64,000 nt of DNA from NCBI GenBank assembly GCA_033064195.1, contig JARBJD010000019.1, forward strand, positions 425,170 to 489,169. The letters are read 5' to 3'. Origin of the DNA: Blattamonas nauphoetae. Taxonomy: Eukaryota; Preaxostyla; Oxymonadida. Under the pieces are notes generated by a model that did no database searches, had not been told where the DNA came from, and saw only the letters and a list, made by a program, of their open reading frames with translations. Shown in pieces: positions 1-64,000 of this stretch. Every line of letters starts with the position of its first letter. Within the stretch, counting starts at the first letter, position 1. Both the position numbers and the translations under genes were made by a program.

Positions 1-3000
1 CGCTGTCACACGACTCAGACCCTGTCTCCTCTTGGATCGACGGTGTGTTCGAGAATGCCCCTCGAATTGGTCCATTTTGCCTCCAACCACCCATCTGGTA
101 CGATTGCATCATCCGCTGGTGCATCAGCAGCTGTGACATCGGTTGTCTGGACACCATTGGGAAAGAGGGCTGTGCCAGAAGTGGCTGGGATGGCCTGCCA
201 GCGAACATTGAGTTCGCACCTGTGATGGTCGGGCGAGACGAGCGCTGACTGCTGGCGGGGTTGATGGGACGAGGGGGAAGGAAGTATGAGTTTGGTGGGA
301 ACATGGATGGGTCGATCTGCCGCTGCTGCGCCATTTGGAGGTTCCTGCTCTCCTCGTGCTTGCGAAGGCGTTCGGCAAGCTCCATCACTGATCGTTTCTC
401 AATCTCCTTCCATTTCCGTTCTTCCTCTTCCTTCTTCTTGACGTCGTCATTCGACGCATTCAGCACAGAACGTGTTTCCTTGTCTGTTTCAGAGCGAAAC
501 GTGTCTTTCCGGCGATGGCTGCGTCGAGAGGTGTTCCCATCCTTCTTCCGAGACGATCGCTTGGTTCGTTTGGAGTGCTTCTTCCCAAAATCATGGGTGG
601 TCTCTTCAGTGACTGGGGTGGTGAGCGGGTTGAGAGGAGGGATGGATGGCTGAAGTCCTCGTTCTTTTGGTGTTTTGGGGTCGGTGCTGTCCTGCTGTCT
701 GTCTCGTTCTTCCTCGTTCGGTTTGATGTCTGGGTCGTGTTTGTCTGGTTGTTTCGAATCTTTGGTTCTGCTTCCTTTGCTCGGTGGACGCTTTTTAGCA
801 TCCTCGGATTGAATAATGATGACTTGTTTCTCCTCCCTTTCCAATCCCTCTGCCTTGTCGAGTGAGTTCGTCGGGGTGATGTCTGCATCCCTCCCTTTCT
901 CCACACTCTCCTGTGCCTCTTCTGTCTTTTCTTGGAAGCGTTTTTCATCCTCTTCCATTTGTTGTCGTCTTTTTGCATATTTCCGCTTCCGCTCGTCGTT
1001 CTTCATCCGCTCCTTCTCTTCGTACTCCCGCGTCTGTCTATCCCCTTCTTCTTTCCGTTTGCGCTCATCTTCCTCTTTCTTGTTTCTCTCCTCTTCCTCC
1101 TTTCTTCGATGTTCCTTCTCCGCTTCTTCGTTTTGTTTTTCCTCCTCCTGCTGCCTTTTCTGTTTCTCTTCTTTTTCTTCTTCATCTTTTTCAACTCGCC
1201 TTTCCTCTTCCATCTTCTTTTGCTTTGGTTCAGACTTTTCCTTTATCTTCCTCTCCTCTTCCTCTGCCTGCCGTTTCTGTTCGTCCTCCTTTTCTTCTTT
1301 CCTTTTTCGCTTTTCTTCTTCCTTCCTGAGAGTTTCAGCCTCTTCTTCTTTCTTTCTCTTCTCCTCTTCTTCTTGCCTCTTTTTCTCTTCTTTTTCTCTC
1401 TTCTTTCTTAAATCTTTCTCTTCTTTCCGTCTTTTCTCGTCTTCCTTCTGTTTCTTTTCTTCCTCTTCTTTTGCTTTCTTCTCTTCCTCTTCTTTTGTTT
1501 TCTTCTCTTCTTCTTGCTTCCTTTTCTCTCTCAGTTCTTCTTCTTTTGCTTTCTTCTCTTCTTCTTCTTTCTTTCTCTTCTCCTCTTCTTCTTGCCTCTT
1601 TTTCTCTTCTTTTTCTTTATTCTCTCTCAGTTCTTCTTCTTCTCTTGTTCGCTCTTCTTCTTTCTTTCTTTTCTCTTCCTCTTCTTTTGTTTTCTTCTCT
1701 TCTTCTTTCCGTCTATTCTCCTCTTCTTTCTGCTTCTTCTTTTCTTCTTCTCTCTGTTTCTTTTCTTCCTCTTCTTTTGCTTTCTTCTCTGCCTCTTCTT
1801 TCGCTTTCTTCTCTTCTTCTTGCTTCCTTTTCTCTCTCAGTTCTTCTTCTTTTGCTTTCTGTTGTTCTTCTTTCCTTCTCTTCCTCACTTCTTGTAACCT
1901 CTCTTCCTCTTCTTCTTTCTTTCTTTTCTCGTCTGCTCTCTTTCTTTTCTCCTCTTCTTCTTGTCTCTTTTTCTCTTCTTTTTCTCTCAGTTCTTCCTCT
2001 TCTTTTGCTTTCTTCTCTTCTTCTTTGTGTCGTCTCTCTTCTTTTTCATCTTCTTCTTTCTTTCTCTTCTCCTCTTCTTCCTCAACTTTTCTTCGTTTCT
2101 TCTCTTCCCTGCTTTTCTCACGTATGATCCTTTCTTCCTCCTTCTCTCTTTCTGCTTCTTCCTCCCTTCTGTTGCGAACCGTCTGGTCATTTTGTTCTTT
2201 TTCTTTTTCTTCATCCATTGTTGCCTCCTCCCCTTCTCTCACTGATTTTTCAACTTCAAAATCTTTCTGTTTGCTAAGTATCCCCTCTTCCTCTCTTTTG
2301 CCTTCATTCTCCTTCCACTGTTCTTCACCGCTTGTGTCTCCTGTCTCGGTCTGCTCCAAGCTTGTTCCATCCTTCAGTTCATCCCGGGCAACGTTCTCTT
2401 TATCTTCTTCTCCTTCCTCTTCGCTCTGTCGATCAACTAAACCATCCACCTTGTTCTCCATTTCAGCTTTGTTGTCATCGTTGTCTGTGATTGCCTCTCT
2501 CATGACCACTCCACTCCCGTCTGCTTCGCTGAGCGAGTCAATCAGAGGTGATGTTTGATCTGGTTGGTTCTTTTGAGCAAGTTGGTCTTCCTCTTCCTGA
2601 CGCTTCTTTTCTTCTTCATCCTTCCTGAGTCGTTTTTCCTCTGCCTTTTCGCGTGCAATTCGTTCTTCTTCTTCCCTTTGCAGGCGCTCTTGTTCTTCTT
2701 GTCGCATTCGCTCTTCCTCCTGTTTCAAACGTGCCTCTTCTTCTGCCTTTTCCTTTTCCATTCTTACGTCCTCTTGTCTTTGCTGTTCCTCTCGTTCTTT
2801 TCTCAGGCGTTCCTCTTCTTTCTTTCGGAGGCGTTCTCCTTCCTCCTCCTTCCTTCTTCTCTCCTCTTCTTCCTGTTTCAGTCTCTCTTCCTCCTCTCGT
2901 CTCAATCTTGCCTCTTCTTCTGCTTTCCTGGCTTGTAGTTCTTGTTCCGCTTTCTCTCGAGCACGTTTCTCTTCCTCCTCTTTCTTCTCCTTCGCTTCTT

Positions 3001-5010
3001 TCTTCCTCTCTTTCTCACGTTCCTTCTTTTCCTTCTCTTCTCTCTCTTTCGTCTTCCTGTCCTGTTCCTTTTTCACCCTTTCTTCTTCTTCTTCCATCTT
3101 CTCTCGTTCTATCCTTTCTTCTTCTTCCACCTTCTCTCGTTCCATCCTCTCTTCCTCTTCCTTCTGCCGTTTAGCTTGTTCCTTTCGGAGTCGATTCTCT
3201 TCCTTCATCCTTTCTTCCTCTTTCTTCTTCCGTTCAGCTTGTTCCTTTCGTCGATCTTCTTCCTTCAGTTTCTCTTCCTCCTCCTCTTTCTTCTGTTTCT
3301 CCTCTTTCTCTCTTTTGATTCGTGCCTTGTTCCTCTCCCTCTCCTTCCTTTCTTCTTCCTCCTTTCTCTGTTTGTCTTCTCTGGCAACACGTTCCTTCTC
3401 CTCTTTCTCTTTCTGCTTCGCCTCCTCTTCCCTTTTGATTCGGTCTGCTTCTTTCTTCGCATTCTCCTCTTTCCTCTTCCTTTTCTGTTCTTCTTCCTTT
3501 TTTTGTTGTTTTCCTCTTTCTTCATCCAGCATTCTTGCTTTGTCATCATCTTCTCGTGTTTTCTTTTCCACTTCGTCTGTCCTTTTCTTCTTGTCTGTGT
3601 TTATATTTTGATCTTGTTTCTGAGGAGACTTCGTGTGAGATTCGGCCTTCTTAACACGATCTTTCCCTGTGCTGTTGCTTCTTGTTTTATTTTTTGGTTT
3701 TGAGGGAGTGTCTTTCACGCCGCATTTCTCAGATTGTTTGGTTTTAGTCTGAACTGGCACGCTTGTCCTCAAAAGTGTACTACTCAAACTGTCCACGTCG
3801 TCTCGTTTAAATGACGTGTCTAAATCATCGCTCTTTCCTTCGCTGTGCGACGATAAAGATCCTTTCCGAGATTGTGGATTTCTACTTACTTTTCTTTTAT
3901 TTTGCTTGGAAGATGACGTCAGATTGGCATGTGGAAGTTTAATCGGAGATTTTCGGGGAATAATAGAGACATTTTCAGATGTTTTGGGCCGGTTTATCGA
4001 ACCCTTCGGTGTGGATGAACTGTCTCCCGGAGAGGGATTCTGAGGAGATGAGGGAGATGTTGGTGGTCGATTTGGCCCTTTTCCGTCAACTTTCTTCGGA
4101 GTTATGTGTGAATCCTGTGATTTCGGTGAATCGCTTTCGGGATTCTCGTCCCGTTGCGAGTTGGAAGAACGGTTCTTGTTTTTATTGGGAGGCGATATTT
4201 GTTGTGATTGTCTGGAAATAGTCCTTGATTTCTGAGGGGATTCTTTGGACCATACTGGGATTGAGTGGATGGGGGAGATCGACTTCCCTTGACGAGGTTT
4301 CGGATTAAGATGTCCAGTGCGTGCGTGGTCAATGATAAAATCATCTTGGAGAAGTCGTTCTATCATCTTATTTTTGAGATGAGCACGCGATTCGTCAGTG
4401 TCTGGTCGGTCATTTCGACTCGGCGGCCGTACGAGAAGACGTGCCATCGAACTGTTGTGAGACATGCTGAGACGATACTGGGGAAGAAGATACGGCGATT
4501 TTTCGGCATCTATCTTTGATGGTGATTTGCTGTTGGCATGTGAGCGCGAAACAGCTTGGCCGCCCGGTGACCGCGTAATTGAGCCTCGATGTTTGTCTGA
4601 GACGCTGACAGGAAGTGCTACCATCGACTTTGAGTGAAAAGACTGTTCTGTAACAGAAAATGACCTTATCTTTGTCAAGGTGGGCTCACGATAAGTTGGG
4701 TTGTCCGATTGTTCGAGAAAGGGAACGTTATCACGTGATTTCGGTGTTTCCGTATGGGTGTAGAGTGGATGACTGATTGTGGAATTGAGATTAAATGAGT
4801 CAATTTGACGTGAGTGACTTGGAGAAAATGGTTGTCTGGTAATTGACGAATGGGATTGGCTACGGCATCTGGTTCCCCCAGATGCGTCTTCAGGTGATGA
4901 ATACAGACTTGGGAGATCTTGAAGGACATATAAAAGTTAGAAGATGAGAAAACATGAGGTTTCAAACAAGACGATGAGGTCTGGTGAAATGACGGTTGGG
5001 AGTCGTGCAT
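1..5010 (-). CDS. Giant Glu/Lys/Arg-rich coiled-coil protein, 3' end beyond window
   Basis: Reading leftwards, one frame stays open from 4917 to base 1, about 1,640 codons. The proposed start is ATG at 5010. A first exon (5010-4968) is joined across a 50-nt intron (4967-4918, GT...CTAAC...AAG) and the phases match. Roughly 420 residues of Ser/Pro-rich, probably disordered sequence come first. Then follow about 850 residues of nearly uninterrupted E/K/R heptad-like sequence (about 3600 down to 900), broken by an acidic linker near 2220-2560. The tail is basic and then Q/P-rich. No enzymatic motif is visible, so the protein looks structural, perhaps cytoskeletal, but no family is recognised. 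The long Ser/Phe-rich frames on the plus strand are its antisense shadow. The stop codon lies outside the window. The frame is certain; the first exon is likely; function is unknown. Confidence 0.8.
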
Positions 5011-5283
5011 TTGCGGAAAACAAAAACTGAAACGATGTATTCACAGCTGCCTTGAACAGGCAAGCTGATAAATTCTAAAACGAAAGAAAGTTAATTTGAT
5101 CCTGCCATGATTTCACATTCGCTTGTGAACCTCTTGAGTCTACAAAAATACTGTGAAAACGAGATTCTGCATTGAAGAAATGATGTATATCCAATAAAAT
5201 TGAATCAATCAATCCTCCGAATGTTAGTTACTCAGAAGAATCTTGATCAACCCGCAACAAACACTTTTTCTTTATTCTCCCTC
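5011..5283. promoter_or_regulatory. Divergent promoter interval between two coiled-coil genes
   Basis: These 273 bases separate the start codons of two genes transcribed in opposite directions, so both promoters must lie here unless there are unseen upstream exons. The stretch is AT-rich. No specific element can be named from sequence alone. Confidence 0.4.
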
Positions 5284-8200
5284 ATGTCGGGGAGATTCTC
5301 TTTCTTTTCACGTCACAAGCCTGACCCAGAACCATCTCGTCCATCTGGTAGTAACTCTTCAATTCTGCAGCGTTCAGTTTCTTCCACAGATGAAACGTTC
5401 TCAGTTCGTCTGCTGATCCGTGGTCCAAGAGGTATTGGGAAGACTCAATTGGCAAATTCTCTAAAAAAGACCCTCTTCTCTCCAACATACTCTCCCACAG
5501 CTCAATTAACCTGCTCTGCTGTCGATCTCGGGATCCAAGGTTTGTTCATCGTCAGATTCATTCTTCTGTTTCTAATTTTCCGTGCTTCCTCTCAAATAGC
5601 ATCAGGAGAATCTCATATACTTGAAGTATCTTTCTCTTCCTCCAATATTTGATCTTTTTTACAGATTTGGGATGTCGTTGATCATGCCGTCCCTCCAAAA
5701 AACGCGAAAGCAAACGCTCGTATCTCCTTTATTTACTCCCCTCATCTCTATTTTGTGTCATAGCCCCCCTTATCGATGCTGATACCCTTGATGTGTACCA
5801 CAACGCTCACGCAGTCTTGTTTCTTTGCAGCCCCGATGGACAATCAAGCTGGGAGTACCTATTCACCAAACTCGCCAGTGTTCCCCACAGAATCAGTGTG
5901 GGGGTTGTAGTGAACTTCTGTGATTTGATTGACTCTCATTCTATGGCCCACACATACGTCACCAAACTTCGATCCGACTATCCGGGGATATCGGTCTTTA
6001 AAACGTCTGCTAAGACGGGATTCGGTGTAGACCTCATCTGGGCTTTTGTTGATCTCGTTCTTGTTCGATGGAAACAGGAATTACTCCAACGAAAGCTTGA
6101 TTCACTTCGACTGGAGGAAAAGCGAAAAGGAGACGATTTAGAGAGATTAATCAAGAAGCAGGACGAACATCCGCATCATGAGAAGATAGATTCCAAAAAT
6201 GTTTCTCCAAAACCAGCTCCGGCCGACAAACCAGAGGAGTCAGAACCCACTTCCCCACAAAACGTCAGCCCTGCTCCGATCACGATTCAGATTCTTCCCC
6301 ATCGAGCTCCACCAACAGCTGAAGTTGATCAAATGGAGCAGGAAGAGGTGGGATTGGACCAACCCATGAAAACAGAGGAATACACCGCGATTGACGATGA
6401 TGACAATGTTCCGGAGGACCACAATCAGAATTCTCCAATGTTGGTCGAGAATCAAGTTTATGGGGAAGATCAGAACGATAGAGAAAATGGTGATGACAAA
6501 GAACATTCTCAATCGCCATCAATTCATGAAACCAAACCTCACTCCACCAAAAAGTCAAAAAAACACAAAAAGAACCACAACTCAACTCGTTCAAGGGAAA
6601 TGCCCGAATCTGAAAAGGAAGATGATGCGCAAGACATGTCAGAAAGTCTCTCATCAATCGATTTTGGGCGAAGTTCGGATGATCTGTCGGGATCGGATGA
6701 CACGTCGGATGAGGACGAACGAATGAGACTATTCGAAATGAAGATGAGATTGAAAATGATGAAACAGGAGGAGAAACGAAGAGCGAGAATGGAGTCGACG
6801 GAACATGAGTCAAAGAAACGGAAGAAAACGAGAGAGGAGCGCAGGGAAGAGGAACACAAAGAGACTGAGAGGAGAGAAGAACAGAAGAGGTTCCTTGAGG
6901 CAGAAGAGAAGGAAGAAGAGAAGAATCGATCAAAACGAGGAGAAGTGAAGGGAGAAGAACTCGAAGACAGGGAAGAGGATGTCGTGATCTCTCCGCAGCT
7001 GGCTGACCATCGAAGCGTGTCTTCTTTTGATGAGCACGACATATTGGACCAACTGTTGAGTGACGACAGCGAGACTGAGAAGAATCAGGCTCAACTTGGG
7101 ATGGATGAGAAGGATGAACAGACAGAACACGAGAAACAAGAACCAAAAAAGAAAGGAAAGAAGAACAAAAGAGATGAGAGCGATGGGAGCGGAAGTGATC
7201 TTTTGTCGATTGGCGGATCTCAGTCAGAGAACAGAGATGATTCAGAGACAAGAGAAAGGAAACATAAAACGAAGAAAAATAGAAAAAGTGAAAAACAATC
7301 TCGTCAGTCCGAGAATTCCGAAGAAATATCACCGAAGCTGGATTCAGAAGAAGTTTCCATATCATCACACGAAAAGCACAGGGCGAGCAAGAAGAAGGAA
7401 GAGACAAGTGCTGACGACAACGATCTACTTCTCGTGCTCGATCAGTGGACAGTGACGAAAGAATCCGAAAGCGAAGACGCTGAAGCCAAGAAGGACGAAG
7501 ACTCAGAAAATGAGAAGACATTGATGAGGGCAAAGTTGGAGGAAGATGAAAAGAGTGTGAATGCACAAGTGGAGAAAGATGAAAGGAAGAGGGAGGAAAT
7601 GAGTGAAGAGGAATTGATGCTGATGGAGGACAAAAATGTTCTCGTTTTGAGAGAAATGAGAGTAAGAAGAGAAGAAGAAGAAACAAAAATGAAGGAAGAG
7701 ATGGAAAGGAAAGAACAGGAAGAGTTTCAGAGAAGAGAAGAAGAGAAAAGGAGGGAAGAGGAAAGAAAGAATGAATTGAAACGAGAAGCTCTCCTTCGAG
7801 CGGAAGAAGAAGAGAAACAGCGAAAGATCGAACAAGCAAGAGCGAAGAAAGCAGAACAAGAGCGGAAAAGAAAGAAGGAAGAGGCGAGGATTCGAAAGGA
7901 GATTGAAGAGCGCCTACGTCAAGAAGAAGAAATGAAGCGAAGGAAAGAAGAGGAGAAGCGAAGGGAAGCACAGCTTCTGAAAGAAGAAGAAGATCGATTG
8001 AAAAGAGAAGAGGAAGAACGAAGGAGAGAGGAGATGGAAGAGAAGAAGAAGGCGGAGAGGCGGAAACGAGCGGAAGAAAAGAAGAGAAAGGAGAAGGAGA
8101 TTGCAGACCGCATCAAACAAGAATTCGAAGCCAAATGGAAAGAAGAGGAGGAGCGGAATCGACACAACGAGAAGAAGAAAGAGGACAAGACGAAGAACCT

Positions 8201-9431
8201 GGAGGCAAAGCGAAGGAAGGATGAGAAAAGAAGGCAGGACGAGGAGAGAAGACGCGAAGATGAGTTTGGCAATGCAATGTCACTCCCATCCACTGACCTC
8301 AATTCTCCCATCGACAATGGAGACGACGAGGATCAACTGGAAAGGCAGCGAGCAGAGGAAGAGAGGCGACGAGAAGAGAAGATACTGAAGGCGAAGATGA
8401 AGGAAGAGAAACGAGCGGAGAGGGAGAAGAGGAGAGAAGACAAAGCGAAACGGAGACAGCAGAAGAGAGAGAACTCCGCACTCCAACAACCCTCTGAATT
8501 CCCACCATCATTTCAACACCAGCCATCCCCATTTCAATCCACTCCCTCCTTCCAGAACGACATCCCATCCTTCCAATCCCACACACCCTCCATTCAGACC
8601 CAATCTGGCATGCTCACAACAAACACACGCAATCCACTCATCACACCCATCACTGTCGTCACAATTGAGAAGAAAAAACCTGTCCCTGTCGTCCTCGTTG
8701 GCGATGAAGACAAACAGGACACACGGCATGTTGAAGAGAGACGACGTGTGGATGACGAGATGGCTGCAGACAGCGAAGAAAGGTGGGGAGAGAAAGAGCG
8801 GAGGAAGATGAAGGAGTTTTTGGAAGATCCGGCTGATGTCGAAGTCGATGAGTTGGTCATTCCGGACATTCGAAGGAAGACTCGCCACACAAACACGAAA
8901 CGAGATGGGATGAGACCGAGGACTCTCCAAACTCACTCACGGAGGGAGGAATCGTCGTCGAGTTCGGGTCTGCTGGATACGGATTCGAGTGATTCGGAAT
9001 CGACACACACGCGTCCCACACTCCACTCATCGAAAACGAGCAAATCACGAAAATCACAAGAAACATCACGAAGGAAACATTCAGAGAATCCGAAACGGAA
9101 CCAGAAGGAGCTTGCGAAGGAGGTGGAGAGACAGTTAAGAGAGGAGCAGGCTCGGAGAGGCCATACAGCGATGCGGAAGAGGAACGAGTCAGATTCAGCG
9201 TCTCTTTTAAGTTTGTCCGAATCGAGGGGGAGGCAAGAGGTCTCGTCAAAGACACGACAGAACACGAAAAGGAAGACATATCGCTATCCGACTCCCTCGT
9301 CGGACAGTTCCTCTTTTTCTTCACAGGACACTTCGAGGAGGGAGCCCATAAAATCAAAGAAAAGGAAGAGGCAGTCCTCTGAAGATAGTTTTGATTCTGA
9401 TAATCTTCTTGCTCAACTCGGCTTGAAGTGA
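5284..9431 (+). CDS. RABL6: RABL6-like small GTPase domain with giant charged tail
   Basis: Four exons (5284-5539, 5600-5625, 5665-5719, 5764-9431) join in phase to give 1,334 residues. The GTPase domain occupies roughly residues 40-230. The P-loop is GPRGIGKT (residues 47-54). It is followed by an E-I-W-D-V-V-D stretch like the E-V-W-D-V-V-D of animal RABL6, then L-D-V-Y-H-N (RABL6: L-D-V-Y-K-N). The G4 site is degenerate (N-F-C-D) and G5 is T-S-A-K. RABL6 (Parf) is an atypical Rab-like GTPase with a long disordered C-terminus. Here the tail is far longer: acidic/Ser-rich, then about 300 residues of E/K/R coiled coil, then Ser/Arg-rich. The start at 5284 is the first ATG in frame and gives a compact N-terminus. 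Introns are 60, 39 and 44 nt. Family assignment is good; cellular role is inferred only. Confidence 0.87.
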
Positions 9432-9524
9432 CATTTCACGATGAATTTCTTCTTGTTTATACATGTACATTATTTTTTCACAAGTTGTTTCGATCATGCC
9501 CACAGTGGATATGTCTGTTTGAAA

Positions 9525-12500
9525 ATGTCGTCAAAGCCGACAACTGGATACACCTACTCTACTTCAGGCTATCGGTCAGCATATGCAAAGAGATTAGCAT
9601 CGACCAAACCTCAATCTAACCAGTCGACATTCGAAAGATTGACCTCAAAGCCAAAAGTCAATCCCAAGACGACTACTGCCCAACAATCAAGTATATTTGT
9701 AACTAATTAACTTTTTTCTCGATAATGATCTTATTTTTCGTCTGTAGAACCTGCCCGTTCAGCGACAACATTTGATCGAGAAACTCATTCTCCTCTCCAC
9801 CCTCCACAGAGGAAAGCCCCAGCCACGTCACCCAGCGATAATCAACAACAAAAGATGCTACGTCTTCAAAATCAATTGAATCAGAAATATCCACAACCAG
9901 GACGAAACACTCAAGTTCGAACCACAAAAGAACCATCATTCGTATACGAGTCGAAATCACCAGATAAGACCCCTGGTGGATATGATCGAAGCGAAGATGA
10001 ATCTTCAGAATATGAATACGAAATTCTCGAGTCAGAACAAGAGAAAACACTCGATTCCACAACAAATGTTCACAGTCGGGAGAATGTTTCACCAAATACT
10101 GTTACTCCCTCTCCCTCTGGCAAGAACACACGCATGCACACGGACGCAGTTCGATTGACACCAGATTCCGAAGTCGAGCGCTCGTCGTTCTTGTCTGATT
10201 CGCTCCTTTCGGAACAGCCCACTTTTGGTGACAGATCGCCTCGCACACAATTAATTCTACAGAAATTACTCTCATCAGGGTCATCTTCTGCCCAATCATC
10301 AGTGATGAGCAGTACATTCTCCTCAACCGCGCCAATTGTCTCGCCACTCGACACTCCAATCCAGGATGAAAGAGAAAGAAGGATCCAACAATCAAACTAT
10401 CGAAATCGACTTGAAAGATATGGTCATGAAGATTCTGATGATGATGGCCTCGAATCTCCAGAAAATGAGAAAGGGACTGGAATCGATTCTGATCAGGAAG
10501 AATCCGACGATAATGACAGGAAGCCCCCAAATATCCAAACAAAACCTCACCCAAAGCCGAAAGGATACTCATCATATGCCGCATTATATCGACAACAGCG
10601 TAATAATCCTCGACGAGACGTGCATTCAGAATCGGACGAAGAACAGGAAGAACAAAGCGATTCGGAGGAAAATCGCCGAAATATGTCATTTCAGCAGCGA
10701 TATAGGCAGAATGAAAGCATAGATAGTGACGAAGAAGCGTTCGATGAGGATGAAGGCATATTCGAAGAAGATGAGAACCTCAAACTTCAAATTGAAGAGA
10801 AACTTCGGACTATTTCACTCGAACGCGAAAATGAGGAGCGAAGAAAGGCTGAGGAATGGAAAAAAGAGGAACAACGAAGAATTGATGAGGAGGAGAGAAA
10901 GAAGACGGAACTGCGGAGGAGGATGGAAGAAGAGGAACGATTGAGGAAGGAAGAAGAAGAGAGAGTGAAAAAGGAGAGAGAAAAGAGGAGGAAGGAGGTC
11001 ATGGAGCGGATGAGGAGAGAAGTTGTTGAGAAAAAGCGGAAGGAAGAGGAAGAGAGGAAGAAAATTGAAGAAAAGAGAAATGAGGAAGAACGAAAGAGAA
11101 GAGAAGAAGAAGAACGCCTTCTGAGGGAAGAAGAGGAAAGGTTGCGTGAAGAGGAAGAGGAAAGAATACGACAAGAAGAAGAGGAAGAACGGATGAGAAT
11201 GGAGGAAGAAGAGAGATTACGAGAAGAGGAAGAAGAGGAGCGGATGAGAAGAGAAGAGGAAGAGAGGATGAAAGAGGAAGCGGAACTGCGACTGCTGGAA
11301 GAGGAGGAGAAACGGATTCGACAAAAAGAAGAAGATGAGATGCGAAGACAAGAAGAGGAACGGCAGAGAGAGGAACAAGAGAGAGAGGAAGAGAGAAGGA
11401 GGGAAGAAGAAAGTCGGACGCAGGATGAAGATGATGAAGTGGAAGAGGAAGAAGAAATTGAAGAAATTGAAGAAGAGATCGATGAGGAACAGGATCAACA
11501 AGAAGACAGCATCCAGCTCGCCCACGACGAACAACAACAACCACCCCACTCGCCAAAGAAAGTGGAGATGGATTCGTCGATGGAGTACACCCACCCCGAT
11601 CTGAAAGACGATTCGAGGATGGACGGAGAGGAAGACGAACAGCGCACGCCGGACCGCATTCATCTCGTGGAGAAGGAAGGAGAGAACAAGACGGATGATC
11701 AAACTGGTGTGTTGGACCAGGCTGAGAGAACTGAAGAGTTGGACTCGTCGTTGTTCAGTCCAGGCAATTCACTTCTCGGACAGCACACTCACTTCCTCCC
11801 CCCAAATGTAACATCATCCCCTCCCCAACAATCTCGTCATCAATCCAAACCAACCATCGACGAAGATGGATCTGTCCCATTCTTCGTGGAAACTGACCAA
11901 AAACGAGATGAACCGACGCAGTCTGATACAGTCCTCTCTCCAACAACCGTTCTTCGACAGGCCGGAGGGATGGGAGGGACACTTCAATGCTCTTCTTCGT
12001 TCCCTCAAAAAGACGTGAAACACATCATGACGTCTCCTCCATCGACCAACGCCACGCAGAACACTCACACACACTTCAACGACGGTCCGCAAATCGAGAT
12101 CAAGGTCGCCCTGCCTCGAAAGAACACGAAAAACGAGAATCTGGACACATCTCCGCCGATGTCCAACGAGATCGTGTTCGACACGTTCCAGACAAGTCAG
12201 CAGGAAGGCGATTTGGGTGTGTCGTCGTATTCGAAGGCCGCTCCACTGTCGCCTGTGCAGAGAGGGAGGGTTGAAGGAAGAGGAGAGAACGAGTTGGGGT
12301 TTGATGTGATTGTGAAGGTTCCGAAAGGAGATTCGTGGAGAGAGGGATCGGTGAGGGAGAGGGAACGAGGGAGGGAAGAGACAAACTGGAGGGAGGAGGG
12401 GAGGATGAGGGATGAAGCGAGAGAGACGAGGAAGCGACTGGATGAGGAGAAGAGGAGAGAGCGGGAGAGAGAAGAAAGAGAAGCTGAGATTGCTGAATGG

Positions 12501-13823
12501 CGAGCACGAGTGGATGAGAAGGAGCGCGAACGACGAAAGGCTGTTGACGCAGAAGAGAAAGAAAGACGCACAACTGCCCTTCTTCGTGAGCAGCTCAAAA
12601 TTGAAGAAAAGAACAGCGAAACACTCCGTTTTGAGCTGAAACAGACACGCGAAGACAACTTCCGACTCGGCGAAGAGATCGAAGTCATTCGAATGGGTCG
12701 ACTGGATGAGGAAGATGGACGAAGGAGAGAATCAGGAAGACGGTTGGATGATCTCCACGAAGAGAATGAAAGTCTGAAGGGAAGACTGCGAGCGCTGGAC
12801 GAGAAGAGGAAGGACATTGAAGAGCAAAGAATGATCGAGGAGAAGGAGTGGAAGCGGGCGAGGGCGCAGCTTGAGGACACTCTGAACGATGTGGAAAGAG
12901 AGCGAAAGGAACTGCGAGACGAACTGGATGAAGCAAACAGAAAAATCGAGCGAATGCGACGAGAGAACGCGGCGTTGTTGGATGAAATGGAAATCATGAA
13001 GAAAGACTTAGCCGAAGTTGAAGACATTGCTGCTCAGAAAGAGAAGACACTTCGGAAGTTGGGTTTTGAGAACGAGGATTTGAACGAAGAGGCCGAGCGG
13101 AAGAGAAGAATGATGAAAGACATGGCAGAGAACGAGGCAAGGCTTGAAAAGGAGATTCGAGAACTGAAACTGAGTCTGCGGAGTGCGCAACGGGAAGCTG
13201 AGTATAAATCGATGCGAGAGTCGGGTGGGAGGAGTGAACGAGAGGGGAGGGGAGAAAGGGAGGGAAGGGGGGAGAGAGACGGGAAACATCAAACGAAACA
13301 GACACACTCACCAATCGTCTCTCCACGCGAACACGCTGATTCCCCACCACTTACTCACACCATTTCACATCCACCTTCCCAACAACACTCTCAACAGCAT
13401 TCACAACATCAACCACATCCAAACACACTCTCCTCCCTCCTCCACACATCAGAAACAGGGTCACCACGAAAAAGGGACCAACACGACTCCATCTCATCAT
13501 CACCCCCGCATTCTCTGTCTTCTCGGAGCAGGACAGGAGACCAGCTGCAGTTGAGTGGGAGGGCAGCAGTCCACGCTCCGTTTGCAGACGATTTGGATCA
13601 GTCGGCGAATGATGCGTCTCGCACTGAAATGCAACAAGCGATCACGCAAAGACAATTGGAGCTGAATAATGCATATTCAGAGTTGAATAAGATTCCACAG
13701 CGTGCGTCGCACAATGCCAGGTTGAGAAAGAAGAAGATGGAATTGGAGGAAAGAATAGCGGAATTGGAAACAGAGATCCAGTCTTTGAAACAGCAATTAC
13801 GAAAAATGGGAGATGGACGATAG
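9525..13823 (+). CDS. Large coiled-coil protein, 1,413 residues
   Basis: Two exons (9525-9690 and 9748-13823) are joined across a 57-nt intron (GTATAT...CTGTAG) in phase. The N-terminus is Ser/Thr/Gln-rich and basic. An acidic region follows. Two long charged coiled coils come next: E/R-rich at about 10780-11480, and a more regular one with clear heptads at about 12380-13200. A His/Pro/Ser-rich linker precedes a short terminal coiled coil (13620-13820) with a conserved-looking S-E-L-N-K-I-P motif and R-K-K-K-M-E-L-E-E-R helix. That ending resembles C-terminal helices of some flagellar or centriolar coiled-coil proteins, but I cannot assign a family. It lies 94 bases after the end of the RABL6-like gene, on the same strand. 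A structural, cytoskeleton-associated role is a guess. Confidence 0.85.
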
Positions 13824-13917
13824 AGTATTCGGAAGTAAGTTTCTTGTTTTACATCTCACCTATCTTTGTTTCTCTTTCAAACTGTTTTCTGATGAGCGGA
13901 TCTGATCACACCCACCA

Positions 13918-16900
13918 ATGATGTCACTCTTCCTGATTTCGTTCCTTCTTCAAGTTATCCAGGCAGACTTGAACTATACTGTGTCAGCATCGGGTAATGA
14001 TGATGATACTTGCCTCACAGGAAATGCGGAGACTGCATGTTCAACACTTGGTCATATTTTAACTCATCCACTTCCGACAGACGACAATATTACAATTAGC
14101 CTCGATGAATCGACACATACTATGGACTGTTTTGAGATAACATCACTTGAACAAATTTCTATTCTTGGGAGCGCGAATGATACGGAGTCGACTTTAACAT
14201 CACTTGAAACGACCGGAATTCTTCTTTCATTTATCGGAAATGGAACGTATGCCTTTCATTTCTATGATATCTCTCTTTTATGACGACTTTAGGGCCTCAT
14301 TAAAGTGGCTTTCGGTGTCAGATCTTCAGACACAAGCTTTCTCGTTTAGCATCGCGAATGTGATTATTTCTGAAATGATATTTCAAACTTGTACACTTTT
14401 GGATATGCCACTACTCTCAGTATTGTCGACGTGCAACGAGGCAAATCTTCATGAAATGACATTCATCTCTTGTTCTTCATCAAACGCCTATCTGTCCGTC
14501 TCGCCAAGCACGAAACTTTCTGTCACTACAGCATGTCTTCCGAAGTTCGGGTCTTCTGTTTTGAAATCGAACCGCACGGATGGAGCCGTCGGCACGGAAT
14601 CGTCTTGGACTCTGACAAGCTGGAGCCTAGGCCAGGAAAACGTCTCTGGAACTTCGGTTCTGATGGATCTAGATCAAGTTGGCACAATTATTCTTCAGAC
14701 TGTGAACATCTCGGTTCAAAATCCGGCTTTGACGTCTTCACTTCTCTCAATCACGGCTGCAAATGATGTGCAGATGACTAGCTGTCACTTCCAATTTTTG
14801 GTGAGTGATTATATCTCGGCTGGAGTGCTTTATTTTACTGGAACATCTTTTAAACTTCAGGATTGTTCTTTCGAATTCTCCATCGAGAACCCATCAAATA
14901 ACGATGATATGACGGCAGGATCTCTTCTTTCATTCACTAACCCATCTCTTATTTCGATCTCATCGTCAACTTTCACATTAATTTCATCCACAACCGATAC
15001 CGAGCTCCCGCCCTTCGTGTCAGTTTCCAACACTACGGAAACGGAACTCACCATTAATACGGAGTCCACATTCATCGCAAAAGAATCAACCACCCGTCCT
15101 CTCCTTTCGTTATCTTGTCCTTCGTCTTCAGCCATATTTACTGATGTCTCCATTGAATGGCCTCAAACCCAAGGAGAACTCTTCCAATTAGGAGAAGGAA
15201 CGGACCTGTCGATCTCTGAATGCTCTTTCACGCACGGTCCTGCTCCACTTCTGTCGTTAACAGACACAGGCGACGAAATTCCTGCTGTTAACATTTCCAA
15301 CACCAATTTCACGATTCAACAGACAGCTCGAACAAAAAACTGGCTTTCAATCAATCGAGACGTCGAAATTACATTAGATACACTCTCAATCAAAGATTGT
15401 GGCCTTCCCTCACCTTCCCTGATCTCCCTGTCCCACATCACCTCTCCCCACCTCATAACCAACTGCAATTTCTCCGATAGTGCCGGAAACAGCGACGGAG
15501 GCTGTCTTTTCTTATCAAGCGAGCTTTCCATCTCCGATTCAACCTTCACACGATGCAGTGCCCTTCGAGGTGGGGGAGTATGGACCAACTCCGACCTCAA
15601 TCTGACCAATTGTCACTTCCAGTACTGCAGTGGCATCGAAGGAATTGCTGTGTTTGTCGACAACAGCGGCACCGATTCAACTGAGTTGATTCTCGAAAAC
15701 TCAAAATTTAGACATTGCGCGGCCCAAACTGATCGAAATTCACTCGCTCCACTCAGCGTTGTCATGTCGCTCCATTCCGTCAAAGCGACAACCGTCGAAT
15801 TCACGAATTGTTCGTCTTTTGGAACAACTGCCATGGTTGTGGACGATTCCACGAATCGTGCATCAGATAGCGTGACACTGACAAATGTTGTGTTTGCCAG
15901 TTCGACCATCGCGAGTATGACAGATGGAACGAGTCTTGTTGTTCGAAATATGTCCAAAGTGTCGCTGAACAATGTGAATTTCACGTTAATCAACAGCAAC
16001 GAGACAAACGCTGCATTCTCCATCTCAAACGTGAACAAACTGGATCTACAGACGGTTCGTGTGGAAAATCAACACACAACTGGTTCCTCGCTCGTGTCGA
16101 TTGAGATGGCATCAAACGGAAACGCAAACTTCAAAGATTTTAACATTTCAAACAGCTACTGCTCAGACACATCGCTCAGCATCGTCCAAACGAAAGGGGT
16201 TGTCTTGTTTGACAAATGTTCGTTCAACAACGTGGAAAGCTCGAGTGGAGTGGGAGGGATGAGTGTTGGCGGGATAGACGGCAACGTGACGATCAAAAAC
16301 TCGAATTTCGTCGACCTATCTGGAAAGAATGGGGCAGCAGCCTTTTTCATCCCTTCGTCTTCCTCGATCGTCGCTCTGAGCATCACTGGAGGCTCGTTCA
16401 CGCAATCCTCGTCCGTCACAGAAAACACAGCCACGTGTGTCCATCTTCAAAACCTGAATTTCACAACCCTCGTTGGAGAGTCAGCAGAGAAGCCTCTCAT
16501 CTTCAGCGGAATCAACGCGCCAGGAGCCGAAGGAGGCGCTCTGAAAATCGAAAAATGCACAAACATCACTCTGGCCTTCATTCTGTTCAAAGAATGTCAA
16601 GCAGCGAAGGGCGCTGGACTATTCATTCTCAACTCGCACGGGAATCCCGAAGAGAATATCAAACACTGCCGCTTCGAGTCGTGTTCCGCGACAGGCGATG
16701 GAGGAGGGATTTTCCTGTCCACAACCACTGTCGTCTTCATGTCCGGAATTAAGACAGCCAACACATCGTTCGTCAATTGCACGAGTGGTGGGTCTGGTGG
16801 AGGTGTGTGTGTTTCGTTCACCGAAGCTCAGATTGATGCACAACAGACCCTTCCCTACACCGAGTTCAAGACATGCAATTTCTCGTCGTGCTCTGCAAAG

Positions 16901-18112
16901 GAGGGTGGCGGCGTGAAAGTCAGTTTTGGATCGACGGATCGCTTGATCGACGTTGGCTTTGTGTCGTGCCTGTTTGAGAAGAACACAGCCAGCCTCGTCG
17001 GAGGCGCGATCTCCGTACAGACACTCTCAGAACAGACGAATCTTCAGTCGGCGAGCATCGAAGCTTCACAATTCGTCGAAAACAAATGTGAAGGGTCTCT
17101 GCAGATTGGAGAGTCAGCCAGCGTCTACGACAGACTTTGCGGCAGTGCTGTTATCGCCCACGGTGCACCATCAAAGAAGACAGTCCGGACACAGAATTCA
17201 GGAGATATGTTCGTGTCAATTCTAAACTCGAAAGTGACAGGAAATAAGAACGCGAGTGTCGTTGTGCGGCACAGTTCAATGAGCATGATCGCAGTGTCCT
17301 TCGAAGACAACACACACACTCTCGCTGATGGCGAGTTTGGGGTTGTGGGAGGGTGTGAAGAGTCAACTGGGAAATTCACGTTCGGAGCGTCTGATTCATA
17401 CCAGGACGGGTTCATGTGCGATCTTTCGTGTGCCGAGAAGATTGTGAACGACACCAACCTGTTCTGTCGGATGACGTTTCCAAAGATCGTCAGCAAGTCA
17501 ATCGAAGCGACTCTTCAGACTCCAGATTTCGTGATTCCTTCGTTCGATCTGCAAGTCGTCGACTTCATCCCAATCGACATTCAGATTCTCTTCACCGACA
17601 CAAAGTTCAACCCACTCAACATTCTCTACCGCACTCGCTCCAACACCCACACTCCATCTTCCCTGTCACCACAACGCCTCTCCTTCACCACTTCCCACAC
17701 TCACAGATTCATCAACAGCGACAAATACAAACTGGCCAATGCAACATTCATCCGTGGGAATCCCGCAACTCTGAAAATCGACTCAGTTGCACTGTCATCT
17801 GTCTTCAAACAGGAACTGAAAGAGTTGGATGTGTACATCTCTGGAGACGGAGGGACGACGTGGGGAACGGATCCCGCAGTGATCAACGTACTGCAGTCGG
17901 GAAGGATGAGCAAGGGAGCGATGGTGACTGTGATTGTTGTGGGAGTGGTTCTCACGCTGATTGTGGTTGGTGTGATCGTGTTCATCTGTCTGCTGTACCG
18001 ACGCTCGCAGACGAAGAAGCAGGACGGATGGAAGAAGATGGATCATGCGATGGAATTGCAGCCGAATCCGAAGGCTCCTCTGACGGCATATCCACACGAC
18101 TTTGATTTCTGA
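13918..18112 (+). CDS. Secreted beta-helix (Pmp-like) surface protein with C-terminal membrane anchor
   Basis: Two exons (13918-14246, 14293-18112) join across a 46-nt intron (GTATGC...TTTAG) to give 1,382 residues. A signal peptide (MMSLFLISFLLQVIQA) opens the protein. The ectodomain is Ser/Thr/Asn/Cys-rich with many N-x-S/T sites and repeated short strands. It carries G-G-G/A-[ILV] turns and F-x-x-N/C motifs, for example G-G-G-I-F and F-E-K-N-T-A, as in parallel beta-helix proteins such as chlamydial polymorphic membrane proteins. About 30 hydrophobic residues near 17920-18000 form a transmembrane helix, and then about 38 cytosolic residues start with R-R-S-Q and end D-F-D-F. Topology is type I. 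A role in adhesion or surface variation is inferred from the fold. The start is ATG-ATG before the signal peptide. No enzymatic motif is seen. Confidence 0.9.
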
Positions 18113-18348
18113 TGATGGAACACCCGATTCATTCTGGTTTTGTTTATCATTTCACCGTGTTTTGGTCTGATCTTCATCTTTTCCTCTTCATTATTGTCCC
18201 CGTAATCCTTGACGACTGGGAGTGAGATGTTTCACTCCACCCATTTGTTTCCTGACACGTTTTCTCAAAAAATGTGCTCACTCGAACGCGAACAAGACTA
18301 TACAAACACAATCTATCTCTTTTATGTCCATAATCCCCTCACTGCTAA

Positions 18349-19821
18349 TCAGGGAAATCCTCCACGTCGTCTTTGGTTGGCTTCTGGGTCAAACAGTTGA
18401 TTGAGATTGAACGGCTCGATTCTTAGTGTGCTTCTGCTCTGATGGGACATATTCTGGGGCAGTGGCTGGTTGGAGTACTGTTGATAGTTTTGCTGTATAT
18501 TGAGGGAGTTGGGGAACTGCCTTTGTTGAGGTGGCTGTTGTTGGTGCATTTGTTGATTGGGCGAGATCAGCTGCTGTTGGGGTGGCATTTGGGGCATCAT
18601 CATTGGCTGTTTGAGCCACAGAACTTCTACAGATTGATTCTCAGCAAGAAATCCAGTTGTGATTCCGAGGCAGAGAGGAGAAGGGATGTCGGTGAAGATC
18701 CCAGGCTGTTCTTCATCGTCCACAAACAGTCGAGCTGTTCTTGTCGACATGTTCACTCGAATCGCTGCTGTCTGCCCAACTTGATCACATCTCATGTTTG
18801 TTCCTGCTGGCTTGAATTCTCCTCCTTTCCACATCCCTCCATCCCAAAGGATGAAATCACCTCCAATCCCACTGTGATAGGATCCACAATGACGTTGTGT
18901 GGCATTTTCAGGAAGAGGATATCTGACGAAGCCAAGTGCTGAAAAGATAAGAAGAGAGAAGAACACACTCAAAGCCCAAAACGTGTTGTTTCCTCTGATT
19001 TTGAGTTCCCACTCTCCCTCGTCAATCGGAAGGGTGAATGCTGTTCTCCATTCTCCATTTTCGAGTTTGATGATCTGTGTGATTGAGTTTGGAGGTCGTG
19101 TGATTGAGTTTGAAATTAGTGTGATGGAGTTTGGAGTTAGTGTAATTAAGCTTGGAGTTAGTGTGTGGGCAGTTTTGTCGAGTGTTTGGAGTGCTTCTGT
19201 TCCAACCCATTCTGTTCTCATCATCATCCTCATCCGCTCCATCTTCTCAGACATCTCTTTCTTTTCATCCTCCATCTTTGCTCTTTCGCTTTCTGCGCTT
19301 CTCTTTTCAACAGCCAACTCCACCCGTAATTCTTTGATTCGCGTTTCGAGCTCATTCTTGTGTCTTGTCATTTCTGAAGATCGCCGTTCGAGCTCAGCAC
19401 GCGATTGTTCGAATGTCGCGTTCTGCGCAACCAGAATTCTGGTCACTTCTTCCATCGATTTCAACTCGTCAGCATCGACAAGCACGAATGGGCCGTCCTC
19501 AATAGATTCCAAGGAAACCAAGCACTGACCAATTCCAACACGGATCGTCTTGGGAAGAGATGAGGATTTTGCGAGAGTGGAGAGGGAGGAATGAAGCATG
19601 CGTCGATTGACAACGGAAATGTCATTCTTCAAACACTCGTTGAGAATCTGAAGAATGGATTGGATGAGCCTCCCCATTTTGTGTTGATTCACCTCTTCAA
19701 GCAGGTTACTGTCTCGCATTAGAATCGGAATGTTCTGCCAAACTCTCGAGTTCACAATCGTGTCTGGTTGTGACAGTCCTCTTTCCAATTCTTCAATAGT
19801 TGTGTCGATTGACACTTCTTT
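18349..19821 (-). CDS. Cassette gene C: N-terminal module, coiled coil, SPRY-like domain, Q/P-rich tail
   Basis: A single open exon of 490 codons begins right after a splice acceptor (CTGATTTCAG at about 19822-19831) with K-E-V-S-I-D-T-T-I-E-E-L-E-R-G. The shared module (about residues 1-110) is followed by a short coiled coil, then several copies of a Pro-Asn-Ser-Ile-Thr-like repeat (about 19070-19170). Next is a SPRY/B30.2-like beta domain: W-R-T-A-F-T-L-P-I, then A-R-L-F-V-D-D-E-E-Q-P-G-I-F. It ends in a Gln/Pro/Met-rich tail and a TGA. There is no ATG at the beginning. The preceding 33-nt mini-exon is broken by a transposable element (19885-20980), so the original 5' end is lost or must be spliced around the insertion. 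The gene may be a decaying copy although this exon has no internal lesion. Confidence 0.72.
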   Translation of the reverse strand, partial: KEVSIDTTIEELERGLSQPDTIVNSRVWQNIPILMRDSNLLEEVNQHKMGRLIQSILQILNECLKNDISVVNRRMLHSSLSTLAKSSSLPKTIRVGIGQCLVSLESIEDGPFVLVDADELKSMEEVTRILVAQNATFEQSRAELERRSSEMTRHKNELETRIKELRVELAVEKRSAESERAKMEDEKKEMSEKMERMRMMMRTEWVGTEALQTLDKTAHTLTPSLITLTPNSITLISNSITRPPNSITQIIKLENGEWRTAFTLPIDEGEWELKIRGNNTFWALSVFFSLLIFSALGFVRYPLPENATQRHCGSYHSGIGGDFILWDGGMWKGGEFKPAGTNMRCDQVGQTAAIRVNMSTRTARLFVDDEEQPGIFTDIPSPLCLGITTGFLAENQSVEVLWLKQPMMMPQMPPQQQLISPNQQMHQQQPPQQRQFPNSLNIQQNYQQYSNQPLPQNMSHQSRSTLRIEPFNLNQLFDPEANQRRRGGFP

Positions 19822-19884
19822 CTGAAATCAGAGAGAAATAGTGTTATTCATGCTGAAAGTAGGGAGATTCAGACCTGCACACTT

Positions 19885-20980
19885 GTGCGAATCCACGATG
19901 ACTACACACTTTCGAATTTTTTGAAATAAATCAGATAACAAAACCAAATAAGAAGTGAGATCATACGACGCATCTAAATTTCTCTTCTAACGAGCTCTAG
20001 AGTGATAAACGGTCACAACTTTCTTCTGTCGTCATTATCTACGAACATGCAAGGTTTCTGTTTTGTTGAACTGGAAATTATCAGACAGTGAATGTTTTGA
20101 TGCTGAAACTGGAGCTTGAAGGACAAACAACCAAAACACGGTGATATCCGACAATGTGATCAGATCGCAGAAAATGACTTCCCAATGTCTCGTGTGTCAT
20201 TCAAAAGAATCTTATTCGACTTTGTTCTTGTTTTTAGTGACATAACGTCCCGAGTTTATTCTCGCAAAGGATATGGTCGACTTCAGAAGTTGGTTCGAAG
20301 CAAACACGGGAACTGAATGGCGACTGACTATTGTCATGTCTGAAAATGTTGATAAAAGGTATCAAACACGACCAAGTTGGATAAATATGTCTGGTTCCGT
20401 CTAAAAGCGAATCGCAGTGAACTGTCGATTGGAGTCTGTTTCTTTGCGATTGACTCAGAATGGCATAGGTTGGGAGACGATTCCTGAAAACAGATAAGAT
20501 TTGTGCGATTGTTTGATTGACCATGTCCTTTGGATGAGATTGAAGATAGAAATCGCCTGATTTTGACCGGATTGGTTTGAGGAGTGTATTGTCCGAAAAA
20601 ATGTGTGAAATGAGTTGTCAACACCGATGATGTGGTGTTTGGTTTGATCACTAGTTTACTTGTTGGAGATCAGGATCAAAGAATGGACTTCCTTTTCTCG
20701 CGAACCAATAGTCGACGAGAGAGCTGAATTTGTGAGATATTTGATGAGAAGGTGACATAATCTGATATTTCTTAGTGGAAGACTGACTTTCTGCGATTGA
20801 TAAGGTCTCAAAAGAAGATGCAATCGAAACCAATTTTCTGAAATGGGCGAGCGAAATGAAACGAACAAGGAATGAAATGGCAAAAGAAAGGTATGAGGCG
20901 TGATCTCCTCTTCCTTCTATTGGTCACGACTCAATCTGGTGCGTTTTTGAGGATAGTGCGAAGTCATCGTGGATTCGCAC
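19885..20980. mobile_element. TIR DNA element, copy 1 (1,096 bp, non-autonomous?)
   Basis: The element begins GTGCGAATCCACGATGACT and ends with its exact reverse complement (19-bp perfect TIR, imperfect similarity for about 10 more bases). It is flanked by direct ACTT repeats (19881-19884 and 20981-20984). The second copy (40055-41152) is nearly identical throughout. Only short frames exist inside, and the two copies differ by indels within them, so a functional transposase is not evident. The insertion falls within the 33-nt mini-exon upstream of cassette gene C. A 4-bp duplication excludes Tc1/mariner (TA) and hAT (8 bp); I cannot assign a superfamily. Confidence 0.9.
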
Positions 20981-20984
20981 ACTT

Positions 20985-22085
20985 TGATTGGAACCAAATA
21001 GGAGATCCTGATTGGATTAGAAAGAATGAGGATGGAATGTCATGGAAGGAAGTGGATAGAGAAAGAATCAGACAACTACATACAGAATTATATGCTGGTA
21101 ACATCTCGAAACGATGAGATCGAACCAACCAGAATTTCTCAGCTCCTCTGGATTCTCACTTCTGATCTAAAAGTGTTGTGAGATTCTTTGAACGTGCACA
21201 AGTCGAATATCTCCAATTTTCTTGAACTAGCACATATTTGACACAAGGAATGGACTCAACAAAGCGATTTGGACAAAACTCGCATTTCAAGCCAGTCGAG
21301 ACTGTAATCCATATCTTCTGACCCCATGCGAACAATGCTGCATTGTTCAATTGATCAACGATCTGTCGTTTTTGAAGCATTTCGGCGAGAATAGTGAATA
21401 GAGCAAAAAGACTATTCGAACAAAAGACATTGTCTCAAAACCGTTCTCCGTGACGTGAAGCATCGCTTCATCCAATTTTCCGCTTCTCTGTGTTCGATGG
21501 GATGTCTTGATATTGTCAGGTCATGATATCACATTCAGAAAGAAAAGAAATGATCCTGCCAAATTTTCGTCCTCTGGATTGAAGTGATGCAGAGACGGAA
21601 CACCACTCCTCCTCATCTATATTCCATAGTCATCCTAAATTATGATGTCCCGACCTTCATTCAGATGCATCTCGCTGGAAAAGTGGCATCAAACGTTGAC
21701 CGACTTCATCGCACTTTTCTTGTTGACCCAGATGGTATTGTTGCCAACATTGCACTTGGACCTCATCTCCCACGTTCGGGATAGACCTTTCAAGAATTCC
21801 ACCAAGAAATGGCGATCCATGTCTCATGAAAGATCACCCAATCTTTCAACCGTCCTCTCGGCAAGCACAATCATTAACCTCTGTTCATAACACGAGAGAC
21901 GACAAGCAGACACACAGACAGACCTCGTGAAATCAGAAACAGTGATGATCAATGTCATGGTGGGTCTCTGGTTGACTTTCACAAAAATCACATGATTTTG
22001 ACGAATGGGGGAAGACGTGCAGGACGAAAGGAGACGGAATCGCGAAATGGAAGACAAAAACATGAAACAACGGCTCAACTCAGAA
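20985..22085 (-). pseudogene. Decayed upstream part of a cassette unit (duplicate of 26456-27430)
   Basis: This stretch aligns along its length with 26456-27430. It holds the continuation of the broken mini-exon at its left end, remnants of an upstream exon (frame 21380-21156, Cys/Trp-containing, with a matching but stop-ridden copy at 26660-26860), and a conserved segment at 21600-21830 also present at 27110-27310. Neither strand of the last segment gives a recognisable protein. No intact gene can be drawn. It reads as the eroded 5' half of an ancestral cassette gene. Confidence 0.4.
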
Positions 22086-22715
22086 ATGGTGCTCAGTGCA
22101 TGAGCTCTTGCATGAGCGGCGCTGAAGATTGTGGAGAACAACAAGACAGTGTTCATGCTGAACACATTCGGCTCGCCTGTGACGACGACATTGATCCGTC
22201 AGCGGCAGAAGCAATACCGTCGTGGTACACAAACAAGCGTGTGGCGTGATTGTGCACGTGGTGGGGAAGAACTACTTCGGGTTTGACGAGACGGGGGTGG
22301 TGACGGGGATTCTGTGGAGATGGCCCGGAGAGAGCGGGCATGTGAACGGATGGCGGTTTGGGTGGGTTGCGGGGCGGGGGGATTCCAGACATGACAGGGG
22401 CGCAGATGGCGGGGCATTGCTGGGTCTGTCGTCGGTGTTCTCGACGTTGGAGCGTGGGGAGATTCTTTTGAAGAAAGGGCATGTGGGAGTGTATGTGGGG
22501 GACGGGGTGGCAGTGGAGGCGACGACGGAGTGGACAAACAGTGTTGCGCGGGCGGCGGTGTCGAATTTGAAGGAGGAGCCTGGTCTGCATTCGCAGAAAT
22601 GGGAGAAGCATGGGAAGCTGGAGTCCGATCATCTCCATCCTGATCCTCGCTACTTGGTGTCTGCGTTCCGATTTGATCTTCGGAGTGGGCTGAACAAGCT
22701 GACGAACGAGATTCG
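22086..22715 (+). pseudogene. NlpC/P60-type peptidoglycan hydrolase relic, copy 1
   Basis: Frames on the plus strand encode W-Y-T-N-K, then N-Y-F-G-F-D-E-T-G-V-V-T-G-I-L-W, then K-K-G-H-V-G-V-Y-V-G-D-G and E-A-T-T-E-W. This is the core of an NlpC/P60-like cysteine peptidase of bacterial and phage type, in which the first motif is normally F-D-C-x-G. Here the catalytic Cys position is Glu, while the His of G-H-V-G remains. Two compensating frame changes garble the 20 residues between the motifs (about 22380-22425), and the 5' end is out of frame. Such genes in protists are generally of bacterial origin. It is a non-functional relic, or at best a binding-only descendant. Confidence 0.6.
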
Positions 22716-22780
22716 TGATTGTGTACGACAGAACAACCCAACCACCTCCTCCAGCTTCTAATCATACCGCTCCTACTACT

Positions 22781-22890
22781 GAGCCACATTCACAGCATCC
22801 ATCTCGCCAAACGGAACAGCTTCTGTCACCATCTCCCACAGAATCAAGCCAAGACTAAACACGGTTTTGAACCACTTAGATGGAGACTGG
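22781..22890 (-). pseudogene. Protein-kinase subdomain IX relic
   Basis: Read leftwards, this short stretch encodes S-K-W-F-K-T-V-F-S-L-G-L-I-L-W-E-M, then V-P-F-G-E-M-D-A-V-N. That is the F-helix region of a tyrosine-kinase-like or Ser/Thr kinase domain (normally V-F-S-L-G-x-x-L-W-E-x-x-T-x-x-x-P-F). Two stop codons follow directly and no N-lobe is present nearby. It is a fragment left from duplication. Confidence 0.5.
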
Positions 22891-23008
22891 GTTCAACTCA
22901 TGCAATATTTGATCACCCTTCCAAAATTTGTATGCAACATAAAATAAAACAAGATGAAAAGTGACAAAAGAAGAGCAGTTCGATCAGCCAGACCAATCGT
23001 CAACACGA

Positions 23009-26000
23009 TTAATCATTCGGCGGAGCCTTATTGTTGATGGCCTTCGTGATCAATGTCCGCATCAGATCAACATCGGTGACTTTCGGAATGTCGAGTCTGT
23101 TGAAGCACGTGTGTCCTTCGGGCAAATGAAATCCATCCGAATTAAGAAGATGAAGAGTGAAACTGGGTTGTCCCGTCAGAGGAAGAATGCGAAGTGATGT
23201 GGTTCCACATGCCAAGCGGATGATTTCTCTCCGGACTTGGTCGGATGATGTCTCCACAACCTCCCAGAAGGCATCAGCAACATCACCACGTGTTTTGAGT
23301 GCATCCGAGTACTTCGTCATCTCTTTCCACTTCGCAACATCGATCGTATCTTCCCCGCAGACAGCGAGTTCCAGTTCCTGCGGAGAGAGCATCCGAAGCA
23401 CGTCTGGAGGAACAAGCGATGTCAGTCCAGCACGCATCGCCATCAACTGCGGCGAATACCATTGGAGCACAGCACCAGCCGCCAAATCATGAAACAGAGC
23501 CCAATCAGAATGGCGGACAATTTTCGTTTCTCCTTCGGGGATCAGTTCGGTGTTTGTTCCATCTGGAAGAGTGGTCGTCCAGTGAAGCTCTAATTTGGTC
23601 AGATCATCTTCTGAGAAGGAGAGGAGTCCAGATAGACCAGTCACCAGATTGGGGTTCGCCAAAGAAAGATCAGAAGCAACAGCAGCATCGCCTCGGAGTT
23701 GCTTCCAGATGAACTCGTTGAAGCGAAACGGAACAGGAATCCCTTCCAGCAGCATCTTTCCCAGCACAACTCCAACAAACCGATACATCTTCAAGAACTC
23801 AAGTGATCTCGTCTGGCTGTCGTTCGCAATCATCATCCTTCCATCGCTGTGTCCATCCACAACAAACAGACGCTGGTCGTCGGGATCCATCAGACGTTCA
23901 ACCAGCTTCGTGAAGTACCAACTCTTCAGTCCATTCGTATCAATCGCGCTTGTTCCTTCGATCGTGACGATGAAGGATCCCAGAAGTTCATCGGTCGTCA
24001 GAGACGAGAAGGCCTGCATTGTTCTCTCGACGGAAATGTCAGGAGTGAAAGTGACAATCCTTTTGCCCCTAATCGATTCAGGTTTGATTCTTCGAAGTGC
24101 TTTGACGAACTCGTCTCGACTGGCATGTGGCGGAGTTGAATTCGTCTCTACCCTCTTCTCGTTTTCTTTTGATTCCTTCAAATTGTTCTCTGCATTCTGC
24201 AATTCGATTAGGAGTTGTTCTATTCTCGTTTCCGCTCCTCTGATTGCGATTTCCGTTGCATGTTCCCGTTCCTTCGCTCTTTCCAATTTCGCTTCTGCTT
24301 CTTTCCTTTCCTCCCTTTCTTTCCTCAGCTTCTCCTCGTCGTCTTTCAGTTGTCGTTGGAGAGTCGCGATGGTGTTGCTCAGCTGGCCGATCTCTTCTTT
24401 TTGGTTCGAAGATGTTTGCGTGTGGTCAAGAACAGCGTCTTCCATCGACTTGAACTCATTCGCATCGACAAGCATGGAAGGTCCGTCCTTGACAGAATCC
24501 AAGGAAGCCAAGCATCGGTCAACGCCATCACGGATCGTCTTGTCGGGAGTGGAAGACGTGGCGAGAGTGGAGAGGGATGAATGAAGCATGCGTCGATTGA
24601 CAAGTGGGATGTCATTCTTCGAACACTCGTTGAGAATCTGAAGGATGGATTGGATGAGTTTCTCCATTCTGGGGATGTTCTTCTTTTCAAGCATGTCACC
24701 ATCTCGCAGCAGATTCGGGATGTTCTGCCACACTCCTGAGTTCACAATCGCTTCGGGTTGTTCGATTCCCCGCTCCAATTCTTCGATGGATGTGTCGATT
24801 GTGTTTTCGATCTGAAATCAGAGAAATAGAGTCATTCATGTTGAAAAAAGGGAGATTCGGACCTTCAAATACTTTTTCAGACTTTTCTGGAAATCCTGAA
24901 TGAATGAGTAAAGATGGTGATAGAATAACGCAAAAGATAGAGACAGAATGAAAGATCGGATAACGAGATACAGAGAGGAGGTTGTTTTGCTTGTTTTGGC
25001 AAGTGATGTCTGTTCGAACAAGATGAAGGACTTCAATAGGTTTATTCTGGTCGCGGGTTGAGATTCCGAGGCAGAGAGGAGAAGGGATGTCGGGGAAGAT
25101 CCCAGGCTGTTCCTCATCATCCACAAACAGTCGAGCTTCTCTCGTTCTCATGTTCACTCGAATCGCTGCTGTCTGTCTGATTCTCTCCCACTTCTTGTTT
25201 GTCCCTGCTGGCTTGAATTCTCCTCCTTTCCACATCCCTCCACTCCAAAGAGAGAAGTTCCCACCAATCTCACTGAAATAGCTTCCACAATGACGTTGTG
25301 TGGCATTTTGAGGAAGTGGATGCCTGAGGAAGCCAAGCACTGAAAAGATGAGAAGAATGAAAAGCACACTCACATCAGGTCCAGTCTGATCTGATCTTCG
25401 GATTTTGAGTTCCCACTCTCCCTCGTTGATCTGAAAAGTGAATGCTGTTCTCCATGGATTGTCGTGTGGAGTCGAGGCGATTTGTGTGAGAGTGGTTGAA
25501 GTGAGTGTGTGAGCTGTTCTGTCGACAGTTTGGAGTGATTCAGTTCCAGACCATTCTGTTCTCATCATCGCTCTCATCCGCTCCATCTTCTCTCTTCCAT
25601 TCTCTGAACGTCTTTCCTCTTCTGGCATCCTCCTACTCTCTTCTTCTGCTTCCATCTTCTCTTCTTCCATCCTCCTTCTTTCTTCTTCTTTTTGCTTTTT
25701 TTCTTCTTCCATCCTCCGACTATCTTCTTCTCTTTTCTTTTTTTCTTCTTCCATCCTCCGACTATCTTCTTCTCTTTTCTTTTTTTCTTCTTCCATCCGC
25801 TTCCGAGCTAGTTCTGCTTCTCTTCTGGCGGTTTCAGATGCCTGTTCTCGTTCCTTCGCTCTTTTTGCTTTCTCTTCCGCTTCCCTCCTTTCCTCCCTTT
25901 CTTTCCTCAGCTTCTCCTCGTCGTCTTTCAGTTGTCGTCGGAGAGTGATGGTGTTGTGACTCGAAGTGTCCATCCCTTCTTTCTGCGTCGAAGCTGTTTG

Positions 26001-26479
26001 TGAGTTGTGAAGAGCAGCGCTTTCCATCGATTTGAACTCGTCAAAATCGACAAGCACGAATGGGCTGTCTTCAAAAGAATCTAAGGAAGCCAAACACTGG
26101 TCAATTCCAACACGGATCATTTTCGGAAGAGAGGGAGATTTTGCGAGAGTGGAGAGGGAGGAATGAAGCATGCGTCGATTGATGATCGAAATGCCGTTCT
26201 TCGAACATTCATTGAGAACACGAAGGATGGATTGGATGAGTCTGCCCATTTGGCGTTCATTCTTCTCGTCAACCAAGTCATTATCCCGAAGTAAAAGCGG
26301 AACGATTTGCCAAACTCTTGAGTTCACAACAGCATCTGGTTGTGACATTCCTCGTTCTAATTCTTCGATAGCAGTATCGATTGTGATTTCTTTCTGACAT
26401 CAGAGAGAAAGAGAGTTATTCATGTTGAAACAAGGAAGATTCGGACCTTCAGACTTTGATTGGAACGAAATAGGAGATC
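23009..26479 (-). CDS. Cassette gene B: module-SPRY-like plus module-HECT E3 ubiquitin ligase
   Basis: Visible exons, 5' to 3': mini-exon 26479-26447, 26393-24972, mini-exon 24895-24863, 24811-23009, all phase 0, giving about 1,096 residues. Exon 26393 carries the shared module, a charged coiled coil with repeated E-E-E-K-K-K-R-E-E-D-S-R-R units, and a SPRY-like domain. Exon 24811 carries the module again, a second coiled coil, and a full HECT domain (last 365 residues, usual size about 350). It ends in the catalytic motif G-H-T-C-F-N. The active Cys codon is at 23107-23105, 31 residues plus the last Phe before the end, as in HECT ligases. HECT enzymes form a ubiquitin thioester and transfer ubiquitin to substrates, so this should be an active E3. 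The true first exon, upstream of 26479, is not identified. Use of both cassettes in one mRNA is inferred from splice-site phase; the two halves could also be separate genes. Confidence 0.8.
24193..24565. repeat. Near-identical block shared with 29870-30242
   Basis: About 370 bp encoding coiled coil plus part of the shared module are identical in the HECT gene and the kinase-LysM gene except for a substitution or two. Homology stops abruptly on the left, where HECT and kinase begin, and falls to about 90% on the right. This is the mark of recent duplication or gene conversion. Confidence 0.85.
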
Positions 26480-27430
26480 CTGGATGAATGGGAAAACAAT
26501 GGGGTGAGAATAGTGAGGAAAATGGAGGAAGGATCAAGACATAGATTATGACATACAGAGTCATGCCCTGGAAACATTTCGACAGGCTGTGATCGAGCCA
26601 GAAATAATTCCTCATCTAAACTGGATTCTCACACCACTTCCCAATATATCATGAATACTTCTGAACGTGCATGAGTCGAATCTCTCCAATGATATCGAAC
26701 CAGCACTTATATAACACAAGGAATGGACACAGCAAAGCGATCTGGACAACGCTCAATTTTCAAGCCAGTCGAGTCTATAATCCATCCACTCTTACCCAAT
26801 GCGAACAATGATGCATTATTGAATTGATCAACAATCTGTCACTTATGAAGCGCGTCAGCGAGGACAGTGAACGAGACCACAAAAGTGTTGAGACAAAAGA
26901 CTTCATCACAAAACCGTTCTCCATGACGTGAAGCATTGCTTCATCCAATTTTCCGCTTTTTCGTATTCGATGGGATGTGTTGATATTATCATGTCATGAT
27001 ATCACATTCAGAAAGAGAAGAATGAAATGTGACAACTTCAAGTTCTCACGTTTGTTGTAATACAGTGACGAAATACTCCTCCTCCTCACCTACATTGCAT
27101 GATCATCCTCAATTATGATGTCCCGATCTTCATTCAGATGCATCTCGCTGGAAAAGTGGCATCAAACAATGACCGACTTCGCCGCACTTTTCTTGTTGAC
27201 CCAGATGGTATTGTTGCCAACATTACACTTGAACCTCATCTCCCACGTCAGGGATGGACCTTTCAAGAATTCCACCAAGAAATGGCGATCCATGTCGCTT
27301 GAAAGATCAACATATCTTTCAGTCGCTCTGTCTCCAGGTCCTAATCTCGGCCTCCGTTCAAAACACGAGAGAAGACAAGCAGAAACATAGTCAGTCGTCA
27401 TGAAATCAGAAACAGTGAGGAACAATGTGA
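26480..27430. pseudogene. Decayed upstream region of cassette unit B (duplicate of 20985-22085)
   Basis: Aligned with the left duplicate over its length. Minus-strand remnants at 26530-26640 (N-Y-F-W-L-D-H then a GTATGT donor) and 26660-26860 contain stops. The conserved segment 27110-27310 has no recognised product on either strand. No intact gene is visible. Confidence 0.4.
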
Positions 27431-28085
27431 TGACGGCCCAAATCAGATATCGGACACAGTGCAGTAGCTCTTGCATCAGCGGCACTGAAGATTGCGGAGA
27501 ACTACAAGACAGTGTTCATGCTGAACACATTCGGCTCGCCTGTGACGACGACATTGATCCGTGAGCGGCAGAAGCAATACCCGTCGTGGTACACAAACAA
27601 GCGTGTGGCGGGATTGTACAGCGTGGTGGGGACGAACTACTTCGGGTTTGACGACACGGGTGTGGTGACGGGGATTCTGTGGGGATGGCGCGGAGAGAGT
27701 GGGTATGTGAACGGATGGCGGTTTGGGCAGTTTGCGGGGCAGGGGGATCCCAGACATGACAGGGGCGCAGATGGGGGCATTGCTGGGTCTGTCGTCGGTG
27801 TTCTCGACGTTGGAGCGTGGGGAGATTCTTTTGAAGAAAGGGCATGTGGGAGTGTATGTGGGGGACGGGGTGGCAGTGGAGGCGACGACGGAGTGGACAA
27901 ACAGTGTTGCGCGGACAGCGGTGTCGAATTTGAAGGAGGAGCCTGGTCTGCACTCGCGGAAGTGGGAGAAGCATGAGAAGTTGGAATCCGATCATCTCCA
28001 TCTTGATCCTCGCTTCTTGGTGTCTGCGTTCCGATTTGATCTTCGGAATGGGAAGAACAAGGTGACGAACGAGATTCGTGACACT
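27431..28085 (+). pseudogene. NlpC/P60-type peptidoglycan hydrolase relic, copy 2
   Basis: The better preserved copy. One frame gives A-V-A-L-A-S-A-A-L-K-I-A-E-N-Y-K-T-V-F, then S-W-Y-T-N-K-R-V, N-Y-F-G-F-D-D-T-G-V-V-T-G-I-L-W-G-W. The next frame continues G-I-P-D-M-T-G-A-Q-M, then G-H-V-G-V-Y-V-G-D-G-V-A-V-E-A and R-K-W-E-K-H-E-K-L. The break between them is a single shift in a run of G near 27745. The order of motifs matches NlpC/P60-like peptidoglycan amidases/endopeptidases of Gram-positive bacteria and their phages. The catalytic Cys is replaced by Asp (Glu in copy 1). The gene also lacks a proper 5' end. Confidence 0.62.
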
Positions 28086-28426
28086 GCCAAGTCGACTGTG
28101 AGCTGCCTGTGTCATCTTTCTGGTTGGTCTGTTTGCCTTCGCTCGGATGTGGGTGAACATACTGATCCAGACCAACGAGGAGGGATTGAAGTCGTTCGCT
28201 GGGCTTCCAAACTCCCGCGACGAGGGAGAAACGTAACTTTTTCCACTTCGAGAGTTTCTCAATACCGATTTTTGACCAACATACAGAATGGATCAATCAA
28301 ACAGGACAAAGAAATGAAGAAAGATGGAAAAGATGCTCAGACATCGACGAGGTTGGTGTGATAGTGAACTCAAAGATTAGTGAAAAAAAAATGAAAATGC
28401 GAGCAAGAAAGATAACACAAGCAGCA

Positions 28427-31400
28427 TCAGGGTTTATAGTACAACACTTGACCCGGATAGATCATGTTCGGCTCCTTCATCCCATTTCTCTCCATCAGAG
28501 CAGCCACAGAAGTGCCGAGTCTGGCGGCAATTGCATTGAGTGTGTCTCCTGTTTGGACGGTGTACGACCGACCACTCTTCTCCATCTTTTCCCTCACTTC
28601 TTTAAGATCGGTGAGAGTTCTCTTCAATTCATCTGATAGCTTCTCTTTTTCTCTCTCTGATTGTTCTTTCTGTTCCGCATCCATCAGCTTCCAAATTCCT
28701 TCCGCTGAGTTCACAATGCAGCGGAACGTCTTCCCACGAGACAACTGGCGACTGGTCAATCGAGTCTCGGCACTCTGATTCAACATCAAAGTGGGAGAGA
28801 GATAAGAAGGGATGATGAAAAGAGAAGAGGAAGGCAGACAGGATCCATCATTCGCATCAGCAGCTCTCGCTCTGCCTCTCCACACGAATTCGGAATCTGA
28901 GTCGCTTTGAAGGACGTGATTTCTTTAATCATCTGAACGACTTTCAAACTCTTGAAAGGCGGCTCTCCAAACAGCAGCCGATACAGCACAACACCCAACG
29001 CCCACACATCCCCCTCACACGTCGCTGCTCCCGACTCTGAGTTCAGTCTCTCCGGCGACACATACAGCGGAGGCATCTCAAATTCAGTGAGGTTCACATC
29101 TTCAGAATATGTTTCCCCAAAACCACCTTCGAAGTCGAACAGAGGACCAGAGAAGAGGGAGGGAGTGATACGGATGAGAGAGAGAAAGAAGATGCATACA
29201 GAGCTTCACATGGCCATCTTCGTCCATCAGGATGTTCTCCATTTTGATATCGCCGTGTGATATCCTTCCATCTGTGTGGTTGTGTATATGATCCAGTGCG
29301 GACGTAATATCCTCCATCACTCGATATACTTCCTGATACAGTCAATCCACCAACAATATGAAGACAATACGAAGACCAAAAAACAAGTATGAGAGAGAAA
29401 AGATGAATAAAAGGTGATTGGCGAACACACATCTCGAGGCATCTGGATGTTCCTTGATGTATAGTCGTGAACAACATCGGCAAGAGATATTCCGCCCAGT
29501 TCCATCACCATCACTTTTGCGTTGTCCATTGTGATGACTTCCTTCAGTTTGATGATTCGAGGATGCGAGAATGTTTTCAGCCTTCCAACTTCACGATCGA
29601 AGCGGTCTTTGTGTTTCTGCGTCATACACGGCACTATCTTTCCTGCATAGTGGATGTTGGTCGACTTTTCAATCAATTCCACAACAGTCCCAAATCCACC
29701 AGAGTTGATGATTCGGACAAACGAATCTGAGCGGGATACAGAGATTCAATTGGATAATGAAATCGACAACAGGCACATACACCCATCAGGGTATTGGACA
29801 ATGTCAGTGAGAGATTGTTCGCCCAGTTTCATCTCTCTATCTTCTGATTCCTTCAGATTCGTCTCGACCTTCTGCAATTCGATTAGGAGTTGTTCTATTC
29901 TCGTTTCCGCTCCTCTGATTGCGATTTCCGTTGCATGTTCCCGTTCCTTCGCTCTTTCCAATTTCGCTTCTGCTTCTTTCCTTTCCTCCCTTTCTTTCCT
30001 CAGCTTCTCCTCGTCGTCTTTCAGTTGTCGTTGGAGAGTCGCGATGGTGTTGCTCAGCTGGCCGATCTCTTCTTTTTGGTTCGAAGATGTTTGCGTGTGG
30101 TCAAGAACAGCGTCTTCCATCGACTTGAACTCATTCGCATCGACAAGCATGGAAGGTCCGTCCTTGACAGAATCCAAGGAAGCCAAGCATCGGTCAACAC
30201 CATCACGGATCGTCTTGTCGGGAGTGGAAGACGTGGCGAGATTGGAGAGGGAGGAATGAAGCATGCGTCGATTGACAAGAGAGATGTCGTTCTTCGAACA
30301 CTCGTTGAGAACATGAACGATGGATTGGATGAGTTTCTCCATTTTGGGGATGTTCTTCTCTTCAAGCAAGTCATCGTCTCGCAGCAGATTCGGAATGTTC
30401 TGCCACACTCCTGAGTTCACAATCTCTTCTGGTTGTGACACTCCTCTTTCTAATTCTTCGATGGTTGTGTTGATTTTGTTGTCGATCTGAAATCAGAGAG
30501 AGTGTCATTGAAGTGAAAACATGAACGAATCGTACCTTCAAATGCTTGTTCAGGCTTTTCTGGAGATCCTGAATGCATGAATGAATTATGATAGTGACGG
30601 AATATCACAAAAGATAGAGACAGAATGAGAGAACAGAGAACGGGATACAGAGTGAAGGGTTTTTTGCTTGGTTTGGCGAATGGTGTCTGTTCGAAGAAGA
30701 TGAAGGACTTCAATTGGTTGATTCTGGTTGTGTGTTGAGATTGCGAGGCAGAGAGGAGAAGGGATGCCAGTGAAGATTTTAGGTTGTTCCTCATCGTCCA
30801 CAAACAGTCGGGCTTCTCTCTTCCTCATGTTCACTCGAATCGCTGCTGTCTGCCCAACTTGAGTGTCTCGCGTATTTGTTCCTGTTGGCTTGATTTCTAT
30901 CCCTGTTTTCCACATCTCTCCACTGTAAAGAAGGAAATCACCACCAATCCCACCATCATAGGCACTACAATCCGCATGTGTGGCATTGTCTGGAAGTGGA
31001 TGCTTGAGGAAACCAAGCGCTGAAAAGATGAGAAGAGAGAAGAACATACTCACATTCCAGAGTGGGTCATTTCCTCTGATTTTGAGTTCCCACTCTCCCT
31101 CGTCGATCGGAAAAGTAAATGCTGTTCTCCAATCATTGCCCTCGTCAAGTTTGATGATTTGTGTGAGGGTGGTTGGAGTAAGTCTGTGAGCGGTTCGGTC
31201 GACAGTTTGGAGAGATTCAGTTCCTTTCCATTCTGTTCGAAGCATCATTCTCATCCGTTCTATCTTCTCAGTCATCTCTCTCTTCTCTCTCTCACTCTTC
31301 TCCTTCTCTTCTCGAGTTTCTTCAAGTTCTTTCACGATCTTCTTCATTTCATCCGATAACTTCTCTTTTTCTTTCTCGGCCTTCTTCAGCCTCTCCTCTG

Positions 31401-31913
31401 CCATCTGCTTCGCATCATTAAGCTTCGAAGCTGTTTGAGTGCTCTGAGAAGCGTCTTCCATCGAATGCAACTCGTCAGCATCGACAAGCACGAATGGGCC
31501 GTCCTCAAAAGAATCCAAGAAAACCAAGCACTGACCAATCTCAACACGGATCATTTTGGGTAGAGAGGGAGTTTTTGAGAGAGTGGAGAGGGAGGAATGA
31601 AGCATGCGTCGATTGACAACGGAAATGTCATGCTTCAAACACTCGTTGAGAATCTGAAGGATCGACTGGATGAGTCTGCCCAGTTTGTGTTGATTCACCT
31701 CTTCAAGCAGGACACTGTCTCGCAACAGATTCGGAATGTTTTGCCAAACTCTCGAGTTCACGATCGCTTCTGGTTGGGACGTTCCTCTTTCTAATTCTTC
31801 AATTGCTGTATCGATTGTTCCTTCTTTCTGACATCAGAGAGAAAGAGATAAATTCAAGCTAAAATAAAGAAGGATCTGACCTTCGAACTTGAAGTTGAAT
31901 CGAGCTGGAGATC
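28427..31913 (-). CDS. Cassette gene A: module-SPRY-like plus module-protein kinase-LysM
   Basis: Exons, 5' to 3': mini-exon 31913-31881, 31827-30649, mini-exon 30568-30536, 30486-29781, 29726-29431, 29332-29200, 29126-28840, 28774-28427. Phases agree throughout, giving about 1,000 residues. The first large exon is module, coiled coil and SPRY-like domain. The next begins with the module and coiled coil again. A kinase domain follows: glycine loop S-G-G-F-G-T-V-V, Lys in Y-A-G-K-I, Glu in R-E-V-G, S-H-G-D-I-K-M-E-N in place of H-R-D, and S-P-E-R-L for A-P-E. The DFG site is abnormal: the only AG acceptor yields K-L-C-G-F-G, so it may be a pseudokinase. The last exon is a short coiled coil and a LysM domain (Y-T-V-Q-T-G-D-T-L, then M-I-Y-P-G-Q-V-L-Y), which typically binds peptidoglycan or chitin. 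No signal peptide is seen. The 5' end is unresolved and the two halves might be separate genes. Confidence 0.78.
29870..30242. repeat. Near-identical block shared with 24193-24565
   Basis: The partner of the block in the HECT gene. The repeated part covers the coiled coil and the C-terminal part of the shared module only; the kinase exons lie outside it. Confidence 0.85.
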
Positions 31914-32409
31914 CTGAAGAGATGATAAAGAATGATGACACAAAATTGTGGAAGGAAGTGGATGGAGAAAGGATCAGTCATCGACATACAGAATCATGTG
32001 CTGGTAACATCAGAACAAAAGGTGATCGAGCCGACATGAATTCATTAGAAAACAAGTCAAGTGACCATCCTCTCGCATTTTGTTGACCAAGTTGGAGTTT
32101 GGCATCATGAGCGAAATTGTACATTTTGCCCCCCGACCACCCGTCCTACCTCCCTCGGGCGGTTCTCGAAGCCCAATACTCAATCCACTCCGATCCACTC
32201 CTCGATTCTCAAAGAGAACGAAAACGAAGACAAAGTAGTTCTTCACTTTAACCGTAGCTCTTCATTTCTGTAGGAATAATCGATCGTCTCATTGATGAAT
32301 CACTGGCCCCTCTTCTCTGTGGTATTTTTCCCTCATCCTCACCTCGCCAGTTTTCGACAATACCTCTCTCTATTCCTTTGGATCACCACTTGACAATGTT
32401 CAATTTCAG

Positions 32410-33170
32410 GTTGTTGATACAATTCAAGGAACGAAACAAGATTTCACGATTGGGTTTGTTCAAATTCGCCGAGATATGGTCCATCCAGCAAACCAACAAG
32501 AACTCCCAAAATACAGATTAGAAAGATGGAGCGGAACAAGATTTTCCGTGTATCTGTCCCAAAATGGTCCAATGATCCTTCCAGGAAGACAGGAACTACT
32601 AACTGCGAGACTCGATATTTTAGTCAAAGAGGCATTAGAACTCTACGTACGTGAAAATAGAGCTCCTCCCTCCACAATCATCATGTACAGAGATGGTGTT
32701 GGTGATTCTCAATTCGAAGCTGCCGTCCAAAGTGAATACAGCATGATGATCAAAGGCATCCGCGACTACACGCCACAAACTGCGTATCGCCCGCAAACTA
32801 CAAATATTATGGTCAACAAGAGAATCAACCATCGCTTTTTCACTCCAGACGGGCAGAATGTCCAACCAGGAACTGTTATCGACACTGTCGTGACCTCTCC
32901 TCTCTTCTACGACTTCTTCCTTGTTGCACAAGCTGTGGACCACTTTACCACAGCACTCCCAACACGATTTGTTGTTTTGCAAAGCGATTTGAGTGGACCA
33001 ACCACCAGCTGCAAGACTTCACATCCCAACTCTGCCATCTCTACTGCAACTACCCTGGCGCTATCAGTCTTCCGATGCCTGTTCAAGTTGCCCACAAACT
33101 CAGCCTGTACTCTCAGGACATTCTGGACGGAGCAAATTCAAAGATCTCCACACTCCCGTTCATCTTTTGA
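32410..33170 (+). pseudogene. PIWI domain of an Argonaute/Piwi protein, truncated and frameshifted
   Basis: Directly after a splice-acceptor-like site (TTCAATTTCAG) an open frame reads V-V-D-T-I, then F-T-I-G-F-V-Q-I-R-R-D. It continues into PIWI motifs: I-I-M-Y-R-D-G-V-G-D (Asp of the catalytic tetrad), N-K-R-I-N-H-R-F-F, P-G-T-V-I-D, Y-D-F-F-L-V, P-T-R-F-V-V-L. Near 32988 one base appears to be missing from a T run. The next frame goes on E-W-T-N-H-Q-L-Q-D-F, then L-C-H-L-Y-C, and V-A-H-K-L-S (catalytic His), ending TGA at 33168-33170. MID, PAZ and N domains are absent. A possible short upstream peptide begins with ATG at 32107, but it does not connect cleanly. Argonautes cleave or repress RNA guided by small RNA; this copy is probably dead unless the shift is an assembly error. 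Confidence 0.75.
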
Positions 33171-33372
33171 TTTCGATCTCACCATCATTAAATGATTATT
33201 CAAATAACTCAGACACAATCACACTTCATTGAAACTATTTAGCATAACAAATAAGAAATTGATGGTGGGACGGAATAATACTGTCTCATAGAGAAGAAAT
33301 GAGAAGTCGTCCACCCCATACTTATTTTCGTTTCGTTTTCGAGATAATCCTCATCATTCTATTTTGAATAAT

Positions 33373-33771
33373 ATGCACAAAAGCACTGTCGGACGAATCA
33401 TACTCTCAATAACGACTGCTATTAATGTTTTGGTCGCCACCGGATTTTCCATCTCCGGAATAATTAGTCCGGCCTCTATGCTTCCGGCTGGGACCGAAAC
33501 AGGCGAAGGTGCATTCATTTTTTCGTTATATTCAGCCGCCCGCACACTTCCGTTGGCCGGGCTTGCTCTTTTCGTGATTATTGCCCGACACACTCAATCT
33601 CTCATTGCTTTGGCGATGCTGGCGGGTATCGTGCAGGTACTTGACGGAATCATCGGAATATACCAGCAGGATGTGCTCAAATCAATCGGACCGTTCTTTC
33701 TAGCTGTAGCACAGTTTGTAGCGACATGGATCTTCTGGCAATTGTCCAAGAAGAAGTTAGAGAAAAAATAA
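33373..33771 (+). CDS. Small four-helix membrane protein of bacterial type
   Basis: An intronless 132-residue frame starts at ATG 33373. It has four hydrophobic segments: I-I-L-S-I-T-T-A-I-N-V-L-V; F-I-F-S-L-Y-S-A-A-R-T-L-P-L-A; L-I-A-L-A-M-L-A-G-I-V-Q-V-L; and F-F-L-A-V-A-Q-F-V-A-T-W-I-F-W. The tail is Lys-rich (S-K-K-K-L-E-K-K), so the C-terminus is probably cytosolic. The pattern resembles small bacterial membrane proteins of unknown function (DUF4267/DoxX-like size and layout), but I cannot fix the family. The absence of introns, and composition unlike its neighbours, suggest transfer from bacteria. It is next to a decayed PIWI copy. Confidence 0.7.
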   Translation: MHKSTVGRIILSITTAINVLVATGFSISGIISPASMLPAGTETGEGAFIFSLYSAARTLPLAGLALFVIIARHTQSLIALAMLAGIVQVLDGIIGIYQQDVLKSIGPFFLAVAQFVATWIFWQLSKKKLEKK

Positions 33772-34174
33772 CTTGTTTCCACGTCTGTGTGTATTCACTG
33801 TGAGTCGTTTTTTCAGATTGAAGAGGGGAGGAGTAGAAAATTTGTAGATGTATCCTTGTGAACGAACTAGACTGGAACGGTTCCCTTCTGAGCAACCAAT
33901 GTGAGCCGCTCACGCTATAGTGTGAGAAAAACCTGAGAAAGGCAGTATGCACTGGAAATGAGACACTTCGATCAGTTTCAACATGTGTACATAACTTGAG
34001 AATTCGATCTCGTTCATGTCTGAATCCTGCCTTGGAAAATCATGAATCCAGGCTCATGTGCACTTATGATGTTCATCACACAAGATTGATGAAATATGGT
34101 CATTGTTTTGATTGAATTAATCTGAAGTGTCATCTCCACACACACTTTTGGTCAGATCTCCACACAAGTCTCAT
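33772..34174. other. Intergenic, nothing recognised
   Basis: About 400 bases without a plausible exon or repeat. The right end presumably contains the promoter of the phosphatase gene. Confidence 0.5.
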
Positions 34175-37168
34175 ATGGCGTCAACACTCACCTCTTTGGA
34201 CAATGTGTTGAAGTTTACTGAACGCATTGGAGTGAAGCTATCTCTCTCACAGCTAAATTCTAGTCTTCAACAGGTTCTTATCAAGATTGTCGGTTTGTTG
34301 TGATTTTTCAGAAGAATTGATCAAATTTACACTTTCCACATCTCACGACAGAGGGTACTGAAAAATACTATGCTGATATCGATGCACAAAAATCCGCGTT
34401 AGAACAACAAGTCAAAAGTCTAAAAGAAGAGAACGCAACTCTGCATTCATCGGGTGGTCGTATGTTAGACATTTAACCAAATAACCTCCCATTCAGAAAC
34501 CTATGCTGTCACCTCAGAGGAGAATGAAGATGCCGAAGAGCTCCTACACTCAGCAAAAGCCATTAGTAAGCTCGAAAAGGAAGTCCGAAACCAAATGCGA
34601 ATCAATGCCAATCTGCAAAAGCAAGTGACCCTTCTCAAAGAGAGGCTCAAACAAATCAAGAGCGGGAGTACTGGCGAAGGGTATACCATCCACGAGAACG
34701 TCGCTGTCTTCAAAGACACGTCTTCTGTTCCATCCATCGCCAACATCGCCCAAGCTGAATTTGGTGATGAATACGAATCGAGTATGTGAGATATATGGAA
34801 ATTTGTGCTTTGGAAGGGATATTAGTGATGTTGCAAACATTTTGATTTTGTCGTCTGATCTCTCTCTGCAGTGGTGCTTGCCCCTGAATTGGACTTTCCT
34901 GTCGTCCCAAAAATTGCCGCTCTCCTCAACCGATTCGAAGAGCGAAAATACACACATCAATATCCTCTTCATCAAGTTTGCTTCTTTTTTCTCCAAATCT
35001 CTCTCCATTATCCCACTCTTCAACAATCTTCCTGTTTCGTCCTTCTTAGTTCGCGGATTTGTTTATTCAGCTTGCTGAAGAGGTTCGCTCGCTGGTTGCG
35101 ATGGAATGCAAAGTTCTCGAGTTGAAGAGCCCAATCTACATTTTTGGTGACATCCACGGCAACTACAAAGATCTTCGTTTCTATTTGAGCCGGTGTGAAC
35201 CAACACTTCTCTTATTAGCGAACAAGAAAACCGCCCAGACACATTTCTCGTTCCTTCATTCATATCGTCTCATATACCCTCTCAAGCTTTCTTTTATACG
35301 CTCATCGTTTCTCTTCCACTTGTTTCACGCAGGTTCAACCCAACTGGAAGAATGGGATGGCTCCCACATCGATTGCTGTTCCTCGGTGATTATGTTGATC
35401 GGTATGTCTCCATTTTCTTTGCTTTCGTTATGGTTCCTTTTTGGTGTTCTCTGTCATTGATTATTATTGATCTATATGTTGTTCATCTCCTGTTTTCTGC
35501 TTTTCTTTCAAAGAGGTGATCATTCAATTGAAGTTGTGGCAAGACTCTTCATTGACAAGATCTGCAGTCGAGTATGCCTCCTTTCTCACTCTTCCTTGTT
35601 CTCTCATGTCCCTACTGTCCTCCTCCCCTCTTTTCATCATTCACATTCTTCCTCCGTTCATTCCGATTTCAGAACAAAGTTTATTTGCTCCGAGGCAACC
35701 ACGAACTGAGCTATGTCAATTCTCAAGTCGAGACGTACGGTTCAGGCTGCTTCAAACTCCAATGTATTCTCAATCTCCGATCCTCTTTCTTTCTTTCTGC
35801 GTCGATCCTTTTTCATCATTCTCCTCCGTCCTTCTTTCTATTTATTTTGTCTTATATTTCTTTATTCATCGTTATATGTGTCTATTTCAACTCATTCTTT
35901 TTTCCTCACTTTCCCAATTGTCAGGTCAAAATCACTTCAAAACTCGCGGAGACGAGGTATTCTGGGCTATCAACAGAGCCTTCGATTGCCTTCCTCTCGC
36001 AGCCGTTGTCGACCACGAACTCTTCTGTGTCCACGGAGGAATCCCGAGACTCGATCTTCCCCCAATTCCCACTCCTCCACCTCCAAATCCTCCCATCAGG
36101 CCCCCAATCACCTTCTCGCTCGATAAGCAGAAATCCCTCGCTCGTACCGCGTCGACAATGAATCTTAATTTCTCCGTTTTTGGAGAAAAACAGCAATCCC
36201 TCCTTTCTTCTCTCGCCACAAGCGCCACGTCCCAAAGCACGGCCTCGCAGATTATGGGAAGAGGGGGGGCGCAGAATTTACAGATGAGCACAGCGACCTT
36301 GGATGCCTCGCCTTCCACGCTCGACCTCATCAAATCAACTTCTCTCTCCCCTGAAAACTTTTTCCATTCCTCAAAGGACACTCGAATTGAATCAATTCGC
36401 AACTTTCCTCCTTCCATCCCAGGCTCTCTTGCCTATCATGAGGCCTGTCCTCTCTTGTCTGATCTTCTCTGGGCCGATCCCGCCCCACCTAATCGTCCGC
36501 TCGATGCGAACGGTTTCTGTGTCGGGGTACGTGGCCCTGACAGTGTTATGTTCGGACAGAAGGCCGTTGATAACTTCCTCCAAAACGCAGGCCTCACACT
36601 CATCATTCGAGGCCACGAAGATCAAACTGACGGTGCTCAGCTCGCCTGCAACCAGAAAGTGTTCACCGTGTTCTCCTCATCCAATTACCGAAATAGTAAT
36701 AGTGGGGCATGCTTGCTATGCACAGACAAGAAGATCCACGTCGCCATCAAGCAATGCAATCTCCCGCGGTCAATGACGAGCTCTCAGTCAGGAACCAGAA
36801 TCCCCCACCTCTTCTCTGAGCAAGATTCACTGGAATTGAACACAGACAAGGGAGGAGTGGTGATTGGAGAACAAAAAGTCAAAGGGCAAGATCAGATCAA
36901 GTTCGAGATGAAAGGAGCCATGGAAGGACGACCTCAGAGCATGGTGCTTGGCGGGCCGTTGTATGCAGCGACCGGAAAGAAGCCAACACCACTCATGGTG
37001 ACCGCCAGCGAAGCTCCTGCTCAGAAGTCAGCCAGCCCTTCCAGTCCCACCACAAAGAAAAGATCTTTCTCAAAACCTGAAAGTGCCTCCAAGCGAGCTG
37101 AGGGGACACCAACACGCGTGAATTCTGGGGCTGCGAAGAAAGTTGTGACGAAGAAGTCAGAAAAGTAG
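34175..37168 (+). CDS. PPP-family Ser/Thr protein phosphatase with N-terminal coiled coil
   Basis: Nine exons join with matching phases: 34175-34292, 34352-34456, 34497-34781, 34872-34975, 35050-35192, 35333-35401, 35514-35571, 35673-35763, 35925-37168 (738 residues). The first 160 residues are a coiled coil (L-K-E-E-N-A-T-L and Q-V-T-L-L-K-E-R-L). The catalytic domain then shows all metal-site motifs: G-D-I-H-G (about 236), G-D-Y-V-D-R-G (about 271), L-R-G-N-H-E (about 300), H-G-G (about 361), W-A-D-P, and R-G-H-E. The substrate-loop motif F-S-A-P-N-Y is F-S-S-S-N-Y here. About 100 extra residues, Pro-rich then Ser-rich, sit between H-G-G-I-P-R and the W-A-D-P motif, where PP1/PP2A have about 25. 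The C-terminus is basic and Ser/Lys-rich. It should dephosphorylate Ser/Thr; the coiled coil suggests oligomerisation or docking. Confidence 0.93.
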
Positions 37169-37451
37169 GATGAATACATGTTTCTATCGAGAATATTCCT
37201 TGGTTTTAGTTTTTGTCGTTGTACATTCATTATAGATTTTCGTTATTCTCACCATTTCCTAAGAATTCAGTCATTTCGAACATTTTCTGGACTTGTGGAT
37301 GGATCTGTTTCATCAAAGTATCAGCAATTCCCCCTGTAAGATCCTGAAGAAGGATTTAAACAGACCAAAATTGATTGCAAGATAAGCAAGGATGATTGCG
37401 AGATGAACGAAAATAAGGACAAAAGAATAAAACCGAAAGAAAATTCGCAAA

Positions 37452-38810
37452 TTAAGCATCTGGAGGATAGAAAGGAGGAGGAAGCCCAGAAGTAGGCTCA
37501 TCCTTCAAATTGAGTGGCTGAAAATCGAAAGGTTTCGTCGGGTCACTCACAACATCTGCGGACGGTGGGGGTTGGCCTCCAGAAGGAAGGTAGGCTGGGG
37601 GAGGGCCGCCCAACATAGAAAGGGCTGGGTTGTAAACAGAGTTATATGGGTTGTAGCTCGGATCAGCATAAGCTTGGGGAGGAGCGGACGGTCTTTGTTG
37701 GCTCATCTGAAACTGAGGTGGGAGTTGTGAAACACTTTTGAGACCAGGGTATGGGTCATATTGGGGTGTCTCTTGAGGGTTATATTGATATGTGGGTGTG
37801 AATTGGGGCTGACCGGGAGGAATACACGGAACGGACATAATTCCCGCACCCGGGTTGTATTGACCCTGACCTGGTTGTGGAGGGACTTGATTTTGGGTGT
37901 ACGGCGGTGCTGTCTGCCCATAAAGCGGTTGCAGATTGCCTTGGGTGTTCACTGGTTGGCCGTCCTCGCGTCGAATTTGGGACTCGGTGAAGGTTGGTGG
38001 AGGTGGAGCGGATGCGGGAATGTCTGGTGCTGCCCATTGATTACCGAGTGAGGCTGGTGTTTCATAAGGGATTCCATATTGTTGGCAAATCTGACTTAGT
38101 TCTTTTGAGACTAAATCATCAGGTGGGATCGAGTTGTCCCATTTTGTGATGAAGCGAGGAGTAATCCCAGATAAGCCCTGTTCCCATTCTGCGACCTTTT
38201 CTGGTCCGTATTTGCTTTTGATATGCTTTTTCAACGCCGTGAGATACTCCACGTCTGCGAACCTTTGTGCATAGACAAGGCTGAATGAAAGATAAAAAAC
38301 GCGAGTATGGGGAAGTTAGGAATGGGGACGAGCATACCCACCAACTGATTCTGTCATATTGTCTGGGCACACCACTTCTGAATCAAGGAATGTGAGACGA
38401 GCCTTAACAAGCTCGCAATAGATTTCGATGATTTGATGTCCTTCGTATTCGTGACGAGCACTGATGAATGATTCCGTCTAGATCAAGAAAAAAGAGAATT
38501 GATGATGGGTGATGAAGTTGCAGGAATAAACAAACTTTTGCACGAGCAATTTCTGTTTTACCCTGTTTCATCAGATTTGCGATATCCATCTTGGCTGCTT
38601 CAATCTTTCTTTGCATCTAAGATCACGAATTCGTCATGTCGATGAATAAGGAGGCAAACTTGAGGAAGAAGTTTTTTCAGTCTGACAAGGCAGTACTGAA
38701 GGCAAGTGGCGACTTCGGCTGAAAGATGAATGAGAAAAAGAAAGAGTGAGACGTTTCTTCCATTTGCCCTTGTATGGGGGTTTAGGTTTCCCTGTATTGG
38801 TTGATGACAT
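37452..38810 (-). CDS. IST1: IST1-like ESCRT-III regulator
   Basis: Five exons, 5' to 3': 38810-38753, 38718-38660, 38616-38536, 38477-38338, 38280-37452, all in phase, give 388 residues. The N-terminal 180 residues match the IST1 (regulator of Vps4) domain: V-R-L-K-K-L-L-P-Q, then A-A-K-M-D-I-A-N-L-M-K-Q-G-K-T-E-I-A-R-A-K, then I-E-I-Y-C-E-L-V-K-A-R, a helix V-E-Y-L-T-A-L-K-K-H, and a closing Y-G-I-P-Y-E-T-P (human IST1: Y-N-V-P-Y-E). The rest is a Pro/Gln/Tyr-rich tail. IST1 binds ESCRT-III and Vps4 and acts in endosomal sorting, abscission and membrane scission. I do not see a clear MIM motif at the C-terminus. Introns are 34-58 nt. The start is the first ATG of the exon carrying K-P-P-Y-K-G-K-W-K-K. 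Confidence 0.92.
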
Positions 38811-39107
38811 GAGATCGTCCCGCAAGAATTACATTCTCACAGTTATCGGATCAAGTTATCCACATACTGCGCTATCTAATGAGCAGAGACGATGTATTTC
38901 ATGTTTCAAAATCCCTTTCAGAAAATTTCAAGTTCAGTACTGGTTCTGGAAACAAGGTACGTGACAAAAGTGTCTGGATTGTCAATGGTTGCGCTGGCTA
39001 GACTCATTCCAACAACCACAAACAAATTATGAGAGTATATCGAAATGAAGACTGAATTAAAGCATAATATACAGTTTATCGCTCTGAAACAGATGAAAAA
39101 TCTGGAT

Positions 39108-41571
39108 TCATCGCTTTTTCGGTAATTTCGTCCTTGTTGAGGGTGATGTTTGAAGGACAGGATGAAATAGACACCCTTCATTCTCTTTCTGCTTTTGAGT
39201 GATGTTAGCATCCTCGCTTCTGATGTTTCTTCGAATTCTGTCCAACTCAATGGCTTCAAGATCATAAACATTGTGTTTTCGTTCGCTGGCAGTTTTAATC
39301 TCATCATACGCTTCATCAAGCCGCATTTGTGCTTTCCGACGTTCCTCCGCACGAAATTGTTGCATTGCTTCATCATCGTCAAACGAGTCTGAAATAACAA
39401 CATCTGTGCTTGTTTCAGTCTTTTGGATTACTTTAGATGTAGATGGACGTTTGGGGTTGTGTTTGGGGGAAGGAGAACCTTTAGCGGGAGATTGAGAGAG
39501 AGTCTTGACGACGGTGGATGATTCGCGATTATTTGACGGTGAAGTGGGAGATGGAAGAACATCTGGTCGCATATCTTGTGGAGGGCCACGTAGAAACTCA
39601 GTGAGTTCATTTGGATTCATATTAGAGAGCACTGACGTCTCAGAAGGGTGAGCGGCCGGATCGTCTGAGGCCTTTCCTGTGAGTGCAGCTTTCTTCATTT
39701 GTTCTTCTTCAAAAGCAAGTTCTTGATTCGTCCTATTCAATAGATCCTTGAACATTGCGTCCTTCCTTCTTAACACTGGAACGAACGGTTTCTTCTGAGT
39801 GTTGGCAGGTTGTGCGACAAACGACACCATTCCTTCATCAATCATCACATTGATTTCAGTTCTTTTCAGGCCCTCTTTTTCTCTTCGATTTATTGCATCG
39901 GCATAGAGGCGTTCAGAGGGAGGGGAAGTGGGGGTGAGAGAGTTGGCTTTCTTCGAAAGAATGGGTGAAAAGGAGCATTGTGCCTGTTCTGAACAATCAA
40001 TGGCTTTCTGGAGGTTCTTTCGTTTGGCTTGAACTGATTGACTCCATGCGAACTGTGCGAATCCACGATGACTACACACTTTCGAATTTTTTGAAATAAA
40101 TCAGACAACAAAACCAAATAAGAAGTGAGATCATACGACGCATCTAAATTTCTCTTCTAACGAGCTCTATAGTGATAAACGGTCACAACTTTCTTCTGTC
40201 GTCATTATCTACGAACATGTGAGGTTTCTGTTTTGTTGAACTGGAAATTATCAGACAGTGAATGTTTTGATGCTGAAACTGGAGCTTGAAGGACAAACAA
40301 CCAAAACACGGTGATATCCGACATTGTGATCAGATCGCAGAAAATGACTTCCCAATGTCTCGTGTGTCATTCAAAAGAATCTTATTCGACTTTGTTCTTG
40401 TTTTTAGTGACATAACGTCCCGAGTTTATTCTCGCAAAGGATATGGTCGACTTCAGAAGTTGGTTCGAAGCAAACACGGGAACTGAATGGCGACTGACTA
40501 TTGTCATGTCTGAAAATGTTGATAAAAAGGGATCAAACACGACCAAGTTGGATAAATATGTCTGGTTCCGTCTAAATGCGAATCGCAGTGAACTGTCGAT
40601 TGGAGTCTGTTTCTTTTGTGATTGACTCAGAATGGCATAGGTTGGGAGACGATTCCTGAAAACAGATAAGATTTGTGCGATTGTTTGATTGACCATGTCC
40701 TTTGGATGAGATTGAAGATAGAAATCGCCTGATTTTGACCGGATTGGTTTGAGGAGTGTATTGTCCGAAAAAATGTGTGAAATGAGTTGTCAACACCGAT
40801 GATATGGTGTTTGGTTTGATCACTAGTTTACTTGTTGGAGATCAGGATAAAAGAATGGACTTCCTTTTCTTGCGAACCAATATTCGACGAGAGAGCTGAA
40901 TTTGTGAGATATTTGATGAGAATGTGACATAATCTGATATTTCTTAGTGGAAGACTGACTTTCTGCGATTGATAAGGTCTCAAAAGAAGATGCAATCGAA
41001 ACCAATTTTCTGAAATGGGCGAGCGAAATGAAACGAATAAGGAATGAAATGGCAAAAGAAAGGTATGAGGCGTGATCTCCTCTTCCTTCTATTGGTCACG
41101 ACTCAATCTGGTGCGTTTTTGAGGATAGTGCGAAGTCATCGTGGATTCGCACAACTGGTCATCAACTGATCTGGTCATTCCTTTCGCTCTTTTCGTGATT
41201 TTGGGTTTGAATTGAACGTCCTGCTTGGCTTGCTCTGCTTCAGAAAGGAAAATTCTATCCCGGGTCTCCTGCCGGCGATACACAATTTCCTGCTGACGCT
41301 CGTCAAACGCCATTTCTGAAAGTCTTGTCGTTCGGGAAGCTGAGGACAAGGCTGGAGAACGTCCGGCTGGAGGGGCTTCTTCAGCAACAGATACAACAGA
41401 ATGGGGAAGATGAAGAAAATCTTCAGATTTATTCGATGACATGGTCGACAATGGAGAATTGGCTGTTTTCTGAGATGGATGAGTGTCAAGAGCTGGTGAG
41501 GGATGCTCAGTTGTTACATATGTCAGAGTGTTTGAAGAGTGTGTTGAAGTTGGATCGGAGTTTCGTTCCAT
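39108..41571 (-). pseudogene. Unknown protein gene split by TIR element copy 2
   Basis: The 5' part (41571-41157) ends M-T-R-S-V-D-D-Q. The 3' part (40050-39108) begins F-A-W-S-Q-S-V-Q-A-K-R. Between them sit the element and one extra copy of the 4-bp target. Without those the two parts read through in one frame, about 450 residues. The protein has repeated F-x-P-x-[IL] motifs: F-K-P-K-I-T, F-S-P-I-L-S, F-H-P-V-L-Q. It also has an R-L-Y-A-D-A-I-N-R-R stretch and an acidic/basic helical end. Similar F-x-P plus R-L-Y patterns occur in protist flagellar or cytoskeletal proteins of unknown function; I do not recognise the gene. Another exon may lie upstream (frame 41767-41640) but its junction could not be resolved. 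Confidence 0.75.
40055..41152. mobile_element. TIR DNA element, copy 2 (1,098 bp)
   Basis: Same termini and orientation as copy 1, with 19-bp perfect TIRs and flanking AACT direct repeats (40051-40054 and 41153-41156). Only scattered substitutions and a few small indels separate the copies, so both moved recently. It interrupts the coding exon of the F-x-P repeat protein. Confidence 0.92.
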
Positions 41572-41956
41572 TGATAAGTTTGTGAGGAAAAAGAAGAAAG
41601 AGTGGGTGCTCTCGAAATTGAATCAGAAGATGATTCAGTTGACCTGAAAATCTCGTTTTATGAAACAAATCAAACATTTGTCGCTCTTTCCACTTCGTTA
41701 ATTGAGTAATTGCTTGATCCGACCGAATCGTTTTTCGAAAGAGTTCCTCCTTCCATCTCAGGCGCAATCGACCCTTTCAGACCTCTTTGGAACTAATTCC
41801 ATATCTGAAGGACTGGTTTGGACCTTCATTGGATTCATATAAATACTCTCTTACCCTTGATTCACTTGACGATCATTCATCATCTCTTTCTCATCTATTT
41901 GATCTTTGTTTCAATTATTACCCCTTTCCGACAATCTTGGACATGTTTTGTTTCAG

Positions 41957-43921
41957 ATGGAAGAATTCAGGAGATGCGAAAGTGAGTTCAAGAATGGTGA
42001 TGAAACCGTCCAATTCAAGATCGCTCATTCTGTCCTCACCATTCTCACATCAGGTCTGTCAAATACTTTCTTTCTGATTTTTTGATTGTTTACGATCGTT
42101 TTCTTTTGATTTGGATCATTCATTTTTCTTCATTGTGGGGTTTTAGAATCATCAAAAATGAAAGCACAAATTGAGATTGGGATTCGGAGTGGATTACTGG
42201 AGTTATTTTCAGAACGACTTTCTTCGGATTGTCCATCCACTCTTTCTGTCTGTCTCTCTTCTTCTCTCGATATGATGTTATTTCTCATTCCTTTTTCTTC
42301 GACGATTTTCAGGCAATTCTGTCCAGTGTGATCGTGATGATGGCGGAATCAGTGTCAGAAGGAAGACAGAGACTTCGAAGTGACTTAATTCCTTCCCTCC
42401 TTGCCCTCACATCTGTATGTTCCACACTTTCTTCATCTCTTCTCTTTCTCCTTCTTTATCCTCATCTCGTTGCTGTTTTGATGATCAGCATGCAGACAGT
42501 TCGTTGTCGACACCAGCCACACACTCGATCGGGTCTGGTCTCTTTTCTCTTCTTCATCATTCTCTCATCTCTTCTCTCTCGTTCTCTCTCCTTTTGCTTT
42601 GATTTATGTTTGAAGTCTTCTGTTTGGTGGAAGTCTTTCGTCGATTGAACTGGAGGGAGTGTTGAGTTCGGGAATTGTGGAGAGACTTTGCACTCAAATC
42701 GAAAGCGAACCTTGCGAAGTGGATCTTCTCCCAGCACTTCATGTTTTGGACAGATTGTGCTCAGGATTGAGCGAAGTGATCGAACAAGAGAGATCGAAAG
42801 CAACAGAAAAGAAGAAAGAATAATCAAAGGAAGACCAGTTCTCGCTGACTCGTCGGTGTGGATTCGCGCTGTCTCGAATCGAACAAGGAGTTCGAAGACT
42901 TGAGAAGAGAGTTGGAGGACAAGTTCATTGTGACGAGAAAACACGAAACATCCAAAAAGAAGTTGGAGGAATGATTGTTCGTCATTTCCGATCGTCGATC
43001 CACTCGTTGGAGAAAGAGATTGGAGAGATTGGGATTGACTTGGTGGCTGTTCGAAGGGAGATGGATGACAAAATGAGACAGATGGAAGCAGAACGGACGA
43101 AGTTGCGAGAAGAAGTGGAGAAGGAGAAGAGAGAGATGGAGATGCGAGAGAACGAGAGAGAGATGGCAGCAAAGAAAGCGGAAGAGGAGAGACAAAGAGA
43201 GTTCTCGAGGAAGATGGGAGAGATGGAAGCAGAAAGAGAGAAGGAGAAAAGAGAGATGGAAGAGATGAAGAAGCTTCACGAAAAATGGATTGAAGAAGGA
43301 CGGCAGAGGGATGAAGAGAAGAAAAGAGAAGAAGAAAAGAAGCGAGAGGAGAGAAGGAGGAACTTGAAGGAAGGAGCAGCAGCAATCGAGGTGTTCCAAC
43401 AAGACAATTACCAAGTCACAGGAAATGTGTTCACCAAATTAACAACCACAAACCATCACCTTCTCTCGCATTCATTTGGAGAAGTCATCGTGCGAATCAC
43501 TTTCATCATTCGAACCATCGGCAACGAGTTTTATTTTGGGTTGATCTCGACCGACCTGACAGAACTGACAAGGACTGGACCAAGATTTTTCGCAAACGCG
43601 AAAGGAGGAGCTGGATGGGATTGTCATTCGACTTTTCGATATGCGAGACAGAACAGTAAAGATTCGTACATTGCAAATGCGTGCAAAAGAGGGTATGTTG
43701 GACAGCGTGTGGTGATGGAGGCAGATGGACGAGAAGGGAAGAGAACACTTCGACTGTCGCAGGATGGAGAGACGCAACCAACATTCTTCTCAAACATCCC
43801 TATTCCGTTCAGATTCGTCATCCATCCTTATTCGGCAAATTCAGCAGTTGAGATTGTGTCCACAGAAGTGTTGAGAGAGGTGTCGATGGTTGGAGGGAAT
43901 TTGGACGTGGTGATGGACTAG
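41957..43921 (+). pseudogene. Helical-repeat plus coiled-coil plus SPRY-like gene with one in-frame TAA
   Basis: Exons 41957-42053, 42147-42247, 42313-42414, 42489-42532 and 42616-43921 join in phase. The first 190 residues are helical and armadillo-like (F-K-I-A-H-S-V-L-T-I-L-T type helices, L-L-E-L-F-S-E-R-L, L-I-P-S-L-L-A-L-T). In the last exon the frame meets TAA at 42821-42823. It is then open again, without shift, to the TAG at 43921. That second stretch encodes R-R-L-E-K-R-V, a long E/K/R coiled coil (43020-43380), and a SPRY-like domain (V-T-G-N-V-F-T-K, R-I-T-F-I-I, T-L-R-L-S-Q-D-G). Either the TAA is a recent nonsense mutation or sequencing error, or two adjacent genes are involved. 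ATG 41957 is just behind an acceptor-like TTTGTTTCAG, so an upstream exon may exist. Confidence 0.65.
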
Positions 43922-44213
43922 TCAGAGCTTTTCTCTCCGAAATTCTCCACTTGAAATGCACTGGCTCAAACGAGTCTGAGAACTGTTTTTTTCACGAAAT
44001 CACTTCATGGATGCCATCGTCTCTTTATTTGGCGTCTCTCCGATCCGAATCGAGTCAATGTGGGATAACTTGATGGGCTGCGACTGAATGTTGCTGAAAA
44101 TGCTCTGTGTTCATATTCAATCCTCTTTCGTTGAACGTCTCGCTTGTAATGAAGAGAAGCTGACTTCCACATTCCGACCCATAAAGTGTGATTCGAGAAA
44201 CTCACCGAAAGGA
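43922..44213. promoter_or_regulatory. Upstream region of FLNW copy 1, with GACCCATAAAGTGTG motif
   Basis: A GACCCATAAAGTGTG motif stands at 44176-44190, about 25 bases before the ATG. The preceding 100 bases resemble the region upstream of FLNW copy 6 (54910-55038), so the two promoters are duplicates. Confidence 0.4.
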
Positions 44214-45287
44214 ATGGGTGCTGTTGTCTCGAAGATTTCTTCCTCCACTGTTTCTCCATCCCAAGGTTTGCTTTGATCTCATTTGTTATTCACCACAGAT
44301 TGTTCTCGTTTTCTGAACTGGAAGGAAGAAGAACTTCAAACTCAATCTGAAGCGGCCGTTGTCTTTCTGTCTCTTGTTGCCAATGTGAAGTTCCAGCCTG
44401 CATTTGATGACTCTCTGGAAGCGAAAGCAGTGAATTTTCTGATATCTATGAATTGGGATGACGAAGAATCAACGGCTGTTTTTCTCAGCTCCTTTGGGCA
44501 AACTCGTGATGAATATTCATCCAACTTCGTACAGACCTTTACGACGCTTGTTTCATCTTCCAATCGGGCAATCACCGCAGCAGCAATGGAGATGCTCATA
44601 TCAGTGATATCCAATTGTTCAGCCAAAGACCGACTTTCCCTCGTCAAAGCTGATCTAATCCCTCAACTCACCAGCACTCTCAATCTGCTGTCTCTCTCCC
44701 CAACCGAAGCGGTCTTTTTCCACATTTGCCTCATGACAATCCTCGACGACTCTCTCTGGCACGCAACTCCGTTTGGTCTCATCGAACTTGGAATTACCGA
44801 TGGCGATGAAGAACAAGCTGTTCACAAGATGCTTTTCAAGCAAGTGTTGGAGCCTTCCAAGAAGTATTTATGTCATTTGTGCGTGAACCGCTTTTCGATC
44901 GGAAATGATGCGCAATCCATGCAATTCCTGACAACCCTCATCCGACTTCTCCAAATATGTCCTTATTATCCACCTACTATGGATTTTGTTCTTCATATGC
45001 CAGTCTTCCTCACGATCCCAAGTTGTCTCTCATTCTGCGAGTATGATGAGTCAATCTTTAATTTTCTGCTTTATGTGTGTCATGCCCAGCGGGAATGGAA
45101 CAAGAAAGGGGGAAACCAGCGACATATGTGGGAGACAGTGCATCGAATGTTGAGAATGGAGGGCATCGAAGATATGATGGAGGAAATTCTGCAGAATGAC
45201 AAAAACGCATCATGGGGAAAATGGATTGTTACCAACTCGATCACAGGGAACAATATGCTGGGCATGAACCTCCCAGCACTTCGGTAA
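44214..45287 (+). CDS. FLNW family copy 1, N-myristoylation signal
   Basis: Exon 1 (44214-44265) encodes M-G-A-V-V-S-K-I-S. A 33-nt intron (44266-44298, GTTTGC...CACCACAG) is removed and exon 2 (44299-45287) follows in phase, total 346 residues. Without splicing a TGA comes at once. Gly2 with Ser6-Lys7 is a strong N-myristoylation pattern, which suggests membrane attachment. Exon 2 begins D-C-S-R-F-L-N-W. It is helical and armadillo-like: L-V-K-A-D-L-I-P-Q-L, C-V-N-R-F-S-I, P-V-F-L-T-I-P-S-C-L-S-F, and R-M-L-R-M-E-G-I-E-D. It ends in a G-M-N-L-P box. No catalytic motif is visible. The family occurs in tandem along the next 18 kb; its function is unknown. Confidence 0.85.
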
Positions 45288-45614
45288 AACCAAACAAGAA
45301 CAAGCGAACCTTCCGAAGTGTTTCTGACTCTTTTGAGCAACACCCGTCCTTCTCTTTGCGATTGCGACAGCCTCCGTCTTCCCAACTTCATCTCTTCTCT
45401 CCAATCTTGATTTCTGGACGATCCCTCAACACATCGCAGATTGTTCCGTCCATACTCTCTCGACCCACCTTTCACACCTCGTCCTGTCTCCGATCCAACC
45501 GCTCCCGACATTGTTCGAAGTTAATTGACCACACACCCCGCAGCTGTCTTCCCCTCCCTCGTGATTGCCCAGCTTGACTTTGCACAACATCGAGTTCGTT
45601 GTGGTTTGGATTTG
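45288..45614 (+). repeat. Spacer repeat R4, copy a
   Basis: Follows the stop of FLNW copy 1 and matches 50240-50562 after copy 4. It shares TTTGCGATTGCGACAGCCTC and a downstream ACATCGCAGATTGTTCC. No consistent open frame is seen, so it is probably a 3' flank duplicated with the gene. Confidence 0.6.
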
Positions 45615-46044
45615 GGGGAAGTATTTATGTTATTTATGCGTGAACCGCTGCTCGATCGTCGATGGAGAACAATCCAAGTCGTTCCTGATCCTACTTGGCC
45701 AACTCATCGACATAACTCCTTATTATCCACCGACTCTGGATGTTGTTCTTCACATGCCAGTCTTCGTCACGATCCCAAGCTGTCTGACATCCTTCGAAAA
45801 AGAAATGTCAATCTGGTGGTCTCAGCATTTCATGGTTGCTCACCAGCTGGAATGGAACAAAAAACGGAGAAGAGTGCAATGGTGGTGGAAGAAAGTGCAT
45901 CGAATGTTGAGAATGGAGGGCATCGAAGAAGTGATTGAAGTAAAGATGCAAAATAACAAAGAAAGACCGTGGGGAAGAGCAGTTGTTGAAAAATCGATGG
46001 AATGGAACAACTTAAATGGCATGAACCTTCCAAAACAAGAGTAG
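45615..46044 (+). pseudogene. FLNW family copy 2, 5'-truncated
   Basis: The frame joins the family in mid-protein (K-Y-L-C-Y-L-C-V-N-R-C-S-I) and is then intact to the stop through P-V-F-V-T-I-P-S-C-L-T, R-M-L-R-M-E-G-I-E-E and G-M-N-L-P. About 210 N-terminal residues are missing and replaced by spacer sequence. This is a deletion product between tandem copies. Confidence 0.8.
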
Positions 46045-46454
46045 AAACAGACAAGAAACCAGCAAAGAAACAAGGGACACAAACCCCTTCACTCTCCACA
46101 CCCAGCCATCTCCCTCCCCTCGTCCTCGTTTTCCCGCCCTCTCAACACCACTCTCTCACTCTCTTGGTCCTGAAGTGAGAATCCACGAACTATTCTCCCG
46201 CTGATCTGACTCTCCCACAAACACTCTCCGCCACGCTCGACACACACTCCTCTTCCTTTCTGAGTTGGATACAACATTTGGATTTGTGTGGGCGTCGTCT
46301 GGCGATTGACTTGGCGGATTCCTGTCCGAATCGTCGACTCCAACCACACCGACGCTCACCCTACGATGTCCCTCCCTTCTCACTTTGACTGCGACACTTC
46401 TGATTCATTCTCTGCCACTGTGTGTGGGTCCACGGCGGGTTCGGCTCTCTTTGA
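46045..46454. other. Spacer, no gene recognised
   Basis: Pyrimidine-rich on the plus strand, with short broken frames only. The last part (46380-46454) matches 57955-58020, in front of another copy of spacer repeat R1. Confidence 0.4.
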
Positions 46455-46830
46455 GTGGCTGATCAGGATTGTATGTTGACTCGCTTCACCAGCCGTGCCT
46501 GCCCCATCCTCACTCCCTCCTCGTCCGAACTCCATTTGAGTGCCTTCTCCTTATCGCCCTCGAACATCTGCAGACGTGTGCAAACAATTCACTTTCACCA
46601 ATCCGACACACCAGCTCGTGCGACTTCATCGCTCACTCTTCGTCCATCGCTCCCTCCCGCGAGATCAACTCGGCCGACGTCAGCACTCCGCTGCCAGCTT
46701 CCTCACTCCACGCGAGGGAACGTTTGTGTCGTGCTCCACTCGCCTCCATCTCTTCTTGTGTTCATCGCTTCTACTCTTCCTTCAACTCCGTTTATGTTGA
46801 TGAATGTCGAGATCTGGCATCAAGAAATTG
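46455..46830 (+). repeat. Spacer repeat R1, copy a
   Basis: Contains a TCACCAACCGTGCCTGCCCC-like segment and a downstream CATCTGCAGACGTGTGCA. The other copies are at 58015-58320 and 61290-61610. Frames are broken differently in each, so it is either a decayed coding relic or a non-coding duplicated spacer. Confidence 0.6.
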
Positions 46831-46980
46831 ACATTCCGGAATGCAACCCAGAGCGATTCAAATTTACTCTCGCTCAGTTTCCCGCGATGTCATATATTGT
46901 CTCAATCATCGTTAATTCCTTTTTGCTGTTCATTTGAAGGACTATTTCATCTAATCTCATTGTTTCACAAGCTTTTTTTC

Positions 46981-46996
46981 TGACCCTTAACGAGTG
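46981..46996 (+). promoter_or_regulatory. Family promoter motif before FLNW copy 3
   Basis: TGACCCTTAACGAGTG lies about 22 bases before the ATG at 47018. Related copies stand at similar distances before most other members. A second shared string (TATTTCATCT...CTCATTGTTTC) lies 30-60 bases further upstream. Confidence 0.5.
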
Positions 46997-47017
46997 ATTC
47001 GCTCAGTCTCAGAAAGA

Positions 47018-48091
47018 ATGAGCAAGATAATCGAGAAAACAGACGACTTACCAAGTACAGCGCGTTCTGATTTGTTCTCCCCTCCCTTTCCATTTTCGAT
47101 GGATTGCTCAGCGTTCCTGAATTGGGATCCAGATGACACTGAATCTGAAAGCGGAAATATCGTTGTCTTTCAGTCTCTAGTTGCCACTATGAAGTTAAAA
47201 CCTACACTTGACGACTCTCTGGCAGCGAAAGCATTGAAGTTTCTCAAATCTGTTAATCGCCACAAACAAAAATCAGCGGATGCTATTCTCAACAAATTTG
47301 AGCAAACCAGTGATAATCCTATGACAGAATTCGTGCAGTCCATTGTGGTGCTCATTTCCTCACCCAGTCAGATCATCACCACAGCAGCAATGGAGATGCT
47401 TGAGAATGTGATTCTGAAAAATCCACCCAAAGTCCGACTTTCCCTCATCAAAGCTGATCTGATGCCTCATCTCATCCTCACTCTCAATCCTCTGTCTCTT
47501 TCATTCACCGAAGCAGTTGATATCCACACATCTCTCATGGGAACCATCCTCAACACAGTGAGGCTCGCAACTCCGGATGGTCTCGGAGAACTAGCAATTA
47601 AAGATGAAAATGGGCAACGAGCTGTTCACGAGACGATTTTAAGGCAAGTTGTCGTCCCTTCGGAGAAGTATATTTGGCATTTGTACCTGAACCGCTTTTC
47701 GATCATCGATGAAAAGCGATCCACGTGTTTTCTGATCCTTCTCTTCCGACTCCTCCAAATATCTCCTCATTATCAACCCACCATGGATTGTCTCATGAAT
47801 ACGCCAGTCTTGCTCATGATCCCAAGTTGTCTGACATCCTTCGAAAACGATGACTCAAACTGGTATTTTGTGCATTTGATGGTAAAACATCAGCAGGAAT
47901 GGAACAAGAAAGGTGGAGACCAACGACAGACGTGGCGGACTGTGCAGCGATTGTTGAGAAAGGAGGGTCACGAAGATGCGATTGAAGAAAAGCTGCAGAA
48001 AGACAAACACACACACTTTGGAAGATGGACTGTGGCCGAATCTGTCGAATGGACCAATCAGGTGGGCATGAACCTCCCAGAACATGAATAG
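47018..48091 (+). CDS. FLNW family copy 3 (357 residues)
   Basis: One uninterrupted frame from the ATG at 47018, chosen because it follows AGAAAGA like the other copies. A polar leader of about 36 residues precedes M-D-C-S-A-F-L-N-W. The helical core follows, with K-A-L-K-F-L, L-I-K-A-D-L-M-P-H-L, L-S-L-S-F-T-E-A-V-D-I-H, L-N-R-F-S-I-I-D and I-P-S-C-L-T-S-F, and then R-L-L-R-K-E-G-H-E-D and the closing G-M-N-L-P. There is no myristoylation exon, unlike copies 1 and 6. Function is unknown; the pattern fits an armadillo-like scaffold. Confidence 0.85.
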   Translation: MSKIIEKTDDLPSTARSDLFSPPFPFSMDCSAFLNWDPDDTESESGNIVVFQSLVATMKLKPTLDDSLAAKALKFLKSVNRHKQKSADAILNKFEQTSDNPMTEFVQSIVVLISSPSQIITTAAMEMLENVILKNPPKVRLSLIKADLMPHLILTLNPLSLSFTEAVDIHTSLMGTILNTVRLATPDGLGELAIKDENGQRAVHETILRQVVVPSEKYIWHLYLNRFSIIDEKRSTCFLILLFRLLQISPHYQPTMDCLMNTPVLLMIPSCLTSFENDDSNWYFVHLMVKHQQEWNKKGGDQRQTWRTVQRLLRKEGHEDAIEEKLQKDKHTHFGRWTVAESVEWTNQVGMNLPEHE

Positions 48092-48095
48092 AAAC

Positions 48096-48740
48096 AAACG
48101 AGAACCAGCGAACGATCCGTCCTGTTTCTGACTTCTTTGGACCACCCACACTGTTTGTGTGCGATCTTGATTTGCTCTGAAATCACCTCATCGTTTGCTC
48201 GAAAGAATCAATTTCTTTGCCAGTCTCTGTCCATCGTCCCCACACTCTCCCTCCCAACCCTCGCTCTGATCATTTCTCGATCCCAGTCCGATCTAATTTG
48301 TCCTTCCCCACAAGCCCTCGCTTGCGTTTGTGCTCTGCCCGTCATTCTCGAGCTGTGGATCAACAGCAAAGTTCAGCGTCTCGATTCTGATGTTTCTCCA
48401 CAACACTGTGAGGATCAGGCGAGAACCTTGCCTGAACAATGAAGAGCGAAGCAAATCAGTCCCAAGCAACCCACACGCCCACACATTCACTCTCGATTTC
48501 TGTTGCGGATACCTCGCCAAATGTCCATCCTCACACACACTCGTCCACTTTCATCAAATCCGCTCTCGATATGTGTTTCGGATGTGTTCACTGAGCACGA
48601 TCAGCCAATCTCAACGCGTGTGAACGAAGAGACTCCTTTCTTGCTCACCCAACCCGAATCGTCTCTGTTAACTCTCCAACTAAGAGGGACGACGAAGATC
48701 ACACTTCGCTGCTGCCCACCTTTCGTCGTGACGATTCAAA
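48096..48740 (+). repeat. Spacer repeat R2, copy a
   Basis: Starts right after the stop of copy 3 and matches 52870-53610 after copy 5. Both contain CTGTTTGTGTGCGATCTT and CTCTGCCCGTCATTCTCGAG. Only short broken frames are present. Confidence 0.65.
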
Positions 48741-48744
48741 CATT

Positions 48745-49010
48745 CATCCCGTAATGTCCTCTCTCGCATCTCACCCCTGCCGACGACTTCTGTGCGGACT
48801 GTCAGTGCATCCTGTGTTGTGTCTCTGAATCACTTTGATCGGTTCTGAAGAGGAAGGAGGGACAGGATGGGAGGTGTGCTCCAATCAGTCTCCGATCTCC
48901 ACACTCCGAACACCCACACCCTCTCCCCACTCGACAGTTCATGCAACTGTGACATCCTCTGTGCTCTCCGCGTGTGTTGTCTGTTCATCTAGCTGACTTC
49001 AACCGAAACA
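48745..49010 (+). repeat. Spacer repeat R3, copy a
   Basis: Shares GACGACTTCTGTGCGGACTG and ATCGGTTCTGAAGAGGAAGG with 51060-51620, 53640-54200 and, in part, 56220-56600. This copy is truncated on the right. Confidence 0.65.
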
Positions 49011-49128
49011 GCGCTATCGGCTGATTGTCGTCTGCACTTCTTCATCTCAGCCATCGTTAATTTCTATTTGTTCTTCTGTCCGGATGCCTATTTCATTTAA
49101 ATCTCATTGTTTCGCATTGTTTTGTTCA

Positions 49129-49143
49129 GACCCATAACGAGTG
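49129..49143 (+). promoter_or_regulatory. Family promoter motif before FLNW copy 4
   Basis: GACCCATAACGAGTG lies about 23 bases before the ATG at 49166. Confidence 0.5.
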
Positions 49144-49165
49144 TCATCAATCAGACTCAATTCGA

Positions 49166-50239
49166 ATGACCACTTCAGTCACGAATGTCGATTCCTCTCT
49201 TGAACAGAAGTGCTCTGGTTTGTCCTCCCCTTTGTTGCCATTCTCAATAGATTGTTCTCCTTTTCTGAATTGGGATGAAAGCCAAAATCTAACTGTATCG
49301 GAAAAAGTTGTTGTATTTAGATCTCTTGTTGCCACCGTACAGTTGCAGCCTGTGCTTGATGCCACGCTGGAGGCAAAAGCCAAGAAACTTCTTTGGTCTC
49401 TAGATTGGTTAGATCATTACGCAGTTGATGCTTTTCTCGGGGCCCTTGCATCGATCACTGAAGCTTCTTCAACAGTCTTAATGCAGTCCATTTTGGTGCT
49501 CGTTTCGTCAGCCAGTCCGGTCGTAACAACGGCAGGAATGACTATGCTCAGTTCTGTGATGTCCAATTGTTCTGAAAACACCAGATTTTCGCTTGTCAAA
49601 GCTGATCTGATCCCTCAGCTCGTCTTTATTCTCAATCCACTATCTCTTTCATTCACCGAAGCAGTCGATATCCACTGCCCTCTCTTGAACATCATCACCG
49701 TTTCTCTGTGGCCCTCAACTCCGGATGGTCTCGAACATCTCGGAATTCAAGATGCCAGTGAACAACGCGCTGTTCACAAGACGATCGTGAAGCAAGTTCT
49801 CGTGCCTTCGGAGAAGTATATTTGGCATTTGTGCGTGAACCGTTTTTCGATCGTCTTTGGAGCGCAAAGCACGCCTTTTCTGATGCTACTCGGCCAGATC
49901 CTCCAAATATCTCCGTATTATCAACCAACAATGAATTTTGTTCTGAAAATGTCAGTCTTTCTTACGATTCCCAGTTGCCTGACATTCTTCGAAACTGATT
50001 TCTCAGTCAATACTTTTCTGATGTTTATGGTAAATCTCCAGTGGAGATGGAACACAAAACGGGGAGACCAGCGACAGATGTGGAAAAATGTGCTTGGAAC
50101 GTTGAGAAAGGAGGGCATCGAAGATGAGATGGAGAAAAAACACCAAAACGACAAAGAAGGATCGTGGGGAAAAGGTATTGTTACCGACTCGATCGCATGG
50201 AACAACCTGCTGGGCATGAACCTTCCGCGGCGTGGATAG
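49166..50239 (+). CDS. FLNW family copy 4 (357 residues)
   Basis: An intact single-exon frame. The leader contains S-S-L-E-Q-K-C-S-G-L and is followed by I-D-C-S-P-F-L-N-W. Core blocks are V-V-V-F-R-S-L-V-A-T-V, L-V-K-A-D-L-I-P-Q-L, L-S-L-S-F-T-E-A-V-D-I-H, P-S-E-K-Y-I-W-H-L-C-V-N-R-F-S-I and V-F-L-T-I-P-S-C-L-T-F-F. It closes with L-R-K-E-G-I-E-D and G-M-N-L-P. The repeats on either side show that it belongs to a unit duplicated with its flanks. No signal peptide or membrane segment is seen, so it is probably cytosolic. Confidence 0.87.
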   Translation: MTTSVTNVDSSLEQKCSGLSSPLLPFSIDCSPFLNWDESQNLTVSEKVVVFRSLVATVQLQPVLDATLEAKAKKLLWSLDWLDHYAVDAFLGALASITEASSTVLMQSILVLVSSASPVVTTAGMTMLSSVMSNCSENTRFSLVKADLIPQLVFILNPLSLSFTEAVDIHCPLLNIITVSLWPSTPDGLEHLGIQDASEQRAVHKTIVKQVLVPSEKYIWHLCVNRFSIVFGAQSTPFLMLLGQILQISPYYQPTMNFVLKMSVFLTIPSCLTFFETDFSVNTFLMFMVNLQWRWNTKRGDQRQMWKNVLGTLRKEGIEDEMEKKHQNDKEGSWGKGIVTDSIAWNNLLGMNLPRRG

Positions 50240-50562
50240 AAACAGACTCAAACCAACGATCCTTTCCAACTGTTGCTGACTCTTTTGGACAACACCCATT
50301 TTTCTTTGCGATTGCGACAGCCTCCGTCTTCCCCACATCATCCCATCTCTCCAATCTTGATTCTGGACGATGCATGAACACATCGCAGATTGTTCCTTCC
50401 ATCTTCTCTCGACCCAACTTTCTCGCCTCGTCCATCCTGTCTCTGATCCAACCGCTCCCGACATTGCTCGAAGTTGGTTCGCCACACACCCGCCACTCTC
50501 TTCGCCTCGCTCGTGGTTGCACTGACTGGACAAGCAAAACGTCGAGTTGGTTGTCTTTCTGA
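50240..50562 (+). repeat. Spacer repeat R4, copy b
   Basis: Matches 45288-45590 in sequence and in position, directly after an FLNW stop codon. Confidence 0.6.
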
Positions 50563-51040
50563 TTTGGAGGCCATACAAACGGAAGGACTCCGGACAAATG
50601 GCTTTTCAGAGCTTGTTCTTCTTGTTTTTGAAGATGCTGGCCAAGTCGGCAGGACAGTTAGATCCCAAATTGATCAGGATCTCGAATCGTCAGATGAAGG
50701 ACTGCGACGAACACTCTCTCCCTTGCAAACACGTTCTCTCTCCCTTCAATCGATATTCCGCTGTCATTCCGCGTCTCACCACGGATCACGTTCGATCACT
50801 CCAGCTGAGTGCACACCAGGACAGTTGATGGTGACTTGATGAAGATCTCCGTCGATCGCCACCCAACATCCACTCTCCCCTCCAACTCCATCGACGATGT
50901 TCCCACACTCCGCCTGTCCCACCGCAGTGTCTCGGGATTTGTTGGATTGTGGGAGTTGGTCGGAAGGAGCGATAACAACTGTTCTTGACCGACGCCTGAG
51001 ATGGACGACGAAGAACACACACCGCCAATACCCACATCTC
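50563..51040. other. Spacer with no clear gene
   Basis: Frames on both strands are short and none shows a known motif. The left part resembles decayed helical coding sequence, but I cannot assign it. Confidence 0.35.
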
Positions 51041-51625
51041 GTGTCGGCCACTTCAACATTCATCCCGCAATGTCCTCTCTCCCATCTCATCCCCAGCCGA
51101 CGACTTCTGTGCGGACTGTCAGTGCATCCTGTGTTGTGTCTCGGAATGACTTTGATCGGTTCTGAAGAGGAAGGAGGGACAGGATGGGAGGTGTGCTCCA
51201 ATCACTCTCCGATCTCCACACTCCGAACACCCACACCCTCTCCCCACTCGACATTTCACGCAACTGTGACATCCTCTGCGCTCTCAGCGTGTGTTGGGTG
51301 GGTGTCCACTCGCGTTGTGGTTGGGTGTTGGCTGAGCAGAAAGAACGGAGGTCATTTTTGGAGACTCTGAAAGGCTGAATCACCTGTCCGCATCGTCTCG
51401 CAATCGTTGCTCACTGACAATTGGTGAAAGTGGGGAATGATGAAAAATGGCTGTCTCCTGTCTCTGATCTCCCAATAGGCATTTGGCAGAACAGGGCGAT
51501 TCCGATCTTCAGCCGAAGCCGCACCATTTTGTGATTTATGGACACACTCTCGCATACTCGACAATTTGCATGTGAATCGAGATAGATGTCACAGTTGCAC
51601 GTGTGAGGGCCGATCCACCAGCAAC
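51041..51625 (+). repeat. Spacer repeat R3, copy b
   Basis: The longest copy. It includes the left block shared with 48745 and the right block (GAACGGAGGTCATTTTTGGA, and ACACTCTC further on) shared with 53880-54180 and 56280-56600. Confidence 0.65.
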
Positions 51626-51812
51626 GCGGGGTGTTCGATCATCGAACTGATACAGATTGACTCCATCTATTTTCCTACCATATATTCTGTTTTCCTGCCC
51701 TGTTTACTTCATCCATTCGTCTTTCATCTTCATCTTCGTTTACTGTGTACTGATGTTCCTTTAGGGTGCCTATTTCATCTCCATCTCATTGTTTCATCCT
51801 GTGTTCTGATCT

Positions 51813-51827
51813 CACCCATAACGACTG
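51813..51827 (+). promoter_or_regulatory. Family promoter motif before FLNW copy 5
   Basis: CACCCATAACGACTG lies 23 bases before the ATG at 51850. It departs from the consensus at two positions. Confidence 0.45.
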
Positions 51828-51849
51828 TCATTTCTCAGATTCCATCAGA

Positions 51850-52866
51850 ATGACTGTTTCAGGCAGGAATGTTGACTCTTCTCTTGGACGGACGTCTTCT
51901 GATTCGCCCTCCCCACAGTTGCGATTCTCAATTGATGACTCAGCGTTCCTGAATTGGTCAGAAGACAAGCATCTATCGGAACAAGCAAAAGTCGTTGTAT
52001 TTCTGTCACTTGTTGCCACTTTGAAGTTAAGACCGACCTTGGATGACTCTCTGGAAGCGAAAGCAGTGAATTTTCTTCGATATTTGTCTTGTTGTAATGA
52101 AGACTCAGCACGTACTTTTTTAATCAACTTTGGGCGGACTACTGACAACTCTTGTACAACATTTGTGCACTCTTTTGGGGTTATAATTTCTTCTACTCGT
52201 CTGATGATCACTGGGACAGCAATTGAGTGCCTAGTTAATGTGATGGACAACAGTTCATTCCATGTCCGACTTGCCCTCATCGAAGCTGATCTGATCGCTC
52301 AACTCATCACTTCGGTGAATCCAAAATCCCTTTCATTCACCGACGCGGCCGAGATCCACACCTATCTCATGGCCATCATCATGAACTCTGTCTGGTTCGC
52401 ATCTCGAATTGGACTGGATTATCTCGGAATTGACGATCCCGATGAAGAACGAGCTGTTCACGAGACGGTTTTCAAACAAGTTGTCGTGCCTTCTGAGTCA
52501 TATATTTGCCAAGTGTGCGTGAACCGCTATATGATCGTTGATGGCTGGCAATCCGATCGTTTTCAAACCATCCTCTACCGAATCCTTCTCACGATTACAA
52601 GTTGTCTCACATACTTCGAAAGAGACGTCAAAGTCTGGTCTTTACTATATTATCTGGTCGCGATTCAGCAGGAATGGAAATGGGAAGGCGGAGAAGTGCA
52701 ACAGATGTGGAAGAAAGTGCATCGAATGTTGAGAATGGAAGGCATCGAAGATGTGTTTGACGAAAATCTTCAAAATGACAAAAACGCATCCTTTGGACCA
52801 AAAATTGTCAACGAATCGATCAGATGGAACAACTTGCTAGGCACGAACCTTCAAAAACAGAATTAG
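51850..52866 (+). CDS. FLNW family copy 5 (338 residues)
   Basis: An intact frame from ATG 51850, which aligns with the leader of copy 4. The core opens I-D-D-S-A-F-L-N-W (Cys replaced by Asp) and keeps A-L-I-E-A-D-L-I-A-Q-L, P-S-E-S-Y-I-C-Q-V-C-V-N-R, and R-M-L-R-M-E-G-I-E-D. About 17 residues are missing where other copies have P-Y-Y-x-P-T-M-D-F-V-L-x-M-P-V-F, an in-frame deletion before the I-T-S-C-L-T strand. It ends L-G-T-N-L in place of L-G-M-N-L-P. It is the most divergent intact copy. Confidence 0.85.
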   Translation: MTVSGRNVDSSLGRTSSDSPSPQLRFSIDDSAFLNWSEDKHLSEQAKVVVFLSLVATLKLRPTLDDSLEAKAVNFLRYLSCCNEDSARTFLINFGRTTDNSCTTFVHSFGVIISSTRLMITGTAIECLVNVMDNSSFHVRLALIEADLIAQLITSVNPKSLSFTDAAEIHTYLMAIIMNSVWFASRIGLDYLGIDDPDEERAVHETVFKQVVVPSESYICQVCVNRYMIVDGWQSDRFQTILYRILLTITSCLTYFERDVKVWSLLYYLVAIQQEWKWEGGEVQQMWKKVHRMLRMEGIEDVFDENLQNDKNASFGPKIVNESIRWNNLLGTNLQKQN

Positions 52867-52869
52867 AAA

Positions 52870-53610
52870 CAGACCAGAACCTGCAACTCTTTCGGCCAAT
52901 TTCTGACTTCTTTTGGACAACAAACACTGTTTGTGTGCGATCTTTATTTGCTCTGGAATCACATCATCGTTTTCCAGAACGATTCACTTTCTTTCCCAGT
53001 CTCCCTCCATCGACCACACACTCTCCCTCCCAACTCTCGCTCTGCTCGCTTATGAGTCACAATTCGGTCGAATCAGTCATTTCGCACTAGCCATCGCTTG
53101 TTTTTGTGCTCTGCCCGTCATTCTCGAGCTGTGGATCAACTGCAAAGTGCAGAGTCTCGAATCTGACTTTGCAACTCAACACTGTCAGGATCAGGCGAGA
53201 ATGTTGCCTGAACAATGAAGAACCATGCCAATCAGAACAGATCTTTCTTCAAAAGATGAAAATGTTGCCATTGAGCGGTAGGTCTCGATCTCCGAAGCAT
53301 CTCTGACCTCATGGCGTCATTTCCACGCCCTTCTCAACAGATTCTCTCGCAGCCCTTCAGAGCAACCCACCCACCCACACATTCTCACACGCCTTCTGTC
53401 GTGAATGCCTCGTAAAATGAACATCCTCAGACACACTCGTCCTCTTTCATCTCATCTGCCCTCAATTTGTGTATCGGACGTGTTTGCTGAGCAGGATCAG
53501 CCAATCCCAACGTGTGTGGAAGAAGAGCCACCTTTCTTGCTCACCAAACTAGAATCGTCCCTCTTCGCTCTCCAACTGAGATGGACGACGAAGATCACGC
53601 ACCACTGATG
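52870..53610 (+). repeat. Spacer repeat R2, copy b
   Basis: Same order and position relative to the gene as copy a. The region 53250-53400 is a local insertion absent from copy a. Confidence 0.65.
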
Positions 53611-54200
53611 CCCACCTTTCGTCCAGACGATTCAAACATTCATCCCGCAATGTCCTCTCTCCCATCTCATTCCCAGCCGACGACTTCTGTGCGGACTGTG
53701 TCAGTGTGTCCTCCGTCGTGTCTCGGAGTCACTTTGATCGGTTCTGAAGAGGAAGGAGGGACAGGATCGGAGGTGTGCTCCAATCAGTCTCCAATCTCCT
53801 CACTCCGAACACCTGCACCCTCTCCCCCACTCGACAGTTCATGCAACTGTGACATCCTCTGCGCTCTCAGCGTGCGTTGGATGGGTGTCCACTCGCGTTG
53901 TGGTTGGGTGTTGGCTGAGCAGAAAGAACGGAGGTCATTTTTGGAGACTCTGAAAGGCTGAATCACCTGCCCGCATTGTCTCGCAATCGTTGCTGCCCGA
54001 TAATTGGTGAAAGTGGGGAATGACGAAAAATGGCGTTCTCCTGTCTCTGATCTCCAAATGGACATTTGGACAGAACAGGGCGATTCCGATCTTCAACCGA
54101 AGCCGCACCATTTTATGATTGTTGGACACACTCTCACATGCTCGACAATCAGCAGGTGACTCGAGACAGATGCCTCAGTAGCACGCGTGAGGGTGGATCC
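53611..54200 (+). repeat. Spacer repeat R3, copy c
   Basis: Aligns with 51041-51625 nearly throughout. Frames are broken in both, so coding capacity is unlikely. Confidence 0.65.
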
Positions 54201-54329
54201 AATCAAAAGGAAGCGCAATCGAAGACAGAAACAAGACAGTGTGGTGAGAAAATGACACAGAAAGAACATGATGAAAAGAGGAAGCAGAGAGCAGCCGGAA
54301 GAAGAGCAATGAATGACGTGTCTTCATGA

Positions 54330-54890
54330 AACGACTGTGATTCAGTTGTCATCAGCGTCAAATCTCGCGGACACCTCCACAACAAGCCCCTCGACACCCT
54401 GTCTTGTGAAACAACTGATGACCCAACAAAAATCGCAGCTGCGCTGTCCTTCTTGAACGTTTGTCTCTCTCCAAAACTAACGAACTCCACAGTTGCAGTG
54501 ACAGTTTTCGAGTTGTTGTCTCAACTCTTCAAGAATCTGAATCCCCATGAAAGCCTGTTAACCGAAGCAACACTGGACTTCCACCGCACTTTCACATCGA
54601 TATTGGACAAGATTCTCCGCTTTTCTTCAGCAAAGAGCATCGTCAGCAAAGAACGAGAAAGATGCGAGGAAGTCTTCGTCGATGTCTGCTGATTGTGTGA
54701 TCGACGTGTTGTTGTTCTGTGTCTCTGCAGAACTGGCTTATTCTCTCGCTGTGGCGACGTTGTTCAGCCCCACCTTCGATACAACTGACTTCTTTTCCAA
54801 CATAGTCATCGATCGACTGTTCAGAGGTTTCGAGGCCGAAGATGGACGAATCGGACACACTCTGTGTGCAAAATCCATTTCATTTCATTC
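54330..54890 (+). pseudogene. Relic of another helical-repeat protein
   Basis: One frame (to 54692) gives K-I-A-A-A-L-S-F-L-N-V-C-L, then V-F-E-L-L-S-Q-L-F-K-N-L, I-L-D-K-I-L-R-F-S-S-A. It hits TGA and the story continues in another frame: L-L-F-C-V-S-A-E-L-A-Y, V-I-D-R-L-F-R-G-F-E. These are amphipathic armadillo-like helices but not an FLNW copy. At least one shift separates the parts and no start is apparent. Confidence 0.5.
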
Positions 54891-55001
54891 TATCTTTCTT
54901 CTTGCCTCAATGAAATCACTCTCATGTTTTCTGTGTTCAATCTCAATCCTCATTTGTTGAAAGGATCACTTGTTATGAAGTGAAAATGACTTCTTCATTC
55001 C

Positions 55002-55016
55002 GACCCATAAAGTGTG
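55002..55016 (+). promoter_or_regulatory. Promoter motif before FLNW copy 6
   Basis: GACCCATAAAGTGTG, the same variant as before copy 1, lies about 23 bases before the ATG at 55039. Confidence 0.5.
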
Positions 55017-55038
55017 ATTCGAGAAACTAACCGAACGA

Positions 55039-56115
55039 ATGGGTGCTTTTATCTCGAAGATTTCTTCCTCTGCTGTTTCTCCATCCCAAGGTTTGCCTTA
55101 ATGTCCTTTGTTATTCACCACAGATTGTTCTCCTTTTCTGAACTGGAAGGAAGAAGCACTTCCATCTCAATCTGAAGCGGCCGTTGTCTTTCGGTCTCTT
55201 GTTGCCACAATCAAGCTTCAACCTGTATTTAATGACTCTCTGGAAGCGAAAGCAGTGAAGTTTCTGGAATCTGTGCCTCGAAACAATCAAATTACTGCCG
55301 ATAGTTTTCTCCGCACCCTCGCATCGACTTCTGGTGCTTCCTGGACAGACTTAATGCAGTCCATTGTGGTTCTCGTTTCGTCTGCCAGTCCGGTCGTAAC
55401 AAAGGCAGGAATGAAGTTGCTCGATTTTCTGCTCGCCACCAGTTCAGAAAGCACCAGACTTTCCCTGATCAAAGCTGGTATATTCCGTCAACTCATCGTT
55501 ACTCTCAAACCACAGTCACTTTCATTCACGGAAGCAGCCGATATCCACACTGGTATCGTTCAGAGCATCTCCTGTTCTCTCTGGCTCGAAACTCCGGATG
55601 CTCCCGAAGGAGACGAAATTGAAGATGATGACGATGATCGACAAAGTGATCTCGAAGCAATTTTTCAGCAAGTTTTGATGCCTTCGGAGGAGTATATTCG
55701 CCGTTTATGTGAAAACCGCTATTCGATCGTTGTTGGAGACCAATCCAGACAATTCATGGCACTTCTCTTCCGAATCCTTTTCCTATGTCCATGCTATCCT
55801 CCGGCGATGGATTTTGTTCTTCATATGCCAGTCTTCCTCACGATCCCAAGTTGTCTGACATTCTTCGAATCTGATGAGTCAATCTGGTTGTCTCTGTATT
55901 TGATGGACAGTTCAAACGAAGAATGGAGCAAGAAAGGTGGAGCAGGACAATATGTGTGGCAGTTTGTGCATCGAATGCTGAGAATGGAGGGCTTCGAAGA
56001 TGTGATTGAGGAACAGCTGCGAAACAACAATCTCTCACACTTCGGACGCGCTTATGTTGCCAAATCGGTTGTACGGAACATCGTGCAGGGCGTGAACCTC
56101 CCAAAATATGAATAG
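55039..56115 (+). CDS. FLNW family copy 6, N-myristoylation signal
   Basis: Exon 1 (55039-55090) encodes M-G-A-F-I-S-K-I-S. A 33-nt intron (55091-55123) precedes exon 2 (55124-56115), total 347 residues. Organisation and intron are the same as in copy 1, so the two are a pair. The core has D-C-S-P-F-L-N-W, A-K-A-V-K-F-L-E-S-V, L-S-L-S-F-T-E-A-A-D-I-H, P-S-E-E-Y-I-R-R-L-C-E-N-R-Y-S-I and V-F-L-T-I-P-S-C-L-T-F-F. A run of acidic residues (E-D-D-D-D-D) sits in the middle, where copies 1 and 4 have fewer. It ends with G-V-N-L-P. Predicted to be myristoylated and membrane-associated; function is unknown. Confidence 0.87.
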
Positions 56116-56219
56116 AAACAGACACGAACCATTGAAGTCTCGGACCAAACAACACGCTTCGCTCTCCACACCCAACCATCTTCCACACCTCGTCCTCGTT
56201 TTCCCACGATTTCAACACC

Positions 56220-56600
56220 ATTCTCTGCGCTCTCCGCGTGCGTTGGATGGGTGTCCACTCGCGTTGTGGTTGGGTGATGGCTGAGCAGAAAGAACGGAGG
56301 TCATTTTGGAGACTCTGAAAACAGTCTCGGCTGTCCGCATTGTCCCGCAATCGTTGCTCACCGGAAATTGGTGAAAGTGGGGAATGATGAAGAGTGGCTG
56401 TCTTGTCTCCCTGTTGATTTCAAGTTGACATTTGGACTGAACAGGGCGACTCCATCTTCAACCGAAACCGCACCTTTTGTGATTGATGGACACACTCTCA
56501 CATGCTCGACCATTTGCAGGTGACTCGAGGCAGATGCAACAGTTGCACATGTCATGGCCGATACGCCAACCACGCGGGGTTGACAATAATCGAACAGACA
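56220..56600 (+). repeat. Spacer repeat R3, copy d (right half)
   Basis: Contains GTGTCCACTCGCGTTGTGGT and GAACGGAGGTCATTTTGGAG as in copies b and c. The left half is missing. Confidence 0.6.
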
Positions 56601-56733
56601 GTCATCACTTCATCTGTTTTCGACTGTCTCTGTTATTACTTCGTTTTCATTTTCATCTTCGTTTACTGAGTACCACTGTTCCTTTAGGACGCCTGTTTCA
56701 TCTCAATCTCATTGTTTCGCTGGGATGTGTTTT

Positions 56734-56748
56734 GACCCATATGGAGTG
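56734..56748 (+). promoter_or_regulatory. Family promoter motif before FLNW copy 7
   Basis: GACCCATATGGAGTG lies 23 bases before the ATG at 56771. It has three changes from the common form. Confidence 0.4.
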
Positions 56749-56770
56749 ATTCTCGTCCGAATCAGAAAGA

Positions 56771-57842
56771 ATGAACCCGATAATTCAGATAACAGACGCA
56801 TCATCAAGTACAGCGCGTTCTGATTTGACCACCCTCCCTTTCCATTTTCGATGGATTGCTCAGCGTTCCTGAATTGGGAACAAGATCAAAATCTATCTGA
56901 AAACGGAAATGTCGTTGTCTTTCAGTCTCTAGTTGCCACTATGAAGTCCCAGCCTGCATTTAATGACTCTCTGGAAGCGAAAGCAGTGAAGTTTCTGAAG
57001 TCAATGTGTATGGGTGGTCAAGAATCAGCGGATGCTTTTCTCAGCAACTTTGGACAAACCAGTGATGCTTCTCTGACTGACTTCATACAGTCCATTGTGG
57101 TGCTCGTTTCATCCTCTCATCAAGTCATCACCTCAACGGCAATTAAGATGGTCATGAATCTGATCACCAGATGTTCCGTTCGAATCCTTCTTCTCCTCGT
57201 CAAAGCTGCTCTGATGCCTCGACTCATCAACACTCTCAATCCATTATCTCTTTCCTTTGCTGAAGCAGTCGATATCCACACGTTTCTCATTCGAATCATC
57301 TCCTGTTCTCTCTGGCCCTCAACTCCGGATTGTCTCCAAGAACTCGGAATTAAAGATGACAGTGAACAACAATCTGTTCATGAGACGGTATTGAAGCAAG
57401 TTCTGATGCCTTCAGATAAGTATCTTAGCCATTTGTGCATGAACCGATTCTCGATCATCGATGAACAGCTATCCAGGTGGTTTCTGATACTCCTCACACG
57501 ACTCATCCAAATATCTCCTTCTTCTCGACCAATGATGGATTATATTCTGAATATGCCAGTCGTTCTCACGATCCCAAGTTGTCTGACATTCTTCGATAAT
57601 GATGAGTCAATCTGGTGGTCTCTGACTTTCATGGTCGATCACCCGCTGAAATGGAACAAAATATGGAGAAGCCAACACCAGATGTTGAAGAAAGTCCATC
57701 GAAACTTGAGAATGGAGGGCATCGAAGATGTGATTGAAGAAAAGCAGCAAAACGACAAAGAAGGATCGTGGGGAGAGCAGTTGTTGACAGGTCGATCGGA
57801 TGGAGCAATCTGCGGGGCATGAACCTTCCAAAACTGGAATAG
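56771..57842 (+). pseudogene. FLNW family copy 7, two single-base shifts
   Basis: The ATG at 56771 matches the leader of copies 8 and 10 (M-N-P-I-I-Q), but one base is missing near 56825-56835 compared with copy 3. The body is then open from M-D-C-S-A-F-L-N-W at 56851 with all family blocks. A second base is missing near 57775 (G-S-W-G-E in place of G-S-W-G-R), so the frame ends early. In the correct frame the end reads G-M-N-L-P-K-L-E and TAG at 57840-57842. Otherwise the copy is well preserved, so these lesions are either recent or sequencing errors. Confidence 0.75.
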
Positions 57843-58014
57843 AACTCGACAAGAAGAAGGGAAGAAACGAACAAAACAACTCCCTTCGCCTCGACACCCG
57901 ACCATCTCCCGCCCCTCTTCCTCGTTTTCCGCACTCTCAACACCAATTGCTCACTCTCTTACTTGTGATTCATTCTCTGCCACTGTGTGTGTCCACAGCA
58001 GGTTCGGCTCTCTT

Positions 58015-58320
58015 TGTGTGACTGATCGGGGTTGCCTGTTGACTCTCTTCACCAACCGTGCCTGCCCCATCCTCGCTCCCTCCTCGTCCGAACTCCATTT
58101 GAGTCCGTTCTCCTCATCACCCTCGAACATCTGCAGACGTGTGCAAACAATTCACTTTCGCCAATCCGAGACACGCCTGCTCGTGCGACTTCATCGCTCA
58201 CTCTTCGTCCATCCCTCCCTCCCGCGAGATCAACTCGGCCGACATCTGCACTCCGATGCCAGCTTCCTCACTCCACGCGAGAGAACGTACGTGTCCTGCT
58301 GCTCTTCTGTTTGATCGGAA
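58015..58320 (+). repeat. Spacer repeat R1, copy b
   Basis: Shares the block at 46455-46830, including CATCTGCAGACGTGTGCA and CCCGCGAGATCAACTCGGCC. Confidence 0.6.
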
Positions 58321-58551
58321 AGTTCGAGACGACTCTCACATCGCATCTGTTAAGTACGGAAATCGCAGACTTTGCTGGTATCATCTGAACGGTTGTTCTG
58401 AAGAAGAACGCCATTCTCATCGAAAGGAAGTGTTTCGATCTTCGCGAGGATTCCTTTCACGCTGAACCGCGCCAATTGATCTCAATCACCCGTTGCTTGA
58501 CTCTGGCATGCCTAATCTCTTCGATTTGTGATTCTTTCAGAAACAGAAAGA

Positions 58552-59610
58552 ATGAACCCGATAATTCAGACAACAGATGCTTCATCATGTACAACACGTT
58601 CTGATTTGTCCTCCTCTCTCGCTTTCAATTTTCGAATGATTGCTCAGCGTTCCTGGATTCAGAAGAAGAAGAACTTGAGTCTGATGACGAAAAGATCGTT
58701 GTCTTTCAGTCTCTAGTTGCCACTATGAAGTTGAAACCTGCCTTTGACAACTCTCTGGAAGCGAAAGCAGTGAAGTTTCTGGAGTCAATGTGTATGGGTG
58801 GTCAAGAATCAGCGGATGCTTTTCTCAGCAACTTTGGACAAACCAGTGATCTCTGACTGACTTCATACAGTCCATTGTGGTGCCTTCATCATCCAATCAA
58901 GTCATCACCACTGCAGCAATGGAAATGCTTGTGACCATGATCGTGCACTGTTCAGCCAAAGTCCGACTTTCCATCATCAAAGCTGATCTAATCCTCAACC
59001 TCCTCTCACTCAATCCTCTCTATCTCTTTCATTCACCGAAGCAGTCGATATCCGCATCCCTCTCTTGAACATCATCTCCAGTTCTCTCTGGCTCTCAACC
59101 CGTTTGGTCTCGCCTATCTCGGAATTCAAGCAGTCAAAGAACCGAAAGCTGTTTATGAGACGGTTTTGAGGCAAGTTCTTGCCCCATCGGAGATATATAA
59201 GCCATTTGTGCTCAAAACGCTTTCGATCGTCGATGGGAAGCTATCCAAGACTTTCATGGCTCTCACCAGACTCCTCGAAATATGTCCTCATTATCAACCC
59301 ACCATGGATTGTCTGATGAATACGCCAGTCTTCTCACGATTCCAAGTTGTCTGACATTCTTCGATAATGATGAGTCAATCTGGATTTTTCAGAATTTGAT
59401 GGTCGATCAGCAGTGGGAATGGAACAGAAAAGCGAAGAAGCGGAACAGATGTGGCAGATTGTGCAGCGATTGTTGAGAAAGGAGGGTCACGAAGATACGA
59501 TTGAAGAAATGCTGCAGAAAGACAGAAACAGCAACCATGGAAGATGTACTGTGGCCGAATCTGTCGAATGGACCAATCAGCTGGGCATGAACGTTCCGCC
59601 ATGCTGGTAG
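58552..59610 (+). pseudogene. FLNW family copy 8, multiple frame changes
   Basis: The ATG at 58552 begins M-N-P-I-I-Q-T-T-D-A-S-S. Family blocks then appear in different frames: V-F-Q-S-L-V-A-T-M-K-L-K-P, A-K-A-V-K-F-L-E-S-M, S-S-N-Q-V-I-T-T-A-A-M-E-M-L, P-T-M-D-C-L-M-N-T-P-V-F, and L-L-R-K-E-G-H-E-D-T. It ends L-G-M-N-V-P and TAG. At least five indels separate the blocks. Its upstream region lacks the GACCCATAACGAGTG motif. It is non-functional as read. Confidence 0.8.
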
Positions 59611-60029
59611 AATCCGGCAAGAACCAAAGACTACCGTGATCGGCCGCGTCTCCGGAGGAGAAACACGCCAAAACAAGCACTGCAGATTGAAGAGGCTAAC
59701 GACACGATTGCCGAAGGCATGTAGTTTTAGCCGAGAGTCAGCTTCCGAACGTCCCACATGATCGTCTCACTCTCGGGACAGGGAAGAATTAGGAATGATC
59801 TGTATGGACTCTCATTAGAACCATCGAACCACACCAGCTGTCGTGCAATGTATTCACTGTCTCCTTCGTTTATCAGTCGTTCATCAACTGTACATTGGCA
59901 ACATCCGTTTTCTCTCGATCACTGACTTCCTCCTGGTTCCGTGGTTGTAAGCCCTTTCGTTGGTTGAGTTTTTATTTTCCCTTTGGAGGACTTTTTCATT
60001 CCGGAGTCATTGTTTATTTTTTTTCTTAT
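59611..60029. other. Spacer, nothing recognised
   Basis: A mixed AT-rich region with short frames only and no match to repeats R1-R4 that I could see. Confidence 0.4.
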
Positions 60030-60044
60030 GACCCATAACGAGTG
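60030..60044 (+). promoter_or_regulatory. Family promoter motif before FLNW copy 9
   Basis: GACCCATAACGAGTG, the exact consensus, lies 23 bases before the ATG at 60067 although the gene is decayed. Confidence 0.5.
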
Positions 60045-60066
60045 ATTCTCTTCCGAATCAGAAAGA

Positions 60067-61120
60067 ATGACTTCAGTTTCAGTGAAATCAGACGACTTTC
60101 CAAGTCCAGCGCGTTCTGATTTGTCCTCCATTCACTTTCCATTTTCGGTGGATAGCCTCACCTTTCCTGAATTGGAATGAAGAAAGGCTTAAATCTGAAG
60201 ACGAACGAGCACTTATCTTTGGTCTCTGGTAGCAACAGTGAAGTTTCAGCCTGCACTTGATGCCTCTGGTAACAAAAGCAGTGAAGTATCTGAACTCTAT
60301 GTATTGGGCTGGTCGGGAATCAGCGGATGCTTTTCTCAGCAGCCTTAGGGCAAACCAGTGATAATTCTCTGACAGAATCATCCAGTCCATTGGGGTGCCA
60401 TTTCATCACCCAGTCAGATCATCACTACAACAGCAATGGAGATGCTTTGTGAATGTGATTGGGAAAAGTTCAGCAGAAGTCCTCCTTCCTCATCACAGCT
60501 GATGTGATCCCTCAAGTCATCCTCACTCAATCCACTGTCTCTTTCAATCACCGAAGCAGTTGATATCCACACTTGTCTCATTCAAATTATCCGATACTCG
60601 ATCCTTCTCCCAACTCCAAATGCTCTCAGACAACTCGAAATCGAAGAAGACGATGAACAACATGCTCACGAGACGGTCTTGAAGCGAGTTCTAACTCCTT
60701 CGGAGAAGTATATCTGCCATTTGTGCGTGAACCGCCATTCGATCATCGATGGGGATCAATCCTACTATTTTCTGACCTCCTCGCCAGAATCCTCCGAATA
60801 TCCCCATACTATCTCCCGACAATGGATTTTCTTCTAAATCTGCCAGTCTTTCTCACGATTCCAAGTTGTCTGACATTCTTCGATAATAATGAGTCAATCT
60901 GGTATTTTCTGGAAGATATGAACAATGTCCAGTGGGAATGGACCAAAAAGGCGGAGACCAGCGACTGATGTGGCAGACTGTGCATCGAATGTTGAGAGAA
61001 GAAGGCATCGAAGATGTGTTCGAGCACCAGCTACTCAACACCCTTGAATCATTGTGGGACGAGACAGTTGTTACCTGCGCGACCGGATGGAACAACAACA
61101 TGCAGGCCATGAACATCTAA
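60067..61120 (+). pseudogene. FLNW family copy 9, heavily frameshifted
   Basis: The leader (M-T-S-V-S-V-K-S-D-D-F-P-S) and core blocks remain recognisable in alternating frames. Only 60723-60968 (P-V-F-L-T-I-P-S-C-L-T-F-F) and 60932-61120 (V-H-R-M-L-R-E-E-G-I-E-D-V-F) are longer open stretches. The density of single-base shifts is higher than in copies 7 and 8. Confidence 0.75.
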
Positions 61121-61289
61121 ACTATGAATAGAAGCAGATACGAGCCGTTCTGGACGTCTTGAAAGTGTCTGAACTCGCCCCTCAACTTGTCACACAGCAC
61201 GTCGGAGGTTCAACAAGCGATAGAACGAATTTGAAGTTGGAGTGTGGCTCTTCTGGGAAACAGGTGTTCATGTTTCGAGGAGGCGTGTT

Positions 61290-61615
61290 GGAAGGCGGTT
61301 GTCTGACTCTCTTCACCAACCGTGCCTGCCCCATCCTCGCTCCCTCCTCGTCCGAACTCCATTTGAGTGCATTCTCCTCATCGCCCTCGAACATCTGCAG
61401 ACGTGTGCACAGCATTCACTTTCCCCAATCCGAGAACACACCAGCTCGTGCGACTTCATCTCACGTACTTCGTCAGTCCCTCCCTCCCGCGAGATCAACT
61501 CGGCCGACATCAGCACTCCGCTGCCAGCTTCCCTCACCCACATGAGGGAACGTTCGTGTCCTGCTCCACTCGCCTCCATCTCTGCATCTGTCTCCGTTTG
61601 TGTCGATGCAACTGA
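61290..61615 (+). repeat. Spacer repeat R1, copy c
   Basis: The third copy of the block at 46455-46830 and 58015-58320, again located between two FLNW members. Confidence 0.6.
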
Positions 61616-61984
61616 TCTCTAACGAATAACCAGCGATTGGTGTTGGAAATGCTTGTCTGAACGGGTACTTGGCACAAATTGACTCCTCTCGACCCAAACT
61701 CCTATTTTCAGTTCTGTCGCTTGTCCACGCTTGGCATTCTCCGTTCTAGCGAGTCCACGATGACATCGTGTGAGACTCCACAGATCTGTTGGACGCAGAA
61801 CCAAAGTGGACAGAATCGAAATAAGAACGTCATCGATCATCCACTCTTCAAACAAATCTTTCATTTTGTCTGGTTCACAAACTTCCTCTTCATTCGTTTT
61901 CATCTACATCTTCATTGAATCCGTTTTACTGTTCCTTTGAAAGATTATTTCATCTCAATCTCATTATTTCATTTTGTTAAAGTC

Positions 61985-62000
61985 TGACTCTTAACGAGTG
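61985..62000 (+). promoter_or_regulatory. Family promoter motif before FLNW copy 10
   Basis: TGACTCTTAACGAGTG lies 22 bases before the ATG at 62022, preceded by TATTTCATCTCAATCTCATT as in other members. Confidence 0.45.
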
Positions 62001-62021
62001 ATTCTTTCCGAATCAGAAAGA

Positions 62022-63215
62022 ATGAACCCGATAATTCAGACAACAGATGCTTCATCAAGTACAACGCGTTCTGATTTGACCACCCCTGACTTTCCATTTT
62101 CGATGGATTGCTCAGCGTTCCTGAATTTGGATGAAGAAAACTTGAATCAGATGACGATATAATCGTTTGTCTTCGGTCCTAGTTGCCACTATGAAGTTGA
62201 AACCTGCCTTTGACGACACTCTAGAAGGAAAGCAGTGAATCTTTCATCTGTGTTTTGGGAGGATGAAGAATCAAGCGATGATTTTCTCAACAAATTTGGA
62301 GAAACCAGAGATGATTCTCTGACAGACTTCGTGGAATCGATTAGGTGCTCATTTCCTCACCCAGTCAGATCATCACCACAGCAGCAATGGAGATACTTGA
62401 GAAAGTGATTCTAAAAGTTCACCCAAAGTCCGACTTTCTCTCGTCAAAGCTGATCTGATCCCTCAACTTATCCCATCTCCTCAATCCACTATCTCTCCTT
62501 CGCTGAAGCAGTCGATATCCACACCTCTCGTAGCCATCAACAACACAGTCTGGTCCACATCTCCGGATGGTATCGAAGAAATCGGAATTAGAGATGGCCG
62601 TGAAGAACAAGCTGTTCAGGAGATAGTCTTGAAGCAAATTTGATACCTTCGGGAGAAGTATATTTCCGCCATTTGTGCATGAACCGCTTCTCGATCATCG
62701 ATGGTGACCAATCGGGGTTTTTCTGACACTTCGTCCAACTCGAAATATCTCCTGCTTATCAACCAACAATGGAATTTGTTCTGAATATGCCAGTCGTTCT
62801 CACGATTCCAAGCTGTCTCACATTCTTCCAATCTGATGAGTCAATCTGGTACTTTCTGATTATCATGTTCAATGTCCAGCAGAAATGGAACGATAGAAGG
62901 GGAAATCTGCGACAGACGGGGACGAATGCTTCGAATGTTGAGAATGGAGGGCATCGACGATGTGATTGAACAAAAGCTGCAAAATGACAAAGAAGGATCA
63001 TGGGAAGAGATATTGTTACCGACTCGATCGACTGGAACAATATGCAGGGCATGAACATTCCAAAATTTGAATCGAAAATGACGAGAAAAACGAAAATGGG
63101 CGATTTCTTTGAAAGGTCGCAAAACACTATGGTGCGTCCCAAAAAAATCATTTTTTGCACAATTACCGTTCATCTGTTTAGTCGACAAGAGAGTGAATTA
63201 CTGGATTTCAAGTAG
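62022..63215 (+). pseudogene. FLNW family copy 10, frameshifted and stop lost
   Basis: Begins M-N-P-I-I-Q-T-T-D like copies 7 and 8, with D-C-S-A-F-L-N then an early shift. Later blocks (P-V-V-L-T-I-P-S-C-L-T-F-F, R-M-L-R-M-E-G-I-D-D-V-I) are in other frames. At the normal end (N-I-P-K-F-E) the TAG of other copies is TCG, so the frame runs on to 63215 through unrelated sequence. Confidence 0.75.
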
Positions 63216-63865
63216 GATCGCGTCGATAAAGCCATTTTTTGATCCGGACACTTTTGCACACTTTTATCACAGAACAAGTTGAAAATGGAGAAATGATGTA
63301 AAACAACGTAAAACCCTATTCTGTGAGAGAACCAATACAAATACATCTATTTGAAGAAAAGATGAAAAGTGCGGATCGAAGATTCGACAAGATTGATGAA
63401 TTTAGACTTAAGAATTGGAGAGATATATCCAATTAAGGTGGTTTGAGATATAAAGTGAAGGGAAATTGAGATTGATCTGAATTAGAGGATAGGAGGACGA
63501 TCAACAAGTCCGTGTCAGTTTGTGGATCTATAAGATGAGAAATTCATGACAAAGATACATGATCGAGTGAAAACAGGAGAAAGCATCAGATAGGTGAACA
63601 GGCCAGATTGTTTTCTGCCTGTTAGACACGATCCGGTCTCACCTGAAAAAAGTGCTGAGTGTCTGTCAATGTGAACGAAATAAATGACACAAACCAAAAG
63701 AATCGCATGCAATACACGGTATAAGGTCGGTTCAATCATCGATCTGACCGATTAAAGTTGTTTGATGGAGAATGAGTCACCTGATCTTTGAATTTGTAGA
63801 AAAGTGAGTGAAATGAAAAGAGATAATATAAACCTTCAAGATGGAGATTTTGATTGTTCCTGGAG
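63216..63865. other. AT-rich region, possible minus-strand exons
   Basis: No gene is firmly supported. On the minus strand the sequence contains acceptor-like sites (CACTTTTTTCAG ending near 63642, and TCATCTTATAG ending near 63527) around a short frame, which could be small exons of a gene reading leftwards. Evidence is weak. Confidence 0.25.
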
Positions 63866-64000
63866 ATGAATAGCTCTCAACGATCTTCAAATGTTGACGG
63901 AGTTGTAACGTCCTTCATCCAGAATCGCCCAAATTCATGTCCGCGGAAGAGAAAACACGTCGCTAGCACTGGAAAGGAAAAGACCAACGACACGATTGAC
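63866..64000 (+). CDS. Possible gene start, open to the right edge
   Basis: An ATG at 63866 opens a 45-codon frame that is still open at 64000 (M-N-S-S-Q-R-S-S-N-V-D-G, later P-R-K-R-K-H-V-A-S). It is polar and basic, with no recognised motif. The window ends before it can be judged. Confidence 0.3.
   Translation, partial: MNSSQRSSNVDGVVTSFIQNRPNSCPRKRKHVASTGKEKTNDTID

Follow-up and report, generated by a model that had tools for sequence, protein, structure and literature searches.

Tandem genes sharing a helical module in Blattamonas nauphoetae, probably reshaped by recombination within repeated coding DNA

The window (the whole 64-kb stretch of Blattamonas nauphoetae DNA analysed) carries a minus-strand array that is probably a tandem gene family, partly fused, whose members were reshaped by recombination in repeated module and coiled-coil coding DNA. 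An earlier note had read the locus as an exon-shuffling system; that reading stands in so far as members of a single N-terminal module family are coupled to various outputs at this locus, but the evidence does not support phase-0 introns as the route of exchange. The gene count is corrected from five cassettes to three genes, and the helical module has no confident known relative. The locus provides a compact case of signalling proteins gaining outputs in a little-studied protist, with an identical tract, breakpoints and swapped domains all within 14 kb. It makes testable whether domains are exchanged via introns or via repeated coding DNA, and the evidence presented here favours coding DNA.

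Gene structure of the array

As the earlier note had proposed, five copies of the module lie on the minus strand and open with a common block (A1, A2, B1, B2 and C1, starting at 31827, 30486, 26393, 24811 and 19821). The first copy shares 63, 73, 65 and 84% identity with the remaining four across 124 gap-free residues; the I-E-E-L-E-R-G block is invariant in all five, and a second block reads V-N-S-[RG]-V-W-Q. The 33-nt exon that had been claimed before each module was also recovered. A scan of both strands of the 64-kb window for a pattern of this type (AG, 33 nt, GT) gave four intact mini-exons at the expected sites, all with phase 0 at both ends, as had been suggested, and the fifth, in gene C, was found to be split by an inserted element (Table 1). 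Its two pieces restore 33 nt (27+10-4) once the 4-bp target duplication is removed. Because mini-exon sequences vary widely (16-29 of 33 nt identical across six pairs), they look like spacers, and their peptides likewise vary widely without clear constraint.

Table 1 Features of the predicted gene models and of the inserted element, with positions in the window.
Feature	Position	Strand	Remark
Gene A exon 1, 21 nt	31990..32010	minus	ATG start, MLPAHDS; phase 0 end
Gene A mini-exon 1, 33 nt	31881..31913	minus	phase 0-0
Gene A exon 3: module A1, coiled coil, SPRY-like	30649..31827	minus	SPRY via fold only
Gene A linker intron, 80 nt	30569..30648	minus	
Gene A mini-exon 2, 33 nt	30536..30568	minus	phase 0-0
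Gene A exon 5: module A2, coiled coil, first residues of kinase	29781..30486	minus	phase 1 end
Gene A last four exons	28427..29726	minus	29726-29431, 29332-29200, 29126-28840, 28774-28427
Gene B exon 1, 21 nt	26557..26577	minus	ATG start, MFPGHDS
Gene B mini-exon 1, 33 nt	26447..26479	minus	
Gene B exon 3: module B1, long coiled coil, SPRY-like	24972..26393	minus	
Gene B linker intron, 76 nt	24896..24971	minus	
Gene B mini-exon 2, 33 nt	24863..24895	minus	
Gene B last exon: module B2, coiled coil, HECT	23009..24811	minus	single exon
Gene C exon 1, 21 nt	21084..21104	minus	ATG start, MLPAYNS
Gene C mini-exon, first piece, 27 nt	20981..21007	minus	
Inverted-repeat element, 1096 bp	19885..20980	minus	within gene C mini-exon
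Gene C mini-exon, last piece, 10 nt	19875..19884	minus	includes second 4-bp repeat copy
Gene C last exon: module C1, coiled coil, SPRY-like, Gln-rich tail, stop	18349..19821	minus	

In our best model the array comprises three genes, not five, because there are three ATG first exons and predicted in-frame splices from SPRY exon to mini-exon. The three first exons, absent from the earlier note, are 21 nt long, run from ATG to TCT and end in phase 0 before GTATGT. In each gene, a 21-nt coding exon would thus be followed by one of 33 nt and then by a large exon that encodes the lineage-specific helical module, coiled coil and SPRY-like region. Genes A and B would then continue in frame across a linker intron to a second mini-exon and module, with kinase, coiled coil and LysM behind it in gene A and HECT in gene B. 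The predicted products are module-SPRY-module-kinase-LysM for gene A (1011 aa, continuous), module-SPRY-module-HECT for gene B (1104 aa, continuous) and module-SPRY-Gln-rich for gene C. All introns of the gene A and B models are GT..AG, and the last four exons of gene A encode kinase, coiled coil, LysM and stop. The SPRY exons end in phase 0, at CACTCT/GTATCCCG in gene A and CTCTCT/GTATCTCG in gene B, and the linker splices (30649/30568 and 24972/24895) are in frame. Such a structure speaks for splicing of cassette 1 to cassette 2 and of cassette 3 to cassette 4, with splicing between genes not required. A 34-nt intron within the SPRY region (GTGAGT..CAG near 31053) was considered and rejected, since it would shift the frame, which is open across it, and gene C has no such donor by eye; the SPRY exon is therefore read as continuous.

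That each cassette instead forms its own transcription unit, with the linker between SPRY exon and mini-exon being intergenic, is decidedly unlikely. The A1 SPRY-exon frame does also stay open into the linker, up to a stop at 30586, and the linker splice is predicted from sequence. However, we saw no ATG first exon 5' of cassettes A2 and B2 of the kind present before the other three, only 80 and 76 nt separate SPRY exon from mini-exon, the first Met of A2 falls within the module, and in-frame splicing yields continuous proteins.

Intron lengths are 80 and 76 nt for the linkers, 76, 77 and 76 nt for intron 1, and 53, 49, 53, 51 and 53 nt for intron 2. Their differences are mostly not multiples of 3 and the mini-exons are constant at 33 nt, which fits coding exons and non-coding introns. 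The junctions from exon 1 to mini-exon, mini-exon to module and SPRY to mini-exon are all phase 0, and the kinase introns are phases 1, 0, 1 and 0. Exon 1 could therefore join either mini-exon in frame, making SPRY-less isoforms possible. The suggestion that common phase lets units splice in frame thus survives for the skipping or joining of mini-exons, but does not extend to SPRY or HECT, which share the module's exon.

Predicted domains and functions

The HECT, kinase and LysM outputs that had been proposed were all recovered by Pfam, while SPRY in three cassettes gave no Pfam match and is retained as a low-confidence, SPRY-like label on predicted fold alone. The HECT domain of gene B scored E 3.3e-52 (178.5 bits), and its catalytic cysteine (LPEGHTCFNR) aligned with that of SMURF2; a Pfam search of the separate exons of gene B at E 0.1 returned no family besides HECT. 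In the spliced model of gene A the kinase domain scored E 7.9e-46. In the same model, which includes one inferred acceptor, HRD reads HGD, with the Asp kept, and DFG reads GFG; the predicted kinase is therefore possibly weak or inactive. The acceptor in question, that of kinase intron 3, is CTTCGAAG, compared to the CAG ends of the other gene A and B introns; it was the only AG acceptor found by eye, and the GFG reading depends on its use. The LysM domain of gene A scored E 4.3e-16 (59 bits against a cut-off of 20.9) in one Pfam search and E 1.3e-15 in another, and matched 435 records of a phage collection, the best being an endolysin at 63.6% identity.

No Pfam SPRY match was obtained in any of four sequences at E up to 10, a search in which HMMER filters drop most weak matches. 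The AlphaFold model of the SPRY region was weak (mean pLDDT 57.8). Among the 50 listed of 879 Foldseek matches to it, ranks 1-13 were SPRY structures (prob 0.87-1.00), with a best E of 2.1e-3, none of the 879 at or below 0.001, and TMq of 0.17-0.26 for the SPRY rows in ranks 1-20 of this search with a weak model. The matches from this weak model include HERC1, RanBP9/10-CTLH and SPSB proteins, which are SPRY-containing ubiquitin ligases and their subunits. Gene B resembles these in joining a SPRY-like domain and a ubiquitin-ligase output in one protein, and differs from them in its two lineage-specific modules and coiled coils. We infer that gene B would act as an E3 ligase in which the SPRY-like domain picks substrates and HECT ubiquitinates them.

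Plant LysM receptor kinases likewise combine kinase and LysM in one protein, as gene A does, and a weak LYK4/5 Pfam match, below cut-off, was seen. In contrast to the plant receptors, gene A has the order kinase then LysM, its LysM matches phage endolysins, and its N-terminus (MLPAHDS) is by eye not signal-peptide-like. Gene A may thus encode an intracellular SPRY-kinase-LysM protein, possibly with weak or no kinase activity.

Structure prediction of the module, which the earlier note had proposed as a check, gave a confident all-helical domain (pLDDT 85.8, pTM 0.80) without a confident relative. Pfam returned only sub-threshold matches, falling largely on coiled coils, and a PDB profile search returned seven matches, the best at E 0.35. 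The best Foldseek match was 6lth_L (BAF base module; E 0.18, TMq 0.58), and Kap95 reached TMq 0.57 at E 1.5, with none of 383 matches at or below 0.001. The fold likeness is thus weak, part of it being to proteins of ARM/HEAT type, a label that is our own reading. Searches of viral_contigs and genome_contigs for relatives of the module outside the window, or of the module-SPRY exon, confirmed none among 132, 70 and 120 pattern matches; a phage tblastn with one module found no useful relative. Kinship with the helical-looking repeat family at 44-63 kb was rejected, with an hhalign probability of 0.4% for the one member compared. The modules and coiled coils could serve as assembly scaffolds. 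Literature searches on Monocercomonoides HECT and on protist SPRY, HECT and LysM proteins yielded nothing judged related from titles and abstract starts, from which we claim no absence from print; a search on Blattamonas nauphoetae introns gave no match.

Homology breaks and an identical tract within coding DNA

Module and output share one uninterrupted exon in the three SPRY cassettes and the HECT cassette, and splicing therefore cannot re-pair the module with SPRY or HECT. DNA homology stopped inside exons in seven of the eight cassette pairs compared. Breaks were located at 29829/24154 (A2/B2), 31424/30080 (A1/A2), 25812/24230 (B1/B2) and 18656/30734 (C/A1), the last falling where the SPRY-like part ends and not in a coiled coil. 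The eighth pair, A1/B1, has the same output and is homologous to the exon end without a break. Cassette B1 is itself mosaic, with a module and coiled coil that match A2 and B2 as far as 25812 and a SPRY part that matches those of A1 and C. In gene A, the coiled coil lying between the kinase and LysM domains also resembles the pre-SPRY coiled coil of A1 (75% over 85 bp).

The clearest sign of recombination is in the A2/B2 pair, which carries the kinase and HECT outputs and contains a tract of 329 bp without any difference (gene A 29870..30198 and gene B 24195..24523, minus strand). It is preceded by 29 mismatches in 288 bp; past it, homology fades over about 40 bp and is then lost, and the outputs diverge. 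The chance of such an identical run at a 10% difference rate is about 1e-15, as computed after the tract had been seen. The tract points to recent recombination or gene conversion (or crossing-over) within coding DNA. Conversion after a swap could leave the same tract, which is thus a mark of recombination and not of the swap's origin. On the gene A side, the end of homology at 29829 lies only 48 nt from a phase-1 intron (29780), and an intron-assisted event is therefore possible there. The claim that phase-0 cassettes swap outputs is not borne out by these breaks within exons or by the tract in the kinase/HECT pair.

Exons of symmetrical phase are a principle of exon shuffling, and the array resembles such a system in that 33-nt exons lie between same-phase introns and one module may have arrived together with its introns; it differs in that the outputs are not separate exons and the breakpoints fall inside exons. 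Exon shuffling proper, with symmetrical phase-0 cassettes as the exchanged units and the module coupled to outputs through introns, is quite improbable here. Mini-exons and cassette ends are phase 0, giving the symmetrical phases (0-0) that intron-mediated shuffling calls for around an exchanged unit, and the likeness of linker introns to intron 1 in three of six comparisons (below) suggests that one module came with its introns. Against this, no intron separates module from SPRY or HECT, the intron before the kinase is phase 1, exchange boundaries do not lie at introns in the seven broken pairs, and the recurring phase is inheritance by duplication. The recurrence of the module units reads as plain homology via duplication. 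Because the copies descend from one ancestral unit, their common phase 0 is inherited and amounts to about a single observation, not five independent ones. Phase 0 is also unremarkable at this locus, two of the four kinase introns sharing it.

Tandem duplication and proposed history

Two stretches of shared sequence speak for tandem duplication. Genes C and B have 79% identity along 987 bp that start at the mini-exon, include exon 1 and reach into upstream DNA, and the endolysin-like block in the A-B interval is 93% identical over 651 bp to the one in the B-C interval. A2 and B2 form a clade with support of 100/100, and the placement of B1 is weak (80/75). Module dS is 0.15 for A2/B2, 0.45-0.61 for either against A1 or C1 and 0.58-0.76 against B1.

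Linker introns resembled intron 1 in three of six comparisons (z 3.7 for linker A with C, 3.0 for linker B with B and 3.2 for linker B with C), where 2 to 3 of 1000 shuffles reached the score; the other three failed (z -0.4, 1.3 and 1.3). None of 18 control comparisons with other introns exceeded z 1.7. The test is weak, because intron 1 of gene B barely matches those of A and C (z only 1.2 and 1.4). On the three positive comparisons, the second module may have been added by copying a unit of intron 1, mini-exon and module behind SPRY, the one step in which a phase-0 intron may have mattered.

Under the tandem-family reading, segmental duplication would have built the three-gene array. In an earlier step a unit of intron 1, mini-exon, intron 2 and module would have been copied behind SPRY to give the second module, and later, ectopic recombination or gene conversion within the repeats formed by module and coiled-coil DNA would have altered the outputs. 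Owing to the common phase 0, exon skipping within a gene would stay in frame, but that phase would not drive domain exchange. Tandem multidomain families diversified by gene conversion are a known general kind, and the array shares with them tandem units, homogenised tracts and terminal domains that differ between paralogues; unlike them, it has unrelated catalytic domains (HECT and kinase) behind one module, and units apparently fused pairwise. It is conceivable, though unlikely, that module and coiled-coil DNA acts as a recombination adaptor, in which identical tracts retained between the tandem genes would let unrelated signalling outputs (kinase, HECT and others) be swapped repeatedly behind a constant receptor half, and phase-0 skipping of the SPRY half would give output-only isoforms. 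If true, one locus would make new receptor-output pairs at the DNA level.

An inverted-repeat element in gene C

The element that splits the gene C mini-exon is about 1.1 kb long, with 30-bp inverted-repeat ends, and has a second copy at 40055-41152; the two are 98.5% identical and have 4-bp direct repeats (AAGT and AGTT). No stop-to-stop frame of at least 150 aa lies inside it. Both copies sit in coding sequence and point the same way with respect to their host genes. The host of the second copy (39108-41622, minus strand) has a coding exon interrupted by the element, and removing the element and one repeat gives one continuous frame.

The element is possibly an introner. Donor/acceptor pairs near its ends keep the frame in one of six cases in gene C and two of six in the other host, where one third of the cases would be expected by chance, and the splice pairs thus give the introner reading no support above chance; the frame-keeping pair common to both hosts, GTGCGAAT/GTGTGTAG, would leave 21 nt. 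Introner elements of Amoebophrya (PMC7789003) serve as a comparison system: the gene C element resembles them in its inverted repeats, short direct repeat and coding-exon site, and differs in its 1.1-kb length, in having only two copies in the window and in that its splicing is putative. An 18-mer of the element had no match in viral_contigs and two in bacterial genome_contigs, which is within chance (about 7 expected in 257 billion bases).

The insertion bears on whether the array consists of decaying pseudogenes, its mosaic structure and inserted element reflecting lost constraint. Along with the split mini-exon, the apparently broken endolysin-like ORFs between the genes and the absence of DFG from the kinase model would fit decay. 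This explanation is nevertheless highly improbable, as there are open frames of 490-600 aa, ten module pairs give dN/dS of 0.28-0.48, the HECT cysteine is kept, and the near identity of the element copies indicates that insertion may be recent.

Surroundings of the array

The window is taken to be eukaryotic because its introns are short and of the GT..AG type and its genes encode Piwi, Ist1-like, kinase and HECT domains. Its G+C is 0.460, close to the value of 44.96% given in PMC10703272 for the oxymonad Blattamonas nauphoetae. Rfam at gathering scores gave no match in the window, and a tRNA search found none.

Two apparently broken endolysin-like ORFs lie at 22070-22718 and 27433-28081 (plus strand), near the phage-endolysin-like LysM, and this proximity suggests bacterial cell-wall-enzyme DNA at the locus. 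We take these ORFs to resemble NlpC/P60 enzymes. An endolysin-like block gave no Pfam match, and a PDB search of one ORF gave none; a piece of one block matched two unannotated phage records (E 2e-10 and 0.07).

A Piwi-domain gene (32299-33195, plus strand, E 9e-29) stands head to head with gene A. Further along, 44100-63090 (plus strand) holds a tandem family of about eight or more related genes, with pieces at 64-91% DNA identity; two members tested had no Pfam match, and their helical-repeat nature was judged by eye only. A coiled-coil gene at 42824-43921 (plus strand) also had no Pfam match; an alignment of its end to the gene A SPRY part shows 29% identity.
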